Assembly: GCF_001713395.1 (NCBI RefSeq)
Contig: NZ_CP016452.1
Location: 806,001 to 870,000 of the forward strand
DNA length: 64,000 bases
Source of the DNA: Sinorhizobium sp. RAC02
GTDB lineage: Bacteria > Pseudomonadota > Alphaproteobacteria > Rhizobiales > Rhizobiaceae
Reading direction: 5' to 3'
How positions within the stretch are numbered: position 1 is the first letter of the stretch; every line of letters begins with the position of its first letter. The position numbers were made by a program, and so were the translations under genes. Below the pieces are notes generated by a model, which had not been told where the DNA came from, made no database searches, and was given only the letters and a program-made list of their open reading frames with translations. Positions 1 through 64,000 of the stretch are shown piece by piece.

Positions 1-1309
1 CGCCATCCTTGCGGCCGAACACGCTCAGGTGGACTGGCGCAAGCGCCCGGCCAAGGAACGAGCCAAGTTGCTGCGCGCCTGGTTCGACCTGATCACCGCA
101 CATACGGAAGACCTTGCCCGGCTGATCACCGCCGAGCAGGGCAAGCCGCTCTACGAAGCCCGCGGCGAGGTGGCGTTCGGCGCTTCCTTCGTCGACTGGT
201 TTTCCGAAGAGGCCAAGCGCGTCTACGGCGACGTTATCCCCTCGGCCGGGCGCGACCGGCGTTTCGTGGTGCTGAAACAGCCGATCGGCGTCTGCGCCGC
301 CATCACGCCCTGGAATTTTCCCTTGGCGATGATCACCCGCAAGGCGGCCGCCGCACTCGCCGCCGGCTGCACCATGGTCGTCAAACCTTCGGAGGAAACG
401 CCGCTGACGGCGCTGGCCATGGCCGAGCTGGCCCGACAGGCGGGCATTCCGGCCGGCGTCCTCAACATCGTACCTTCGACGGATTCCGCCGGCATCGGTC
501 GCCTGCTCTGCGAACATCCGGTCATCCGAAAACTCTCCTTCACCGGCTCAACCGCTGTCGGCAAGCTCCTGATGCGGCAATGCGCCGACACGCTCAAAAA
601 ACTGTCGTTGGAACTCGGCGGCAATGCTCCCTTCATCGTCTTCGACGATGCGGACCTCGATCTCGCCGTCGCCGGCGCCATCGCCTCGAAATTCCGCAAT
701 TCCGGCCAGACCTGCGTCTGCACCAACCGCATCTACGTGCAGGACGGCATCCACGATGCCTTCGTGGCGAAGCTGACCGAAGAGGTTGCCAGGCTGAAGG
801 TGGGAGATGGTGCTGCGCGGGAAGTGGTGCAGGGGCCGCTCATCAATGGTAAGGCCGTAGCGAAGGTGGCGGAGCTGATCGGCGACGCCGTGGACCACGG
901 CGCCCGCGTCGAAACCGGCGGGAAGGCGCACGCGCTTGGCGGCACCTGGTTCGAGCCGACGGTGCTGAGCGGCATGCAGTCATCGATGCGGCTCGCGCAG
1001 GAAGAGGCCTTCGGCCCAGTTGCACCGGTCTTCCGCTTCAGGGATGACGCGGAGGTTATCCGCCTCGCCAACGACACACGCTACGGCCTGATGGCCTATT
1101 TCTACGCACGCGACATCAACCGGATCTGGCATGTACTCGAAGAGTTGCAATTCGGCATGGTTGGTATCAACGAAGGACTGATCTCCACCGAGCTCGCGCC
1201 CTTCGGCGGCATCAAGGAAAGCGGTTTTGGTCGAGAGGGCTCCAAGTACGGCATCGAGGAATATGTGGAACTGAAATACGCCTGTTTCGGCGGCCTGGGG
1301 CGGGGTTGA
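1..1309 (+). CDS. gabD: Succinate-semialdehyde dehydrogenase (NAD(P)+), 5' end outside window
   Basis: This aldehyde dehydrogenase oxidises succinate semialdehyde to succinate in 4-aminobutyrate breakdown. The reading frame is open from base 2, and the first residues (AILAAEHAQ, then VDWRKRPAKER) already match the family, so only the N-terminus is missing. Visible family motifs are the ITPWNFP cofactor loop, the GSTAVG Rossmann turn near base 545, the catalytic Glu in LELGGNAPF near 610, and the catalytic Cys in SGQTCVC (codon about 714-716). The C-terminal PFGGIKESGFGREGSKYG block is typical of GabD. An in-frame GTG at 29 is unlikely to be the real start. The SDR gene follows almost without a gap, so the two are probably co-transcribed. 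The GabD assignment rests on recalled resemblance; a related semialdehyde substrate is possible. Confidence 0.9.
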   Translation, partial: AILAAEHAQVDWRKRPAKERAKLLRAWFDLITAHTEDLARLITAEQGKPLYEARGEVAFGASFVDWFSEEAKRVYGDVIPSAGRDRRFVVLKQPIGVCAAITPWNFPLAMITRKAAAALAAGCTMVVKPSEETPLTALAMAELARQAGIPAGVLNIVPSTDSAGIGRLLCEHPVIRKLSFTGSTAVGKLLMRQCADTLKKLSLELGGNAPFIVFDDADLDLAVAGAIASKFRNSGQTCVCTNRIYVQDGIHDAFVAKLTEEVARLKVGDGAAREVVQGPLINGKAVAKVAELIGDAVDHGARVETGGKAHALGGTWFEPTVLSGMQSSMRLAQEEAFGPVAPVFRFRDDAEVIRLANDTRYGLMAYFYARDINRIWHVLEELQFGMVGINEGLISTELAPFGGIKESGFGREGSKYGIEEYVELKYACFGGLGRG

Positions 1310-1311
1310 AG

Positions 1312-2001
1312 ATGACGGATCGTAAGGTCGCCCTCGTCGTCGGCGCCTCGCGAGGGTTGGGGCTTGGGCTGGTTCACGCTTTCATGTCACGGGGATGGGA
1401 GGTGATCGCGACCGTGCGCAACGAGCATGGCCGCAGCATATTGAAACCCCTTGTCGACGAAGGTCCGGTTTCCATCGCCCATATGGACATCAACGTACCC
1501 GACGACATAAGGGTTCTTCGGAAGAAGCTCTCGGAGCGATCGCTTGACGTGTTGTTCGTCAATGCGGGCGTTGCCATTGATCCCACGATCGCGGTGGAAT
1601 CCATATCGACGCAGGACTTCGTGGACGTCATGGTCACGAACGCGCTTTCTCCTCTGCGCGTTCTTGGTGCGCTTCATGACCTGGTCGCTCCCGACGGCGT
1701 TGTCGCAGCGATGTCTTCGGGCATGGGCAGCATCAACGACAACGCCGGCGGGGGGTGGGAGATTTATCGTGCCAGCAAGGCGGCTCTCAATCAGATGATG
1801 AAGAGTTTCGCGGTCAGAAAAGCAGACGGGCGAACCTATATCACCATATCGCCGGGATGGGTGCGCACCGAGATGGGCGGCGGCGAGGCGCCGCTTGACA
1901 TAGAAACAAGCGCCGCCGGAGTTGTCGAAACATTGATCGTTCGCTCGGGCGCTCGTGGCGTTCATTTCGTCGATTTCCGCAACCAACCCATCGCTTGGTA
2001 G
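1312..2001 (+). CDS. SDR family oxidoreductase
   Basis: This is a short-chain dehydrogenase/reductase of about 229 residues. It has the N-terminal nucleotide-binding turn GASRGLGLG, the NAG motif (VNAGVAI), a Ser in SSGMGS and the catalytic Tyr-x-x-x-Lys in YRASK, followed by SPGWVRTEMGG. The C-terminus is shorter than in classical 250-residue members. The start is taken as ATG 1312; a TTG at 1306 overlaps the preceding stop. It lies 2 bp after the gabD stop, so it probably serves the same pathway, perhaps reducing or oxidising a related semialdehyde or hydroxyacid. The substrate cannot be read from the sequence. Confidence 0.85.
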   Translation: MTDRKVALVVGASRGLGLGLVHAFMSRGWEVIATVRNEHGRSILKPLVDEGPVSIAHMDINVPDDIRVLRKKLSERSLDVLFVNAGVAIDPTIAVESISTQDFVDVMVTNALSPLRVLGALHDLVAPDGVVAAMSSGMGSINDNAGGGWEIYRASKAALNQMMKSFAVRKADGRTYITISPGWVRTEMGGGEAPLDIETSAAGVVETLIVRSGARGVHFVDFRNQPIAW

Positions 2002-2123
2002 GTGCCATACGCGGACGGAGTGACCTCGACGGTGCCGTCGGAGACGGCGACCACAGCGTAGCAATGGATACCGGATGAGTGGCCGTCGGCGAGGCGCTTG
2101 GACTACGTCAACATTGTCGAAGG

Positions 2124-2157
2124 CCTCATCCGCGATCTCGCGGATGAGGAGGGTTTT
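2124..2157 (+). terminator. Rho-independent terminator after gabD-SDR
   Basis: A perfect 12-bp stem (CCTCATCCGCGA paired with TCGCGGATGAGG) with a 2-nt loop is followed by GGGTTTTT. It lies between the SDR gene and the convergent phosphodiesterase gene, so it ends transcription on the plus strand. Confidence 0.75.
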
Positions 2158-2214
2158 TCGATCGAGGATCTCCGTTTGACCTAAGGCCTGAGGCGCTGTG
2201 CCTATGGCTGAGAG

Positions 2215-3054
2215 CTAGGTCAGGAAAGCCCTGAATGTCATGCTCTCAGGTTGCGGCACGCCCAGGCGTGACAACACGGTCGGAGCCAGTTGCAACTGTT
2301 CGAGGAGGGTGTCCGGCGAAGGGCCTTCGCCGCCGCCAAACCAGTAGAAGGCGAAATCCTGCATCTCTTCATCGTGGCCGCCGTGGTGGCCGCGATTGGT
2401 CTGGCCGTGATCGGCGGTGACGATGATTTCGTAGCCGTTCTTACGCCACCGTGGCAGGAAGGCCGCGAGCTGGGCGTCGATGGTAAAGCAGGCGTGATCC
2501 ATCTGCGAACAATCATGGCCGTAACGATGCCCCATGCTGTCGAGCGTGCAGGTGTGCAGGACGCCGTAGTCGATGTTGTGGCGTTCGGTGAGCATGGTCA
2601 GCGTCGCGAAGAGATCGAGGTCGCTGGGTGTCATCTGGTTTTGGTGATTGTAGCCGGCCATGGTGTGGAACCGGCCATGATGAATGGGCCCTTCCACGTC
2701 GTCGTATTCGATGTCGCGCACCATGTCGAAGGGCGCGCGCTGAAAGAAAGTCGACCAGAAGGAATGAGCAACGGCGCCGGTCCTGCCGCCGCCCCTTGCC
2801 ACTTCGGAGAAAACATCGGGCTGCACAATGCGGAAAAGTGTCTCGTTTGAAAGAACTCCGTGTACCTGCGGCGCCACGCCGGTGTGGATCGATGCGTAGC
2901 ACGATGCGGATGTCGACGGCAGAACGGAGCGCATCTTCCACACACGCGCCTCGCCAGCCGCCACCCAGCCTTCCAGATTGCCCATCAGCCGGCGCGCGTT
3001 GCGCCAGGGCTGGCCGTCAAGAATGATCAGCAGGAGTTTGTTACGAAGCGGCAT
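2215..3054 (-). CDS. Alkaline phosphatase / type I phosphodiesterase family protein
   Basis: A metal-dependent phosphoester or phosphodiester hydrolase of the alkaline phosphatase superfamily. The N-terminus has LLLIILDGQPW with the first metal Asp. The region SVLPSTSASCYASIHTG holds the candidate nucleophile Ser/Thr, and TADHGQTNRGHHGGHDEE supplies the C-terminal metal ligands (DHG motif). No signal peptide is seen, so it is probably cytoplasmic. A start at 3054 is preferred because AAGGA lies 7 nt upstream; an in-frame GTG extends to 3078. It lies about 40-60 bp downstream of the substrate-binding protein gene and is probably its operon partner. The substrate may be whatever that importer delivers, such as a phosphonate or phosphodiester, but this is inference. 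Confidence 0.75.
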   Translation of the reverse strand: MPLRNKLLLIILDGQPWRNARRLMGNLEGWVAAGEARVWKMRSVLPSTSASCYASIHTGVAPQVHGVLSNETLFRIVQPDVFSEVARGGGRTGAVAHSFWSTFFQRAPFDMVRDIEYDDVEGPIHHGRFHTMAGYNHQNQMTPSDLDLFATLTMLTERHNIDYGVLHTCTLDSMGHRYGHDCSQMDHACFTIDAQLAAFLPRWRKNGYEIIVTADHGQTNRGHHGGHDEEMQDFAFYWFGGGEGPSPDTLLEQLQLAPTVLSRLGVPQPESMTFRAFLT

Positions 3055-3117
3055 TTCCATATCCTTGCATGGCATCACGCGCCGCCCAATGACGGGGCGT
3101 TCGATCCGAGGCTTTGG

Positions 3118-4701
3118 TCAGGCGCTGAGCCAGCACCGCAGCGGTGCGTCGCCGTTCATGAGCTCGCCGGCGGGATTGTCCACCCAGCCCCGGATGTTTT
3201 CGCCGACGCCGTCGATAAAGTCGTTGAACATTGGCGCAATCAGTCCGCCCTCGTCGCGCATCATCTCCGACACATCCCGATACATCGCCCGCCGCTTCGT
3301 CTCGTCCAGTTCCGCACGCGCGGCGATCACGAGTTTATCGAAGCGCTCATTCCTGAAGCGGGTATCGTTCCAGTCCGCCGACGAGATGTAACCGGTGGAA
3401 TACATCTGGTCTTGTGTCGGCCGCCCGCCCCAATAGGAGGTCGAGAAAGGTTGCACATTCCAGACATTCGACCAGTAACCGTCGCCGGGTTCGCGCTTGA
3501 CGTCGATCTCGATGCCGGCTTTCTTGGCGCTTTCCTGATAAAGAACCGCAGCATCGACCGCACCTGGAAACGCGACTTCCGAGGTGCGCAGCACGACGGC
3601 GCCGCTGTGTCCGGACTTCTTGAAGTGGAAAGCCGCTTTCTCGGGATCGTAGGCGCGCTGTTCGATCGCCTCGTAGAGCGGATAGGCCTTGTTGATGGGG
3701 GCATCGTTGCCGACCGAGCCGTAGCCTTGCAGAATGCGTTCGATCATCGTCTCGCGATCCATCGCGTATTTGAGGGCGAGGCGCAGGTCCTTGTTATCGA
3801 AGGGTGCCGTGTCGCAGAACATGTTGAACGGGTAGAAGCCGCGACCGGATACGTTGCGGATCGTGACCCTCGGCATATTCTTAAGTAGTGCGACGGTTTT
3901 CGGCTCGATCCGGTTGATCATATGCACCTGGCCGCTCTGCATGGCGGCGATGCGCGCCGTGGCGTCGTTGATGACAACGATCTCCACCTGCTCGACGAAA
4001 CCAACGCTATCGCTGGCCCAATAGTTTTCAAAGCGGGTCGCGTTGTAGCGGACGCCCGCCTCGCTGCCGGCAAGTTTGTAAGGTCCGGTGCCGATTGCGG
4101 CTTCAGGATTGTCCTTTCCGCCGTTCGGCTGGATCACCAGATGATAGTCGATCATCAGAAAGGGCATGTCGGCATTGGCTTCCTTGAGGGTGAAGACGAC
4201 GGCGTCGCCGTCCGCCTTGACCGTTTCGATGCCTTTGAGAATGCCGAGCGCCCCGGATTTTGCGCTTTCATCCGAATGACGTTCGATTGTGGCAACGACG
4301 TCGTCCGGTTTCAATGTCCTACCGTCGTGGAACTGCACGCCCTTGCGGATCGTGAAAGTCCAGGTCTTGGCATCCGGCGAGGCGCTCCATTCTTCTGCAA
4401 GAACCGGAATCGGCGAACCATCCGGCGCCAGCCAGACAAGAGTCTCGCCCCACAAATGATTGATCATCGCCGTGACCTGATTTGTGGCAAGCCCCGGGTC
4501 GAGGCTGTCGGTTGATGCGCCGCCCTGCATGCCGATCTTGATTGTTCCGCCGCGCACCGGCCCTTCAGCCCTTGCGGCGGTAGACAGCAGGGACTCCGCG
4601 GCAACAAGGCCCAGGCCGAACACGACGCTGCGGCCGAGAAAGTCGCGACGCGACATCCGGCCTTTTGCAACGAGGCTGGAGAGATAGTTCAATTCATCCA
4701 T
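3118..4701 (-). CDS. ABC transporter substrate-binding protein (peptide/SBP_bac_5 family)
   Basis: A periplasmic solute receptor of 527 residues, the usual size for dipeptide/oligopeptide-type binding proteins. The N-terminus carries a twin-arginine export signal (SRRDFLG at residues 18-24, then a hydrophobic stretch ending in TAARAEG). Family features include SLDPGLATNQ near residue 65, the PDGSPIPVLAEEW segment, the GVQFHDGRTLKPDDVVATIE block near 140 and the later IGTGPYKL motif. No permease or ATPase genes flank it; the only apparent partner is the phosphodiesterase gene just downstream. It is divergent from the MocR gene, which probably controls it. The ligand is unknown: a peptide, opine or amino compound would fit the family and the regulator type. 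Confidence 0.9.
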   Translation of the reverse strand: MDELNYLSSLVAKGRMSRRDFLGRSVVFGLGLVAAESLLSTAARAEGPVRGGTIKIGMQGGASTDSLDPGLATNQVTAMINHLWGETLVWLAPDGSPIPVLAEEWSASPDAKTWTFTIRKGVQFHDGRTLKPDDVVATIERHSDESAKSGALGILKGIETVKADGDAVVFTLKEANADMPFLMIDYHLVIQPNGGKDNPEAAIGTGPYKLAGSEAGVRYNATRFENYWASDSVGFVEQVEIVVINDATARIAAMQSGQVHMINRIEPKTVALLKNMPRVTIRNVSGRGFYPFNMFCDTAPFDNKDLRLALKYAMDRETMIERILQGYGSVGNDAPINKAYPLYEAIEQRAYDPEKAAFHFKKSGHSGAVVLRTSEVAFPGAVDAAVLYQESAKKAGIEIDVKREPGDGYWSNVWNVQPFSTSYWGGRPTQDQMYSTGYISSADWNDTRFRNERFDKLVIAARAELDETKRRAMYRDVSEMMRDEGGLIAPMFNDFIDGVGENIRGWVDNPAGELMNGDAPLRCWLSA

Positions 4702-4784
4702 CGATAGTTCCCCGACCGGCTGAAATGGCTTGGCCCGCGGCCGGCCCGCAGACCGTGATTGCTTGATCCGGGGTGGATATTAGT

Positions 4785-4798
4785 CAGTAAGAATACTG
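4785..4798. promoter_or_regulatory. Candidate operator between MocR and SBP genes
   Basis: CAGTA-AGAA-TACTG is a 5-bp-arm inverted repeat in the roughly 200-bp divergent intergenic region, followed by AT-rich GTATACATG. Its place between the regulator and the substrate-binding protein gene suits a MocR operator or a promoter element. This is pattern-based only. Confidence 0.35.
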
Positions 4799-4904
4799 TA
4801 TACATGTCCAGAAATCACGAAAATGACCAGTCCACTTTACGGCTGGCATACGCGCAAGGAGAGATGCCATCGCCCGCACGATCGACGGCTCCAGTCTGGA
4901 TGGA

Positions 4905-6356
4905 TTGATACTCGATACCGAAAGCGATCGCCCGCTGTACCTTCAGCTCTATGCCGGGTTACGGGAAATGATTCTTTCGGGCGCGATTTCCGGCGGGACG
5001 CGCATCCCCTCTACACGTGTTCTCTCGGAAAGCCTCGGGATATCCCGCTTCACCGTTGTGACAGCGATCGACCAGCTCGTCGCCGAGGGTTATCTCAACT
5101 CCGTGCGAGGCAGCGGCACCTATGTGGAAACCGTTCCACGTCGCCAAACTCGACCATTCGATGCTTCCGTCAACGGCAAGGATACTCCCCCGGATCGCTT
5201 CGAAGATATGCTTTCCCGGCGAGGGCAGGCGCTGACATGGCGCACCTCGCTGACCTTGAATGACGGCTCGCAGCATCTGCATATGGCAACGCCCGACCAC
5301 CGGCTGTTTCCGGTGGATATCTGGTCGCGGCTGACGAAAGAAGTCTATGCGGAAGGCGACTTCCGTATCGTCAATTACCGCGAGATCTTACGTCCCTCCC
5401 TGCTCGAAGAGCAGATCGCCCGTCATATCGCCGTCAGTCGCGGTATTCGATGCGAGCCTGAGGAGGTGGTGACGACACTTGGCGCGCATCATGCAGTCAC
5501 GCTTCTCGCTGAATTGCTGCTCGATCCTGGCGACACGGTCGCGTTCGAGGAGCCGGGCATGGCGGCGATTCGGTCTATTTTCCAATCTTCCGACTGCAAG
5601 ATCGAGCCGATGTACGTCGATGCATCGGGGCCGGATCCGCACACGGTCGTCAACCGCGACGTCAAGCTCGCCTTCGTCACGGCTGCCAAACAGCAGCCCA
5701 TGACCATCGCGATGCCGATGAAGCGCAAGCTGGAAATGCTGCATTGGGCGGCCGATCGCGGTACGCTGATCATCGAGGACGATCTGGGCAGCGAGTTCCG
5801 CTATCGGGGCGGCCCCATTCCGCCCCTGAAAGCGCTCGATCAAGCTGGCCAAGTCATTTATGTCGGTGCCTTCAGTATGACGCTGCTGCAATCGCTGCGC
5901 GTCGGCTACATGATCATGCCGAAGGCGCTTGCGGAAAAATGCCGCCGGCTGATTCAGGTTCGCTACAGGGCACTGCCGCAATTTACCGAGCAGATCGTTG
6001 GCCGCCTTATCGAAGACGGCCACTATGTTCGTCATCTGCACAGGATGCGCCGTATCTACGCCAAACGACAGAACCGGCTCCTGCAAATCCTGCGGTCGGA
6101 TTTTGCCGATATTTTCGAACCGCCCGAATTCGCATCGGGGTTTTACAATCTTTGCTATTACAGGGATCAGTCGGTCGATGAGGATGCGCTCCTGATCCGC
6201 TGCCGGCACAACAATCTCGGCGTCGAACAACTGTCCTACTATTACGCAAACCGGATATCGCCGCGAAAGGCGCTTCTTGTCGGCTTTGCTGCATCGAATG
6301 AAGATGAGATTCAGTTCTCAACGAAACTGTTGAAGCGCTGTTTGGAGGCGACATAA
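4905..6356 (+). CDS. MocR-type PLP-dependent GntR family transcriptional regulator
   Basis: An N-terminal GntR winged helix (PLYLQLYAGLREMILSG, then IPSTRVLSESLGISRFTV and the GSGTYVE wing) is fused to a class I aminotransferase-like domain of about 370 residues. The latter includes TLGAHHAVTLLAELLLDPGD, the aspartate region EDDLGSEFRYRG, and GAFSMTLLQSLRVGYM. In that last segment the usual PLP lysine context S-K is replaced by S-M, which needs checking. The start is uncertain. TTG 4905 is the first usable codon, but the frame is open back to 4827 and contains AIARTIDGSSLDG, which looks like genuine N-terminal coding. No ATG or GTG is in frame there. It probably regulates the divergent SBP-phosphodiesterase genes in response to an amino compound. 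Confidence 0.85.
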   Translation: MILDTESDRPLYLQLYAGLREMILSGAISGGTRIPSTRVLSESLGISRFTVVTAIDQLVAEGYLNSVRGSGTYVETVPRRQTRPFDASVNGKDTPPDRFEDMLSRRGQALTWRTSLTLNDGSQHLHMATPDHRLFPVDIWSRLTKEVYAEGDFRIVNYREILRPSLLEEQIARHIAVSRGIRCEPEEVVTTLGAHHAVTLLAELLLDPGDTVAFEEPGMAAIRSIFQSSDCKIEPMYVDASGPDPHTVVNRDVKLAFVTAAKQQPMTIAMPMKRKLEMLHWAADRGTLIIEDDLGSEFRYRGGPIPPLKALDQAGQVIYVGAFSMTLLQSLRVGYMIMPKALAEKCRRLIQVRYRALPQFTEQIVGRLIEDGHYVRHLHRMRRIYAKRQNRLLQILRSDFADIFEPPEFASGFYNLCYYRDQSVDEDALLIRCRHNNLGVEQLSYYYANRISPRKALLVGFAASNEDEIQFSTKLLKRCLEAT

Positions 6357-6520
6357 CGCCCTTGCATCGTTGCGGATGTAGAAACTTTTGAAGTAAAAAA
6401 CCTAGCCTTAACATGAATTGATGAAGCGATTGTTCGAACCCTATCAACACCACCATTGTCGGGGGTGATAAAACCAAAGCCCTTGTCCTGATTGAAAAAC
6501 TTGACGGTACCCGTCGCCAT
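6311..6520 (-). pseudogene. Truncated cold-shock protein gene (csp fragment)
   Basis: From ATG 6520 the frame starts exactly like a CspA-family protein: MATGTVKFFNQDKGFGFI, then TPDNGGV (RNP1 motif KGFGFI). After about 25 residues (near base 6446) the similarity stops, and the RNP2 motif (VFVHIS) and the rest of the beta-barrel are absent. The frame continues with unrelated residues (RVRTIASSIHVKARFF) to a stop inside the 3' end of the MocR gene. A normal cold-shock protein is about 67-70 residues, so this is a 5' fragment cut by a deletion or insertion. It is probably not functional. Confidence 0.75.
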
Positions 6521-6715
6521 ACTGTCTTCTTGAAACAAGCGGCACCGCGCCACTGGCAGATCTTACGGATCGGCTGGTATACTCGCAACCATTCATGCTC
6601 GGCAGCGCCACTGTCTACGGCTAGCCTCATCTTGTGCCGGGGCGGAGTTTGCATTTCTGTTCGATACATGTCTCTTTGCGCATGACCAAATGAGTGCACC
6701 TGGAGCCTCGAACAT

Positions 6716-7384
6716 TTGAAAAAGCCACAAAAGAACTTCGTCGTTGAGCACAAGGGTGCGCGTCGAAAACCCACGCCGGAATCCAATTCGATTTGGGGCA
6801 ACGTCGATTTGCGCCGGTTTGCCGAGCACGACGGCGAGGTGGAAGCACTCAGGGCTGGTGCGCTTCGCGTTGATTCAGATGCGGAGATGCACGAGGTATC
6901 GCATGCACCCACGTTAACAGCAGATTTGCAGCAAAAGACAACGTCAATCATGGCAGTGGAGGAACAGATGGCCGATGACACGAGCATGACCGAACAGGCG
7001 TCCACCGAACCCGAAACTGCCTTGCCGAAGCCGCCTGAGATCAAGAAGCGTGGCCTGCGAGCCAAGAAGGCAGCGCGGGAAACTGTAGCTTCTGATGCTT
7101 TGGTCGACGCGCCTGCTGTTAAGAAAACGCGGGCGAAAAGGGATAGCAAGAACATCGCAGCCGAGGTGAAGCCATCTGCTCGCCGTGGCGGACGCAAAGC
7201 CAAGGCTGCTGTCGAGTCGATTGTTGAACCCGCTACGCAGGCGGTCTCGCCTATCGCAGCGGCTGATGAGGAGATGGAGGATCTGTTTCAACTCGAGCAG
7301 GAAAACCAGCGACTGCGGAAGCTACTTGCGGAAAAGCTCCGCGAGGAGAATGCTAGTCTTCGCCAGCGACTCGGTCTTGACTGA
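6716..7384 (+). CDS. SyrB-like regulatory protein
   Basis: A 222-residue protein with three visible parts. There is an N-terminal block (KKPQKNFVVEHKGARR ... SIWGNVDL), a long Ala/Lys/Glu-rich low-complexity middle with basic patches (KKRGLRAKKAARE, SARRGGRKAKA), and a C-terminal short coiled coil (ENQRLRKLLAEKLREENASL). I recall this C-terminal pattern from rhizobial SyrB-like proteins, which are linked to regulation of symbiosis and exopolysaccharide genes, but I cannot confirm it by search. The start is uncertain: TTG 6716 includes the N-terminal block, while ATG 6968 with GGAGGA 4 nt upstream would give a shorter protein. A related reading frame lies at 7739-8125. Confidence 0.5.
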   Translation: MKKPQKNFVVEHKGARRKPTPESNSIWGNVDLRRFAEHDGEVEALRAGALRVDSDAEMHEVSHAPTLTADLQQKTTSIMAVEEQMADDTSMTEQASTEPETALPKPPEIKKRGLRAKKAARETVASDALVDAPAVKKTRAKRDSKNIAAEVKPSARRGGRKAKAAVESIVEPATQAVSPIAAADEEMEDLFQLEQENQRLRKLLAEKLREENASLRQRLGLD

Positions 7385-7395
7385 CATGATGCCGG

Positions 7396-7427
7396 AGGAT
7401 TGGTCGGCTGCCAGGCCGACCCTCCTC
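7396..7427 (+). terminator. Hairpin after SyrB-like gene
   Basis: GGTCGGC pairs with GCCGACC, and outer GAGGA/TCCTC bases can extend the stem. It lies 12 bp after the stop of the SyrB-like gene. The tract after the stem is CT-rich rather than a T-run, so termination is only moderately supported. The remaining bases to 7738 hold no gene I recognise. Confidence 0.45.
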
Positions 7428-7738
7428 TTCAGTGCGGTGCTGCTCGACCGCTGACAACGGGCATCTTCGTCTCCGCTGCCCAGTGGGTTACCGGAGCGTA
7501 CGACAAGAGTGGAGTTGAAAAGCGGTAGCAAAGTCGCCCTGGAAACTTCTCGCCGGATTGCTGTTTCGGGGAAAGACTGCGGATCAGCATGACGTTGGCC
7601 AAGCCAGCCTCACCGAGATCCCCAACGAGGTCGAGGGACCTGGAGCCAATTCCATCGCTGCTGAAGTATTGATAGGGGGCGAGTCCGCACCTGAACCGAA
7701 ACCATCGGTCGCGTTGCAAGCTGGCAAGGGCGAAGCCG

Positions 7739-8125
7739 GTGATCGATCGTCAGGAGCCACCGCCATCAATGGCGGCAGAGGTGCCTGACCCCATGCCGGC
7801 TGACGAAGCCTCCAGCTTGGCCCGGGATCGCGCTGTGGTCGTCATAGGCGCCGAACGGCAAAATCAGCAGGATAGGGCCCCGCCGACGACCCAAAGGAAG
7901 GTCAAGGCGGACGCGTGGGGTCTTGTCAGGGATGCGGAACGGGCAATCGCCTTGGCGGTGCAAGCGGCGCCAAATGAACCAGATCCAGTTCGGGCGCTAG
8001 GCCGTGAGATCTGGGAACTACGGTCCCAACTGGTAGTGAAGCTCCGGGTTCAAAATGATCAACTGAGGCAGATGCTCAGCCGTTTTCAACCTAGGGTCCT
8101 GATCCTAAGCACATGGATTGCTTAG
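7739..8125 (+). CDS. Hypothetical protein related to upstream SyrB-like gene
   Basis: A 128-residue predicted protein. Its C-terminal segment REIWELRSQLVVKLRVQN, then DQLRQMLSRF, follows the same spacing as the SyrB-like C-terminus at 7384 (LRxLLxxKLRxxNxxLRxxL). This suggests a diverged tandem copy of the same dimerisation coiled coil. The N-terminal half is low complexity (Pro/Asp/Glu/Arg). The start is uncertain: ATG 7769 (MAAEVPDP) is also possible. A second frame at 7558-7788 has similar composition and could be a frameshifted N-terminus. It may be a decayed paralogue; no function is assigned. Confidence 0.4.
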   Translation: MIDRQEPPPSMAAEVPDPMPADEASSLARDRAVVVIGAERQNQQDRAPPTTQRKVKADAWGLVRDAERAIALAVQAAPNEPDPVRALGREIWELRSQLVVKLRVQNDQLRQMLSRFQPRVLILSTWIA

Positions 8126-8196
8126 TGATCATGTCGATACTCTTCAAGAGCCTATTTCGCAGCGATGTCGATTTAGAAAAGCGTTTTTGGGAACGA

Positions 8197-8976
8197 TCAA
8201 TATCGGGTTGTGATGATGGAGGAAGCACCGGCCGCTTCAATGGCCTGAGTGATGTTTGGCGGTGGTTCGGTGTCTGTGACGAGGCGGCCAATTTGATCCC
8301 AGCCGGTAACCTCGAATATCCCGCGCTTGTTGAATTTCGAGGCATCAGCGAGCACCGTCACCGTCTCGACCCGCTCGATCATCGCTCGGGCGATCTGCGT
8401 TTCTGCCTCGTCGAAGTCCAGTAGGCCAGTTCCGTCGATGGCGCCGACGGTCAGGAACGCGTGGCGCGCTCGAAAGCGGCCAATCTGCTCGACCGCTAAC
8501 GAGCCTACTGTCTCCGACGCGTCCATGCTGAACGCACCACCGATCAGGAAGACTTTGTTTTCACCGCCGGCAGATACGAGCGAAGCGATGCGGATGCTGT
8601 TCGTGATCACTGTCAGACCTGACAATCCGGCGATGGCTTCGGCGAACAGAACCGTCGTTGTCCCCGTATCGATGAAAAGACTGTCACCTGGGGAGAGAAG
8701 GCTCGCGGCCGCCTTTGCGATCTGGCGTTTGGCCGGGAGGTTTTCCGCCATGCGCGCGGCAAATGGGCCTTCGCCACCCATCTCGGTCGCAGCGATGGAG
8801 CGGAGCTTAGCACCGCCATGGAATTTCTGAATCCTGCCTAACTCGTCGAGGCCGACAAGATCCCTGCGGATCGTCTCGCGGGAGACCGTGAGCTCCTCAG
8901 CAAGTTGGTCCACGCTGACCTCTCCTCGACGAGTAACAAGCCGGATTATTTCCTCGTGACGCTCGTGTGGACGCAC
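8197..8976 (-). CDS. DeoR/GlpR family transcriptional regulator
   Basis: A sugar-phosphate-sensing repressor of about 260 residues. The N-terminal DeoR helix-turn-helix reads RHEEIIRLVTRRGEVSVDQL, then AEELTVSRETIRRDL, followed by the GRIQKFHGGAKL wing. The C-terminal ligand domain includes LSPGDSLFIDTGTTT, the family's phosphate-binding region, and ASKFNKRG. GTG 8976 is chosen as start because GGAGAGG lies 7 nt upstream and the protein then begins at the usual VRPHERHEE. A longer upstream frame to 9156 has no family similarity. It is divergent from the flavoprotein-kinase-permease operon at 9224 and probably represses it, with a phosphorylated intermediate made by the FGGY kinase as inducer. 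Confidence 0.9.
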   Translation of the reverse strand: MRPHERHEEIIRLVTRRGEVSVDQLAEELTVSRETIRRDLVGLDELGRIQKFHGGAKLRSIAATEMGGEGPFAARMAENLPAKRQIAKAAASLLSPGDSLFIDTGTTTVLFAEAIAGLSGLTVITNSIRIASLVSAGGENKVFLIGGAFSMDASETVGSLAVEQIGRFRARHAFLTVGAIDGTGLLDFDEAETQIARAMIERVETVTVLADASKFNKRGIFEVTGWDQIGRLVTDTEPPPNITQAIEAAGASSIITTRY

Positions 8977-9019
8977 TAGTGAACCTCTCCGATAGCGCCT
9001 AAACGCATTGCCGCTAAAT

Positions 9020-9031
9020 GCCCGAACGGTC
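9020..9031. promoter_or_regulatory. Candidate DeoR operator copy 1
   Basis: GCCCGAACGGTC lies in the DeoR-operon divergent region. Near-identical copies occur at 9181-9194 (reverse orientation) and 9200-9211, so this is a repeated motif and not a chance word. Confidence 0.45.
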
Positions 9032-9180
9032 AAAAAGCGCAACAATATCTCCACATATAGCGACCGAATGGCCGAGATGCAAAGAGTCCAGATACGAAAA
9101 ATCGACGTCGATTCAACGCGAAAGTGGTCGGCTGTGCGGTTCGCGCGGATTCCCACTTTACAGAATGATACGCTTATTGT

Positions 9181-9211
9181 TACCGTTCGGTCATAAATCG
9201 CCCAAACGGTA
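9181..9211. promoter_or_regulatory. Candidate DeoR operator copies 2 and 3
   Basis: TACCGTTCGGTCAT (reverse complement contains CCGAACGGTA) and GCCCAAACGGTA face each other about 6 bp apart. Both lie 13-40 bp upstream of the GTG start at 9224, a position suited to repression. They share the core CCSRAACGGT with copy 1. Confidence 0.45.
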
Positions 9212-9223
9212 GGAATTTATGTT

Positions 9224-10633
9224 GTGAACGCACAATCGCAACTATCCGGTAGTGAGTTTTTCGACGTCGCGATCATCGGTGCAGGCATCGTCGGCTGTGC
9301 GGTTGCCCGGCGGTTCGCTCTCGCGGGCGCGAAAGTCGCGCTCATCGAGAAGGGCTCGGACATTCTTTCGGGGGCTTCCAAAGCAAACAGCGCGATCCTT
9401 CACACGGGTTTCGATGCGCCGAACGGAAGCCTCGAACTCGCATTGGTTCAGGCCGGGCGACAGGAATACCTCGATATCCATCAGGACATGAATTTACCCC
9501 TGGTCGAAACAAGCGCTCTTGTTTGCGCCTGGACTGCCGATGAAGCATTGAAACTCGAAGGGATCGCCGAGCAGGGTCGCCAGAACGGGGTCGACCGTCT
9601 CCGGTTGTTGACCTCCGCAGAAGCGCGAACTGTCGAGCCCGGATTGGCAGACAATTTGGTTGCGGCACTTCATGTTCTTGACGAACACGTCATCGATCCG
9701 TGGTCTGCACCCCTTGCCTACGTCAACCAAGCAATTGCCCTTGGGGCAACCGTCCTGCGCCAGTGCGAGGTGCGGGCAGGGGCATTCGACGGAGAGTGGC
9801 GGCTCGAAACCAACCAGGGCGGCATCAGGTCAAAATGGGTAGTCAACGCAGCCGGTCTATTCGGCGACCACGTTGATACCTGTCTGGGTTTCCAGTCCGA
9901 ATTCCAGATAAAGCCTCGCAAAGGTCAATTCGTCGTCCTCGACAAGGCGGCATCGCGCCAGTTGAAGACGATCATTCTCCCCGTGCCGAACGAAATCACC
10001 AAGGGGGTCGTTGTCTGTCCCACGGCATTCGGCAACATCCTGGTCGGTCCCACCGCCGAAGAACAGGACGATCGCATCCGGGCTACGGTCGAACACGACA
10101 CACTCGAGGCTCTCGTCGCGCTTGGAAGCAAGCTTGTCCCCGGTCTGGCCCACATTCCGGTCACGGCGGTCTATGCGGGTCTGCGTCCCGCAACGGAGAA
10201 GAAGGAATACCGGGTCATCCATCGCGCCGAGCACAATGCGATTACCCTTGGCGGCATTCGATCCACCGGGCTCAGTTCCGCTCTCGGTCTCGCGCAACAT
10301 GCTCTGAACCTGCATGGTGGCGCAGACCGCGGCGAGTTCTCCTCCAAGGCGACACCGAAGGTGTGCATGCCAAATCTTGCCGAGAGCAGATCGCGGGACT
10401 GGCAAGCCGAAAACCACGGCGACATCGTCTGCCACTGCGAGATGGTCACACGCCGCGAGATCGAAGCGACACTGAGCAGCCCGCTTCCGCCTGGCGATTT
10501 CGGTGGCCTGCGGCGGCGCACGCGCGCAGGGATGGGATGCTGCCAAGGCTTCTACTGCAACGCCAAGCTTGCCGAAATCAGCAAGGGCTGTCTCGCTACA
10601 CCGCTTGCGGTCGATCAGGAGGGCGGCAAATGA
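9224..10633 (+). CDS. FAD-dependent oxidoreductase with BFD-type [2Fe-2S] domain (GlpA-like)
   Basis: A 469-residue flavoprotein. The N-terminal DAO/GlpA fold starts with the dinucleotide motif VAIIGAGIVGCAVARRFA, then SGASKANSAILHTGFD. The middle resembles anaerobic glycerol-3-phosphate dehydrogenase A. Near the C-terminus a bacterioferredoxin-like [2Fe-2S] domain supplies four Cys: CHCEM and, about 30 residues later, GMGCCQGFYC. Such proteins oxidise a hydroxyl or amine and pass electrons to a partner. The start is GTG 9224. It overlaps the next gene by ATGA and begins a five-gene operon with a second flavoprotein, a GlpK-like kinase, a DUF1937-like protein and an APC permease. The substrate is probably a glycerol-like or amino-polyol phosphate, but that is inference. 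Confidence 0.85.
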   Translation: MNAQSQLSGSEFFDVAIIGAGIVGCAVARRFALAGAKVALIEKGSDILSGASKANSAILHTGFDAPNGSLELALVQAGRQEYLDIHQDMNLPLVETSALVCAWTADEALKLEGIAEQGRQNGVDRLRLLTSAEARTVEPGLADNLVAALHVLDEHVIDPWSAPLAYVNQAIALGATVLRQCEVRAGAFDGEWRLETNQGGIRSKWVVNAAGLFGDHVDTCLGFQSEFQIKPRKGQFVVLDKAASRQLKTIILPVPNEITKGVVVCPTAFGNILVGPTAEEQDDRIRATVEHDTLEALVALGSKLVPGLAHIPVTAVYAGLRPATEKKEYRVIHRAEHNAITLGGIRSTGLSSALGLAQHALNLHGGADRGEFSSKATPKVCMPNLAESRSRDWQAENHGDIVCHCEMVTRREIEATLSSPLPPGDFGGLRRRTRAGMGCCQGFYCNAKLAEISKGCLATPLAVDQEGGK

Positions 10634-11850
10634 GCCAGTCCGACGTTATCATTATCGGCGGAGGTCCTTCTGGCGTCGCGGCCGCAATTGCGATGCGCAA
10701 GGCCGGCGTTGGGAAGATCACTCTCCTTGAGAGAGAGCGTTACCTTGGCGGCGCGACGCGGCACTGCAGCCATTCACCCTTCGGAATGTTCGAGTTCGGC
10801 CGCGTTTATTTTGGCGCTGCGTATGGCCGTCGCCTGGAACAGGAAATCGCCAAGTACGGCATCGACCTCCGCTATGGCCACTCTGTTGCCCGACTTGGAG
10901 AAGACGGCGAACTTCTTGTCACGAACCCCGATGGTCTCCAGACCCTGTCAACCCAGCGTGTGCTTGTGACGACCGGGGTGCGGGAAACGACGCGCGCCGC
11001 ACGACTCGTGACGGGCGATCGTCCGGTCGGCGTCGTAACGACAGGCACTTTGCAATCCTATGTCGCCTTCCACAATATGATGCCATTCAAACGCCCCGTC
11101 ATTGTTGGATCGGAACTCGTGACGTTCTCCGCGATCTGGACATGCCTCAGCCATGGTGCGCGTCCCGCCGCGGTTCTTGAGCCGAGATCACATTCCCTGG
11201 TGCGCGGGCCGCTGAACTGGTTCCCGTCGCTGATGGGTATTCCGTTCCACCGCGGTGCGCAGGTCGTCGATATTCTCGGCCGCGGCCGCGTCGAGGCCGT
11301 AAGGATCCAGCATGGCGATATCGTCGAAACAGTCGAATGTGACGGCGTTCTATTTTCCGGTGGGTTCACGCCCGAGGCCTCGCTGTTCCTCACATCCGGG
11401 CTTGCCGTCGATTGGGGTAGCGCCGGTCCGGCAGTCGATCAGGATGGCCGCTGCGAAAACCCTCGCTACTTTGCGGCGGGAAACGTGCTCCGAGCCGTCG
11501 AGACCGGTGGATGGGCATTCCGCGAGGGCAGGGCTATTGGAACGGCCCTCGCTGCGGACCTTCTCGGCAACGCCTCGAAGGCGGCTCCGATCAAGGTCAC
11601 TTACGACGATCCGATCAAGCTTGTCGTGCCGAACCTTCTGCGGAATGGAGCAGTGCTCCCTGGCGGCTTGAAGGATTTTCAACTGCGCTTTCGGCGCAGG
11701 GCCAAGGGGAGCCTCTCATTGGCCATCGATGGACGCGAGGTCTGGCAACGCAAAGAAACGTGGCGGCCGGAAAGCCGGATCATTGTCCCACGGCCCAAAA
11801 ATTCGACTGACGCGCAAAGCGTCCACTTCAGCTTCAGCGAGGAAGAGTGA
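10630..11850 (+). CDS. NAD(P)/FAD-dependent oxidoreductase (opine-oxidase-alpha / HcnB-like)
   Basis: A 406-residue flavoprotein. It starts with the FAD motif DVIIIGGGPSGVAAAIAM and LLERERYLGGATRHC, and has a later ATG-like turn (VLVTTGVRET) and the C-terminal FAD motif ENPRYFAAGNVLRAVETGG. It resembles the thioredoxin-reductase-fold subunits of opine oxidase or proline dehydrogenase complexes that pair with a DAO-type subunit and a [2Fe-2S] domain. ATG 10630 overlaps the upstream stop (ATGA), which fixes the start. It is probably the partner subunit of the GlpA-like protein, so the two would form one membrane-peripheral or soluble dehydrogenase complex. The kinase gene starts directly at the base after its stop. 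Confidence 0.85.
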   Translation: MSQSDVIIIGGGPSGVAAAIAMRKAGVGKITLLERERYLGGATRHCSHSPFGMFEFGRVYFGAAYGRRLEQEIAKYGIDLRYGHSVARLGEDGELLVTNPDGLQTLSTQRVLVTTGVRETTRAARLVTGDRPVGVVTTGTLQSYVAFHNMMPFKRPVIVGSELVTFSAIWTCLSHGARPAAVLEPRSHSLVRGPLNWFPSLMGIPFHRGAQVVDILGRGRVEAVRIQHGDIVETVECDGVLFSGGFTPEASLFLTSGLAVDWGSAGPAVDQDGRCENPRYFAAGNVLRAVETGGWAFREGRAIGTALAADLLGNASKAAPIKVTYDDPIKLVVPNLLRNGAVLPGGLKDFQLRFRRRAKGSLSLAIDGREVWQRKETWRPESRIIVPRPKNSTDAQSVHFSFSEEE

Positions 11851-13245
11851 ATGCGCGTCGCATCAATTGACCAAGGAACCACATCAACCCGATGCCTGGT
11901 CGTGGAAGACGGGGGCGAATGGAAGATCGTCGCCAGCCGCAAGCATGGTCAGGATCATCCATTCGCGGGCTGGGTCGAGCATGATCCGCACGAGCTTCTA
12001 AAGAATATCGTCACCGTTCTGGATGCGGCCGGGAGGGTCGATGCGGTCGCCATCGCAAACCAGGGTGAGAGCTGCCTGGCATGGGATGCCGAGACCAAGG
12101 AAGCGCTTTCTCCCGTGATCGTGTGGCAGGATTCCCGAACGGCGAAGTATCTTGCCGATCTGGGGAGCGACGCTGAGGAAATCTCCAAGCGCATCTGCGG
12201 TCTTCCGCTTGATCCGTATTTCTCAGCCAGTAAGCTCGCCTGGCTCCTCCGTCATGTTCCGAGCATCGAGGAAGCCTACAAAGCAGGCCGCCTTCGCCTC
12301 GGAACGACCGACGCATTCTTCCTCGACTCCCTGGCGGGCGTGTTCGCCACCGATCTTGCGACGGCTTCGCGCACCGGTCTCCTTGATCTCGCGACGGGTA
12401 TGTGGAGCGATGAGCTTTGCGCCCTGCACGGCGTTCCCAAGGAATGCCTCCCGCGCATCGCGAACGTCAACGACGATTTCGGCCAGATCAACGGCATTCC
12501 CGTGAAGGCCTCCATCGTGGACCAGCAGGCGGCCCTATTCGGTCATGGATGCCGTGCGCCCGGCGACTGCAAGATAACGTTTGGAACGGGGGCATTCCTG
12601 CTCGCTGTCAGCGGCAGCGAACGCCCGCCGCGCTCAGAACTGCTTCCGACCGTCGCCTGGGCATTGAAGGACAGCGGCACGGCCTTTGCCATCGAAGGCG
12701 GCGTCTACGACGCGGGATCAGCGCTCGAGTGGGCCAGAAACATCGGCCTTTATTCTGCATTGGAAGAGCTGGGCGTGTTTGAAGGCCCGTCAGCTTTGAG
12801 CCGCGGGATCATCTTCGTCCCGGCGCTTTCCGGTCTTGCAGCCCCTTACTGGGATCGAACCGCTGCTCCGATGTTTATCGGCATGGACCATGCCACGGAT
12901 CGGAGAGACCTCGTCCGCGCCGTCCTGGAAGGCATCGCGATGCTCACAGTTGGACTGATCAAGGCCGCCTCCGATGTCACGGACCTTGGTCCCAGTATCT
13001 CGATCGATGGCGGGCTCTCGCAAAGCGCATATTTTGCCCAGTTCCTCGCATCGGCCAGCAATCGCACCATTACCGTTCCCTCGATGCACGAACTGACGGC
13101 CCTTGGGCTTGCGGAGCTCTGTGGTCTTGACGTTACCGCAGCCCGCGCCAGGAGCACGCGCTACGAGCCCGACGGATCGGTCACCGAAGCACACCACGCG
13201 TTGTTCAAAAAAGCCGTCGAACGATCGCGCGGCTGGCGCGACTGA
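11851..13245 (+). CDS. FGGY family carbohydrate kinase (GlpK-like)
   Basis: A 464-residue FGGY kinase, which phosphorylates a polyol or keto-sugar with ATP. The N-terminal phosphate loop is SIDQGTTSTRCLVVE, with WQDSRTA near residue 93. The catalytic base region is IVDQQAALFGHGC, and FGTGAFLL follows. The C-terminal adenosine motif is IDGGLSQSAYFAQFLA. Overall it looks closer to glycerol kinase than to xylulokinase. It begins on the base after the preceding stop, so translation is coupled. With a DeoR repressor and a GlpA-like dehydrogenase in the same unit, the logic is import, phosphorylation and oxidation of a glycerol-like substrate. The permease type suggests that substrate carries an amine. 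Confidence 0.9.
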   Translation: MRVASIDQGTTSTRCLVVEDGGEWKIVASRKHGQDHPFAGWVEHDPHELLKNIVTVLDAAGRVDAVAIANQGESCLAWDAETKEALSPVIVWQDSRTAKYLADLGSDAEEISKRICGLPLDPYFSASKLAWLLRHVPSIEEAYKAGRLRLGTTDAFFLDSLAGVFATDLATASRTGLLDLATGMWSDELCALHGVPKECLPRIANVNDDFGQINGIPVKASIVDQQAALFGHGCRAPGDCKITFGTGAFLLAVSGSERPPRSELLPTVAWALKDSGTAFAIEGGVYDAGSALEWARNIGLYSALEELGVFEGPSALSRGIIFVPALSGLAAPYWDRTAAPMFIGMDHATDRRDLVRAVLEGIAMLTVGLIKAASDVTDLGPSISIDGGLSQSAYFAQFLASASNRTITVPSMHELTALGLAELCGLDVTAARARSTRYEPDGSVTEAHHALFKKAVERSRGWRD

Positions 13246-13283
13246 CGCACCACTGAACGCTTAAAATCAGGAGTTTATGCAGC

Positions 13284-13640
13284 ATGCGAAAAATCTTTCT
13301 CGCAGGCCCGTACGGTCATGCCGATCGTGACGTTGTCGACCGCAGGTTCAACGAGGCGAATGCGATCGCCGCCAAGATCGCGCGGAGCGGGTCCACCGTC
13401 TTCAGTCAGATTTCCATGTCCCACCCGATCAACGGCCACCTGTCTGATTTCGACAAGGCAGGTATCGGCAAGCTGTGGGCGCCGATCGACCAGGTCTTCA
13501 TGGAAGCCATGGACGAGATCTTCGTGATTGACGGCCCCGGCTGGCAGGAAAGTGCCGGCGTCAAGCGGGAGATGGAGTTTTTTGAATCCAAGGGGCGTCG
13601 CGTCAGCCTCTGGAGCGATGTCGAACACGAGTTCGCTTAA
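13284..13640 (+). CDS. DUF1937-like protein, nucleoside 2-deoxyribosyltransferase fold
   Basis: A 118-residue protein starting KIFLAGPYGHADRDVVDRRF, followed by HPINGH, and later EAMDEIFVIDGPGWQESAGV and a REMEFFESKGRRV segment. The order FLAGPY - (R)F..A - PISxSHP - D - GWxxSxGVxxE matches what I know of DUF1937, a small family sharing the nucleoside 2-deoxyribosyltransferase fold. In that fold a Glu acts as the glycosyl-linked nucleophile; the Glu in QESAGV or REMEF is a candidate. It lies 38 bp after the kinase and 33 bp before the permease, clearly inside the operon. Its place in a polyol-type catabolic operon suggests cleavage of an N-glycosidic or similar bond; this is inference. Confidence 0.65.
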   Translation: MRKIFLAGPYGHADRDVVDRRFNEANAIAAKIARSGSTVFSQISMSHPINGHLSDFDKAGIGKLWAPIDQVFMEAMDEIFVIDGPGWQESAGVKREMEFFESKGRRVSLWSDVEHEFA

Positions 13641-13673
13641 CCGACGTAACTGGGCAAGAAACAGGGGAATCCA

Positions 13674-15173
13674 ATGACTACATTGTCCACTTCCGGCTCC
13701 GCGCCGGGGCAAACCGATCACGACCATCTCAAGCGGGACGTCACGCCGTTCCAGTCTTTTGCGGTTGCGTTCGGCTTCGTCTCGATTGCCACGGGGATCT
13801 TCACCGCCTATGGCGCGATGCTCTCGAGTTCTGGCCCGATGGGCATCTGGACTTGGCCCGTCGTTGTCATCGGCCAGCTCATGGTCGCACTGATCATCGG
13901 TTCGCTTGCCGCCCGTATTCCGGTAACAGGCTATATCTACCAATGGGCATCGCGTCTCACCAACCCGGTCTTCGGCTGGATCATGGGCTGGATCGGGTTT
14001 ACCTTCCTCGCCGTGGTGCTTGTTGCGGTCGACTATACGATCGCCTCGACCGTCCTTCCGGTCCTACTCAGCTATGAGGGAACTGCCGAGAACGCCTGGT
14101 GGATCACCAGCATCGTGATCATCGCGCAGGCTGTCATGATCGCCTTCTCGACAAAATTCACCCAAAAATTCAACTCCGTCGCCGTGACCATCCAGCTCGT
14201 CGGCATGATCGGTCTCGTCGTGCTGCTGTTTGCTGTCGGCGCGTACAATAACGAGCTCAATTTCTCGAACCTTTTCAGCACCGCAGGCGTCGCGCAGGAA
14301 GGCTACTATTCCTTCGGTACGTTGACGAGCGCCGGTCCCTGGATCATGGGTACGCTGCTTGGTGCATTCACCATCGTCGGTTTCGAATCCGCTGCGAACC
14401 TCGCCGAGGAAACCCGCGATCCAGCTCGCGTCGTTCCAAAGGCCATGTGGCAGGCCGTCCTCAGCCTCGGCATCATCGGCATGCTGTTCCTCATCGCCAT
14501 TACGGCCCTGCTCGGCGACCCAACCGCGCTCAGCGGTTCTGCGACACCGATCGCCGACGTTATCAACCGCGTTCTCGGTCCTGTTCTCGGCAACCTGCTG
14601 CTCGTGCTGGTCGTCATCTCGATCTTCTCCTGCGGCCTCGTGATTCTGCTGAGCGGCACGCGCCTCGTCTGGGCAATGTCCCGCGACGAGCGCTTCCCCG
14701 GCTGGCAGCTGTGGCATCGGATCAGCCCCTCGCTGAAGACGCCCGTAAACGCGACCGTGTTCATGGCGGTCGTTGGCCAGGTCATCCTGGCATTGTTCGC
14801 CAAGCAGACCGACGCGCTGTTTGCGTTGTTCTCGGCGGCGACGCTGCTCCCGGCGATCATCTACGCGGTGACGGTGCTGATCTACGCGTTCCAGCGGAAC
14901 AACCTGCCGCCGAGCCAGGGCTTCCGTCTCGGCGCATGGGAAACCCCGGTTCTCATTGTGGCGATTCTCTGGCTCGTGTTCGAGCTGGCGATCTTCCGTG
15001 ATGCGTCGTTTGCTAAGCCATGGTCCTATGTTGCGATCATGTTCGCGATTTGTGTGGTTTACTTGGTGTTTTTGCTTGCGACACGCGGTGGAGCGAAAGG
15101 CCTCAAAATGCCTGACATGATCTCGGTTGATGCTATCCTCGATGCGGATAAGGGGCAGGAAACGCTGCGATAA
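13674..15173 (+). CDS. APC family amino acid/amine permease
   Basis: A 499-residue inner-membrane protein with about 12 hydrophobic segments. The N-terminal signature QSFAVAFGFVSIATGIFTAY and the following AARIPVTGYIYQWASRLTNP block are typical of the amino acid-polyamine-organocation superfamily. GFESAANLAEETRDPARVVP near residue 240 is the conserved helix-6 region. It is the last gene of the DeoR-linked operon and a 10-bp inverted repeat follows. It is the only transporter in the unit, so it probably imports the pathway substrate. An APC carrier points to an amine- or amino-acid-bearing compound rather than plain glycerol. Confidence 0.9.
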   Translation: MTTLSTSGSAPGQTDHDHLKRDVTPFQSFAVAFGFVSIATGIFTAYGAMLSSSGPMGIWTWPVVVIGQLMVALIIGSLAARIPVTGYIYQWASRLTNPVFGWIMGWIGFTFLAVVLVAVDYTIASTVLPVLLSYEGTAENAWWITSIVIIAQAVMIAFSTKFTQKFNSVAVTIQLVGMIGLVVLLFAVGAYNNELNFSNLFSTAGVAQEGYYSFGTLTSAGPWIMGTLLGAFTIVGFESAANLAEETRDPARVVPKAMWQAVLSLGIIGMLFLIAITALLGDPTALSGSATPIADVINRVLGPVLGNLLLVLVVISIFSCGLVILLSGTRLVWAMSRDERFPGWQLWHRISPSLKTPVNATVFMAVVGQVILALFAKQTDALFALFSAATLLPAIIYAVTVLIYAFQRNNLPPSQGFRLGAWETPVLIVAILWLVFELAIFRDASFAKPWSYVAIMFAICVVYLVFLLATRGGAKGLKMPDMISVDAILDADKGQETLR

Positions 15174-15185
15174 CTGGCAGATCGT

Positions 15186-15219
15186 GATAGCCGGCGCCAA
15201 CGTTAGAGTGCCGGCTATC
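15186..15219 (+). terminator. Inverted repeat after APC permease operon
   Basis: GATAGCCGGC and GCCGGCTATC form a perfect 10-bp stem, 12 bp after the permease stop. There is no T-run, so it is a hairpin end signal of moderate strength. Confidence 0.5.
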
Positions 15220-15320
15220 CTACGTGGCATACAAAAATGAGTCATGCGTATTGAACACCTTTTGGGAAGCGGGCGTAGGGCAATCAAGTTCACATTCCAT
15301 CAAGAGCTTTCTCCGTCTCC

Positions 15321-15635
15321 CTATCTGTAATCCGGCACACGGTAATCACCGCTTGCCGCCGCCAAATGCGAGTGCAACTCCTCAACCAGTGCCGATCGAC
15401 GGTTCTGAGGACGCTGCAACAAGCCAATTTGTCGGGGGACTGGTGGATCACCAAAGGGGGCGACGATGAGGGCGCTGCCGTCGAGCGCCGCGATGCGGGG
15501 CACGATGGAACCGCCCAACTCGTTGACGACGCAAGCTGTCACTGAGGTGATGGTGTCCATCGCGGCAACATTGTTTAGGGATGGATTCATTCGGCCAGGT
15601 TCAGCTTCTATCAGTTTGGCTAAGGTCAGGACCAT
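15321..15635 (-). pseudogene. LysR-type regulator, C-terminal remnant
   Basis: The minus-strand frame reads like the last 90-100 residues of a LysR ligand-binding domain. It has NVAAMDTITSVTACVVNELG, the IVPRIAALDGS turn, VAPFGDPPVPRQIGLLQRP and a final helix ALVEELHSHL. No helix-turn-helix or N-terminal two-thirds is present upstream (above 15635) in any frame I could read. A complete LysR protein is about 300 residues, so this is a decayed 3' fragment. Confidence 0.6.
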
Positions 15636-15899
15636 TTGGAAAGCCTTGAAGCGCGCCGGGTTTGCAGCAAACCATACTGTGCAAGTTATGTGGCCATGCG
15701 GGTCTGTGGTGCTGTCAGTTTAGCCGGTCGACCAGTGCCGCGAGCAGGCCGATGCCTTCCCGAATCAGTCCTCATCTGCAACCGGCTTGATTCGTGTCTG
15801 TAGGATGCAGTCGCCAACATAAATGCGATCGGCGCATTGTTCCACTCCGCCGACAGCGGTCGCTGGGAAGAGCCTTGACCGCTTCATCAAGACACCACC

Positions 15900-16004
15900 A
15901 TGACTGACAACACTATCTCTTAGGCCATCGTCATCGACGCCGGCATCTTCGGCGTTTCCGTGGGCATCCAGCTTGCGTGGTGCAGTGTCCGTGTGACCAT
16001 CTGA
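15900..16004 (+). pseudogene. DAO-type FAD oxidoreductase, N-terminal remnant with stop
   Basis: ATG 15900 opens a frame reading MTDNTIS-stop-AIVIDAGIFGVSVGIQLAW. The stretch after an in-frame TAG (15921-15923) is the FAD dinucleotide-binding beta-alpha of a D-amino-acid-oxidase-like protein, with the GxGxxG motif degenerated to DAGIFG. The frame ends at TGA 16002. It is a remnant of a gene that once lay here. The bases on either side (15636-15899 and 16005-16233) show no gene I recognise. Confidence 0.6.
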
Positions 16005-16233
16005 ATGACGGCCCGCCGTCTTCCTTTTGCGGTTAACATAACTTCAAGTTTGGCAAGTCGGCAATTTTTTCGCCCTGCTCAGCGCACGGCAGAATGCTAA
16101 CATTCCTCATAAGAACAACGGGAACGCGGCCAGAACCGGAATTCCGACGGCCAACTTACACGAAAGCGGTTTACGCGAACAACCAGCCCGCAAAGCGGCG
16201 CGCGGACTGCAGTCGCATGGGGGATCAGATGAT

Positions 16234-17070
16234 ATGGACGGTGCCATCCTCTACATCGGAGGCGAAGATCGACCTCGTGCCGCATCGAGCGAGGTGCAGC
16301 CCGAGATGACTGCCGCTTCGGACAACGTGCTCATTCGTCTCAAGTCCTTGAGCAAACACTATGGAACGCACACCGTCCTCGACGGCATCGACCTCGAGGT
16401 GCGTTCGGGGGAGGTGCTTGCCATCATAGGGCCAAGCGGTTCGGGCAAGAGCACGCTCCTGCGTTGCATCAACTACCTCGAGCGGCCGGATGGCGGGATG
16501 ATCTCGATCGGATCGACGACCATTGATGCAGCGCGCGCTGTTGGGCGTGCCGAACTCTCCGCCCTGCGCCGGCGGGTTGGCATGGTGTTCCAATCGTTCA
16601 ATCTCTTCCCGCATATGTCTGTGCTGCGCAATGTCAGCCTTGCCCAGGAGCGTGTCCTTGGCCGCAGCCGCAAGGAGGCCGATGAGCGTTCCATGCAACT
16701 CCTCAAACGCGTCGGCCTCGATGACAAGGCTGAGCAATATCCGGTGCGGTGTTCGGGCGGCCAGCAGCAGCGCATCGCTATTGCGCGCTCGCTGGCGCTT
16801 GATCCGGATATCATGCTGTTCGACGAGCCGACTTCGGCGCTCGATCCTGAGCTCGGTCTTGAGGTTCTCGCCGTCATGCGCGAGCTTGCCGAAAGCGGCA
16901 TGACCATGATCGTCGTGACCCATGAAATGGGCTTCGCCGAGAACGTCTCCGATACGGTCATGATCATGGCCGACGGCCATATCGTCGAGAAGGGACCGTC
17001 CAAGGAGGTGATGCGCAATCCGCAGCAGGAGCGGACGAAACGCTTCCTCCGCGCGGTGCACGATCGATGA
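16234..17070 (+). CDS. Amino acid ABC transporter ATP-binding protein
   Basis: An ATPase of the polar amino acid uptake family (GlnQ-like). Walker A is GPSGSGKST, the Q-loop lies in [16 protein letters not shown], the ABC signature is [15 protein letters not shown] (first base of the usual LSGG replaced by C), Walker B is [14 protein letters not shown] and the switch His is in [12 protein letters not shown] 16234 has a GGGGGA site 9-10 nt upstream; ATG 16306 would remove a 24-residue N-terminal extension and is equally possible. It overlaps the permease gene by ATGA. The unusual order (ATPase, two permeases, receptor) is all one operon. Confidence 0.9.
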
Positions 17071-17711
17071 GCCTGACGGACCTGTTGCCCCTCCTGCGCG
17101 GCCTCACCTGGACGATCGCGCTCACGGCCGGCGCGTTCCTCATTGGCGCTGTGCTCGGCGTACCGCTGCTTGCAGCGCGTCAGAGCCGGCTTTCGCCGTT
17201 GCGCTTCCTCGCCATGGTCGTCATCCAGATCGTCCGCGCGATCCCGCCGATCCTCTGGCTCTTCATCATCTTCTTTGGCCTCGGCATGGGTGTGATGCCG
17301 ATCAGCCCGTTCAACGCCGCGCTGGTGGGCCTCGGGCTGATCGCAACAGCGAATATGGCGGAGATCTACCGTGGTGCGGTCGCATCCATCCACCATGGCC
17401 AGTTCGAGGCCTCTGCCGCGCTCGATCTCGGCCGCTGGTCGACCTTGCGCGACATCGTCGCGCCGCAGGCCTTCCGCGTCGCGCTGCCTTCGGCGGCAAG
17501 CTACCTTATTGGCCTCATGAAGGAGACCGCGGTCGCCTCGACCATCGGCGTAGCGGAGCTTGCGTACCAGGGCAATCAGCTGTCGCAGCTGACCTATCGC
17601 GGCCTTGAGGTTTTTGCGCTGGTCGGGCTGTTCTACGTGCTCCTGAGCCTTCCAATCGCATGGCTCTCGCGCGTCGCCGACGCTTATCTCCAGACGAAGG
17701 TAGCGCGTTGA
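17067..17711 (+). CDS. Amino acid ABC transporter permease 1
   Basis: A 214-residue HisM/GlnP-type inner-membrane permease. It begins with a hydrophobic helix ([20 protein letters not shown]) and has the conserved EAA loop for ATPase coupling ([20 protein letters not shown]). The sequence [18 protein letters not shown] is the usual family block. ATG 17067 overlaps the ATPase stop, and its stop overlaps the next start. With the second permease it would form a heterodimeric channel for a polar amino acid. Confidence 0.9.
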
Positions 17712-18373
17712 TGTTTCCGAGCTTTGACGAGATCTCCGCCTGGCTGCCGGACCTTCTCGGCGGATTGTCGATCAGCCTGCAGGTGACGGCTCTCAGCTTG
17801 CTGATCGGTATCCCCTTCGGCCTGCTCCTGGCATTGGGCGTACTTGCGAAAAGCCGCGTGCTGAAGGGCTTCAGCCTCTTCCTGGTTGAGATCGGCCGCG
17901 GCGCGCCGGCGCTGGTGCTTCTGCAATTCATCTATTTCGGCCTGCCGACGACCGGGCTGACGCTTGGCTCCTACTCAGCCGCAATTATTGCGCTCGCCTG
18001 GAACACTGGCGCCTATACCAGCGAGATCATCCGCGCCAGCCTGCAATCCGTCGCTCATGGCCAGCGGGAGGCGGCCGAAGCACTCGGCCTCAACCGGGTT
18101 GACGAGCTGCGCTACGTGCTCCTGCCACAAGGCCTTCGGGTGGCGCTTCCCGCACTGCTCGGCTTCTCTATCCTGATCTTCCAGGGCACGTCGCTCTGCT
18201 TCACCATCGCACTGCCGGAGCTGGTGAGCCGTGCCTATGAGATCGGCTCCACGACCTTCCGCTACTTCCCGGCTCTGCTCTCCGCCGGCGTGCTCTACGC
18301 CAGCATCTCCATCCCCGCCGCCCTGCTCGTCAACCACGTCGAGAAACGTGCGGGCCTTTACGCCCACCGTTGA
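17711..18373 (+). CDS. Amino acid ABC transporter permease 2
   Basis: A 220-residue HisM/GlnP-type permease. Visible features are GLSISLQVTALSLLIGIPFG, the EIGRGAPALVLLQFIYFGLP block and the EAA loop QREAAEALGLNRVDELRYV. The start is ATG 17711, which shares its A with the upstream TGA (TGATG), so translation is coupled. It is the partner of permease 1. The substrate-binding protein gene follows after 23 bp. Confidence 0.9.
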   Translation: MFPSFDEISAWLPDLLGGLSISLQVTALSLLIGIPFGLLLALGVLAKSRVLKGFSLFLVEIGRGAPALVLLQFIYFGLPTTGLTLGSYSAAIIALAWNTGAYTSEIIRASLQSVAHGQREAAEALGLNRVDELRYVLLPQGLRVALPALLGFSILIFQGTSLCFTIALPELVSRAYEIGSTTFRYFPALLSAGVLYASISIPAALLVNHVEKRAGLYAHR

Positions 18374-18396
18374 ACCCAACCTGAAAGGATGCCTCC

Positions 18397-19239
18397 ATGC
18401 CCCGAATGATGAAGACCACGATGCAGTTCCTTCTCGCCGGCATTGCCGGTCTCGCGCTCTCGGCTGGAATCGCGTCCGCGCAGGATTGCACGCCAAAGCA
18501 TCAGTTCACCACGGTTGAAGCCGGTACGCTGACGGTAGCAGTCACGACCTACATACCGCATTCCTTCGTCGACGACAGCGGCAACATGAAGGGTATCGAC
18601 GGCGACATCGCCGCCGAATTCGCCAAGCGCGAATGCCTGAAGGTAAAGGCGATCGCTGTCGATCCGGCAGCCGCCATCCAGTACGTGCTCTCAGGCCAGG
18701 CTGATATCACTACCGGCGACTGGTATCGCACCGCTGAGCGCGCGAAGGTGATGAGCCTTTCCGCTCCGCTCTATACCGACCAGATGGGCATCTATTCAAA
18801 GGAAGGTTTCAAGACCGTCGCCGATCTCGAAGGCAAGCAGGTTGGTACGGTGCAGGGCTATCTCTGGGTCGCCGACCTCAAGGCAATGCTCGGCGACTCG
18901 CTGAAGCTCTATCCGAACTCCGTCAATATGCAGCAGGACCTGAACTCGGGCCGCATCGATGTTGCGGTCGATGGCTACTCGACCGGCGTCGTCGCCGAAC
19001 AGAAGGACGCGCTGGGTGATGTCAAGGTCAACGTTGCCGCTCCCGACGAACGCGTGAAGGCAACGAAGGAAGCGGCGCAGGCGGCTTTCCCCTATTCGCT
19101 GAATGCGAAGGAACTGGGCGTCGCGCTGGACGCCTCGATAGCCGAAATGCATGCGGACGGCACGGTCGTCACCATCCTCAAGTCCTACGGCCTGGATGGC
19201 ACTGCGGCGGATACGGGTGCGCCGCGCCTCGTCGAGTAA
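18397..19239 (+). CDS. Amino acid ABC transporter substrate-binding protein
   Basis: A periplasmic receptor of 280 residues in the SBP_bac_3 family. It has a signal peptide (LLAGIAGLALSAGIASA followed by QDC). The mature part includes YIPHSFVDDSGNMKGIDGDI, the IQYVLSGQADITTGDWYRT turn, and LNSGRIDVAVDGYSTG near residue 190. AAGGA lies 8 nt before ATG 18397. It completes the four-gene importer. The downstream racemase-family protein, aldo/keto reductase and DAO-type oxidase suggest the ligand is an amino acid or derivative that is then racemised or oxidised. Confidence 0.9.
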   Translation: MPRMMKTTMQFLLAGIAGLALSAGIASAQDCTPKHQFTTVEAGTLTVAVTTYIPHSFVDDSGNMKGIDGDIAAEFAKRECLKVKAIAVDPAAAIQYVLSGQADITTGDWYRTAERAKVMSLSAPLYTDQMGIYSKEGFKTVADLEGKQVGTVQGYLWVADLKAMLGDSLKLYPNSVNMQQDLNSGRIDVAVDGYSTGVVAEQKDALGDVKVNVAAPDERVKATKEAAQAAFPYSLNAKELGVALDASIAEMHADGTVVTILKSYGLDGTAADTGAPRLVE

Positions 19240-19251
19240 TAAACCAAGAGG

Positions 19252-19273
19252 CGGGAGAGGGCACTCTCCCGCA
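19252..19273 (+). terminator. Intercistronic hairpin after receptor gene
   Basis: GCGGGAGAGG pairs with CTCTCCCGC around GCA, 12 bp after the receptor stop, without a T-run. It may protect the upstream transcript end or partly terminate, giving more importer than enzyme. Confidence 0.45.
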
Positions 19274-19305
19274 TTCCCCTGACATGGCAATCGGAGACGA
19301 TAACG

Positions 19306-20040
19306 ATGACTGTCTATACGGTCACGCGAAAGACGCAGTCGTGGTATGGCGAACAGATTGGCATCCTGATCCTTGACGCCGCCTATCCCTGCGTACCCGG
19401 CAATGTCGGCAACGCGACGACCTATGAGTATCCCGTTCGCTTCCAGGAGGTGCGAGGCGCGTCGATCGACCGTCTGCTCAACCAGCGCGATCCCGCTTTG
19501 AAAGAGGTCTTCATCGAGGCTGCCGTCGAACTCCAGAACCGCGGCGTCAAGGCAATCACGGGCGCCTGCGGCTTCATGGCCTATTTCCAGGAAGAGGTTG
19601 CGGCAGCGGTCGAGGTTCCGGTCTTCCTTTCCAGTCTGATGCAGATTCCCTTCATGCATGCGCTGTGCGGCGGGCGGGTCGGTGTCATCACCGCGAATGC
19701 CGCACGGTTGACCCCGCGTCACTTCGCGGCCTGCAATGTCGCGGACCATGTACCACTGGCCATTGCCGGCATGGAGGGGCAGACGGAGTTTCGCGAGGCC
19801 ATTCTCGAAGAACGCGGAACACTTGATTCTGCGGCAATCGAGCGGGAAGTAACGGAGGTGGCGCGGCGTCTCGTGGAGGATAATCCCGATGTCCGCTCGA
19901 TCCTGCTTGAGTGCAGCGACCTACCGCCCTATGCCCATGCCGTGCAGGCGGCGACCGGCCGGCCGGTCTTCGACTTCATCACCATGATCAATTACGTGCA
20001 GCAGAGTACCGCGCGTCGCCCCTATACGGGCGGCATGTAG
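19306..20040 (+). CDS. Aspartate/glutamate racemase family protein
   Basis: A 244-residue protein of the Asp/Glu/hydantoin racemase superfamily. The two catalytic Cys of the family are visible in ITGACGFMAYF (near residue 87) and LLECSDLPPYA (near 205). A region GVITANAARLT corresponds to the conserved substrate-binding stretch. It follows the amino acid ABC importer and precedes an aldo/keto reductase. It might racemise or isomerise the imported amino acid, or act as a maleate isomerase-like or decarboxylase-like member. The family has all these activities, so the reaction is open. Confidence 0.75.
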   Translation: MTVYTVTRKTQSWYGEQIGILILDAAYPCVPGNVGNATTYEYPVRFQEVRGASIDRLLNQRDPALKEVFIEAAVELQNRGVKAITGACGFMAYFQEEVAAAVEVPVFLSSLMQIPFMHALCGGRVGVITANAARLTPRHFAACNVADHVPLAIAGMEGQTEFREAILEERGTLDSAAIEREVTEVARRLVEDNPDVRSILLECSDLPPYAHAVQAATGRPVFDFITMINYVQQSTARRPYTGGM

Positions 20041-20072
20041 CCGGGCTCTTCTGACAGAAACAGGGATCGACG

Positions 20073-21212
20073 ATGTCGCTTGATCACTATTACCTCCTCG
20101 GCCGCTCCGGATTGCGGGTGAGCCGCCTTGCGCTCGGTACCATGACCTTCGGCAACGCTGGTATACGCGGTATTGGCGGCTCTTGGGGCAGTGACGAGGC
20201 GACGGCCCGCGCGATCTTCAATCGCTATGTCGAAGCGGGCGGCAACTTCATCGATACGGCAGATTCCTATGCCGGAGGCATGAGCGAGAGCCTCGTCGGC
20301 AATTTCGTTGCTGAAGCCGGGCTTCGCGACCGGATGGTCATCGCCACGAAGTTCTCGAACAATGTCTCGCCTGGCAATCCGAATGCGGGCGGCAACGGTC
20401 GCAAGAACATCATGCGCGCGGTCGATGCCTCGCTGAAGCGCCTGAAGACGGATTATATCGATCTCTACCTCCTTCACACCTGGGATCGCATGACCCCTGT
20501 AGAGGAAGTGATGCGCACGCTCGATGATCTCGTGCGTACGGGAAAGATCCGGCATGCGGGCCTTTCCGACGTACCCGGCTGGTATGCGGCGCGAGCGCAG
20601 ACCTGGGCGGAGGCCCATGCACTGTCGTTGCCGATCAGCCTGCAGCTTCCATATTCGCTGGTCGAACGCAGTATCGAGCACGAATTCGTTGCACTCGCCG
20701 AAACGCTCGGGCTCGGCATAACCGCCTGGAGCCCGCTTGCCATGGGGCTCCTGTCCGGCAAGTACCGCTCCGGCGCGCAGGCGGGGCGCCTTGCGCTGGA
20801 TGCCTCCGGCACGGGCCTGGGACTTTTCAACGAGCGTAATGCCCGCATTGTCGCCGCTCTTGAGGAAACAGCTGCGCAGGTCGGGCGTAGCATGGCGCAG
20901 GTGGCGCTCAATTGGGTCGTCAACCGTCCAGGCGTTGCCGCGGCGATCATCGGTGCGAGCCGGCTCGAACAGCTGGACGACAATCTCGCTTCTCTCGATT
21001 TCGAGTTGGCCGCCGACCAGCGCGCCGCCCTCGATGCGGCCAGCGCCATCGATGCGCCCTATCCCTACAGCCTGTTTGCCGACGACTATCAGGCGGGCAT
21101 CCTGAACACCGGCAGCTCTGTCGGTGAGAAACCGCGGACGTATCGTTCCGACATCTTCCTGCCGAAGGTGACGGACTACGTCTTCGGCCAGCCAAAAAAG
21201 CAGAAATCATAG
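20073..21212 (+). CDS. Aldo/keto reductase
   Basis: A 379-residue NAD(P)H-dependent oxidoreductase with the aldo/keto reductase (beta/alpha)8 fold. The catalytic tetrad appears as Asp and Tyr in FIDTADSYAGG, Lys in ATKFSNN and His in LYLLHTWD. The C-terminal cofactor motif is AAIIGASRLEQLDDNL. It belongs to the long YghZ/Tas-type subgroup that acts on small aldehydes. It lies 32 bp after the racemase gene and 21 bp before the DAO-type oxidase. A likely role is reducing an aldehyde made when the oxidase deaminates the imported substrate; this is inference. Confidence 0.85.
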   Translation: MSLDHYYLLGRSGLRVSRLALGTMTFGNAGIRGIGGSWGSDEATARAIFNRYVEAGGNFIDTADSYAGGMSESLVGNFVAEAGLRDRMVIATKFSNNVSPGNPNAGGNGRKNIMRAVDASLKRLKTDYIDLYLLHTWDRMTPVEEVMRTLDDLVRTGKIRHAGLSDVPGWYAARAQTWAEAHALSLPISLQLPYSLVERSIEHEFVALAETLGLGITAWSPLAMGLLSGKYRSGAQAGRLALDASGTGLGLFNERNARIVAALEETAAQVGRSMAQVALNWVVNRPGVAAAIIGASRLEQLDDNLASLDFELAADQRAALDAASAIDAPYPYSLFADDYQAGILNTGSSVGEKPRTYRSDIFLPKVTDYVFGQPKKQKS

Positions 21213-21233
21213 GCGACTGGAAGGACTGACGGC

Positions 21234-22517
21234 ATGCTGAACGATCCTCGCTCCCATGGGCTTTGGGAAAAGACAGCGCCGGCCGCGCCAGTGACGAGGG
21301 CGCTTGATGAAAAGGTAAGTGCAGATGTCGTGATCGTCGGCGGTGGCTTCACAGGCATTTCGGCTGCTCTTCACCTTGCGGAAGCGGGGCGGCGCGCGGT
21401 CGTGCTCGAAGGCGCGGAAATCGGTTTCGGCGGTGCTGGCCGCAATGTCGGGCTGATCAATGCCGGCATGTGGGTCATGCCGGACGATCTTCCCGGGGAA
21501 CTCGGCGACGTCCATGGCGAGCGCCTCCTCGACATGCTCGGCAACGCACCGCGGCTCGTCATGGAGCTTATCGAGCGACATGGCATCGCCTGTGAACTGG
21601 AGCGCAATGGCACCTTGCACTGCGCCGTCGGCGAGGCGGGTTTGAAGGAAATCACGGAACGGGCAGGCCAGTGGCAGCGGCGCGGTGCGCCGGTGACACT
21701 GCTCGATGCGGTCGAGACCGCAAAACGCATCGGTACCGCCGCCTATGCCGGATCGCTTCTCGACATGCGGGCGGGCACCCTGCAGCCGCTCGCCTATGTG
21801 CGCGGCCTGGCGAAGGCCGCGAGCGCCGCCGGCGCAACCTTCCATACGGCGTCTCGGGCCACGAGCTACACACGCTCCGGTTCTCAGTGGACCGTGCGCA
21901 CCGACGGCGGCTCCGTCACGGCGCCCTGGGTGATCGTATCGACGGATGCTTACAGCACAGGCCCCTGGGAAAGCGTGCGCCGCGAGCAGGTGCATCTGCC
22001 CTACTTCAATCTGGCAACGCGACCGCTCTCGCCCCAACTCCTGTCGTCGATCCTGCCGGGGCGTGAGGGTGTCTGGGACACGAAGGAGATTCTTTCGTCG
22101 TTCCGTATGGACCAGGGCGGGCGGCTCGTTTTCGGCAGCGTCGGTGCGCTGCGCAATACAGGCCGCGCCATCCATGTCGCCTGGGCCAAACGGGCATTAA
22201 AACGTCTTTTCCCCGCGCTCGGGCCTGTTGAATTCGAATGCGAGTGGTTCGGCGAGATCGGCATGACGGACAATGCCCTGCCGCGCTTTCATCGTTTCGC
22301 CGAGAATGTCGTCGGTTTCTCCGGCTACAATGGTCGCGGCATTGCGCCTGGCACGGTTTTCGGACGCACGTTGGCGCAGTTGGTCCTCGGCGACATTGGC
22401 GAGGCGGACCTGCCGTTGCCGCAGACAGATCCGAAAACACCAGCCTTTCGGCCTGTCAAGGAACTCTATTATGAGGCTGGCGCGCAGATTGCGCACCTTG
22501 CGGGCGAGCGCCTCTGA
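21234..22517 (+). CDS. FAD-dependent oxidoreductase (DAO family, PuuB/OrdL-like)
   Basis: A 427-residue flavoprotein of the D-amino-acid-oxidase family. It has the FAD-binding motif VVIVGGGFTGISAALHLAEA, then IGFGGAGRNVGLINAG. The C-terminal block GFSGYNGRGIAPGTVFGRTL is typical of gamma-glutamylputrescine oxidase (PuuB/OrdL)-like proteins. Such enzymes oxidise a secondary or primary amine to an imine or aldehyde with release of ammonia or amine. It is the last gene of the importer-racemase-reductase unit. Its stop lies 6 bp from the stop of the convergent LysR gene. Confidence 0.85.
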   Translation: MLNDPRSHGLWEKTAPAAPVTRALDEKVSADVVIVGGGFTGISAALHLAEAGRRAVVLEGAEIGFGGAGRNVGLINAGMWVMPDDLPGELGDVHGERLLDMLGNAPRLVMELIERHGIACELERNGTLHCAVGEAGLKEITERAGQWQRRGAPVTLLDAVETAKRIGTAAYAGSLLDMRAGTLQPLAYVRGLAKAASAAGATFHTASRATSYTRSGSQWTVRTDGGSVTAPWVIVSTDAYSTGPWESVRREQVHLPYFNLATRPLSPQLLSSILPGREGVWDTKEILSSFRMDQGGRLVFGSVGALRNTGRAIHVAWAKRALKRLFPALGPVEFECEWFGEIGMTDNALPRFHRFAENVVGFSGYNGRGIAPGTVFGRTLAQLVLGDIGEADLPLPQTDPKTPAFRPVKELYYEAGAQIAHLAGERL

Positions 22518-22523
22518 GGGCGC

Positions 22524-23459
22524 TCAGTCCGCGTTGGCTGATGCGATGCAGGCGTCAGCGTTCTGTTCCATCAGCCAGTCGCGGAAGAGCTCGGTGCCGC
22601 GTTTCGGCGGGCGTTGCGCCGGCATGATGATGTGGACTGCAAGGCCCGATTGATAGGTCTCTTTTAGGGGGGCGACCAGCCTTCCGGCTTGCAGGTGCTC
22701 GTTCACTAGGTGCTTCCAGCCAAGCGCAATGCCCTGGCCTCGTACGGCCGCCTCGATGGAGCCGAGCGCATCGGTGAAGACGAAATCCTGCTTCAGCTTC
22801 GCCACGGGGACGGCCTGGCGCTCCAGCCATTCGCGCCAGCCGAGGCGCGTGCGATGCCGTTCCTCGAAATTCAGCAGCGTGTGCCGAAGCAGATCCACCG
22901 GCGCGTGGATCGGCCCATGCTCCTTCAGATAGTCCGCACTACACACCGGCAGCACCTCTTCCGTTACAAAGTGCCACGAATGGATGCCCGGCCATTTGCC
23001 GTTGCCGAGGCGGGCGGAAAGGTCGATGTCCTCCTCGACTAAATCCTGATCGTCGCGGCTGCTTTCCTCTATGCGCAGCGACACGTCCGGGTGCTTGGCC
23101 TTGAACTCCCCGAGCCGTGGAAGAAGCCAGAGCTGCACGAAAGCCGCGGAAAAGGAGACCCGCACAATATCTTGCGAATGCTTCTTCTGGAGGGAGGAAA
23201 TCACCATGTGCAGATGGTCGAAGGCCTCCTGCGTTTCCTTGTAGAGCCGCTGGCCATCCGCCGTCAGCTCCAGCCGCGTGTGATCGCGGCGGAAAAGCTT
23301 CAGGCCCGTTGCCTCCTCCAGCAACCGGATCGTCTTGCTGACGGCCGGCTGGCTGACGTTCAGTTCCTGCGCAGCCGCGGTGAAGCTGCGCCTGCGGGCG
23401 GCGGCCTCGAAGCAGAAGAGGTAATTGGCGGAGGGGATCAGGGAGCGGAGTCTATGCAT
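22524..23459 (-). CDS. LysR family transcriptional regulator (GcvA-like)
   Basis: A 311-residue regulator. The N-terminal winged helix-turn-helix reads FCFEAAARRRSFTAAAQELN, then VSQPAVSKTIRLLEEATGLKLF. The ligand domain begins at VRVSFSAAFVQLWLLPRLGEF and ends near RGTELFRDWLMEQ. The ATG start at 23459 lies inside a dyad (23456-23474), suggesting autoregulation. It is divergent from the GcvT-family flavoprotein gene, with 94 bp between, and probably activates the downstream demethylation operon. Confidence 0.9.
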   Translation of the reverse strand: MHRLRSLIPSANYLFCFEAAARRRSFTAAAQELNVSQPAVSKTIRLLEEATGLKLFRRDHTRLELTADGQRLYKETQEAFDHLHMVISSLQKKHSQDIVRVSFSAAFVQLWLLPRLGEFKAKHPDVSLRIEESSRDDQDLVEEDIDLSARLGNGKWPGIHSWHFVTEEVLPVCSADYLKEHGPIHAPVDLLRHTLLNFEERHRTRLGWREWLERQAVPVAKLKQDFVFTDALGSIEAAVRGQGIALGWKHLVNEHLQAGRLVAPLKETYQSGLAVHIIMPAQRPPKRGTELFRDWLMEQNADACIASANAD

Positions 23460-23474
23460 AATTTGAAGTTATGC
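23456..23474. promoter_or_regulatory. Candidate LysR binding site
   Basis: GCATAA-TTTGAAG-TTATGC is a perfect 6-bp-arm dyad containing the T-N11-A core typical of LysR boxes. It overlaps the LysR start codon and lies about 80 bp upstream of the divergent GcvT-family start. Confidence 0.55.
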
Positions 23475-23553
23475 CCCTCGACAATTTTTAGCAAGATTAC
23501 AGCCTCCCGGGCCCTTTGTACGGTGCTGGAAATCAATTCGAGGGAACATTCTC

Positions 23554-25995
23554 ATGCAAACTCATGCTCGCGCCGTTGTCATCGGAGGCGGTTGTGTCGG
23601 CGCCGCCATTCTCTACGGTCTCACCAAGCGCGGCTGGACCGATGTGGCGCTTCTGGAGCGCACCCAGCTGACGGCCGGTTCGACCTGGCATGCGGCTGGC
23701 CTCATTCCCTCCTATGCACGCAGCATCAATATCGGCCGCATGATCGCCAAGACCATCGAGATTTATGAAGGTCTCGAGAAGGAAACGGGACAGCATGTCG
23801 GCTGGCACAAGTGCGGCCAGCTGCGCATCGCCAACACCCGCGACCGTCTCGACGAATACAAGAGCTATATGAGCGTCGCCGCCGTGCAGGGCATCCGCGC
23901 CGAACTGGTGACACCTCAGGAAGCGCGCGATCTCTGGCCGTTGCTCGAAAACAACAAGGATATGCTCGCCGCGCTCTATCATCCTGACGATGGCCATATC
24001 GCGCCCGCCGACGTCACGCAGGCCATGGCAAAGGGTGCGCGCGACCGCGGCGCGAAGGTCTACCTCAACACCGAAGTAAAGGGTTTCGAGCGTCTTTCCA
24101 GCGGCGAATGGAAGATCATCACCAACAATGGCGAGATCATCTGCGAGCACATCATCTCGGCGACGGGCAACTACGCCCGCCAGACCGGTGCCATGCTCGG
24201 GCTGGAAATCCCGGCCATCCCGATCCTGCACCAGTACTGGATCACCGACGCGGTGCCGGAAATCATCGAGCGCAAGCGCCAGGGCCTGCCCGAAATGCCG
24301 ATCCTGCGCGACGAAGGTTTTGAGGGCTATCTGCGCGAAGAGGGTGATGGCCTGATGTTCGGCCCCTATGAGAAGACCGAGCACCTGAAGCTCTTCGCCG
24401 AGAACGGCGTGCCGGAATGGTTCGGCGCGGACCTCGTCGAAGAGGATTTCGATGCGGTGGCCTGGAACTGGGAAGCGGCTATGGAAATGGTCCCGGCGCT
24501 CGGCCGCGTCGGTATCAAGGCCAATGTCCGCGGTCCCTTCCAGATGACCGCCGACGAGCTGCCGCTGGTCGGACCGGCCTGGGGGCTGGAAAATGTCTGG
24601 ATCGCCGAAGGCGTTCCGGGCGGCATCCTCTGGGGCGGGGCTATCGGTTACTATCTGTCCGAGCGCATCGTCGAAGGGGCCAACAGCCTCGATACGTCCG
24701 AGCTGGACCCGCGCCGTTTCGGCACCTATGCCAACAAGGAATGGACGCGCCAAAAGGTCAAGGAAAGCTGGGGTACCCATGCCGAGCTGCATTTCCCCGG
24801 CCAGGATATGCCCGCCGCCCGCCCGCAGAAGACCGCCCCGTCCTACGATATCCTGTCGCAGCGCGGCGCCGTCTGGGGCGTACTGAACGGCTGGGAGGTG
24901 CCGAACTGGTTTGCGCCGGAAGGTGTGGAAGCCAAGGACCAATACAGCTGGCGCTGGACGCAGAAGGGCCATTACGTCGCCGAAGAGGTGCGGGCGGTGC
25001 GCGAGGCGGTCGGTCTCGTCGAGATGACGCCGATGACGAAGTTCGAAGTCTCCGGGACCGGTGCCGAAGCCTGGCTCGACACTATTCTCGCCAACCGTCT
25101 GCCGAAAATCGGCCGCGTTAATCTCAGCCACCACCTGACGAAGCATGGCGGCGTGCAGGCGGAGTATGTCGTGGCGCGCCTTGAAGACGGCAGCTTCTAC
25201 CTGATCTCGACGCCGCGCGCCGAACGCTGGAATTTTGACGACCTGTCGAAGCTTCTGCCGAAGGACGGCAGCGTGCAACTGCGCAACGTCTCCAACGAGC
25301 GCGGCTGCTTCACCGTCGTCGGCCCCAAGGCCCGCGCGGTGCTGCAGAGCCTCACGGAGACGGATCTTTCCAACGAGGCCTTCCCGTGGTTTGGCGTCAA
25401 GTCCGGCACGGTCGGCCTCGCAACCGACGTGCGCATGCTACGCGTCAACTATGAGGGCGAGCTTGGTTGGGAGCTCTACCATCCGCTGCCGTACCAGCGT
25501 CAGCTGCTGCAGGCGATCCTCGCGGCAGGCGAGCCGCACGGCCTGCGCCTTGTCGGCTATCACGCACTAGAATCGCTCCGCCTCGAAAAGTCCTACCGTG
25601 CCATGTACCGCGACATGAACCCGGAACTGACAGCATGGGAAAGCAGCCTCGAACGTTTCATCCGGCTCGACAAGGGCGACTTCATCGGTAAGGCGGCGCT
25701 GGTGCGCCAGCAGCAGGAAGGCGTCAGGAACCGCTCAGTGACAATCGCCATCGATACCGACGGTGCAAGCTCGCTCATTCATGAGGGCGTCTATCACGAC
25801 GGCAAGCTCGTCGGGCGCATCACGTCCGGCAGTTATGCCTACACGGTCGGCCACGATATCGCTTTCGCGCTGTTGCCTGTCGAGCTCGGCACGCCCGGAA
25901 CGGAGCTGGAAGTGCCGATCCTCGGCGAACGCTGCAAGGCGCGGGTGATTGCGGAATCGCCCTACGATCCCGAAGCCCTGCGCGGCCGCATGTAA
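23554..25995 (+). CDS. GcvT-family FAD-dependent dehydrogenase (dimethylglycine/sarcosine dehydrogenase-like)
   Basis: An 813-residue two-part enzyme. The N-terminal DAO half has [20 protein letters not shown] and [14 protein letters not shown]; the His in TWHAAG matches the residue that carries covalent FAD in the dimethylglycine dehydrogenase family. The C-terminal half is a tetrahydrofolate-binding GcvT (aminomethyltransferase) domain, with [15 protein letters not shown], then [20 protein letters not shown]. Such enzymes oxidatively remove an N-methyl group, pass the C1 unit to tetrahydrofolate and give electrons to ETF. EtfB and EtfA follow directly. Dimethylglycine, sarcosine or another N-methyl amino acid are candidates. 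GAGGGAA lies upstream of ATG 23554. Confidence 0.85.
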
Positions 25996-26017
25996 CGAAT
26001 TGGTGAGGAAGGAAGCC

Positions 26018-26767
26018 ATGAAGATCTTGGTCCCTGTAAAGCGGGTCGTTGATTACAACGTCAAAATTCGCGTCAAGTCTGACGGCTCGGGTGTCGAGCT
26101 GGCGAATGTGAAGATGTCGATGAACCCGTTCGACGAGATTTCCGTTGAGGAAGCATTGCGGCTGAAGGAAGCCGGCAAGGCGGAGGAAGTGATCGTTGTG
26201 TCGATCGGTCCCGCCAAGGCCGAAGAGACGCTGCGCACCGCACTCGCCATGGGTGCCGACCGCGCCGTGCTGGTGGAGACCGACGACCAGGTCGAGCCGC
26301 TGGCGGTCGCCAAGATCCTCAAGGGTGTCGCCGAGGCCGAACAGCCGGGCCTGATCATTGTTGGCAAGCAGGCAATCGACGACGATTCGAACCAGACCGG
26401 CCAGATGCTGTCGGCGCTGCTCGGCTGGGCACAGGCGACCTTCGCCTCCAAGGTCGAGATCGGCGATGGTTCGGCACAGGTCACCCGCGAAGTCGACGGC
26501 GGCCTGCAGACGATCGAGGTCAAGCTTCCGGCCGTCGTGACGACGGACCTGCGCCTCAACGAACCGCGCTACGCATCGCTGCCGAACATCATGAAGGCGA
26601 AGAAGAAGCCGCTCGACAAGAAGACGCCCGCAGACTTCGGCGTCGATACGAGCCCACGCCTCAAGGTGCTGAAGACCGAGGAACCGTCGGGCCGCAAGGC
26701 TGGCGTCAAGGTCAAGTCGGTTGCCGAACTGGTCGACAAGCTGAAAAACGAAGCCGGCGTGCTCTAA
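26018..26767 (+). CDS. etfB: Electron transfer flavoprotein beta subunit
   Basis: A 249-residue subunit of the soluble electron carrier. It starts [20 protein letters not shown] and contains [41 protein letters not shown] and the AMP/signature region [17 protein letters not shown]. The downstream part ends with the ETF recognition segment [23 protein letters not shown] 26018 is preceded by GAGGAAGGAA. It lies 22 bp after the GcvT-family dehydrogenase, which is the likely electron donor, and 24 bp before etfA. It may also serve other dehydrogenases of the cell. Confidence 0.95.
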
Positions 26768-26791
26768 GGCAGAAAAGGGAGAACTAGAACC

Positions 26792-27721
26792 ATGGCCATT
26801 CTTCTTCTGGCAGATCACGACAATGCGCATCTTTCCGACCAGACGGCGAAAGCGCTGACGGCGGCAGGCAAGATCGGTTCGGACGTGCATGTGCTCGTCG
26901 CCGGCGCCGGTGCCAAGGCAGTTGCCGAACAGGCGGCAAAGCTCTCGGGTGTTTCCAAGGTGCTCGTCGCCGAGGATGCCAGCCTCGCCAACAACCTGGC
27001 GGAACCGCTGGCAGCGCTCATCGTCTCGCTCGCCGGCTCCTATGACGCCATCGTCTCGGCAGCGACCTCGGTCGGCAAGAACGTGCTGCCACGCGTGGCA
27101 GCGCTGCTCGACGTCGCGCAGGTCTCGGAAATCACCGAGGTCGTCTCCGCCGACACGTTCAAGCGCCCGATCTATGCGGGCAATGCGATCCAGACGGTGC
27201 AGTCGACCGACGCCAAGAAGGTGATCACGGTGCGCACGGCATCCTTCGCCGCAGCCGGTGAAGGCGGAAGCGCATCGATCGAAACCATCGCGGCCGCCGC
27301 AAACCCGGGTCTGTCCAGCCACGTGAAGGACGCCCTGTCGTCCTCCGACCGTCCGGAACTGACGTCTGCCAAGATCATCATCTCGGGCGGCCGTGCGCTC
27401 GGCTCGTCGGAGAAGTTCCAGGAGGTCATCCTTCCGGTCGCCGACAAGCTCGGTGCTGCCGTCGGTGCATCGCGCGCGGCGGTCGATGCGGGCTATGCGC
27501 CGAACGACTGGCAGGTCGGTCAGACGGGCAAGGTTGTTGCCCCGCAGCTCTACATCGCCTGCGGCATCTCGGGCGCCATCCAGCATCTCGCCGGCATGAA
27601 GGATTCGAAGGTGATCGTCGCGATCAACAAGGACGAGGAGGCGCCGATCTTCCAGGTTGCCGACTATGGCCTCGTCGCCGATCTCTTCGAGGCGCTGCCG
27701 GAACTCCAGAAGGCCGTATAA
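26792..27721 (+). CDS. etfA: Electron transfer flavoprotein alpha subunit
   Basis: A 309-residue FAD-binding subunit. The N-terminal domain begins [14 protein letters not shown]. The C-terminal FAD domain has [40 protein letters not shown] and [18 protein letters not shown], all signature ETF-alpha segments. It accepts electrons from the linked demethylating dehydrogenase and hands them to ETF-ubiquinone oxidoreductase, whose gene is not in this window. A hairpin follows at 27768-27798. Confidence 0.95.
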
Positions 27722-27767
27722 GACCGGGGCACGCTCGCGCCTGCCTTATGTTCACCTCCCAAGCGAC

Positions 27768-27798
27768 GAATGGCGCGGTTCAAAAGACTGCGCCATTC
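27768..27798 (+). terminator. Hairpin after etfA
   Basis: GAATGGCGC and GCGCCATTC form a perfect 9-bp stem separated by 13 nt, followed by TTCT. It lies between etfA and purU. Termination is probable, though read-through into purU is possible. Confidence 0.55.
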
Positions 27799-27830
27799 TT
27801 CTGAGATTCATGGCTCTGGAGATACGTTGA

Positions 27831-28715
27831 ATGAAAAGCCACGTCCTGACAGTATCGTGCCAATCGACCCGCGGCATCGTTGCCGCGATCACCGGCTACC
27901 TCGCCGAGAAGGGGTGTTACATCTCGGATTCGTCGCAGTTCGACGACCTCGAAACCGGCCTGTTCTTCATGCGCCTCACCTTCCTGTCCCAGGAAGGCGT
28001 ATCGGAGGAGGACATCAAGGCTGAATTCGCCCCGGTCGCCAAGCCCTTCGGCATGAACTATCGCTTCAACGACAGCGACGAGCGCATGAAGGTTCTGCTG
28101 ATGGTGTCGCGCTTCGGCCATTGCCTGAACGACCTGCTCTACCGCTGGAAGATCGGCGCGCTGCCGATCGACATCGTCGGCGTGGTGTCGAACCACTTCG
28201 ATTACCAGAAGGTCATCGTCAACCACGACATCCCCTTCTACCACATCAAGGTAACGAAGGAGAACAAGCCGCAGGCAGAAGCCCGCCTGATGGAGGTGGT
28301 GGAACAGTCCGGTGCGGAACTGATCGTGCTCGCCCGCTACATGCAGGTGCTGTCGGATGCGGTGTGCAAGAAGATGTCGGGCCGGATCATCAACATCCAC
28401 CACTCGTTCCTGCCGTCGTTCAAGGGTGCGAACCCGTACAAGCAGGCCTTCGAGCGCGGGGTGAAGCTGATCGGCGCGACGGCGCACTATGTGACGGAGG
28501 ACCTCGACGAGGGTCCGATCATCGAGCAGGACGTGGCGCGCATCACGCATGCGCAGTCTGCGGAGGACTACGTGTCGATCGGTCGCGACGTGGAGAGCCA
28601 GGTGCTTGCCCGCGCCGTGCATGCCCACATCCACCACCGTACCTTCATGAACGGCAACAAGACCATCGTCTTCCCGCCCAGCCCCGGCTCGTACGCGTCA
28701 GAGCGTATGGGTTGA
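27831..28715 (+). CDS. purU: Formyltetrahydrofolate deformylase
   Basis: A 294-residue enzyme hydrolysing 10-formyl-tetrahydrofolate to formate and tetrahydrofolate. An N-terminal ACT domain (VSCQSTRGIVAAITGYLAEK) senses amino acid or one-carbon status. The C-terminal formyltransferase-like domain has NHFDYQKVIVNHDIPF, the catalytic INIHHSFLPSFKGANPY segment and GATAHYVTEDLDEGPII. Lying after the N-demethylating dehydrogenase, it would clear the C1 units loaded on folate as formate. The folD fragment begins 4 bp after its stop, so the two were once translated together. Confidence 0.95.
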   Translation: MKSHVLTVSCQSTRGIVAAITGYLAEKGCYISDSSQFDDLETGLFFMRLTFLSQEGVSEEDIKAEFAPVAKPFGMNYRFNDSDERMKVLLMVSRFGHCLNDLLYRWKIGALPIDIVGVVSNHFDYQKVIVNHDIPFYHIKVTKENKPQAEARLMEVVEQSGAELIVLARYMQVLSDAVCKKMSGRIINIHHSFLPSFKGANPYKQAFERGVKLIGATAHYVTEDLDEGPIIEQDVARITHAQSAEDYVSIGRDVESQVLARAVHAHIHHRTFMNGNKTIVFPPSPGSYASERMG

Positions 28716-28718
28716 ACC

Positions 28719-29015
28719 ATGGGGATCGCGGCGCGTATTGACGGGAAGAAAGTCGCGGCGTCGGTGATCGAGGCTGTGAAGGCTGCGAGCTCGGCGCTCG
28801 AAAATGAGGCAGGGGCGAGGACCGGGCTTGCGGTCGTCATCGTCGGCGATGATCCGGCAAGCCACACCTATGTCGGCGCCAAGGGTCGTCTGGCCAAGGA
28901 ATGCGGCTTCAACTCCACCCAGCACACGCTGCCGGAGGAGACCACGGAAGGGGACCTCGCAAGCCTGGTGGCGTCGCTGAACGCGGATTCACGGGCTGCG
29001 GCTCGGCGAGGGTGA
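28719..29015 (+). pseudogene. folD: folD, 5' fragment (methylene-THF dehydrogenase/cyclohydrolase)
   Basis: The frame begins like Fol[39 protein letters not shown] with the catalytic Lys region, then [20 protein letters not shown]. Similarity ends at about residue 92 (SLVASLNAD, near base 28993), after which the frame reads SRAAARRG and stops. A full FolD is about 290-300 residues, so two-thirds including the NADP domain is lost. Sequence beyond the break belongs to an unrelated gene pair (see the ModA-like fragment). A functional copy must exist elsewhere if this pathway is to link methylene-THF to purU. Confidence 0.8.
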
Positions 29016-29074
29016 CCGGGAGGAGATCGCTTTCGTGCCGCTCTTCCGGCAACGGGCGCGCAAGGGCGATAGCC

Positions 29075-29308
29075 ATGAATGATGTCGTCCGCATCCTCGC
29101 CGCCGGCAGCTTGCGTTACGCTATGCCGGAAATCGCCGCCGCCTTCGAGAAAACCACCGGGGTTTCCCTGTTGCTAGGCCCTGCGGGGCTTCTGCGCGAA
29201 CGGATTGAAGCGGGAGAACCTTTCGACCTCTTCGCCTCTACCAACATGGCCCACCCGCAGCGCCTCGTTTCGATCGGATTGGCGAAAGAGCCGGTCTGCT
29301 TGGGCTGA
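29075..29308 (+). pseudogene. ModA-like substrate-binding protein, N-terminal fragment
   Basis: The frame starts MNDVVRILAAGSLRYAMPEI, then AAFEKTTGVSLLLGPAGLLRERIEAGEPFDLFASTN and a few residues more. This is the start of a molybdate-type or related extracellular solute-binding domain (typical [AG]AGSL...F...G..V....G.SG.L...I..G...D.F.SA). It ends after 77 residues, whereas the family is 230-260. The start codon overlaps the stop of another frame that runs [18 protein letters not shown], apparently the tail of the gene that once preceded it. No signal peptide is present. It is a truncated remnant. Confidence 0.65.
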
Positions 29309-29412
29309 CTGGAGGATAGCAAATGCATACGAGCAATCCCCGGGTCAACGGTTCCAATCCCTTCAAGAGCTTAAGATCGGTGTTGGTTTATTGCAAAAAC
29401 GATCGCTCCCGG

Positions 29413-29440
29413 CAAATGCGCGCCGATAGGCGCGCATTTG
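29413..29440. terminator. Strong hairpin after ModA-like fragment
   Basis: CAAATGCGCGCC and GGCGCGCATTTG form a perfect 12-bp stem with a 4-nt loop, followed by CTTGAAAA. It lies between the remnant genes and the convergent SDR gene and could end transcription from either side. Confidence 0.6.
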
Positions 29441-29474
29441 CTTGAAAAGGTAGCGTCCTCAGGCTAGCCCCGTC

Positions 29475-30260
29475 TTACGACATGATCAGCCCGCCATCGA
29501 CGTTGATCGTCTGGCCGGTGATGTAGGCGGCGTCCGGTGAGGCGAGGAAGGCGACGAGGGCGGCGACTTCGGCCGGGGTGCCGGCCCTGCCCATCGGGAT
29601 GCCTTCGACCCATTCGGCCATCAGTTCGCCCGGGCCGTATTCGCCGAGCATCTCGCCCCAGACGCGGTCGTTGTAGTCCCACATCTCGGTGTGGATGATG
29701 CCGGGGCAAATGGCGTTGGCGGTGATGCCTTCGCGCGCCAGTTCCTTGGCAAGGCTCTGGGTCAGGCCGACCACGCCGAATTTCGAGGCGGCGTAGTGCG
29801 GGGTGTAGATGAAGCCTTGGCGGGCCTGCCCGGAGGCGGTGTTGATGAGGCGCCCCTTCGTGGCGCTGGCGCGGAACCGTCGGATCGCCTCCTGGCAGCA
29901 CAGGAAGACGCCTTTGGTGTTGACGTCGAGATTGAGGTCCCATTCGCGCTCGGTCAGGTTCTCGACCTTGGCGATGGTGATGACGCCGGCATTCTGCACG
30001 GAAACGGAGATCGCACCCAGCTTCACCTCGGCCTCGCCATAGGCTTCCTGCACGGCGTTGGCGTCAGTCACGTCGAGCGCGAGGCCAAGAATTTCGGCGC
30101 CGGTCTCATTGGCGAGTGTGGTGGCGGCTTCCACGGTGTCTTTCTCAATTGCTGCAATCGCGACTTTCGCGCCCTCTTCGGCAAAGCGCTTGGCGATACC
30201 GCGGCCGATGCCCTTGTTGCCCCCGGTCACGAATACCGTCTGGCCTGCAAAACGTGTCAT
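29475..30260 (-). CDS. SDR family oxidoreductase (polyol dehydrogenase-like)
   Basis: A 261-residue classical short-chain dehydrogenase. It has [20 protein letters not shown], the NAG motif in [17 protein letters not shown] and the catalytic YAASK, then [14 protein letters not shown], and ends [14 protein letters not shown]. This layout is common in sorbitol, ribitol or acetoin dehydrogenases. Start ATG 30260 is preferred; the frame extends upstream to 30356 without family similarity. It is the last gene of the leftward SorC-kinase-transketolase group and probably oxidises a polyol to the keto-sugar that the kinase phosphorylates. Confidence 0.85.
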
Positions 30261-30309
30261 GGTCTTTTCTCCATAATGCGCAGCAGGCCGATGTCCGATC
30301 CGGGATGGA

Positions 30310-31260
30310 TCAGGCTGTGAGCCGTGCCGCAGTGAACTTGTCGGTGACGAGCACATCGATGACGCCCAGTTTCAGGGCGCCGGCGATGGCCTGGGTTTTC
30401 GACTCTCCGCCCGCGAGCGCCATGACGCGGGCGGTCTTGCGCAGATCCTCCAGCGAAAGGCCGATGACGCGGTCGTTGAGCGGTGTTTCGACGGGCTTGC
30501 CGTCCTGGTCGTAGAAACGATACGAAATTTCGCCGACCGCACCTGCCTCTTGCAGCATCGCCATTTCCTGGCGGGAGAACGTATTGCCGGATCGGGCAAG
30601 AAGCTCGGATGGCTCAACCGCACCGATGCCGACGATGGCGAGGCTGAGGCGCCCGAAGAGGTCCATCGTCTCGCGCACCACCGGGTCCGCGAGCATGACG
30701 AGCTTGGCTTCTCGCGAGGAGGTGATGCCTTGCACGAGGAGAAGCCGAGGCTCGCCGCCAGTCAACCTGGCAAGGCGGGCGGTCAATTGTGTCGCGTGGG
30801 TCTGGACGGAAGCGTCACCCATGCCGCCCAGGATCTGCACGATGTACTTGGCCTTGGCGTTCTTCAGCGGGTGGATGTTGTCCACCATGCGCAGGATGGT
30901 CTGGCTCCAGCTCGAGACGCCGACGATTTCATCCTGTTGCAGGGTGACTTCGAGGAAGTGGGCGGCGGCTTCGCCGATGCGCGCCATGATGGCGCCATCG
31001 CGATCTTCCGAACAATCGACGACGATGGCTTCGGTGAGGCGATAGCGCTCGCGCAATGCGGTTTCCAGGTCGGCAAAGGTGCCGGCCGGCGGAATGACCG
31101 TCGTGCGCACAATGTCTTCCTGCTCCGCCCGCTTCAGCATGCGTGAAACGGTGGCCTGCGACATATGCATGAGTTCCGCGATCTCAGCCTGCCGCTTGCC
31201 TTCGATGTGATACATCTGGGCAATGCGGGCAATCAGTCGTAACTCGTTGAGCCGTCCCAT
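30310..31260 (-). CDS. SorC/DeoR-type sugar-binding transcriptional regulator
   Basis: A 316-residue regulator. The N-terminal helix-turn-helix is [20 protein letters not shown], then [19 protein letters not shown]. The large C-terminal sugar-phosphate-binding domain contains [23 protein letters not shown] near residue 130 and a final [18 protein letters not shown], the SorC-family ending. It sits inside the locus between the SDR and kinase genes. A 16-bp AT-rich palindrome lies just upstream of its start (31274-31289), and similar sequences lie in the transketolase-permease divergent region. It probably controls the whole locus with a phosphorylated sugar as effector. Confidence 0.9.
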
Positions 31261-31273
31261 GGAGCCTCCGGTG

Positions 31274-31289
31274 GTGAATTTTTATTCAC
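31274..31289. promoter_or_regulatory. Candidate SorC operator
   Basis: GTGAAT-TTTT-ATTCAC is a perfect 6-bp-arm palindrome 14 bp upstream of the SorC start and overlapping the 3' end of the kinase gene. Related sequences occur at 34625-34640 and 34765-34778. Confidence 0.55.
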
Positions 31290-32751
31290 TCATAGAGGAA
31301 GGGCCCGGCATGGTCGAGCGGTAGATTGCGTCCTGCCAGACGAGCAGGCGATCCGCGGCATCGGAGACCTGCGGGGCTAGGGCATTCACCGCACGCGGCA
31401 GGGCGGCAATGGCCGCGAGGTCCGGCCAGACGCCGAGCGTCAGGCCGGCGAGATAGGCGGCGCCCAATGCGGACGCTTCCGGTGCATCGCACTGGATGAT
31501 TGCGTGATTTAGCGTATCGGCGACGCATTGCATAAGGAACGTGTTCTTGCTCGGCCCCCCATCCGCATAGAGGCGGCCGAGCGGTGTCGGCGATTGCGAC
31601 GACATGGCCTTGAAGACATCGTGAACCTGGAAGGCGATGCTATCTGTCACGGCGCGTGCCATCTGGGCGCGGCTGGTATTGAAGGTGATGCCGGAAAACA
31701 GTGCCCGGGCATCTGAATGCCAATAGGGCGCGCCGAGGCCAACGAAAGCAGGAACGAAGCCAGGACCGCCGGCGGGGGCGGTTGCTGCAAGTTCGGTCAG
31801 CGCCTGCACATCGGCAAGGCCGAGCATGTCGGCCATCCATGGAAGCGAGGCGGCGGAGACGAGGATATTGCCCTCAAAGGCATAGGTCGGCTTGCCACCG
31901 ATCGACCAGGCGATGGTCGTGGTGATGCCCTGTTGCGGCGCGATGAAGCGGGGCAGGGTCGTCATGATCGACGAGCCGGTACCAAAGGTCACCTTGCCGT
32001 CGCCGGGATTGAAGGCGCCGTGGCCGAACAGCGCGGCATGGCTGTCACCGGTGGCGGAGGCAATCGGGATGCCGTCTGCAAGGCCGGGCACGTTCTTCGT
32101 GACGCCGAAACGGGAGGCGCTGTCGCGGACCTCCGGCAGGGCGGATTTCGTCACGCCGAAGAGATCGCAGAGCTCGTTGCTCCACACCCGTTCGTTGAGA
32201 TCGTAGAGCTGGCTGCGCGCCGCATTGGCTGCGTCGCAGGCGTGTACCGCGCCGTCCGTGAAGCAATGGATCAGCCAAGCGTCGATCGTGCCGAGCTGCA
32301 CCTTGCTTCCGGCGGGTACGCGATCCAGCAGCCATTTCATCTTGGGGCCGGGGAACATCGGGTCGATCGGCAGACCCGTGAGAGCCTGGACGCGCGGCGC
32401 ATGGCCGGCGGCAATCAGCTCGGCGCAGGCGGGTGCGCTGCGGCGGCACTGCCAGCTGACCACAGGACCAAGCGGCTTGCCGCTATCAGCATCCCAGACG
32501 GTAACGGATTCGCGCTGGTTGGAGATGGCGATGCCAAGGATTTCGACAGACGGCGCGGCCGCAAGGCAGGTGGCGATGGCTTCCTGCACCGATTGCCAGA
32601 GTCGCAACGGGCTCTGCTCCACCCAACCCGGCTGCGGATGCTCGATGCCAACGGGAGACGAACCGCGTGCGAGAATGTCGCCGTGTGTCGAAACGAGCAC
32701 GGCCTTAGAGTTCGTGGTGCCCTGGTCGATGGCGAGAATGGCGGTCGTCAT
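31282..32751 (-). CDS. FGGY family carbohydrate kinase (keto-sugar kinase)
   Basis: A 489-residue FGGY kinase. The N-terminal loop is ILAIDQGTTNSKAVLVS, with VVSWQCRRS near residue 93. The catalytic Asp lies in ASATGDSHAALFGHGAF, and VTFGTGSSIM follows. The C-terminal motif is YADGGPSKNTFLMQCVAD. ATG 32751 is chosen as start; upstream in-frame residues (MPRPPLLPPTG) do not match the family. Neighbours are a split transketolase and a SorC regulator. The product would be a keto-sugar phosphate that the transketolase splits. D-apulose kinase, L-xylulokinase and similar activities fit; no choice can be made from sequence alone. Confidence 0.88.
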   Translation of the reverse strand: MTTAILAIDQGTTNSKAVLVSTHGDILARGSSPVGIEHPQPGWVEQSPLRLWQSVQEAIATCLAAAPSVEILGIAISNQRESVTVWDADSGKPLGPVVSWQCRRSAPACAELIAAGHAPRVQALTGLPIDPMFPGPKMKWLLDRVPAGSKVQLGTIDAWLIHCFTDGAVHACDAANAARSQLYDLNERVWSNELCDLFGVTKSALPEVRDSASRFGVTKNVPGLADGIPIASATGDSHAALFGHGAFNPGDGKVTFGTGSSIMTTLPRFIAPQQGITTTIAWSIGGKPTYAFEGNILVSAASLPWMADMLGLADVQALTELAATAPAGGPGFVPAFVGLGAPYWHSDARALFSGITFNTSRAQMARAVTDSIAFQVHDVFKAMSSQSPTPLGRLYADGGPSKNTFLMQCVADTLNHAIIQCDAPEASALGAAYLAGLTLGVWPDLAAIAALPRAVNALAPQVSDAADRLLVWQDAIYRSTMPGPSSMSE

Positions 32752-32834
32752 GGCGGCTCCGGTCGGCGGAAGAAGAGGAGGGCGCGGCATCGGGAGGTAT
32801 TGCCGCGCCCGGCACGCAATCTAGTCGCGCACGA

Positions 32835-33803
32835 TCAGGTGCGGGAAGATTTGCGCGCGATCAAGTCCATGGCGGCGTTAGCGATGCCGGCGGGCGACAT
32901 GCCGAATTCGTCGAGCAGGAATTCCGCCGAGCCGGTGGGCGGGAAGATGCCGGGAACGCCGAGGATCTTCATCGGCACCGGGCTTTCCGCCACGACGACT
33001 TCGGCAATCGCCGAACCGAGGCCGCCGAAGACGGAGTGCTCTTCGGCCGTCACGATCGCGCCGGTGTCGCGGGCGGCAGACACCACCGCCTCGACATCGA
33101 TCGGGCGCACGGTCGCCATATTGAGGACGCGGGCCTCGATGCCCCGTTCGGCAAGGATTGCGGCGGCCTTCACCATGCGATGGGTCAGTGTGCCATTGGC
33201 GATAAGCGTGACGGCATCGCCTTCGCGCAGCAGGTTGGCCTTGCCCAGCTCGAACTTGTGGCCCTCCGCCAGCAGGTCCGGAACTCCGACACGAGAAAGG
33301 CGCAGGAAGACGGGGCCGTTATAGGATGCCGCCCATTCCACGGCGGCTGCCGTCTCGATGGAATCGCAGGGGGCGACGACCGGAAGGTTCGGCAGAACGC
33401 GCGTCCAGGCAAAGTCCTCGATGGAATGGTGCGTAGGGCCGAGTTCGCCATAGGCCATGCCCGAGGAAATGCCGATCAGCTTCACATTGGCGTTGGAGTA
33501 GGCGATATCGGCCTTGATCTGTTCCAGCGAACGGCCGGTCAGGAAGCAGGCGGCGCCGCATACGAAGGGCAGAAGGCCGCCATTGGCAAGACCGGCGCCG
33601 ACGCCGACCAGCGCTTGCTCGGCAATGCCGACATTGACGAGCCGCTCGGGCCATTTGGCCTTGAAGCCATTGAGCTTGGAGGAGCCGACGGAGTCGTTGC
33701 AGACGGCGACGATCTTGGGATTGTCGGCGCCCAGGCGTTCCAGCACGGCGACGAAGGCGTCACGGCAGTCGTGCAGCTTGGGAGAAGGAGTGATGGCGTT
33801 CAT
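32835..33803 (-). CDS. Transketolase, C-terminal subunit
   Basis: A 322-residue protein matching the pyrimidine-binding and C-terminal domains of transketolase. The catalytic Glu lies in LVNVGIAEQALVGVGAGLA, followed by GMAYGELGPTHHSIEDFA. The C-terminal domain has VLNMATVRPIDVEAVVSAAR and TAEEHSVFGGLGSAIAEV. It is the second half of a two-subunit transketolase; the start shares bases with the stop of the N-terminal subunit gene. Both chains are needed for the thiamine diphosphate active site. It transfers a two-carbon or glycolaldehyde unit from a keto-sugar phosphate. Confidence 0.9.
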   Translation of the reverse strand: MNAITPSPKLHDCRDAFVAVLERLGADNPKIVAVCNDSVGSSKLNGFKAKWPERLVNVGIAEQALVGVGAGLANGGLLPFVCGAACFLTGRSLEQIKADIAYSNANVKLIGISSGMAYGELGPTHHSIEDFAWTRVLPNLPVVAPCDSIETAAAVEWAASYNGPVFLRLSRVGVPDLLAEGHKFELGKANLLREGDAVTLIANGTLTHRMVKAAAILAERGIEARVLNMATVRPIDVEAVVSAARDTGAIVTAEEHSVFGGLGSAIAEVVVAESPVPMKILGVPGIFPPTGSAEFLLDEFGMSPAGIANAAMDLIARKSSRT

Positions 33804-34612
33804 TACAGGGCCTCCGAAAGCTCAGCGACGGCAATCTTGTATTGTTCGGCATTCGGCACCTTGTGGTGCCAGTCGACGGTGTCCTGCATGAAGGAAATGC
33901 CGTGGCCCTTGTTGGTGTGGGCAACGATGCAATGCGGCCGGCTACCGCGTTTTTCCAGCGCCAGGACGATCTCGTCCATGGCATTTCCGTTGATCTCGGT
34001 GACATCCCATCCGAAGGCTTCGAGCTTGGCCGGGAAGGGTGCAAGGTTGTTGGTATCCTTCAGCGATGCACCCTGCTGGAAGCGGTTGTGGTCGATGATG
34101 AGCGTCAGGTTGTCGAGGCCGAACTGCGCGGCCGAAGCGATAGCCTCCCAGTTCGAGCCCTCCTGCATCTCGCCGTCGCCCGTCAGCACATAGGTGCGAT
34201 AGACGGCACCCGTCAGCTTTGCGGCTTTCGCCATGCCGACGGCCACCGGCAGACCGTGGCCGAGCGGGCCGGTGTTGGTTTCGACACCGGGAACCTTGTT
34301 GCAGTTCGGGTGGCCGTTGAGGCGCGAATGGGGCTTCAGGAAGGTAGCGACCTCTTCTTCCGGAATGAAACCGCGCTTGGCCAGCGTCACGTACAGTGCG
34401 AGCGCCACATGGCCCTTCGAGAGCACGAAGCGATCCCGATCCGGGTGCGTCGGCTGATCCGGCCAGATGCGCAGCACACGGAAATAGAGCGCAGTCAGGA
34501 TGTCGATTGCAGACATCTCGCCACCGATGTGGCCTGCGCCAGCTTCAAAAACCGCTTGCAGATCGCGGAGTCGGATCTGTTGAGCGATACGGTCGAGATC
34601 GTTCGGCTGCAT
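33803..34612 (-). CDS. Transketolase, N-terminal subunit
   Basis: A 269-residue protein with the thiamine diphosphate-binding domain. It includes EAGAGHIGGEMSAIDILTAL, the SKGHVALALY His and the cofactor motif LTGDGEMQEGSNWEA, whose Asn is supplied in LTLIIDHN about 28 residues on. Residues KVPGVETNTGPLGHGLPVAV form the usual substrate channel. It is first in the leftward transcription unit and overlaps the C-terminal subunit gene by one base (TAATG). It is divergent from the ABC importer, with about 208 bp between that contain SorC-like dyads. Confidence 0.9.
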   Translation of the reverse strand: MQPNDLDRIAQQIRLRDLQAVFEAGAGHIGGEMSAIDILTALYFRVLRIWPDQPTHPDRDRFVLSKGHVALALYVTLAKRGFIPEEEVATFLKPHSRLNGHPNCNKVPGVETNTGPLGHGLPVAVGMAKAAKLTGAVYRTYVLTGDGEMQEGSNWEAIASAAQFGLDNLTLIIDHNRFQQGASLKDTNNLAPFPAKLEAFGWDVTEINGNAMDEIVLALEKRGSRPHCIVAHTNKGHGISFMQDTVDWHHKVPNAEQYKIAVAELSEAL

Positions 34613-34624
34613 GAAACCCTCGTT

Positions 34625-34640
34625 GTGAATAAATATACAC
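34625..34640. promoter_or_regulatory. Candidate SorC operator, transketolase side
   Basis: GTGAATAAATATACAC lies 13 bp upstream of the transketolase N-subunit start. It keeps the GTGAAT arm and most of the ATTCAC arm of the perfect palindrome upstream of the SorC gene. Confidence 0.5.
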
Positions 34641-34764
34641 TGATAGATATATTTGCACGGATGATCGCGAAGTCAAGCGGAAATGACATTAAGCGATCCT
34701 GAAAAATTCGTTCTATCAGCCTTGACACCCCTCAATGGGATGCGCTATGAATTTACACACACTA

Positions 34765-34778
34765 ATGAATATTTATGC
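34765..34778. promoter_or_regulatory. Candidate SorC operator, importer side
   Basis: ATGAATATTTATGC resembles the other two sites and lies about 43 bp upstream of the importer permease start at 34821. A weaker partial copy, ATGAATTTACAC, is at 34747-34758. Confidence 0.4.
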
Positions 34779-34820
34779 GACAAGCCTAGGCGAAGCCGCG
34801 AACGACCCGGAGGAGTGTCC

Positions 34821-35795
34821 ATGGTGGCGGATGTGAAAGAACGACAGGGGTTCGCAGGCATTATGTTGCCTTCGCTGCGCGGAGCCACGGGTCCGCTCAT
34901 CGGCCTCATCGTGCTGTGCCTCTTTCTCACCTTTGCGACGGACAAGTTCCTGTCGGTGCGCAACTTCCTCAACGTACTCGACCAGATCACGGTGCTGGGC
35001 GTCATGGCCGTTGGCATGACGATGGTCATCCTGATCGGTGGCATCGACCTGGCGGTCGGCTCGGTCATGGCGCTGGCCATGATGGTGCTCGGTTATCTCA
35101 ATGTTACCGCCGGTGTTCCTATGGGCATCGCGATCCCGCTTGCCTTGCTCGTGGCGTCGCTGAACGGTTTGGTCGCCGGGCTTCTGATTACGCGCTTCAA
35201 CGTGCCGGCCTTCATCGCGACGCTCGCCATGATGTCGATCACGCGCGGCCTTGCGAACATGATCACCGACGGCCAGCAGATCATCGGCTTTCCGGCCTGG
35301 TTCAACATGATGGCCATCGTGCGCTTCGGTGGCTTCCTGACGCTGACCGTCGCCGTGATGGTCGTGGTCTTCGTCGTCGGCCTGATTTATCAACGCTACC
35401 GTCATGGTGGCCGCGTGCTCTATGCGATCGGCGGCAACGCCGAGGTGGCGCGCCTTGCCGGCATCAATGTCCAGCGCGCGACCGTGCTCGTCTATGTCGT
35501 GTGCAGCTTCCTGGCCGGCCTTTCGGGCATGGTGCTCGCCGCCCGCCTCGACTCCGTGCAGCCGTCCTCGGGCGTTTCCTATGAACTTGACGCGATTGCC
35601 GCGGTCGTCATCGGCGGCACGTCGCTGTCGGGCGGCACGGGTGGCATCGGTGGCGCCATCATCGGCGTGCTCATCATCGGCGTGCTGCGCAATGGTCTCA
35701 ACCTGCTCAGCGTCTCGCCCTTCATGCAGCAGGTCATCATCGGCGCTGTCATCGTACTCGCCGTCACCGCCGAAACCTACCGCAAGCGCAAATAA
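34821..35795 (+). CDS. Sugar ABC transporter permease (RbsC-like)
   Basis: A 324-residue inner-membrane permease of the ribose/xylose type. It has several hydrophobic helices and family segments: GVMAVGMTMVILIGGIDLAV, then GSVMALAMMVLGYLN, ALLVASLNGLVAGLLITRF, and the AVVIGGTSLSGGTGGIGGAI block near the C-terminus. ATG 34821 has GGAGGAG about 8 nt upstream; a longer frame from 34683 covers the operator region and is rejected. It forms the importer with the receptor and the double ATPase encoded downstream. Confidence 0.9.
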   Translation: MVADVKERQGFAGIMLPSLRGATGPLIGLIVLCLFLTFATDKFLSVRNFLNVLDQITVLGVMAVGMTMVILIGGIDLAVGSVMALAMMVLGYLNVTAGVPMGIAIPLALLVASLNGLVAGLLITRFNVPAFIATLAMMSITRGLANMITDGQQIIGFPAWFNMMAIVRFGGFLTLTVAVMVVVFVVGLIYQRYRHGGRVLYAIGGNAEVARLAGINVQRATVLVYVVCSFLAGLSGMVLAARLDSVQPSSGVSYELDAIAAVVIGGTSLSGGTGGIGGAIIGVLIIGVLRNGLNLLSVSPFMQQVIIGAVIVLAVTAETYRKRK

Positions 35796-35805
35796 CGACT
35801 TTCAC

Positions 35806-35858
35806 CCCCGCGGCCCAAGCGGCGGGGTGGAGAAAACGGTCCGCAATCGTGCGGACCG
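35806..35858 (+). other. Two intercistronic hairpins between permease and receptor genes
   Basis: CCCCGC/GCGGGG (35806-35827) and CGGTCCGCA/TGCGGACCG (35837-35858, perfect 9-bp stem) lie in the 123-bp gap before the receptor gene. They could stabilise the receptor transcript or attenuate transcription. There is no T-run. Confidence 0.45.
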
Positions 35859-35918
35859 GCAAAAGGGAAGGTGGTGTTCTGGGAGACAGGCACTGCCGGG
35901 TAACTTGGAGGAGAAACC

Positions 35919-36851
35919 ATGACACTGTCCAAACTGCTGATGGCGGCAACCGCTGCTTCTGTACTCGCCCTTCCGGCCTCCGCTGCCGAAGTCAAGAAGA
36001 TCGGCCTTGCCGTTCCGAACCTGCAGGCTGACTTCTTCAACCAGATCAAGCTCGGCGTCGAAAAGCACGCCAAGGAAAAGGGTATTGAAGTCGTCGTCGT
36101 CGATGCGAAGAACGACACCAACACGCAGGTCAGCCAGGTGCAGGACCTGATGACGCAGGACATCAACGCCTTCATCTACATCCCGGCCGGTGCTGCTGCT
36201 GCTGCCGTCCCGACCCGTCTTGCCCGCGAAGCCGGCATTCCCGTCATCAACGTCGACCGCACGCCCGAGGGCGCGCCAGGTGACACCTTCATCGCCGGCG
36301 AAAGCGTCGAATCCGCTTACGAAGTCTGCAAGTACATCATCGGCAAGGCCGGTGGCGCAGGCAAGATGGCGATCATCCACGGCCAGAAGGGCACGACGCC
36401 GGAAGTCGACCGCTTCACGGGCTGCAAAAAGGCCATCGACGAGAACAAGGGCGTCGGGTTGGTCGACCAGCAGTGGAGCAACATGTGGTCGGCCGATGAA
36501 GGCTTTACCATCGCGCAAAACATGCTGCAGGCGAACCCCGAGATTACGATCATCTTCGGTCAGGCCGATGGTCTCGCGATGGGTGCCGCCAAGGCCGTCG
36601 ACGTTGCAAACCTCTCGGACAAGGTGATCATCGGCGGTTATGACGGTGACGTCTCGGCGCTCGAATACCTCGCCAAGTGCAAGGGTCCGTTCATTGCGAC
36701 CGCAACGCAGAGCACGCAGAAGATGGGCGTTCTCGCCGTCGAATCCGCGCTCGCAGTCGCAGCCGGCCAGAAGGTGGAAGAGCGTCAGACGCCGAACGCC
36801 GTCCTGACAACCTGCGAAAACGCGCCGGAATTCGTCAAGAGCCATCCGTAA
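35919..36851 (+). CDS. Sugar ABC transporter substrate-binding protein (RbsB-like)
   Basis: A 310-residue periplasmic binding protein of the ribose-type family. A signal peptide (LLMAATAASVLALPASAAE) precedes KKIGLAVPNLQADFFNQIKL. Later segments VQDLMTQDINAFIYIPAGAA and ARIPVINVDR-like AGIPVINVDRTPEG are typical. It has Cys residues in EVCKYI, TGCKKAI, AKCKGPF and TTCENAP, more than usual for the family, which could form disulfides. TTGGAGGAG lies before ATG 35919. Its ligand should be the sugar or polyol used by the locus. Confidence 0.92.
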   Translation: MTLSKLLMAATAASVLALPASAAEVKKIGLAVPNLQADFFNQIKLGVEKHAKEKGIEVVVVDAKNDTNTQVSQVQDLMTQDINAFIYIPAGAAAAAVPTRLAREAGIPVINVDRTPEGAPGDTFIAGESVESAYEVCKYIIGKAGGAGKMAIIHGQKGTTPEVDRFTGCKKAIDENKGVGLVDQQWSNMWSADEGFTIAQNMLQANPEITIIFGQADGLAMGAAKAVDVANLSDKVIIGGYDGDVSALEYLAKCKGPFIATATQSTQKMGVLAVESALAVAAGQKVEERQTPNAVLTTCENAPEFVKSHP

Positions 36852-36881
36852 TCCGGGCTCATAGCAGAAAGGCAGCAGCGC

Positions 36882-38369
36882 ATGACGAACCGCTCTCCCA
36901 TCCTGTCGCTCCGAGGAATCCAGAAATCCTACGGTATGATCAAGGTGCTCCACGGTGTCGATCTCGACGTCTATCCGGGAGAGGTCGTGGCGCTGCTCGG
37001 TGAAAACGGTGCCGGGAAATCGACCCTGTCGAACATTATTTCCGGCACCGTCCAGCCCTCCGCGGGCGAGATGACCTGGTTCGGCAAGCCTTACGCCCCC
37101 GCCAATCCCCGTGCCGCGATGGACGAGGGGGTCGGCATGATTCACCAGGAACTGAAGCTCCTGCCGAAGCTCTCTATCGCGGAAAACGTCTTCGTCGGTC
37201 GCTATCCCATGAAATCCGGCCGCCTCGATCGCCATGCGATGGAGGAGCGCGCCCGCGCGGGCCTGCAGCGCCTCGGTCTCGACGTGTCGCCCGACCGGCT
37301 CGTCGAAGGTCTCTCGACCGGCCGGCAGCAGCTTATCGAAATCGCTAAGGCGCTGACGCTGAATGCGCGCCTGCTCATTCTCGACGAGCCGACGGCCGCG
37401 CTCGGCGGCGAGGAGACCCAGCTTCTATTCCGCCAGATCGAGCGCCTGAAGGCCGAAGGCGTCGGCATCATCTATATTTCTCATCGTCTGGAGGAAATCC
37501 GCCAGATCACCGACCGTATCGTCGTCATGCGGGATGGCGCCAAGATGCAGGAATTCGACCGCGGCGACGTGCCGATCCGCACCATCGTCGAGGCCATGGT
37601 CGGGCGCTCGCTGGAGCGCATGTTCCCGGCATTGCCCACGCCGACGGATGAGGTGACGCTCGAAGTGCGCGGCCTGTCCTCGCCATCAAAGGCCTTCCGC
37701 GACATCAATTTCTCCGTCCGCAAAGGAGAGGTCTTCGGCATTGCCGGCCTCATGGGCGCCGGTCGTACCGAACTCGTGCGCGCCATAACCGGTGCTGACC
37801 CGATCGCAAGCGGCGAAGTGCTGTTGCATGGCAAGCCGGTGACGCCGCGTTCACCGATCGATGCGATCCGCAACGGCATCGTGCTAGTACCCGAGGATCG
37901 CAAGCTGCAGGGCGTCGTGCTGGAGCATTCCATAGCGGAAAACATCGGCTATGCCAATCTCGGCGAGATTTCTCGCAACGGCTGGATTTCGTCGCGCCGC
38001 GTCCGTGAATTCGCCGAGGATTACATCAAGCGCTTGGGCGTGAAGGGGCGCGGCGGGCAGAATGCCGGCGAGCTCTCCGGCGGCAACCAGCAGAAGGTGG
38101 TGCTGGCCAAGTGGCTGGCACGCAAACCACAGGTCGTGGTGCTGGACGAGCCGACGCGCGGGATCGATGTCGGCGCGCGCTCCTCGATCTACGATCTCAT
38201 TGTGGGCCTGGCGTGCGAAGGCGTCACCGTCATCGTGGTCAGCTCCGACCTCGAGGAGGTGCTTGGTGTCTCCAGCCGCATCATGGTCATGGCACAAGGC
38301 AAGCAGGCCGGTATCCTGGACCGCGAGGACGCTAGTGACGTCTCGGTGATGGAACTGGCGACAATCTGA
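36882..38369 (+). CDS. Sugar ABC transporter ATP-binding protein (RbsA-like)
   Basis: A 495-residue tandem ATPase. The first cassette has Walker A GENGAGKSTLS, the signature-region VEGLSTGRQQLIEIAKAL, and Walker B LLILDEPTAAL. The second cassette has a modified Walker A, GLMGAGRTELVR, the intact signature ELSGGNQQKVVLAKWL, and VVVLDEPTRGIDVGA. This asymmetry is normal for ribose-type importers. It lies 30 bp after the receptor gene and 16 bp before the frameshifted SDR gene, all in one operon. Confidence 0.93.
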   Translation: MTNRSPILSLRGIQKSYGMIKVLHGVDLDVYPGEVVALLGENGAGKSTLSNIISGTVQPSAGEMTWFGKPYAPANPRAAMDEGVGMIHQELKLLPKLSIAENVFVGRYPMKSGRLDRHAMEERARAGLQRLGLDVSPDRLVEGLSTGRQQLIEIAKALTLNARLLILDEPTAALGGEETQLLFRQIERLKAEGVGIIYISHRLEEIRQITDRIVVMRDGAKMQEFDRGDVPIRTIVEAMVGRSLERMFPALPTPTDEVTLEVRGLSSPSKAFRDINFSVRKGEVFGIAGLMGAGRTELVRAITGADPIASGEVLLHGKPVTPRSPIDAIRNGIVLVPEDRKLQGVVLEHSIAENIGYANLGEISRNGWISSRRVREFAEDYIKRLGVKGRGGQNAGELSGGNQQKVVLAKWLARKPQVVVLDEPTRGIDVGARSSIYDLIVGLACEGVTVIVVSSDLEEVLGVSSRIMVMAQGKQAGILDREDASDVSVMELATI

Positions 38370-38385
38370 ACAGGGAAGAGGCAGC

Positions 38386-39173
38386 ATGTCTGAAATCACG
38401 CTCAACGCACCGAAATTGTTCGACCTTTCCGGCAACGTCGCCTTCGTGACGGGGGCGGGCAGCGGCATCGGCCAGCGCATCGCCATGGGGCTGGCGCAAT
38501 GCGGTGCGGACGTCGCGCTGCTCGACCGCCGTACGATGACGGCCTTGCCCAGACGGCCGATTTCATCGCGCGGGCAGAGCGCCGCAGCATCCAGATCGCC
38601 GCCGACGTCACCAGCGGCCCGGCGCTGAACGATGCGATCGCCCGCACGCAGGCGGACCTTGGTGCTCTCACGCTCGCGGTCAACGCGGCTGGCATCGCTA
38701 ATGCCAATCCGGCCGAGGAGATGGAGGAAAGCCAGTTCCAGACGATGATGGACATCAACTTGAAGGGCGTTTTTCTCTCCTGCCAGGCGGAAGCGCGTGC
38801 CATGCTGAAGACCGGCCGCGGCGCCATCGTCAACATCGCTTCCATGTCCGGCGTTATCGTCAATCGTGGCCTCAGCCAGTGCCATTACAACGCCTCCAAG
38901 GCCGGCGTGATCCACATGACCAAGTCCATGGCCATGGAATGGGTCGACCGCGGCATCCGCGTCAACACAATCAGCCCGGGCTACACCGCAACACCGATGA
39001 ACACCCGGCCGGAAATGGTGCATCAGACAAAGCTCTTTGAAGAGCAGACGCCCATGCAGCGCATGGCAAATGTCGACGAGATGGTCGGCCCGGCCGTCTT
39101 CCTGCTCTCGAATGCCGCAAGCTTCGTGACGGGTGTCGATCTGCTGGTCGATGGCGGCTTCTGCTGCTGGTAG
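38386..39173 (+). pseudogene. SDR family oxidoreductase, frameshifted
   Basis: The first part (from ATG 38386) reads KLFDLSGNVAFVTGAGSGIG, then QRIAMGLAQCGADVALLDRRT. Its frame then breaks and the continuation is in another frame from about 38535: DDGLAQTADFIARAERRSIQ, NAAGIANANPAEE, NIASMSGV, the catalytic YNASK and a final FVTGVDLLVDGG. Restoring one base at 38533-38535 (after CGCCGTAC) would join the halves into a 262-residue classical SDR. Either it is a real one-base deletion that inactivates the gene, or a sequencing error. It is the last gene of the importer operon and probably a polyol dehydrogenase. Confidence 0.8.
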
Positions 39174-39178
39174 TTTCC

Positions 39179-39203
39179 AAGGCCGGCTTTAAGCCGGCCT
39201 CTT
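39179..39203 (+). terminator. Terminator-like palindrome after SDR gene
   Basis: AGGCCGGCTT and AAGCCGGCCT, separated by one T, are followed by CTTGCATTTCT, just after the SDR stop. It should end the importer operon. Confidence 0.6.
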
Positions 39204-39235
39204 GCATTTCTGTCCGGAAATTCCTTATTTGCGCA

Positions 39236-39330
39236 TGTTTTCCGGGCGGGCGAAATTCCCCACCGGCGGTATCCGAAGCAATCCGGGAGCCCGCAAGCGC
39301 CTTCCGACGGAAGGGTCAGCAGATCCGCTG
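39236..39330 (+). promoter_or_regulatory. FMN riboswitch remnant
   Basis: The core GGGCGAAATTCCCCACCGG (near 39247) followed by CGGTAT, then GGGAGCCCGCAAGCGCC (near 39285) and GTCAGCAGATCC (near 39313), match successive conserved parts of the RFN element. The last conserved part (GGTGNNATTCCGGAGCCGACGG, then AGTCCGGAT) is missing; after CAGCAGATCCGCTGCGGG the sequence joins ribB coding. The aptamer is therefore incomplete and probably cannot bind FMN. In family knowledge this element controls riboflavin genes such as ribB. Confidence 0.7.
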
Positions 39331-39342
39331 CGGGCTCATCCG

Positions 39343-39508
39343 CGCGGTGTGCTTGGTCGCCCGGGTCACATCGAAGCTCCCGTCGATCTGGTGCGTCTTG
39401 CCGGCAAGACGCCCTCCGGCGCGATCTGCGAGGTCACAAACGATGACGGAACCATGGCACGCGGCCGGATAATCGTCTTTGCAGACCTCGCCTCGGGCCA
39501 CGATGGCC
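39343..39508 (+). pseudogene. ribB: ribB, internal fragment (3,4-dihydroxy-2-butanone 4-phosphate synthase)
   Basis: The frame reads [20 protein letters not shown], then [20 protein letters not shown] and GRIIVFADL. This matches the C-terminal part of RibB ([25 protein letters not shown]), with the catalytic His replaced in context GHIEA and the final helix altered. The first two-thirds of RibB is absent. It is joined directly to a truncated FMN riboswitch, so one deletion probably removed the riboswitch 3' part and the ribB 5' part. It continues as an open frame to 39573. Confidence 0.7.
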
Positions 39509-39684
39509 GTTTGGGGCGCTTGACTCGCGTGCCTTTGGCTGGAGGAGTATGCCCGTTAGCGCGGCCGGGTTGACTGTTTGGGTTTGGGGGCGGCCGTTCG
39601 AATCTATTCAAGAGCTTGAATGGATATGTTCCTTCAGAAGGCCCGGTAATTCGCCTGTACGTGAGCGCGTGAACTTCACGATGC

Positions 39685-39706
39685 CAGACCGGCGTATGCC
39701 GGTCTG
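39685..39706 (-). terminator. Terminator-like hairpin after gdhA
   Basis: CAGACCGGC and GCCGGTCTG (9-bp stem, 4-nt loop) lie just downstream of the gdhA stop on its strand. The bases between 39574 and 39684 show no gene. Confidence 0.6.
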
Positions 39707-39727
39707 CGGTTGAGTGTGCGACGTGTG

Positions 39728-41080
<1,353 letters not shown>

Positions 41081-41333
41081 TTAATCACTCCAACTGCCGA
41101 AAACCGGACAATTCCGCGGCGCCGTAGGTGGTTAGCCTATTTTTTGACCTGACTAAATCAAAAATGCGCTGCCCTGAACCCGCGATAGGAGATTGGTTCT
41201 GCCGCAAACTCATTCACAACGAAGCCAATGTATGGATGTTATTCCTTAAGAGCGGGGGCGCCTGAGCCGTCAGCCTTCTGCTGGAACTCGCCCAAAGCAT
41301 CTTGTCTTCATCCTCACGGCCAGCTACGCCCTC

Positions 41334-42134
41334 GTGCAGGCGATCGGAGGCTGGCTTGCCGGGTCGCTTGCCCTGATCGCGGACGCCGGCCATATGATCT
41401 CGGATTCGGCGGCGCTCCTGCTGGCCTTGATCGCCTATCGCGTTGCGCGCTGGCCCGTCGATGCGCACCGGACCTACGGGTTTCATCGCGTGCGGGTTCT
41501 CGCCGCCCTTGCCAATGGCGCAACACTGCTGCTGCTGGTCGTCTGGATCGCGTGGGAGGCCGTGCAGCGGATCAACGAGCCCGCGGAAATCCTTGCCGGC
41601 CCCATGCTTGTCGTCGCTGTCATCGGCCTCGTGGTGAACCTGATCGGCGCTTATGCCTTGTGGTCCGGTAACAGCGGCGATAGCAATCTGCGCGGAGCGC
41701 TCCTGCACGTCATCGGGGACCTGTTGGGATCGGTCGGCGCGATTGCGGCGGCGGTCGGTATCATGCTGACCGGCTGGAGTATTCTCGATCCGATCCTGTC
41801 GGTGCTCGTCGCAGGCCTCGTCATCCGGTCGGTCTGGGGGCTCGTTTCCGATTCCATTCGCGTCCTCCTGCAGGCAACGCCGAAAGGCATCCGCGCGGAT
41901 GACATAGAAGCGGGCTTGCGGAACCTTCCAGACGTGTCAGGAGCCGGCCACTTTCACGCCTGGACACTGACCGACGAGAGCATCGTCGCGACGGTCCATG
42001 TCAGTCCCGCTGCGGGAGTCGATCCCCTATCGCTGCCACCGGTGGTCGCCGCGTGGCTCAAGGCGAAGGGGAACATCGATCACGTCACGGTGCAGGTGGA
42101 TCCGCCGGGTGCGCTTGTCGCCCGGCACGAGTGA
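41334..42134 (+). CDS. Cation diffusion facilitator (zinc-type) transporter
   Basis: An inner-membrane proton/metal antiporter of the CDF family. It has GSLALIADAGHMISDSAALL with the metal-binding H-x-x-x-D, a YGFHRVRVLAALAN loop, the second site HVIGDLLGSVGAI, and a C-terminal cytoplasmic domain ending DPPGALVARHE. GTG 41334 is the first standard start, but it falls inside transmembrane helix 1. The frame is open back to 41250 and encodes HLVFILTASYALVQAIGGWL, the expected start of helix 1, with no ATG, GTG or TTG. So it either uses an unusual codon (CTG 41262) or lost its true 5' end. The His-rich N-terminus common in the family is absent. Confidence 0.75.
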   Translation: MQAIGGWLAGSLALIADAGHMISDSAALLLALIAYRVARWPVDAHRTYGFHRVRVLAALANGATLLLLVVWIAWEAVQRINEPAEILAGPMLVVAVIGLVVNLIGAYALWSGNSGDSNLRGALLHVIGDLLGSVGAIAAAVGIMLTGWSILDPILSVLVAGLVIRSVWGLVSDSIRVLLQATPKGIRADDIEAGLRNLPDVSGAGHFHAWTLTDESIVATVHVSPAAGVDPLSLPPVVAAWLKAKGNIDHVTVQVDPPGALVARHE

Positions 42135-42186
42135 CCGGGCCGCGCCATCAGCCATCCGACCAGAAGCGGCTCTCGTCGAACGTCGT

Positions 42187-43446
42187 CTACTGGCCGGCGG
42201 GTTGAACGCGCCGCTCCAGTGGTTGCTGGATATCCTCGGCGCTTGCCACCGCCTGCCGTAAGCTGGTCGGAAGGCGCAGCTGCTCCAGTTCCTTGGCCGG
42301 CGTGAGCGCCCAGTCGAAGAGCGCGGCTTCGGAAACCGCCCATTCCGGTTGCGTGCCGGAAAGGCCTGAACCGGCGAGACTGGACTCGGCAGCAGTCGGC
42401 TGCCGCAGGAGGCCCGTGCCCTGCACGACCCAGAACGACGCGGACGGAACGAACGCGGCAGTGTTCATGGGAAGTGCACGCTCGACAACGGCGGACCGGA
42501 ATATCGGAAGAGGCGCAACAATCGTCGCAAGGTCGACGAATGGCGGCTCCTCGGCAACCATCTGGCGTGTGGTCTGCAGCTCCAATGCCTTCTCCGCGCG
42601 GCCTTTGCGGGTCGGCAGCATGGCGGTGAGCAGCGTGCTTTCGGACGGAGATGCCTCACCCTTGAATTTCGATTTTCCCGCAGTGCTGGCGGCGATCACG
42701 GATGTCGCCTTGACCCGCCGTTTGTAGTCCACCATCGCCAGATCATAACCCGGCAAGGCCCGGCCGTCGGCCGGCAGATGCAGTGTCTGGCCGTTCGGGA
42801 AAATGCGCGCCAGCTCCTGGCGCGACACCCGAGGCCAGGCCCGGACACGGCCGACATCGAGATGCACGAAGGGCGAGCCGGAGGTCGGATAGTAGCCGAC
42901 GCCGCCGATCTGCAGCTGCATGGCAAGCTCCCGCAGCCGTGCGAGCTTGACGCCGGGAATGAAGAAGTCCATCGCCTTGCCGAGTGTGTGCTGGCTGTTC
43001 TTCGCGACGCCTGTATTGCGCGAGCGGCCGCGCAGCATGGTGTTGGTGGCGGGCGAACGGTAGGCCGAGACGATATTGATGTAATCCTTCGCGCCGGCGC
43101 GCTGGTAGACTTCCCAGACCAGATCCAGCAGGCGCGGATCCATGCGGGCCGGCTCGTTCCGACGCCAGTCGCGCAGCAGGCGATTGACCTGTGCAAGCCC
43201 CTTCGGGTCGTACTTGCCATTGCGCTTGTAGGTGATCGTCGCACGCTCGCCGGTATGGGTGAAGAACAGCTTAAGCGAGCGGACTTCCGCAAAGGCCGCG
43301 GAGGGGGCGGCGGTCAGGGCGGCGAGGGCAATCGCACTTGCCTGCGCAATCCGGCGCGCAGCCTTGCCAAAACCATTCCTTGCAACGGGATGCAGGGCGT
43401 GGACCCACGACGCGGGCAACAAATACTCGAACACGACACGTTCCAA
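42187..43446 (-). CDS. DUF882 domain (YcbK-like) cell-wall peptidase family protein
   Basis: A 419-residue exported protein. The N-terminal hydrophobic region (ASAIALAALTAAPSAAFA) is a signal sequence, followed by VRSLKLFFTHTGERATITYK, then INIVSAYRSPATNTMLRG and QHTLGKAMDFFIPGV. These are the DUF882/M15-like metal-binding segments (His, Asp and a later His in SPFVHLDVG). The C-terminal half is low similarity and Ala/Pro-rich. The family is thought to act on peptidoglycan cross-links. Two L,D-transpeptidase genes lie nearby, suggesting a cell-envelope group. Confidence 0.85.
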   Translation of the reverse strand: MERVVFEYLLPASWVHALHPVARNGFGKAARRIAQASAIALAALTAAPSAAFAEVRSLKLFFTHTGERATITYKRNGKYDPKGLAQVNRLLRDWRRNEPARMDPRLLDLVWEVYQRAGAKDYINIVSAYRSPATNTMLRGRSRNTGVAKNSQHTLGKAMDFFIPGVKLARLRELAMQLQIGGVGYYPTSGSPFVHLDVGRVRAWPRVSRQELARIFPNGQTLHLPADGRALPGYDLAMVDYKRRVKATSVIAASTAGKSKFKGEASPSESTLLTAMLPTRKGRAEKALELQTTRQMVAEEPPFVDLATIVAPLPIFRSAVVERALPMNTAAFVPSASFWVVQGTGLLRQPTAAESSLAGSGLSGTQPEWAVSEAALFDWALTPAKELEQLRLPTSLRQAVASAEDIQQPLERRVQPAGQ

Positions 43447-43602
43447 TCCAACGAGATACAGCCATCGAAAGCGGATGACGGCGCTCAGGCACCAGTGAGG
43501 ATTATGGTCAATGAAGGGTTAAGATCCTGTTGATGGCTGCCGGGCGGGCGTCGATCCTGTCCTCAGCTCCTGCCGCGAGGCCTGGACAGGCCCCCATCCG
43601 AG

Positions 43603-43632
43603 GTTGCCGGCGCGCGCAATGGCGCCGGCAAC
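43603..43632 (-). terminator. Hairpin after L,D-transpeptidase gene
   Basis: GTTGCCGGCGC and GCGCCGGCAAC form a perfect 11-bp stem about 37 bp downstream of the L,D-transpeptidase stop (minus strand). No T-run is seen. The rest of 43447-43668 shows no gene. Confidence 0.5.
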
Positions 43633-43668
43633 TGTTTGCAGAAGGGATCCCGCGACCAGACCGCAGCC

Positions 43669-44292
43669 TTACGAAATTACGACGACCCGGGCTCCCACGG
43701 GAACCCGTTCGTAAAGGTCCTCGACATGGTCGTTGACCATCCGGATGCAGCCGTTCGAAACCGCTTTGCCAATGGTCCAGGGTTCGGTGGTGCCGTGAAT
43801 CCGGTAGAGCGTGTCGCGCCCGTCGCGAAACAGATAGAGGGCCCGGGAGCCCAACGGGTTCTTCGGTCCGCCCGGCACGCCCCCGGCATGGCGGGCATAC
43901 TTCTTCGGGTTGCGCCGGATCATGTTGTCGGTCGGTCGCCAGCTTGGCCATTTTGCCTTGCGGCCAACGGTCGCCGAGCCAGAAAAAGCCAGTCCGGCGC
44001 GGCCGACCCCGACCCCGTAGCGACGTGCAAAACCGCCCTCTTCGATGAGAAAAAGGTAACGGTCCTGCGGCGCGACCACGATGGTGCCAGGTTCTTCCGG
44101 ATAGGGTGAGGTCACGAGTTGCGGCAAGAAACGCGCGTCGATGTCCAATGTACGCTTCTTTCCCTCGGCAAGGGCAAGGTTCGGCGAGATGAGCAGCGCG
44201 AGAGCCGCAAGGCTGAAGCTTCGCCGATCAAGGCGCACCACTGCCGGGACGGGGTCTATGTCAGATGGGAAGAGACGTCTCATGGAAATCAT
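43669..44292 (-). CDS. L,D-transpeptidase (YkuD family)
   Basis: A 207-residue exported enzyme that makes 3-3 cross-links or attaches proteins to peptidoglycan. The N-terminus has a twin-arginine-like RRSFSLAALALLISPNLALA export signal. The YkuD domain starts at TIVVAPQDRYLFLIEEG, has GPKNPLGSRALYLF and the catalytic set IHGTTEPWTIGKAVSNGCIR. In the latter His, Ser/Asn-Gly-Cys and Arg are all present. It lies upstream of a hairpin and the DUF882 gene on the same strand. Confidence 0.9.
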   Translation of the reverse strand: MISMRRLFPSDIDPVPAVVRLDRRSFSLAALALLISPNLALAEGKKRTLDIDARFLPQLVTSPYPEEPGTIVVAPQDRYLFLIEEGGFARRYGVGVGRAGLAFSGSATVGRKAKWPSWRPTDNMIRRNPKKYARHAGGVPGGPKNPLGSRALYLFRDGRDTLYRIHGTTEPWTIGKAVSNGCIRMVNDHVEDLYERVPVGARVVVIS

Positions 44293-44446
44293 CCTTGCTG
44301 CGGGCAGGGCGCATCAGGCCGCCATCTGTCACCCGCGATCAAAAGTGGAAGAATACGGTGAAGTGGAACAGGCCGCCGATTGCAGTGCGGCCCGCTCGGA
44401 GGAGCATGTCATCCGCAATCGACCCGGCACGGCCACGCCTGTAACG

Positions 44447-44773
44447 TCAAGCCGCGCGAGGGGGAGGCAGGATCAGGAGGACGGGACCCGGTACCTGCGG
44501 GTCGGACGCTCGGTCGGGCCGGAGGCGATACGCAGGACCCACTCCCGGCCAGTGCCATTCGACAAGCCAGCCACAGGCCTCGTGGCAACTGTCCGACGGG
44601 GCCGGGTGATCGGGAATGTCGTTATCGATATCCGCGACAGTCAGGTTTGCGGTCAGGTGCGACGGCTCGAACGATGGATGGCTGCGGGCGGCAGCCGACG
44701 CGGTTGTGCTGATGCCGACGACCAGTGACATCAGCAATATGACGATCCATCTTACGACTGCGTGGTGCGGCAT
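44447..44773 (-). CDS. Hypothetical small exported protein
   Basis: A predicted 108-residue protein starting MPHHAVVRWIVILLMSLVVG, which looks like a signal peptide ending near TTASAA. The mature part has no domain I recognise. It carries two Cys in DSCHEACGWLVEWHWPG and is His- and Trp-rich there, which might bind metal. ATG 44773 is preferred over TTG 44788. It is divergent from the DsbA-like gene. The two share a CTCAAGTAGCT repeat in the intervening DNA, so they may be co-regulated. Confidence in its reality is moderate. Confidence 0.45.
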   Translation of the reverse strand: MPHHAVVRWIVILLMSLVVGISTTASAAARSHPSFEPSHLTANLTVADIDNDIPDHPAPSDSCHEACGWLVEWHWPGVGPAYRLRPDRASDPQVPGPVLLILPPPRAA

Positions 44774-44907
44774 GCCCGTAACACTCAAGTAGCTCCGACC
44801 TCGAAGGATAATGTCGCGGCATTGTGCTTAAGAAGCCGTTAGCGGCGCCGATTTCCACGCGGTTTCCAGCCCTTGCGGAATTCTCGGAAATGCGCGCTTT
44901 CGCGCAC

Positions 44908-44938
44908 TTGCACCTCAAGTAGCTAGAGGTTTTATGAT
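44908..44938 (+). promoter_or_regulatory. MerR-type promoter candidate before dsbA-like gene
   Basis: TTGCAC (44908-44913) and TATGAT (44933-44938) are separated by 19 bp, longer than normal, with the dyad ACCTC-N9-GAGGT at 44912-44930 in the spacer. This geometry is the hallmark of promoters activated by MerR-family regulators. The core CTCAAGTAGCT is repeated at 44784-44794 near the hypothetical gene. Confidence 0.45.
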
Positions 44939-44963
44939 CCGGCTCCCTTGATTTGGAGGCGAC

Positions 44964-45605
44964 ATGAACAGGCGGCAATTTTTGGGATCGACCGTGGCGG
45001 GGCTGGGCTTGCTGGCAGCAAGCCATGTGATGGCACAGGGTAACGGCACGACGGCGACACCTGACCTCATGGAACCTGGCCCCTTGCCAGAGCGGATCCT
45101 CGGACGCGACGATGCGCCCGTCACCGTCATCGAATATGCTTCGATGACCTGTGGTCACTGCGCCAATTTCCACCTCAACGTCTGGCCGGCCTTCAAGGCG
45201 GAGTTCGTCGACACCGGCAAGGTTCGCTTCATCCTGCGCGAATTCCCCTTCGATCCGCGATCGACCGCCGCCTTCATGCTCGCCCGCTGCATGGGCGACG
45301 ACAAATGGTATCCGACAGTCGATCTGCTCTTCCGCAACCAGCCGCGCTGGGCGCGGGTGGAAGACGGGAAAGCGGGCTTCCTGTCGGTTCTTTCGATGAC
45401 GGGCCTGAAGGAAGTAGATCTCGAGGCCTGCCTTGGCGACCAGGCGCTGCTCGACAAGGTGAACGCCGTTGCCGCGCGGGGCCAGGAGCTCGGCGTGGAT
45501 TCGACGCCGACCTTCTTCATAAACGGCCAGAAATACACCGGCGTCATGCCGATCGAGCAGATGCGGTCCATCATCGAGCCGCTCGTTGCGGGAGCAGCAA
45601 AATGA
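44964..45605 (+). CDS. DsbA family thiol-disulfide oxidoreductase
   Basis: A 213-residue periplasmic thioredoxin-fold protein. The N-terminus is a twin-arginine signal (NRRQFLGSTVAGLGLLAASH). The active site is SMTCGHCANFHLNVW (Cys-Gly-His-Cys), and the cis-Pro loop is DSTPTFFINGQKYTG. Downstream genes overlap or abut: a parvulin, a small membrane protein and an L,D-transpeptidase. This indicates a periplasmic protein-folding and envelope unit. The MerR-like promoter suggests metal or redox control. Confidence 0.9.
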   Translation: MNRRQFLGSTVAGLGLLAASHVMAQGNGTTATPDLMEPGPLPERILGRDDAPVTVIEYASMTCGHCANFHLNVWPAFKAEFVDTGKVRFILREFPFDPRSTAAFMLARCMGDDKWYPTVDLLFRNQPRWARVEDGKAGFLSVLSMTGLKEVDLEACLGDQALLDKVNAVAARGQELGVDSTPTFFINGQKYTGVMPIEQMRSIIEPLVAGAAK

Positions 45606-46465
45606 CCATCGGAAACATCAGGAATGCCCTTCTCGCAGGGCTCATTCTGGCTGCTGTTCCAGCTTTCGCCGAGGAACGGGCGGACCAGGTTGCGGCCCGC
45701 GTCGGCGATACGGAAATTCTGGAATCCGACGTCACGTTCGCAACCTCGTTCCTCGGTGATTCCAATCCAGAGGCGACGCAGGAGGCCAGGAAATCGGCTG
45801 TCGTCGATGCACTGATCGATCTCAAGGTGGTGTCGGATGCTGCGATCCGTGATGGTATGGAGAACGACGAGACGTTTAAGCGCCAGATGACGTTTCTCCG
45901 CCAGCAGGCCTTGAGGCAGGTCTATCTGGCCAAGGCCGCCGCGGTCGCCGTGACGGAGGATGTGGTGCGCAAGGCCTATGACGAGCGTGTCGCCGCGATG
46001 CCGGTAGGCGAGGAGGTGCGCCTGCGGCACATCCTGACCAGCGACCAGGCCGGCGCCGATGCGGCCATCCGCGAGATTGCCGGGGGAATGCCCTTCGAGG
46101 AGGTGGCGGGACGTACCTCGCTGGACGACGCATCGAAGGGTAAAGGCGGCGACCTCGGTTTTCTGACAACCGAGCAGCTTCCGCCGGAGTTGGGAACGGC
46201 CATTGCGACGATGAAGGCTGGCGAGACTTCCACCAACCCTATCGAAACGCCGTTCGGTTTTCACGTCCTGAAGCTGGAAGAGCGGCGCAAGCGCGAACCG
46301 CCCGCCTTCGAGACCGTGTCGGCGGAGCTGCGGAGCGGCATGGAGGCCCAGGCCGTTGGCAAGATCGTCGCCGACCTCAAGGCGAGCGCGCGCATCGAGA
46401 AGCTCGTTCCCGATGTCGCCATGCCTGACGCATCCGACGATGGGCACGACCATGGTGCCAACTGA
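45602..46465 (+). CDS. Peptidylprolyl isomerase (parvulin, PrsA/SurA-like)
   Basis: A 287-residue exported foldase. A signal peptide (ALLAGLILAAVPAFAEE) precedes an N-terminal helical domain. The parvulin core has EVRLRHILTSDQAGADAAIR, SKGKGGDLGFLTTEQLPPEL and NPIETPFGFHVLKLEER. The C-terminus ends in a His/Asp-rich tail (DASDDGHDHGAN), which could bind metal. ATG 45602 overlaps the DsbA-like stop (ATGA). It probably assists folding of the co-transcribed envelope proteins. Confidence 0.88.
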   Translation: MTIGNIRNALLAGLILAAVPAFAEERADQVAARVGDTEILESDVTFATSFLGDSNPEATQEARKSAVVDALIDLKVVSDAAIRDGMENDETFKRQMTFLRQQALRQVYLAKAAAVAVTEDVVRKAYDERVAAMPVGEEVRLRHILTSDQAGADAAIREIAGGMPFEEVAGRTSLDDASKGKGGDLGFLTTEQLPPELGTAIATMKAGETSTNPIETPFGFHVLKLEERRKREPPAFETVSAELRSGMEAQAVGKIVADLKASARIEKLVPDVAMPDASDDGHDHGAN

Positions 46466-46634
46466 GGCGGCGAACCAGGCGGTCGACGTTGTGCACCAGC
46501 GCACGATTCGGCGCCGGAACTGGATCATGCTGCTCGTCCTGTCGGGTTTCGTCCTAACTGTGACGGCTTACAGCGGGCTCCATATCCGCAGTGAAATCGA
46601 TATGTCGGCGCCGACGGGCGCCGCGAAACCATGA
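46452..46634 (+). CDS. Small single-pass membrane protein
   Basis: A 60-residue protein whose start overlaps the end of the parvulin gene. It has basic RTIRRRNW followed by one transmembrane helix, IMLLVLSGFVLTVTAYSG, and a short tail. ATG 46440 would add four residues. Its stop overlaps the next start (ATGA), so it belongs to the operon. No family is recognised; position suggests an accessory to the envelope enzymes. Confidence 0.55.
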   Translation: MVPTEAANQAVDVVHQRTIRRRNWIMLLVLSGFVLTVTAYSGLHIRSEIDMSAPTGAAKP

Positions 46635-47360
46635 TGCAACCGTCGACGGAGCGCAAAGACGTGAACGACCGGGCCCGCGCGCTATCCAGACGGGTTCTCC
46701 TCCTGGGTATGGTGTCATCGACACTTACGGCCTGTTCCACCCTCTCTCCCGCCGGCATCACGAACATCACGCCGAGCGCCGCTCGCCGCTCCATGGGACT
46801 GCCGAGCGAGGAGGAACTGGCGGCGCGCTATGCCGGCCTGGGGGATGGTGGCTATACATTGCCGGCCGTTCCCTATCAGCAGATCGATCCGAAATTCTAT
46901 CGCCAGCGGGTGATGAACACCACGGGCGAGCCTGCAGGCACCGTTGTGGTCGATATAGGCTCGAGGTTTCTCTATGTTGTGGAGCCCGGCGGCACGGCCA
47001 TGCGGTACGGGGTGGGGCTCGGCCGAGCCGGCTTTGCCTGGGAAGGCGAGGGGGTTGTCCAGTGGCGCCAGAGATGGCCGCGCTGGAAGGCGCCGGCCGA
47101 AATGATCGCGCGCCAGCCCGAACTGGCGAAATTCTCCGTCGAAAACGGCGGGCAGCCGCCCGGACCGGACAACGCGCTCGGCGCCCCGCGCCCTTTATAT
47201 CTTCCAGAACGGCGAAGACACGCTCTATCGCCTGCATGGGACTCGCGAGTGGAACTCCATCGGCACGTCCGTTTCCTCCGGCTGCGTTCGGCTGATCAAC
47301 CAGGATGTCATCGACCTCCATACCCGGGTGCCATCGAAGGCGCGCATCATGGTGCGCTGA
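46631..47360 (+). pseudogene. L,D-transpeptidase (YkuD family), frameshifted
   Basis: The frame from ATG 46631 codes a lipoprotein-like signal (LLLGMVSSTLTACS, with Cys as possible lipidation site). The first YkuD part includes GTVVVDIGSRFLYVVEPGG and GPDNALGA. At a CCCC run (47184-47187) the frame shifts. The correct continuation is in the next frame: RALYIFQNGEDTLYRLHGTR, then WNSIGTSVSSGCVRLINQDV with the catalytic Cys, ending at TGA 47358. Removing one C restores a full 242-residue enzyme. It is a real mutation or a sequencing error in a homopolymer. Confidence 0.82.
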
Positions 47361-47419
47361 AACCCGACGATATCGCGGCATGAATGCCCTTGCGGCTTCA
47401 CGTCATTTATGCGAATGAC

Positions 47420-47437
47420 TTGCAATAGCATTTGCAA
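47420..47437. promoter_or_regulatory. Mur-like box upstream of Nramp gene
   Basis: TTGCAA-TAGCAT-TTGCAA lies 14 bp upstream of the Nramp start. Each half is itself palindromic, and TTGCAA repeats resemble the sites of the rhizobial manganese-responsive Fur homologue (Mur) that controls manganese uptake. It would allow repression by manganese. Confidence 0.45.
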
Positions 47438-47451
47438 CTAGTGGATCGAAC

Positions 47452-48777
47452 ATGGATACGCGCCGGGAAGGTTGGTTGCACGCGGGCGGAGACGTCTCCC
47501 TCTCCGATGTTCATCGCTCCATCCCAGTCAGGAAGGATGCATCGACGCTCCGGCGGGCACTTGCCTTCTTCGGACCGGGTTATCTCGTCGCCGTCGGCTA
47601 CATGGATCCGGGCAACTGGGCGACCTCGCTCGCCGGCGGGTCGCGTTTCGGCTACACGCTGCTTGTCGTGGCGCTGGTGTCCAACATCATGGCGATCGTT
47701 CTGCAATCGCTGTGCGCGCGGCTGGCGATCGCCTCGGGCCGCGACTTGGCGCAGGCCTGTCGCGACGCCTTTTCTCGCCCCGTGGCGATCGGCCTCTGGC
47801 TTCTGGCGGAAATCGCCATCATCGCTACCGATATTGCCGAGGTCATCGGCACGGCGATCGGCCTCAACCTGATCTTCGGCATCCCGCTGGAAATCGGCGT
47901 CATCATCACGGCGCTGGACGTGTTCCTGATCCTCTACCTGCAGCGCCTGGGCTTCCGATGGCTCGAGGCCTTCGTCATTGCCCTGCTCGGCATCATCGCC
48001 GTTTGCTTCGCTGTCCAGATCGGTCTTGCGGATCCGGACTGGGGCGAGGTCATCCGCGGCTTTGCGCCGACGACCGAGATCGTCACCAATCCGGACATGC
48101 TCTACCTCGCGCTCGGCATTCTGGGGGCGACCGTCATGCCGCACAATCTCTATCTGCATTCCGGGATCGTCCAGACGCGTGCCTATGGGGAGACGCTTGC
48201 CGAGCGGCGCGAGGCACTGACGTTCGCGACGATCGATTCCACCGTGGCGCTCATGTTCGCGCTCCTGGTGAATGCTTCCATCCTGATCCTCGCCGCCGCG
48301 GCCTTTCACGCGACAGGCCGCACGGACATCGCCGAACTCGGCGAGGCGCACAATCTTCTGGCGCCGCTTCTCGGGATCGCCCTCGCCCCCACGCTCTTCG
48401 GCGTGGCGCTCCTGTGCTGCGGCATCAACTCGACGGTGACGGCGACGCTGGCCGGACAGGTGGTCATGGAAGGGTTCCTGCGCATGCGCCTGGCACCCTG
48501 GTTGCGGCGGTTGATCACGCGGGGGATCGCCATCATTCCGGCTGCCGGCGTTACCATCACTTATGGCGACAGCGGAACGGCCCAACTCCTCATCCTCACG
48601 CAGGTCGTCCTCAGCCTCCAGCTTTCCTTCGCGGTCTTCCCGCTCGTGATGTTCACGGCTGATCGCCGGAAAATGGGAGAGCTCATCGCGCCGCGTTGGC
48701 TGACGGCGCTGGCGCTGCTGATCGCGATCGTCATCGCGGGGTTGAATATCAAAATGCTGGTGGATTTTGTTCTTTAG
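47452..48777 (+). CDS. mntH: Nramp family divalent metal (Mn2+/Fe2+) transporter
   Basis: A 441-residue inner-membrane proton-coupled importer with about 11 helices. The family metal-binding motifs are present: [13 protein letters not shown] near residue 53 (DPGN) and [17 protein letters not shown] near residue 225 (MPH). The size and the TTGCAA-type box upstream suit a manganese importer (MntH), but members outside the manganese group exist. The bases after the stop to 49103 contain no recognised gene. Confidence 0.88.
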
Positions 48778-49103
48778 GGTCGCGGCCAAGGCCCTGTCGG
48801 TCAAAGTCGGCGATGGTCCCATCTCCGGGATGTCTGTTCCTGCCACGCGCTCTGCCACCGTTCCGCATTTGCTGAGAAGAGGCTCATGGGATTTTATCGC
48901 AGCGTTGGATGCGGCCTTGGGGTGAGAGGGTTTACTGTGGGCTAGGCTCGGAAACGCCTGAACTTTTCAGCCCGAAGGGCTTCGCCGCAAAACCAGTTCT
49001 ATATTCGGTGATCGGGATCGCCGAGGTCGTCGCTTCAGCAAAACAAATCACTTCTCTATGAGTTGAACCGAGAAACGCTGCTCAGAACCCATCGAGGGAG
49101 ATC

Positions 49104-49213
49104 ATGTTCGGTCGTCTCCAGGATTGGCGCCGCATCGCCACCCGATACGACCGATGTCCGACTGTATTCCTCTCTGCCTCGCTCTGCCCGCAACTGTCAT
49201 CTTATGGCTGTGA
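49104..49213 (+). pseudogene. IS5-type transposase, 3' remnant
   Basis: The frame MFGRLQDWRRIATRYDRCPT is the C-terminal signature of IS5-family transposases (...MFGRLKDWRR..TRYDRCA). After one indel the usual end ATVILWL-stop follows at 49190-49213, then ACGAGTCCTGACC, which resembles an IS end. The rest of the element is not visible upstream. It is a decayed insertion immediately left of the complete IS3-type element. Bases 48778-49103 show nothing else I can identify. Confidence 0.65.
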
Positions 49214-49260
49214 TCAACGAGTCCTGACCATAAGGATGGTCACTTCTCGGCGCAAATCCC

Positions 49261-49286
49261 GGGGATGCGGACGAAAACTTGGACCA
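49261..49286 (+). repeat. IS left inverted repeat
   Basis: GGGGATGCGGACGAAAAC, then TTGGACCA. It pairs with the repeat at 50841-50866 at 21 of 26 positions. Confidence 0.75.
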
Positions 49287-49300
49287 CCAGGAGGTCGTTC

Positions 49301-50839
49301 ATGTATTCCTACGCAGACAGAATTCGAGCGGTTGAACTGTATATAAAGCTTGGCAAGCGCGTTAAGGCGACCATTCGTCAGCTAGGTTATCCCACCAAGA
49401 ATGCATTGAAGGCTTGGTGCCGAGAGTACGAGCAGCATCGTGACTTGCGTGCACGTTGTGCGGCTAAAACTCCAAAGTATTCTGAGGCTCAGAAGCAGGC
49501 GGCTGTTGAGCATTACCTTTGTCACGATCGCTGTATCGCTTCGACGATGAGGGACTTGGGTTATCCCGGTCGCGGAACCTTGACCGCATGGATCCGGGAA
49601 GCATTTCCGGAAGCCAGAACGTCGATAGTCGGTCGCTCTTGGCGGCCGGCATATCCTGAGGCGTTGAAACAGGCCGGTGTCATCGGGCTTTGCAGTGGAG
49701 AGGAAAGTGCTCAAGATGTAGCGGACCGGCTGGGCGTATGCAGACCGACCTTGTACAACTGGAAGAACCAGCTACTCGGTCATGAGGCTCCCTCATCTAT
49801 GAAACGCCGCAATACGTCTCCGCCGGCGCCAGACCGCGAGGAACTCGAGCGACAGCTTGAAGCCCTCCAACGCGATGTCCGCCAATTGCAGCTCGAACAT
49901 GATCTCTTGAAGAAGGCCAATGAACTCTTAAAAAAAGGCCTGGGCGTCGATCTGCCACTCCTGAGCAACCGGGAGAAGACGAGGCTGGTTGACGCCCTCA
50001 AGGATCTCTATCGACTACCAGAGCTGCTTGCCCAGTTGAGGCTGCCACGAAGCTCATACTTCTACCATCGCGCCCGTGCGAGCTTGGCGGACAAGTATGT
50101 CGCCATCCGTCGTAGCATCATCGAAATCTTCGAAACCAACCATCGCTGCTACGGCTATAGAAGACTGCAGGCGTCGTTGGCGCGAGAGCGTGTGATGATC
50201 TCGGAAAAGGTTGTGCAGCGGCTGATGAAACAGGAAAGCTTGATCGTCCCCAGGCCAAAGCGCCGCCGCTTCGGTTCTTATCTGGGAGAGATTAGTCCGG
50301 CGCCTGAGAACCTGATCAATCGTGACTTCCAGGCCGAGGCGCCGAACCAAAAGTGGCTGACGGACATCACCGAGTTCCAGATCCCAGCGGGTAAGGTGTA
50401 CCTCTCGCCGATCATCGACTGCTTCGACGGCATGGTCATAAGCTGGTCCATTGGAACGCAGCCGGATGCGGGGCTGGTCAATACCATGCTGGAAGCCGCG
50501 ATCGAAACCGTGGCCGATGTTGATGCACGGCCTATCGTTCATTCTGATCGCGGAGCCCACTATCGCTGGCCGGGGTGGCTCACCAGGATAGGCAATGCAA
50601 AGTTGGTCCGCTCAATGTCCCGCAAGGGCTGTTCGCAAGACAACGCGGCCTGCGAAGGCTTCTTCGGTCGGCTGAAAACAGAACTCTTCTATCCTAGAGA
50701 CTGGAGGGCGACCACGATCGAGCAGTTCGTCAGAGAGGTGGACGCCTACATCCATTGGTACAACGAAAAGCGCATCAAATTGTCACTTGGCGCCCTCAGT
50801 CCCATCGAATATCGAAACAGCCTTGGGCTTAACGCATAA
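49301..50839 (+). CDS. IS3-family transposase, single frame
   Basis: A 512-residue transposase encoded in one frame, instead of the two overlapping frames usual in the IS3 family. The N-terminal part has helix-turn-helix segments (ESAQDVADRLGVCRPTLYNW), then a leucine-rich coiled coil (LQLEHDLLKKANELLKKGLG). The C-terminal integrase core shows the DDE residues: Asp in KWLTDITEF, Asp in VHSDRGAHY and Glu in SRKGCSQDNAACEGFFGRLK, ending with IHWYNEKRIKLSLGALSPIE. ATG 49301 has AGGAGG 6-7 nt upstream. It appears intact and may be active. Confidence 0.88.
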   Translation: MYSYADRIRAVELYIKLGKRVKATIRQLGYPTKNALKAWCREYEQHRDLRARCAAKTPKYSEAQKQAAVEHYLCHDRCIASTMRDLGYPGRGTLTAWIREAFPEARTSIVGRSWRPAYPEALKQAGVIGLCSGEESAQDVADRLGVCRPTLYNWKNQLLGHEAPSSMKRRNTSPPAPDREELERQLEALQRDVRQLQLEHDLLKKANELLKKGLGVDLPLLSNREKTRLVDALKDLYRLPELLAQLRLPRSSYFYHRARASLADKYVAIRRSIIEIFETNHRCYGYRRLQASLARERVMISEKVVQRLMKQESLIVPRPKRRRFGSYLGEISPAPENLINRDFQAEAPNQKWLTDITEFQIPAGKVYLSPIIDCFDGMVISWSIGTQPDAGLVNTMLEAAIETVADVDARPIVHSDRGAHYRWPGWLTRIGNAKLVRSMSRKGCSQDNAACEGFFGRLKTELFYPRDWRATTIEQFVREVDAYIHWYNEKRIKLSLGALSPIEYRNSLGLNA

Positions 50840-50840
50840 C

Positions 50841-50866
50841 CAGTCCAACTTTTTATCCGCATCCCC
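50841..50866 (-). repeat. IS right inverted repeat
   Basis: CAGTCCAACTTTTTATCC, then GCATCCCC. Its outer end touches the GTG start of the sigma factor gene. Confidence 0.75.
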
Positions 50867-51388
50867 GTGCCGGAACGGCTTGTGGCCTTCCTGCCGAACC
50901 TCAGACGTTTTGCCATTTCGCTCTGCCGTTCGCGGGAACTGGCCGACGATCTGGTACAGGCCGCCTGCGAACGCGCCATCCTGGCTGCCGGCAGTTTTGC
51001 GCCCGATAGCCGGTTCGATGCCTGGATGTTCCGCATCCTGCGGAACCTGTGGATCGACCATCTTCGCCGCCAGAAGACCGCCGGTCCCCACGATGATATC
51101 GACGAGGCGCGCGACGTTTCCGTTCCGTCCGGCGAGGCCGCCGCCCACGCCCGCATGGATCTTGCCGAGGTGATGGCTGCGCTCCAGAAGCTGCCGGAAG
51201 AACAGCGCGAAGTGCTGGTTCTGGTCTGTGTCGAGGAGCTTAGCTATCGCGATGCGGCCGACGTTCTGTCCATTCCGATCGGTACCGTGATGAGCCGCCT
51301 CGCGCGGGCACGGAAAAATTTGATAGAGCTGACGGGAATAAGTTTTGGCGAAAGACGTTCGCCCGATATGAAAGGCGGCGCTCTATGA
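50867..51388 (+). CDS. ECF-type RNA polymerase sigma factor
   Basis: A 173-residue sigma-70 factor of the extracytoplasmic function class. Region 2 reads FLPNLRRFAISLCRSRELAD, then DLVQAACERAILAAGSF and FDAWMFRILRNLWIDHLRR. Region 4 reads MAALQKLPEEQREVLVLVCV, then ELSYRDAADVLSIPIGTVMS. The frame begins with GTG 50867 right at the end of the IS right repeat, so its native promoter and perhaps a few N-terminal codons lie on the other side of the IS (ATGGTCACTTCTCGGCGC near 49237 could be the old start). It overlaps the anti-sigma gene by ATGA. Confidence 0.85.
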   Translation: MPERLVAFLPNLRRFAISLCRSRELADDLVQAACERAILAAGSFAPDSRFDAWMFRILRNLWIDHLRRQKTAGPHDDIDEARDVSVPSGEAAAHARMDLAEVMAALQKLPEEQREVLVLVCVEELSYRDAADVLSIPIGTVMSRLARARKNLIELTGISFGERRSPDMKGGAL

Positions 51389-52128
51389 TCAAGCAGGAAT
51401 TCGACGACGAAACATTGATGGCTTTCGCCGACGGCGAGCTGGACGAGGCGCAAAGCCAGGCGCTCGAAGAGGCGCTTGCCGCCGACGATGCGCTTGCCGA
51501 AAGGCTCGCAGTCTTCCTCGACAGCCGCCGGCTGGTGGGCGATGCCCTGAAGCCGCTGATCGACGAACCCGTGCCGGAGGCGCTTCTCGCGTCGGTTCGC
51601 CGGATGGCCGAAGATGCCCAGCGCGCGGCGGACAAGCCACAGGACAACGTCGTTGCCTTCCACCCGCGGCCACAGCAGGCTGCGGCACCGGTGGCACGGC
51701 GCTGGCTGATGCCGCTTGCCGCAAGTGTCGTTGCGGCGGTTGCCGGCGTCGTTGGCTTTTCGATCGGGCGGATGGGGCCGCCGGCCGCGGGTTCCGGTGC
51801 TGAGATAGCTTCGGCCCTCGACCGGGAGGCTTCAGGCAAGGACGTCGCGCTCGATGCTTCGGGCAAGGTTCTGCATGTCATCGCCACGTTTCGTGATGAA
51901 CGCGGCGACGTTTGCCGTGAATACGAGGTGAAGGAGCCGGCCGGCCGCACGCTCACCATTGCCTGCCGCCAGCAGGACGGCTGGACGACGCGGCTGGCGC
52001 TGACCGCCCCGTCGGCCGATGGTTATGTCCCGGCCTCCTCGCAGGAAACGATCGACGCCTACCTGGCTTCCATCCAGGCGGGCGCACCGCTTTCTCCGGA
52101 GGAAGAGCGCAGCGCGCTCGCCCCATAA
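51385..52128 (+). CDS. Transmembrane anti-sigma factor
   Basis: A 247-residue membrane-bound partner for the sigma factor. The N-terminal anti-sigma domain starts DETLMAFADGELDEAQSQAL, with no HxxxCxxC zinc motif. After a spacer there is one transmembrane helix (WLMPLAASVVAAVAGVVGFS), then a periplasmic domain with Cys in GDVCREYEV and IACRQQDGW, which could form a disulfide sensor. ATG 51385 overlaps the sigma stop, the usual coupling. It would hold the sigma factor inactive until an envelope or oxidative signal. Confidence 0.82.
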   Translation: MIKQEFDDETLMAFADGELDEAQSQALEEALAADDALAERLAVFLDSRRLVGDALKPLIDEPVPEALLASVRRMAEDAQRAADKPQDNVVAFHPRPQQAAAPVARRWLMPLAASVVAAVAGVVGFSIGRMGPPAAGSGAEIASALDREASGKDVALDASGKVLHVIATFRDERGDVCREYEVKEPAGRTLTIACRQQDGWTTRLALTAPSADGYVPASSQETIDAYLASIQAGAPLSPEEERSALAP

Positions 52129-52249
52129 GCAGGATCATCACACGCGATATGATCGTGTTTGCCGCGCTTGTGCAAAGCGTTGATGGCCAGCGGTTACCGT
52201 CAGCCGCAGGAATGGACCAATGGTGAGATAGGTTGATATAAACTTATAC

Positions 52250-52277
52250 TTGACGCATACCAACCGTATGGTATGTT
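52250..52277 (+). promoter_or_regulatory. Promoter with TetR operator
   Basis: TTGACG (52250-52255) and TATGTT (52272-52277), 16 bp apart, form a promoter. The spacer and -10 are covered by the perfect dyad CATACCA-ACCGTA-TGGTATG (52256-52275). The tetR-type gene starts at 52284, so the regulator probably represses itself and the genes behind it. Confidence 0.65.
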
Positions 52278-52283
52278 TTCGTC

Positions 52284-52964
52284 ATGTCGAGACCAACGAA
52301 ACATTCGCCCGAACGCGGCAACGCCCGGATCCGCCTGCTGGAGGCGGCGCGCGATATCATCCGCGAAAAGGGCTTTGCAGCCACGAGCGTCGACGATCTG
52401 TGCCAGGCCGCTGACGTCACGAAGGGGGCGTTCTTCCACCACTTCGGGAGCAAGGAGGCTCTCGGCGTGGCGGCGGCGGAATTCTGGGCGGAGACCACAT
52501 CGGCTTTCTTTGCCGCCGCGCCCTATCATGAACCGGGCGATCCGCTGGCGCGGGTTCTCGCCTATGTCGCCTTCCGCAAGGCGATCATTGCCGGCGCGTT
52601 GAAGGAATTCACCTGCCTCGTCGGCACGATGGCGCAGGAAGTCTACGAAAGTGCGCCCGACATACGCGATGCCTGCGGCCGCAGCATATTCGGCCACACG
52701 GCGACGCTGGAAGACGACATCGAGATGGCGCGAAAGGAACACGGCATCTCGGCAGACTGGACGGCCGAAAGCCTGGCGCGCCACACGCAGGCCGTCATCC
52801 AGGGCGGTTTCGTCCTGGCGAAAGCAGGCAATAACCCCGCGCTGGCGCGGGAAAGCCTCGATCACCTCGAGCGATACATTCGACACTTGTTTAACGTCAC
52901 GGAGGATGACGCAGATGAGCAGATTGACCCATATCGGATGCGCCTGCGGGCAGACGCACCTTGA
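52284..52964 (+). CDS. TetR/AcrR family transcriptional regulator
   Basis: A 226-residue repressor. The helix-turn-helix reads LEAARDIIREKGFAATSVDD, then LCQAADVTKGAFFHHFGSKE. The C-terminal ligand domain has FTCLVGTMAQEVYESAPDIR and ends MRLRADAP. A perfect dyad overlaps its own promoter. The next gene starts inside its 3' end (52915), so regulator and downstream genes are one operon. Confidence 0.92.
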   Translation: MSRPTKHSPERGNARIRLLEAARDIIREKGFAATSVDDLCQAADVTKGAFFHHFGSKEALGVAAAEFWAETTSAFFAAAPYHEPGDPLARVLAYVAFRKAIIAGALKEFTCLVGTMAQEVYESAPDIRDACGRSIFGHTATLEDDIEMARKEHGISADWTAESLARHTQAVIQGGFVLAKAGNNPALARESLDHLERYIRHLFNVTEDDADEQIDPYRMRLRADAP

Positions 52965-53451
52965 AGTAGCGGGAAACCCGATCCTCGTTTCCGAATGCTT
53001 GTGCAACAGCTGCCGGGCTGCGGCCGGACGCCTGGCGACACTCCCCGGCGCTCGCAACACCCTGACCGCCTACCATGCGACGCCCGCCGCGGAATACCGC
53101 AAGGACCGAATCCGCATCCTGTCAGGTGAGGAAAACCTCAAGGAATTTCGCCTGTCACCGACAGCCCGCTCGCGCCGCGTCGTCGCCACCTGCTGCAACA
53201 CGCCGGTCTTTCTGGAGATGAAGGGCGCCCACTGGCTTAGCCTCTACCTGCATCTCTGGCCGGTAGAGACGCGGCCGAAGGCCGAGTTGCGGACAATGGT
53301 TGGCGATCTCGCCGATCCGTCCGGCCTGCCGTCCGACATGCCGAACCTCAAGACCCACACCGTCACCTTCTATGCAAAACTTCTGGCGGCATGGATCGCC
53401 ATGGGTTTCCGCAATCCGAAAATCGCTGTCGGGGGGGCAATCGATGCCTGA
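52915..53451 (+). CDS. GFA/CENP-V-like zinc protein (DUF6151-type)
   Basis: A 178-residue protein starting MSRLTHIGCACGQTHLEVAG, then NPILVSECLCNSCRAAAGRL. The C-x-C and C-x-C-x-x-C pairs match the zinc sites of glutathione-dependent formaldehyde-activating (GFA) family proteins. A further Cys pair is in VVATCCNTPVFLEM. GGAGGA lies 8 nt before ATG 52915, which is inside the TetR 3' end. Its stop overlaps the next start. Despite the family name, activity on S-hydroxymethyl glutathione has been questioned, so no reaction is assigned. Confidence 0.7.
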   Translation: MSRLTHIGCACGQTHLEVAGNPILVSECLCNSCRAAAGRLATLPGARNTLTAYHATPAAEYRKDRIRILSGEENLKEFRLSPTARSRRVVATCCNTPVFLEMKGAHWLSLYLHLWPVETRPKAELRTMVGDLADPSGLPSDMPNLKTHTVTFYAKLLAAWIAMGFRNPKIAVGGAIDA

Positions 53452-53746
53452 GAAACCCGAGAAGATCGAAATTGAGAACATCAATGTTCCCGGCCGTACC
53501 GAACGGGTCGACCGGACGAAATACATGGCGATGTGCACGGCTCTTATCGCCGCTCTGCCGGACAAGGCCCCCGGCCTGACTGTCGCGCAGGCACAGGATG
53601 CGTTGATGCCGTTCCTGTCGGAGACGGACTTTCCCGAGCGGCACAAGGCCGGCTGGTGGATGAAGGCCGTGCAGCTCGACCTTGAGGCAAAGGGCGTCAT
53701 CAAGCGCGCGCCGAAGCGGCCGGTGCAACTCTACCGGCTCACCTGA
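53444..53746 (+). CDS. Small conserved hypothetical protein (DUF6958-like)
   Basis: A 100-residue protein starting MPEKPEKIEIENINVPGRTE, with KAPGLTVAQAQDALMPFL and AGWWMKAVQLDLEAKGVI. I recall this arrangement, including the WWxKxVQLDLEAKG helix, from a small family of unknown function. The last part may form a winged-helix-like fold. It overlaps the previous stop by a few bases and is clearly in the TetR operon. Confidence 0.6.
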   Translation: MPEKPEKIEIENINVPGRTERVDRTKYMAMCTALIAALPDKAPGLTVAQAQDALMPFLSETDFPERHKAGWWMKAVQLDLEAKGVIKRAPKRPVQLYRLT

Positions 53747-53841
53747 CGCCCCATATGCTCCCGGCAGAAATTTTTCGACCAACCGGGAATAGGACTTCGC
53801 CACCGCCGTTCTTCTCGCATCCAATGACGAGGAGAACAGCG

Positions 53842-54558
53842 ATGGCAATTGCCTTTCTGAAGAAACCGCAGTCCCGGCTGACCTTTCTCTGCCGCAAGGA
53901 AGACGAGGGTGTCATCCCGGCCCCGATCCGCGCCAAGACCGCCTTGCCCGAATGGTTCCGCAAGCTGCCGCCCGTCGACGCGGCGCATGTTTCGCCGAAC
54001 AACAGTGGCATCACCGTCAAGCGTTGCATGCCTTTCCTCGATGCCATGGCTGCGGGCTGGGTGATCGGGCTTGCGGGGACCGTGCGCATGGAAATCTCCG
54101 ACGGCGGCAGGCAGGTCGATTGCGGCTGGGATTTCGACCGTACGCTCGTAAGCAACCATGCCAGCCATCAGGTCGCCGGCAATCCGCGCGAACCGCTGCC
54201 GCCGTGCAAGTTCCACAACTACTGGACCATACGCACGCCGCCCGGCTGGAGCTGCCTCTTCGTGCCGCCGCTCAACCGGCCGAATGGCATTTTCGAGATT
54301 GTTGCGGGCGTGGTCGACACCGATACCTACCAGTCGGAAATCCACTTTCCGTTCTTCGCCACCGGAGAGGATGGCCTGCACGTACTGGAGCGCGGCACGC
54401 CGATCGTGCAGGTCATTCCCTTCCGCCGCGACACATCCGACCTCGATGCGGATATCCGTGCCGAAAGCGAAGGCGAGGGCAGCGTTCGCCAGACGATCCT
54501 GCGCAAGACCCTCGCCTCGGATGGCTGGTACCGGAAATTCGCCCGCGCCCAGCGGTAG
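53842..54558 (+). CDS. Hypothetical protein (DUF6065-like)
   Basis: A 238-residue protein without signal peptide or membrane segment. It starts MAIAFLKKPQSRLTFLCRKE and has conserved-looking blocks PEWFRKLPPVDAA, VKRCMPFLDAMAAGWVI and CKFHNYWTIRTPPGWSCLFV. I recall these as a phage/cyanobacterial-type family of unknown function, but I cannot confirm it. GGAGAA lies upstream of ATG 53842. The frame extends to 53755 without support. It lies 95 bp after the preceding gene and may belong to the same transcript. Confidence 0.6.
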   Translation: MAIAFLKKPQSRLTFLCRKEDEGVIPAPIRAKTALPEWFRKLPPVDAAHVSPNNSGITVKRCMPFLDAMAAGWVIGLAGTVRMEISDGGRQVDCGWDFDRTLVSNHASHQVAGNPREPLPPCKFHNYWTIRTPPGWSCLFVPPLNRPNGIFEIVAGVVDTDTYQSEIHFPFFATGEDGLHVLERGTPIVQVIPFRRDTSDLDADIRAESEGEGSVRQTILRKTLASDGWYRKFARAQR

Positions 54559-54736
54559 TCTGGAACCTGCATCAACCATTTTTCACCGCCGTTGCACGTC
54601 GCAGCGGCGGTGATGCCGCGTGCGCCGGAAAATTCGTCCATCCCATTGAAAATATTTTCATTTTTGTGGAATAGGTACCTCTCGCGGCCGTTTCTCCCTT
54701 GCAGCCAACGAGGCTGTCTTTCAAAGGAGAAACGCC

Positions 54737-55081
54737 ATGAAGAAGGTCATCGCCATCCTGAGTGCATTCCTGGTGGTCGGTGCCGCCGCACCGACGCCTG
54801 CCGTCGCCGACGATCCGGTTTTTCGTTTTCTCAAGAAGATGACGCACAGCAGCAAGAGCCAGGCGCGCTACAAACGTGACCGGGACGACGACCGTCGTGG
54901 CGGCTGGAGTTCCAACCGCAACTCCAATTCGTCATCGAATTCCTCGCGGAATTCCAGCTCGAATTCGAACTCGAACCGCAGTTCGAATTCGTCGAGCAAC
55001 TCCAATTCGAACAGTTCGTCCAACTCCTCGAGCAATTCGAGCTCGAACTCGTCCTCCAACTCCTCCTCGGACGACGACTGA
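54737..55081 (+). CDS. Secreted Ser/Asn-repeat low-complexity protein
   Basis: A 114-residue protein with signal peptide (KKVIAILSAFLVVGAAAPTP, then AVA). The short mature head is DDPVFRFLKKMTHSSKSQAR, then a basic/acidic KRDRDDDRRGG. From about residue 57 it is almost only Ser and Asn in irregular SN/SSN units with a few Arg, ending SSDDD. A good ribosome site (AAAGGAGAAACGCC before ATG) supports translation. Such tails resemble flexible, glycosylatable or adhesive extracellular regions. An opposite-strand frame there is only a shadow. It lies about 30 bp before the SLC13-type transporter gene. Confidence 0.65.
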   Translation: MKKVIAILSAFLVVGAAAPTPAVADDPVFRFLKKMTHSSKSQARYKRDRDDDRRGGWSSNRNSNSSSNSSRNSSSNSNSNRSSNSSSNSNSNSSSNSSSNSSSNSSSNSSSDDD

Positions 55082-55112
55082 GACCCCGGCAGAAAACTGA
55101 AAGGAGGGCATC

Positions 55113-56591
55113 GTGACCCTTTACGCAATCGCCCCTCCCGAGCCCCGCGCCGACCGGCGCGGGGTACCGTCCGCCGCGGCCGTGCCAACCATGCCGCTTG
55201 CCCGTGTCCGGCAGATCGTCGCGATGATCGTCCTCGCCTTCAGCGCCATGCTGATCTTTCTGGCGATCGATGGCCTCACCATGCCGATGCGGCTCACACT
55301 CGCGGTCTTCGTCGCGGCGATCACCGCCTGGACCATTCTGGAATTGCCGGATACGCCCGTAGCGCTTGCCGGTGCGGCGATCCTGCCGGTCGTCGGCGCC
55401 ATTGACGAGGACGTGCTTTACCGCTCGCTCGGCAACGAGATCGTCTGGCTGATGCTGGCGGCGTTCGTCGTGGCGGCTGTACTGCGGCAGGTCGGCGTGG
55501 TCGAGCAGGTCATCGGCCGTCTGCTCGACCGTATCAACACCGTGCAGAGCCTGTTCTGGGCACTCACGCTCCTGATTTTCGCCACCGCCTTCGTCATCCC
55601 GTCGACCTCCGCGCGCGCGGCCATCTTGGCGCCGGTCTATCTCGGCCTTTCGGCAGCAATCGCCAATGCGCGGGTAAACCGGGCATTGGCGCTGCTCTTC
55701 CCGTCTATCATTCTGTTGTCCGCCGGTGCTTCGCTGATCGGCGCCGGCGCCCATCTCGTCGCTGCCGACATGATGGAGCGCGTGCGGGGCGAGGGACCTG
55801 GCTTCCTGGCCTGGATAGCGCTTGCCGGCCCGTTTTCGCTGCTTTGCTGCCTTTTCGCCTGCGGCGCCCTCCTGCATGCCTTCCTGACGCGCGAGGAACG
55901 GACACTCGTGCTCGCGCAACGCCAGCAAGACGGCGACCCAGTACCGGTCACGCGGCAGCAATGGACGGTGCTCGCCGTTGCCGGCGTGATGATCCTGCTC
56001 TTCGCGACCCAGCCGCTCCACGGTATCGGCATGGCGTTGACTGCCATTGCCGCTGCCCTTGTGCTGGCGACCGAGCGGGTTTCCGGCCTTTCGCTCAAGA
56101 CAGCGCTGAAAGGCGTCGAATGGAACCTTTTGCTCTTTCTCGCCGGCACCCTCGTCATCGGCGAAGCGCTGCTTGAAACCGGCACGGCAAAGGTGCTGGC
56201 TGACCGCCTGGTCGGGCTGCTGGGGCAAGGTGTGGCCGCTTGGCCCGTGGTCGTCATCGGTTTTGCCGCCGTCGTGGCAACGCTCTCCCACCTCGTGATC
56301 ACATCCCGCACGGCGCGGGCGACGGTGCTCATCCCGGCCCTTGCCTTGCCGTTGGCGGGTCTCGGGGTCGATCCGCTCAATCTCGTGATGGTGGTAACTT
56401 TGGCGAGCGGCTTTTGCCAGACGCTGATGGTCTCCGCCAAGCCGGTCGCCTTGTTCGGTGCCATGGATCCTCCACCCTTTGGGCAGACCGATCTGCTTCG
56501 GCTAGCGAGCTTCCTGATCGTGCCGTTCATCGCGTTGCTTCTCTTCTTCGCCACGCTCGTCTGGCCCCTGCAAGGCCTGCCTCTGCGCTGA
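55113..56591 (+). CDS. SLC13/DASS-type anion transporter
   Basis: A 492-residue membrane protein with about 12 hydrophobic segments. The family features are ATAFVIPSTSARAAILAPV (Ser-rich re-entrant loop) in the first half and its counterpart LVITSRTARATVLIPALA in the second. This inverted-repeat layout marks the divalent anion/sodium symporter (SLC13) group carrying dicarboxylates or sulfate. The start is GTG 55113, with GGAGGG 7 nt upstream. A terminator follows. The downstream glycerate kinase gene may use the imported hydroxyacid, although the terminator separates them. Confidence 0.82.
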   Translation: MTLYAIAPPEPRADRRGVPSAAAVPTMPLARVRQIVAMIVLAFSAMLIFLAIDGLTMPMRLTLAVFVAAITAWTILELPDTPVALAGAAILPVVGAIDEDVLYRSLGNEIVWLMLAAFVVAAVLRQVGVVEQVIGRLLDRINTVQSLFWALTLLIFATAFVIPSTSARAAILAPVYLGLSAAIANARVNRALALLFPSIILLSAGASLIGAGAHLVAADMMERVRGEGPGFLAWIALAGPFSLLCCLFACGALLHAFLTREERTLVLAQRQQDGDPVPVTRQQWTVLAVAGVMILLFATQPLHGIGMALTAIAAALVLATERVSGLSLKTALKGVEWNLLLFLAGTLVIGEALLETGTAKVLADRLVGLLGQGVAAWPVVVIGFAAVVATLSHLVITSRTARATVLIPALALPLAGLGVDPLNLVMVVTLASGFCQTLMVSAKPVALFGAMDPPPFGQTDLLRLASFLIVPFIALLLFFATLVWPLQGLPLR

Positions 56592-56610
56592 AGCGCCTGA
56601 GAACGAGACA

Positions 56611-56638
56611 AAAAGGTCGCCGTTGGCGGCCTTTTTTA
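56611..56638 (+). terminator. Rho-independent terminator after SLC13-type gene
   Basis: AAAAGGTCGCC and GGCGGCCTTTTTT with a short GTT loop and a T-run lie 20 bp after the transporter stop. Confidence 0.85.
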
Positions 56639-56737
56639 TTGAGCCGGCTAACTTTTTTTCGCCGTTGGTGGAATAGAAATCGAAGCGCGTCGTTCCTCCC
56701 CTGTCACAGCATTGTCACAATAGAAAAGGAACGATCC

Positions 56738-57913
56738 ATGTCTTTCACGGTTCTTGTCGCCCCCTCCGGTTTCAAGGAAAGCCTCTCGGCGGACGAAGCC
56801 GCCGATTGCATCGAAAAGGGCGTACTCCGGGCGTTCCCCGAGGCCATTGTGCTGAAGGCGCCGATGGCCGATGGCGGGGAGGGCTTCACCAAGGCCCTCG
56901 TCAAGGCAACAGGCGGTACGCTTCATCACCTAACGGTAACCGGTCCCATCAACGATCCGGTCGAGGCGCATTTCGGTTTTCTCGGCGGATGCAGCGAACC
57001 GACGGCGGTCATCGAGATGGCGGCTGCCGCCGGGCTCAGCCTTGTTCCCCGCGGCCGTCGCAATCCCTGCCTGACGACGAGCTACGGCGTCGGCGAACTC
57101 GTGCGCGCTGCGCTTGACCGCGGTGCCCGTCGCATCCTGCTCGGCTGCGGCGATAGCGGTATCAACGATGGTGGCGCCGGCATGGCCGAGGCGCTGGGTA
57201 TCCGGCTTCTCGACAGCGAAGGTGACCTTCTGCCGCGTGGTGGTGCAGCGCTCGCCGATCTCGCCGCGATCGATCTGTCCGGCCGCGATCCGCGCCTGGA
57301 CACTGTCCGTATCGATGCCGCCGTCAACTGGCACAATGTGCTGCTCGGCGAGCGCGGTGTTGCCCGGGTCTTCGGCCCCCAGAAGGGTGCCACGCCCGAA
57401 CAGGTGGAGGTTCTCGCGGCCGCGATGGAAACCTACGCCGCAAGCATCCGGGATACGACAGGCATCGAGGTGGGCATGGCACCCGGTTCGGGGGCGTCGG
57501 GCGGGCTTGGCGCGGCGGTTCTCGGTCTGCTCGGCGGCAAGCTGCATCCGCGCTACGATATCGTCATGCAATATCTGGAGCTTGACCGCTTCATTGCCGA
57601 GGCGGACCTCGTCATCACTGCGGAGGGCAGCCTCGACGGCCAGACGCCGTTCGGCAAGGTACCGGCAGAGGTGGCACAGCGGGCAAAGCGTGCGGGTGTC
57701 CCCGTCATCGCGCTGGCCGGCACGATCGGCAAGGGCGTGCGGCTGAATTTCGAGCAGGGTATCGATGCCTTCGCCTCCATTCTGACGCGGCCTTGCTCGC
57801 TGGAGGACGCGATTTCATCCGCGCCGAAGCTGCTCGCGCACGCAGCGGAGGACGCCGCCCGCATGGTCATGGTCGGCATGAGCCTGCGAAATCGGGTGGA
57901 AAAAGCGGCGTGA
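56738..57913 (+). CDS. Glycerate kinase (GlxK/GarK family)
   Basis: A 391-residue enzyme making 2-phosphoglycerate from D-glycerate and ATP. The N-terminus FTVLVAPSGFKESLSADEAA and KAPMADGGEGFTKALV are typical of GlxK/GarK. Further motifs are ILLGCGDSGINDGGAGMAEA, the VFGPQKGATPEQVE block and DLVITAEGSLDGQTPFGKVP. ATG 56738 has AAAGGAA upstream. It is preceded by a terminator and its own short leader, so it is probably transcribed alone. It feeds glycerate, for example from glyoxylate or tartronate metabolism, into lower glycolysis. Confidence 0.92.
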   Translation: MSFTVLVAPSGFKESLSADEAADCIEKGVLRAFPEAIVLKAPMADGGEGFTKALVKATGGTLHHLTVTGPINDPVEAHFGFLGGCSEPTAVIEMAAAAGLSLVPRGRRNPCLTTSYGVGELVRAALDRGARRILLGCGDSGINDGGAGMAEALGIRLLDSEGDLLPRGGAALADLAAIDLSGRDPRLDTVRIDAAVNWHNVLLGERGVARVFGPQKGATPEQVEVLAAAMETYAASIRDTTGIEVGMAPGSGASGGLGAAVLGLLGGKLHPRYDIVMQYLELDRFIAEADLVITAEGSLDGQTPFGKVPAEVAQRAKRAGVPVIALAGTIGKGVRLNFEQGIDAFASILTRPCSLEDAISSAPKLLAHAAEDAARMVMVGMSLRNRVEKAA

Positions 57914-58096
57914 TGCAGACGACCTTCCGCCGCCCTTGCGGAGGGGCGGCGCGGTTATCGGTCGCCTCCCGCTAACGCCCCAATGAGGAAACATTACGAA
58001 AATATAATGATCCCAAGGGCTTCAACTTCGGGGTGGGCGGTGTCACATGTCTATCAAAGGGACGGCAGAGGCATGACCTCGATCCGAGGAACACCG

Positions 58097-59371
58097 ATGA
58101 CCAAGACCGCACGACCGAAAAAAGATGAGACGCCCGGCGAAGAGGGTGGCCACGCCAATGTGACCTTCATGCCGGGCGCGACCCCGCCCGTCCGGCGCAA
58201 GCGACGGTCGCGTGCCTGGATCTGGCTTCCGGTGATCGCGCTCATCGCCGGTGCTGGCTATTATGGCTGGCGCGCCTACGCGCCGGCCGAGACGACGACG
58301 GCGATCATCACGCAGCCCGTCGTGCGCGGCGATATCGAAAATGCGGTGACGGCGGTCGGTACGCTGGAGGCCGTGAAGTCGGTCGATGCCGGTGCACAGG
58401 TTTCCGGCCAGCTCAAGGCGATGCATGTCGAGATCGGTGATGTTGTCACGAAGGACCAGCTGATTGCCGAGATCGACCCGGCAACAATCGAGAACCGTAT
58501 CGAGATCAACCGCGCGGAGCTGGCCAATCTCCAGGCGCAACTCGAATCCAAGAAGGCACAACTTGTCTTCAAGCAGGCAAACATCGCCCGCCAGCTCAAT
58601 CTGGTTGCCGGCAATGCCGCCGCCCAGCAGGCGCTCGACCAGGCTGTCGCCGACCTCGCCGCCGCCGAGGCGGATGTCAACGCGACCGAGGCCCAGATCC
58701 GCAAGCAGCAGGCGACGCTCGCCGGCGACGAGGTCGATCTCGGCTATACCAAGATCTATGCGCCCATGGCCGGCACCATCGTCGCCAATCCGGTGAAGGA
58801 AGGCCAGACGCTGAACGCCAGCCAGACGGCGCCGACCATCGTCACGATCGGCGACCTCTCGACCATGACGGTGCGCGCCGAAGTCTCGGAAGCGGATGTC
58901 GGCCGCCTCAAAGTCGGCATGGAGGCCTATTTCACGCTGCTCGGCCAGCCGGGAAAACGCTTCACGGGCACGCTCCGGCAGGTTGAGCCGTCGCCGACGG
59001 TCGAAAACAATGTCGTGCTCTACAATGCCCTGTTCGACGTGCCGAACGCGGACGGCGAACTGATGATATCGATGAGCGCGCAGGTGTTCTTCGTGCAGGC
59101 TGCCGCACGCGACGTGCTGGTCGTGCCGAGCGGGGCCGTAACGATGAAGCGCGGCGACGGCAATCCCCAGGCGCAGGTGACGGTCGTCACGGCGTCCGGC
59201 GGCAACGACGTGCGCGACGTCGAAACCGGCATTCGCAACCGTGTGAGCGTCGAAGTGAAAAGCGGCCTTGCAGAAGGCGACCGGGTCATCGTTGGCTCCG
59301 GTTCTGCCGATGGCGGTGCCGCGAGCAATCGGGGTTCGCGGCGCAACATGCGCATGCCACCGATGTTCTGA
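58097..59371 (+). CDS. Periplasmic adaptor of MacAB-type efflux pump
   Basis: A 424-residue membrane fusion protein. One N-terminal transmembrane anchor ([18 protein letters not shown]) is followed by [20 protein letters not shown], the lipoyl half [20 protein letters not shown], and a long Ala/Gln-rich coiled coil. The second lipoyl half is [20 protein letters not shown], and [14 protein letters not shown] lies in the membrane-proximal part. ATG 58097 is preferred because GAGGA precedes it; longer frames reach 57983. It ends Met-rich (NMRMPPMF). The ABC partner gene follows after 10 bp, but no TolC-like gene is in the window. Confidence 0.88.
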
Positions 59372-59381
59372 GGAGGTTGCC

Positions 59382-61325
59382 ATGACGGCGCTCATATCGC
59401 TCAAGGACGTCACGAAGACCTATTTCAACGACGGTTTCGCCGTGGAGGTGCTGCACGGCGTCTCGCTCGACATCGAGGCGGGGGAGTTCGTCGCGATCAT
59501 CGGCCAGTCCGGCTCCGGCAAGTCGACGCTGATGAACATTCTCGGCTGCCTCGACCAGCCGACCACCGGCACCTATCTGATCGATGGCGAGCCGGTTTCC
59601 GATTTCGAAACCGACGACCTGGCGGCCCTGCGCCGCCGCACCTTCGGCTTCGTGTTCCAGAGCTACAACCTCATCCCGACGGCCAGCGCCCGTGAAAATG
59701 TCGAGGTACCGGCGATCTATGCCGGCATTTCGGCGCGCGACCGGCAGGAGCGGGCAGACATGCTGCTTTCCTCGCTGAAGCTCGGCGACCGGCTCGACCA
59801 CCGGCCGAACCAGCTCTCCGGCGGCCAGCAGCAGCGCGTCTCGATCGCCCGCGCGCTGATGAATGGCGGCCGCGTCATCCTCGCCGACGAACCGACCGGC
59901 GCACTCGACAGCCAGAGCGGCGAAGAGGTGATGGCCCTGCTGCACAGGATGCACCAGGATGGTCATACGATCATCCTCATTACCCATTCGCGCGAGGTGG
60001 CGGAAGCCGCCGACCGGCTGATCGAGATCCGCGACGGCCGCATCACCTCCGACCGCGCCCGCAAGCCACGCCCGTCCCCGGTGGCGGCAGCCAGCCTGCA
60101 AAAGGCAGTGAAGGAAGGTTCCGCCGCGATCGCCGATGTTTCCGAAGCGGTCAAGATGGCGATCCGGGCCCTGCACGCCAACCTGTTCCGCACCGTGCTG
60201 ACCTTGCTCGGCATCGTCATCGGCGTCGGCTCGGTGGTTGCCATGCTGGCGATCGGTACGGGTGCACAGAATTCCGTGCTCGACCGCATCTCCTCGATGG
60301 GATCCGACCTGCTGCTTGTTCGGCCCAGCATGGCGAATTTTCGCGGCGCCAGTGGTGGCATCCCGGTGACGCTCATTCCCGCGGACGCCGATGCCATTCT
60401 GGAAGTGCCGAATGTCACCTTCGCCGTGCCGGAAATGACGAGCACCGTGACGCTGCGCCACGGCAACATCGATTATCAGACGACGGCGAACGGCACGGTG
60501 CCGCAGTTCCCGCGCGCCAAGAGCTGGACGGTCGCCTCGGGCGAGTTCATCAATGCGGACGACATGGACACCTATGCGCCGGTCGCCGTGCTCGGCCAGA
60601 CGGTAGCCAAGACGCTGTTTCCGGACGGCGGCAATCCGCTCGGCCAATATGTGCTGGTCAACAAGATCCCCTTCCAGGTGATCGGCGTGATGAGCGAGAT
60701 GGGAGCGAGCGCCGGCGGCAACGACCAGGATGACGTGATCCTCGTGCCGCTCTCGACCGGCAGCATGCGGCTCTTCGGCCAGCGCAACGTGCGCACCATC
60801 ACCGTGCAGGTCGAGGACGCCTCGGCGATAGACCTGACGCAGGAAGCCATTCAGGCCTTGCTCAACGAGCGCCACAAGGCCGAGGACACGCAGATCACCA
60901 ACATGTCCTCGGTGCGTGAGGCCTTTACCGAAACCTCGAACACGATGAAGCTCTTCCTCGGTTCGGTCGCCGCCATCTCGCTTCTCGTCGGCGGCATCGG
61001 GGTTATGAACATCATGCTGGTGAGCGTGCGCGAACGAACGCGCGAGATCGGCGTGCGCATGGCCACGGGCGCGCGCCAGCGCGATATCCTGCTGCAGTTC
61101 CTCATCGAGGCGCTCGTCGTCTCGGCGATCGGTGGCGCCATCGGCGTCGTGCTGGGCTTGTCCGTCGGTGGGCTTGCGCAGGTCTTCGGTCTGCCGGTGA
61201 GCTTTACGGTCGGCCCCGTAGCACTCGCCTTCGCCTGCTCGTTCCTCACCGGCCTCGTCTTCGGTTACCTGCCCGCCCGCAACGCCTCGCGGCTCCAACC
61301 GGCCGTCGCGCTCGGCGCTGATTGA
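59382..61325 (+). CDS. macB: MacB-type ABC transporter (ATPase-permease fusion)
   Basis: A 647-residue inner-membrane protein. The N-terminal ATPase has Walker [16 protein letters not shown], signature [15 protein letters not shown], Walker [12 protein letters not shown] and switch [10 protein letters not shown]. After a linker come the first helix ([20 protein letters not shown]), a large periplasmic MacB domain and an FtsX-type C-terminal part with [20 protein letters not shown] and three final helices. AGGAGG lies 5 nt before ATG 59382. With the adaptor it would export macrolides, peptides or lipids from the periplasm through an outer-membrane channel encoded elsewhere. Confidence 0.9.
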
Positions 61326-61392
61326 ATGGTCCGATTGAGTGGATTGTCGCAGATCGCCTCCTGTGCCACCATAGGTGCGGGAGGATATCTGG

Positions 61393-63264
<1,872 letters not shown>

Positions 63265-63273
63265 TGCAGCCGC

Positions 63274-63289
63274 TGCAACACCTGTTGCA
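63274..63289. promoter_or_regulatory. Enhancer (UAS) dyad for sigma-54 activator
   Basis: TGCAACA-CC-TGTTGCA is a perfect 7-bp-arm palindrome about 85 bp upstream of the -24 element. A further half-site TGTTGCA lies at 63297-63303. It fits the binding site of the activator encoded just upstream. Confidence 0.7.
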
Positions 63290-63365
63290 CGCCACCTGTT
63301 GCATTCCGCCGCTTCGCAGCCTGTGCTTTCCTCTAACCTGCTCATAAATCAGTGGAAACGGAATT

Positions 63366-63381
63366 TGGCACGCCGCTTGCT
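63366..63381 (+). promoter_or_regulatory. Sigma-54 (-24/-12) promoter
   Basis: TGGCACG-CCGC-TTGCT matches the sigma-54 consensus TGGCACG-N4-TTGCW, with GG (63367-63368) and GC (63379-63380) in the correct spacing. Transcription would start near 63392, about 24 bp before the ATG at 63416. Confidence 0.85.
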
Positions 63382-63415
63382 GCTCTCTGTGCGGGAGATA
63401 GCAGGAGGAGAAACC

Positions 63416-64000
63416 ATGCTCGACAAAACCCCCACCACCCGCGTCCAGGCGCTTCTCGACACATTCGGCGCAGCACTCGAAACCGGCCGCATCGACGACG
63501 CCGTCAATCTGTTCGCCGAGGAATGCTACTGGCGCGACCTCGTCGCCTTCACCTGGAACCTCAAGACCGTCGAGGGCCGTGACCAGGTTCGCGACATGTT
63601 GCAGGCCCAGCTCGCCACGGCAAAACCCTCGAACTGGCGCGTGGCGACCGGCGAGGAGGCGACCGAAAGTGACGGCGTCCTGGAAAGCTGGATTTCGTTC
63701 GAGACGGCGACCGGGCGCGGCTACGGGCTGGTGCGTTTCAAGAACGGCCTCATCTGGACGCTTTTGACGGCGCTTGGGGAACTCAAGGGCCACGAAGAAA
63801 AGATCGGCTTCACCCGCCCGCTCGGCGCCCGACATGGCCAGAACATCGGCGCCAAGACCTGGAAGGAAGAGCGTGAGGACGAGGAGCGTACGCTCGGCTA
63901 CGAGAAGCAGCCCTATACCGTCATCATCGGTGGCGGGCAGGGCGGCATTGCGCTCGGTGCGCGGCTGCGCCAGCTTGGTGTGCCGACGATCATTCTTGAA
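63416..64000 (+). CDS. SnoaL-like/flavin monooxygenase fusion, 3' end outside window
   Basis: The first 195 residues of a longer protein. An N-terminal SnoaL/NTF2-like domain reads TRVQALLDTFGAALETGRID, DAVNLFAEECYWRDLVAFTW and TVEGRDQVRDML. Then comes a flavin-containing monooxygenase start: YTVIIGGGQGGIALGARLRQ with the GxGxxG FAD fold, continuing to the window end. AGGAGGAGAAACC precedes ATG 63416. Such fusions belong to Baeyer-Villiger or FMO-type oxygenases. Control by a GAF/sigma-54 activator suggests it is induced by a specific substrate, perhaps a ketone or alcohol. The substrate is unknown. Confidence 0.85.
   Translation, partial: MLDKTPTTRVQALLDTFGAALETGRIDDAVNLFAEECYWRDLVAFTWNLKTVEGRDQVRDMLQAQLATAKPSNWRVATGEEATESDGVLESWISFETATGRGYGLVRFKNGLIWTLLTALGELKGHEEKIGFTRPLGARHGQNIGAKTWKEEREDEERTLGYEKQPYTVIIGGGQGGIALGARLRQLGVPTIILE

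Follow-up and report, generated by a model that had tools for sequence, protein, structure and literature searches.

The operon described here appears to encode a variant of the glycerol pathway that acts on an amino alcohol, with serinol (2-amino-1,3-propanediol), glycerol's amine analogue, as the most likely substrate; we give this reading a probability of roughly 0.45 on comparison of sequences. It lies in a 64,000-nucleotide stretch of DNA from Sinorhizobium sp. RAC02 (hereafter the window) and would probably enable certain bacteria to use serinol, or a similar analogue of glycerol containing nitrogen, as a nutrient. In the proposed scheme, the permease would import serinol and the GlpK-like kinase would phosphorylate its terminal hydroxyl to give serinol phosphate. 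The GlpA-like/HcnB-like flavoprotein pair would then oxidize the C2 amine to an imine, hydrolysis of which would yield dihydroxyacetone phosphate for glycolysis and ammonia as a nitrogen source.

Organization of the operon

All six genes of the operon and its regulator listed in the earlier note were recovered at the same coordinates (Table 1), confirming the operon and its tight packing: the two flavoprotein genes share a 4-bp ATGA overlap (10630-10633), the second is followed by the kinase gene with a 0-bp gap (11850/11851), and the later gaps are 38 and 33 bp. Initiation of the divergent regulator gene at GTG 8976 gives a length of 780 nt, as annotated in the 91%-identical relative of locus L091, and this start is thus more likely than 9156. 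It leaves 247 bp between the regulator gene and the operon, an interval with predicted operators through which DeoR is likely to exert repression. Among the four relatives aligned (L011, L012, L013 and L091), the repeat pair at 9176-9216 is well conserved and the copy at 9018-9035 is mostly conserved.

Table 1. Features of the operon and its control region (positions in the window)
Feature	Position	Strand	Basis
DeoR/GlpR-family regulator	8197..8976	-	Pfam HTH_DeoR and DeoRC; start GTG 8976 preferred over 9156
Operator-like third copy, regulator side	9018..9035	.	Inverted repeat with 9177-9194, 83% complementary
Operator-like imperfect inverted repeat	arms 9176-9190 / 9202-9216	.	Arms 80% complementary, 11-nt spacer; immediately before the operon
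GlpA/GlpO-like FAD flavoprotein, BFD-type [2Fe-2S] domain at the C terminus; predicted subunit of a serinol-phosphate dehydrogenase	9224..10633	+	Pfam DAO and Fer2_BFD
HcnB/SoxA-alpha-like FAD flavoprotein; predicted partner subunit	10630..11850	+	Pfam Pyr_redox_2
GlpK-like FGGY kinase in which Gly replaces Arg83; predicted serinol (amino alcohol) kinase	11851..13245	+	FGGY_N, FGGY_C
DUF1937 protein, nucleoside 2-deoxyribosyltransferase / DNPH1 fold	13284..13640	+	Pfam PF09152
APC-superfamily permease; predicted amino-alcohol importer	13674..15173	+	Pfam AA_permease_2

A three-gene core with exchangeable neighbours

The genes for the GlpA-like flavoprotein, the HcnB-like flavoprotein and the GlpK-like kinase stand side by side on the same strand in every one of 49 related loci, so their arrangement is not due to chance. 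Novispirillum itersonii ATCC 12639 (L019) and Shinella strains (L015-L017) are among the carriers. Neither flavoprotein was found at 35 canonical alphaproteobacterial glpK loci; of a further 51 GlpK loci, one had a GlpA-like relative and none an HcnB-like relative. Neighbourhood genes were called with a codon-based picker. The counts take related loci separately, near-copies included (L021/L093, L023/L025/L037 and L097/L127/L128); L130, which duplicates L091, was removed, the short L009 and L010 lie outside the 49 loci, and L132, L133 and the plasmid hits H2, H7 and H12 lie outside the counts.

Only these three genes are invariant. DUF1937 is encoded in 13 of the 49 loci, with none seen in the other 36 stretches, and a permease of the window type (at least 60% identity) in 15; both are exchangeable add-ons to the core. 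The DUF1937 protein of the window scores 112.9 bits against PF09152 (Pfam cut-off 23). Genomes with this domain are rare (2 of 297 in the family, 6 of 385 in the class and 1 of 396 in the phylum, the window's own genome counted), and the protein database holds 173 homologues, with Serratia and Rhodococcus among the hosts. A DUF1937 structure released in 2004 (1t1j) is still titled hypothetical protein. The earlier note had interpreted the five genes as one pathway, with an N-linked or amine-bearing polyol as a plausible substrate and glycosylamines among the compounds to screen. What remains of that interpretation is the flavoprotein/kinase couple, an amine-bearing, glycerol-like substrate for it, which comparative evidence supports, and the assignment of DUF1937 to the nucleoside 2-deoxyribosyltransferase fold, which a structural match over most of the domain bears out; proteins of the nearest folds transfer or hydrolyse N-glycosides. 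The five genes do not form an inseparable set, and the N-linked polyol or glycosylamine was rejected, as the one argument for it is the fold of a domain not seen in those 36 stretches. The serinol scheme itself gives DUF1937 no role, which counts against it.

The kinase and the flavoprotein pair

The window kinase scores 381.8 bits against the GlpK equivalog NCBIfam TIGR01311, below the cut-off of 590.35. The GlpK signature consists of Arg83, Glu84, Tyr135, Asp245 and Phe270 and, in the part of the source available, is described as identical across GlpK clusters (PMC3245297). The equivalent residues in the window kinase are G72, E73, Y123, D224 and F249, Gly72 standing at the position of Arg83. 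Glycine replaces this arginine in 50 of 50 core-linked kinases, against Arg in 51 of 51 outgroup GlpKs, and the kinases with the NQGE motif form a single clade (50 rows, SH-aLRT 100). In a signature alignment of 41 core-linked rows, in which the window's row (WIN) and L009 are the same protein and L010 and L091 are from the same genome, all 41 have Gly at this position and retain the other four residues. By the published signature, the predicted enzyme is not a glycerol kinase; in the serinol scheme, loss of Arg83 with retention of Glu84 and Asp245 would make room for the ammonium group. A GlpK relative is also encoded in all 12 core-bearing genomes searched (best match 50-96% identical). The Arg83 change and these separate GlpK relatives led us to reject the plain glycerol pathway as the leading reading.

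For the GlpA-like protein, the best NCBIfam match is type 2 GlpO (NF033460; 222.8 bits, below the cut-off of 460) and the nearest solved relative is 4x9m, with which the DAO domain aligns over residues 10-363. Residue counting on this alignment equates His60 with the GlpO catalytic His51, and the residue is invariant in the 48 rows aligned, a retention that counts for the proposed scheme. In GlpO, this histidine takes the proton off the C2 hydroxyl; oxidation of a C2 hydroxyl therefore fits at least as well as that of a C2 amine, which argues against serinol. The HcnB-like protein has TIGR01372 (soxA) as its best NCBIfam match, at 62.1 bits (cut-off 1164). The permease scores below cut-off against both its best match, TIGR03428 (urea-carboxylase permease; 197.2 bits, cut-off 740.45), and TIGR00907 (amino acid/choline transporter; 167.7 bits, cut-off 598.3).

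The invariant GlpO-type base would suit a different amino polyol with an oxidizable C2 hydroxyl, and the loss of Arg83 would accommodate any amine bound in place of glycerol; the amine-linked modules beside the core likewise speak for such a polyol. The substrate could thus be 3-amino-1,2-propanediol, alaninol or an N-substituted glycerol, phosphorylated and then oxidized at C2-OH or C2-NH2, although we consider this unlikely. With 3-amino-1,2-propanediol, the product would be an amino-ketone phosphate, and no enzyme to process it further was seen beside the core. Moreover, the ethanolamine receptor CqsR also binds serinol, in favour of the serinol reading, but rejects substitution at the carbon adjoining the hydroxyl (1-amino-2-propanols), although its fold differs from that of the transporters here.

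Neighbouring genes for amines and ethanolamine

An ethanolamine- or amine-linked module is present in 40 of the 49 core loci, against 1 of 35 alphaproteobacterial glpK loci; its absence from nine core loci within the stretch fetched counts against serinol. An EtoX-like TRAP binding protein occurs in 14 of 49 core loci and 0 of 35 glpK loci, which favours serinol. Its solved relative, 4uab, is Csal_0678 with ethanolamine bound, its binding site including Glu220 and an aromatic lid (PMC12410723), and the homologue EtoX binds ethanolamine with a Kd of 7.9 uM (PMC10132767), in each case according to the part of the source available. EutB is found in five loci and EutH, which has no PDB sequence relative at E 0.001, in the Pseudomonas locus (1/49); at least one of the three is present in 17 of 49. 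For the ABC binding protein of L014, the closest solved relatives include polyamine-binding ones and give no firm hint of a ligand. In the window's own genome, EutB (PF06751) is absent, with an E. coli positive control detected, and a search for an EtoX-like protein, run without a positive control, gave no match. The ethanolamine link thus runs through relatives only.

These neighbours would also be expected if the core were a second glycerol or glycerol-3-phosphate route in the use of phospholipid head groups, the ethanolamine genes adjoining it since both nutrients come from phosphatidylethanolamine. GlpK and GlpO are the closest characterized families, four of the five GlpK signature residues are kept, and ethanolamine transport and breakdown genes lie near the core in some loci. 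We regard this as improbable, however: Arg83 is lost in every one of the 50 members, whereas the available text describes the signature as constant across GlpK clusters (PMC3245297); the 12 genomes already have a GlpK relative; and the modules travelling with the core are amine-type transporters.

Ethanolamine itself, converted through O-phosphoethanolamine to glycolaldehyde phosphate and ammonia, would account for the 17 loci with EtoX-like TRAP, EutB or EutH genes. In Paracoccus albus, however, the core adjoins a TRAP - glutamine-synthetase-like - ALDH - iron ADH operon, the predicted gene kinds of which fit the published steps of ethanolamine glutamylation. With this separate ethanolamine-type operon alongside, ethanolamine should not need the core. 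Several such loci already have their own route (EutBC in L024, L026, L027 and L093; ligase-ALDH-ADH in L131), on which ground ethanolamine was rejected as the leading direct substrate. The kinase and flavoprotein also retain glycerol and glycerol-phosphate residues, and the product would need further enzymes, none of which was seen, so that this substrate too seems a poor prospect. Given the separate ethanolamine routes, the substrate of the core is probably an analogue of both ethanolamine and glycerol.

In three loci of one family (L119, L121 and L122), a glutamine-synthetase-like ligase and an ALDH adjoin the core, with an alcohol dehydrogenase neither between nor adjacent; serinol leaves the ligase and ALDH unexplained, which counts against it. 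No scheme accounts for the family-5 binding protein in L124 or the Iso_dh in L123. Very unlikely is a nutrient in which an amino alcohol is conjugated as an amide or to a gamma-glutamyl group, so that an S58/P1 peptidase or a gamma-glutamyltranspeptidase would first have to release the substrate of the core: S58-type peptidase (4/49) and gamma-glutamyltranspeptidase (3/49) genes are both absent from the 35 controls, but no more than 7 of 49 loci have these hydrolases, and three of the seven are from Bartonella-like MAGs that are near-identical; neither gene was seen beside the operon in the window.

A candidate serinol pathway

RtxA and Cj1437 are known to transaminate dihydroxyacetone phosphate to serinol phosphate, which counts for serinol. 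Serinol is found in sugarcane, in rhizobitoxine synthesis and in the Campylobacter capsule; it is an uncommon natural compound, which counts against it. At somewhat less than even odds, we propose a dedicated serinol catabolic pathway that would have arisen from the glycerol pathway with loss of the kinase arginine and would have spread, its transporter modules changing, mainly among Alphaproteobacteria, with Pseudomonas aeruginosa also having it. It would reverse serinol-phosphate biosynthesis, a flavoprotein replacing the transaminase. The open-licence literature, outside which most subscription journals lie, yielded no serinol catabolic or serinol kinase pathway and, in agreement with the earlier note, no described pathway with this gene set.

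If correct, the scheme would add a route for nitrogen-bearing glycerol and provide a substrate for an FGGY kinase clade currently annotated as glycerol or carbohydrate kinase (glycerol kinase in one P. aeruginosa record). It would also supply a rule for re-annotation (NQGE instead of NQRE, VDQQ instead of GDQQ) and a testable neighbourhood for DUF1937.

Comparison with known systems

The operon resembles the GlpK plus GlpD/GlpABC glycerol pathway in pairing a kinase with a GlpA/GlpO-type flavoprotein, predicted to oxidize a three-carbon phosphate at C2, under a DeoR/GlpR-type regulator; it differs in its kinase without Arg83, in the amine-type transporters nearby and in genomes with a separate GlpK relative. 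The flavoprotein itself is like the type 2 glycerol-3-phosphate oxidase of Mycoplasma pneumoniae (GlpO, 4x9m) in its DAO alignment and catalytic His, but it has an extra BFD domain at the C terminus and its gene adjoins an HcnB-like one. Two-subunit opine, Hcn and sarcosine-type dehydrogenases presumably form a class in which, as in the operon pair, a DAO flavoprotein is found next to a Pyr_redox flavoprotein with a BFD domain. Unlike these, the pair here is coupled with a kinase in every one of the 49 loci and carries the His of the alcohol-oxidizing branch.

The Pseudomonas aeruginosa locus L094, which we take to be PA1485-PA1492, shares the homologous core, DeoR, DUF1937 and an APC permease, but adds EutH and a P1-family peptidase. 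No characterization of this orthologous locus was found in the open-licence literature, where the single paper found to mention PA1487 describes it as a possible glycerol kinase (PMC8151288). TRIS degradation is likewise bacterial use of an amino polyol, but in the part of the report available it proceeds through alcohol and aldehyde dehydrogenases, mSHMT and D-serine dehydratase, and serinol did not support growth of the strain, Pseudomonas hunanensis (PMC10848231), which may count against the serinol reading. Ethanolamine glutamylation with EtoVWX in Phaeobacter MED193 involves the same transporter family as is found beside the core; the available part of that source names no core genes (PMC10132767), whereas in Paracoccus albus such an operon adjoins the core.

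Organization of the operon and conservation of its core

The window operon comprises five plus-strand genes divergent from that of a DeoR-type regulator (see table). The two flavoprotein genes overlap by 4 bp and the subsequent gaps are 0, 38 and 33 bp. A repeat search of the regulator/operon intergenic region found an imperfect inverted repeat with a third copy, largely kept in four aligned close relatives.

Features of the window (window positions)
Feature	Position	Strand
DeoR-type regulator	8197-8976	minus
DAO flavoprotein with C-terminal BFD [2Fe-2S] domain	9224-10633	plus
Pyr_redox flavoprotein	10630-11850	plus
FGGY kinase	11851-13245	plus
DUF1937	13284-13640	plus
APC permease	13674-15173	plus
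Phosphodiesterase-family protein, family-5 solute-binding protein, MocR-like regulator	2215-6356	
Transporter cluster of the amino-acid type, with an SBP_bac_3 binding protein at 18397; DAO oxidases follow	16234-25995	
Second FGGY kinase (NQRES motif) adjoining an ABC ATPase and the N-terminal half of a transketolase	31282-38369	

Elsewhere in the window, the MocR-like regulator, at 367.6 bits, clears the PdxR cut-off of 320 and scores highest against rhizopine MocR (392.4 bits), under that model's cut-off of 650. One of the DAO oxidases, 813 residues long, joins DAO to GCV_T as in dimethylglycine/sarcosine dehydrogenases, and the second kinase cluster presumably resembles an apiose/apulose split-transketolase operon.

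Related loci were collected with the kinase as query from species-representative genomes, plasmids and whole-genome samples. The best 80 of 205 species-representative relatives were kept: 29 belong to loci with the core, the kinase gene plus the two flavoprotein genes (kinase identity 45–96%), and the other 51, ordinary GlpK relatives at 40% identity or less, form the outgroup. Nine of 12 plasmid records (E 1e-80) were taken in, with the matches H2, H7 and H12 left out, as were 11 of 12 class-sample genomes, the twelfth being the window's own. In all 49 loci (50/50 if the duplicate L130 is counted) both flavoprotein genes and the kinase gene are adjacent on the same strand. Such a kinase is present in 12 of 385 class-sample genomes, own genome included (E 1e-110), and in 4 of 398 phylum-sample genomes (E 1e-105). 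One record with a window-type operon (L091, NZ_CP084753.1) is labelled Roseateles sp. XES5 (Betaproteobacteria, UNVERIFIED_ORG), a name that looks wrong.

The core kinase, a GlpK relative with an altered signature

The GlpK signature consists of Arg83, Glu84, Tyr135 and Asp245, which hydrogen-bond to glycerol, and Phe270, and is described in the available part of the source as identical across GlpK clusters (PMC3245297). In 41/41 core-linked kinase rows the Arg83 position is Gly and the other four residues are kept, whereas the outgroup rows keep Arg83 in 51/51 and Glu84 in 50, with Asp in one. Core-linked and outgroup rows also differ without exception in the residue preceding Asp245 (Val versus Gly) and in a nearby Tyr replaced by Phe. 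In a tree of 103 kinases, made by a quick method, the 50 kinases with the resulting NQGE motif form a single clade (SH-aLRT 100), with a program warning that the long branch of L003, another own-genome kinase, meets it. All 35 alphaproteobacterial control glpK genes encode NQRE (34 by pattern match, one separately). Moreover, each of the 12 core-bearing genomes searched encodes a GlpK relative (best match 50–96% identical, by identity only), and the window's genome has a separate 513-residue GlpK with NQRE. Because the signature Arg is replaced and a GlpK relative is also present, the core-linked kinase is a second, altered kinase; judged from its residues it is not a normal glycerol kinase, and its predicted site is the glycerol site less one arginine.

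Flavoprotein and DUF1937

The closest solved relative of the DAO flavoprotein is Mycoplasma GlpO. His60, Lys260 and Arg321 are invariant in 48 aligned rows; we take the latter two to be counterparts of the GlpO phosphate contacts. His60 aligns with GlpO His51, which serves as the base towards the C2 hydroxyl according to the available part of PMC10726252. The conserved His points to a substrate resembling glycerol phosphate and, on its own, would somewhat favour alcohol over amine oxidation.

DUF1937 is 61% identical to 1t1j, and structure comparison gives it the nucleoside 2-deoxyribosyltransferase/DNPH1 fold. It accompanies the core in 13/49 loci versus 0/35 control glpK loci; that it hydrolyses an N-glycoside or an imine is a speculative idea.

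Amine-linked neighbours

With module proteins as queries, any amine-linked module was found in 40/49 core loci versus 1/35 alphaproteobacterial glpK loci, counts for which p-values are a guide only since the loci are interrelated. Individually, these were an EtoX-like TRAP binding protein (14/49 versus 0/35), EutB (5/49 versus 0/35), a window-type APC permease at 25% identity or more (21/49 versus 0/35) and a glutamine-synthetase-like ligase (4/49 versus 1/35). None was found in the 51 outgroup loci, which are mostly Bacteroidota. A lone APC permease, or a lone ABC transporter of the PotD type, is weak evidence for an amine; at least one of the stronger markers EtoX, EutB or EutH is present in 17/49 core loci. 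An RraA-like aldolase-family gene adjoins ABC transporter genes close to the core in six of the 49 loci (L014, L016, L028, L030, L031 and L032).

The TRAP protein of the Chelatococcus locus L093 matches 4uab (E 7e-132), given in the available part of PMC12410723 as Csal_0678 with bound ethanolamine. EutB and EutC adjoin the core in this locus, in Agrobacterium (L024, L026) and in a MAG (L027), and in a P. aeruginosa record EutH, DUF1937, a P1-family peptidase and a different APC permease surround it. In Paracoccus albus, genes for DeoR, TRAP, glutamine-synthetase-like, ALDH and iron ADH proteins are divergent from the core; by annotation, such genes would match the steps of the Phaeobacter ethanolamine route that need a glutamylase, an aldehyde dehydrogenase and an alcohol dehydrogenase, as far as the available part of PMC10132767 describes it. 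In the window's own genome, a genome search found no EutB, and a search for EtoX homologues, run without a positive control, gave no match.

A candidate substrate

Since two unrelated ethanolamine routes each adjoin the core, the core's own substrate is probably a different compound that uses the same amino-alcohol transporters. We give a probability of about 0.75 to some phosphorylated amino alcohol in general. Serinol (2-amino-1,3-propanediol) in particular is a tentative choice, at slightly under even odds. It is the simplest compound analogous to both glycerol and ethanolamine, and CqsR, an ethanolamine receptor, also binds it. Serinol would be phosphorylated and then oxidized at C2 to give DHAP and ammonia, without an additional enzyme. 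The scheme leaves unexplained the variant in L119, L121 and L122, three loci with a single LysR–APC–glutamine-synthetase-like–ALDH–core array without an alcohol dehydrogenase, and does not account for DUF1937 or for the 9/49 core loci with no amine module. Serinol phosphate formation from DHAP, the reverse direction, is known for RtxA (PMC3222319) and Cj1437 (PMC11800397), and proceeds slowly with human transaminases (PMC9283133), according to the available parts of these sources.
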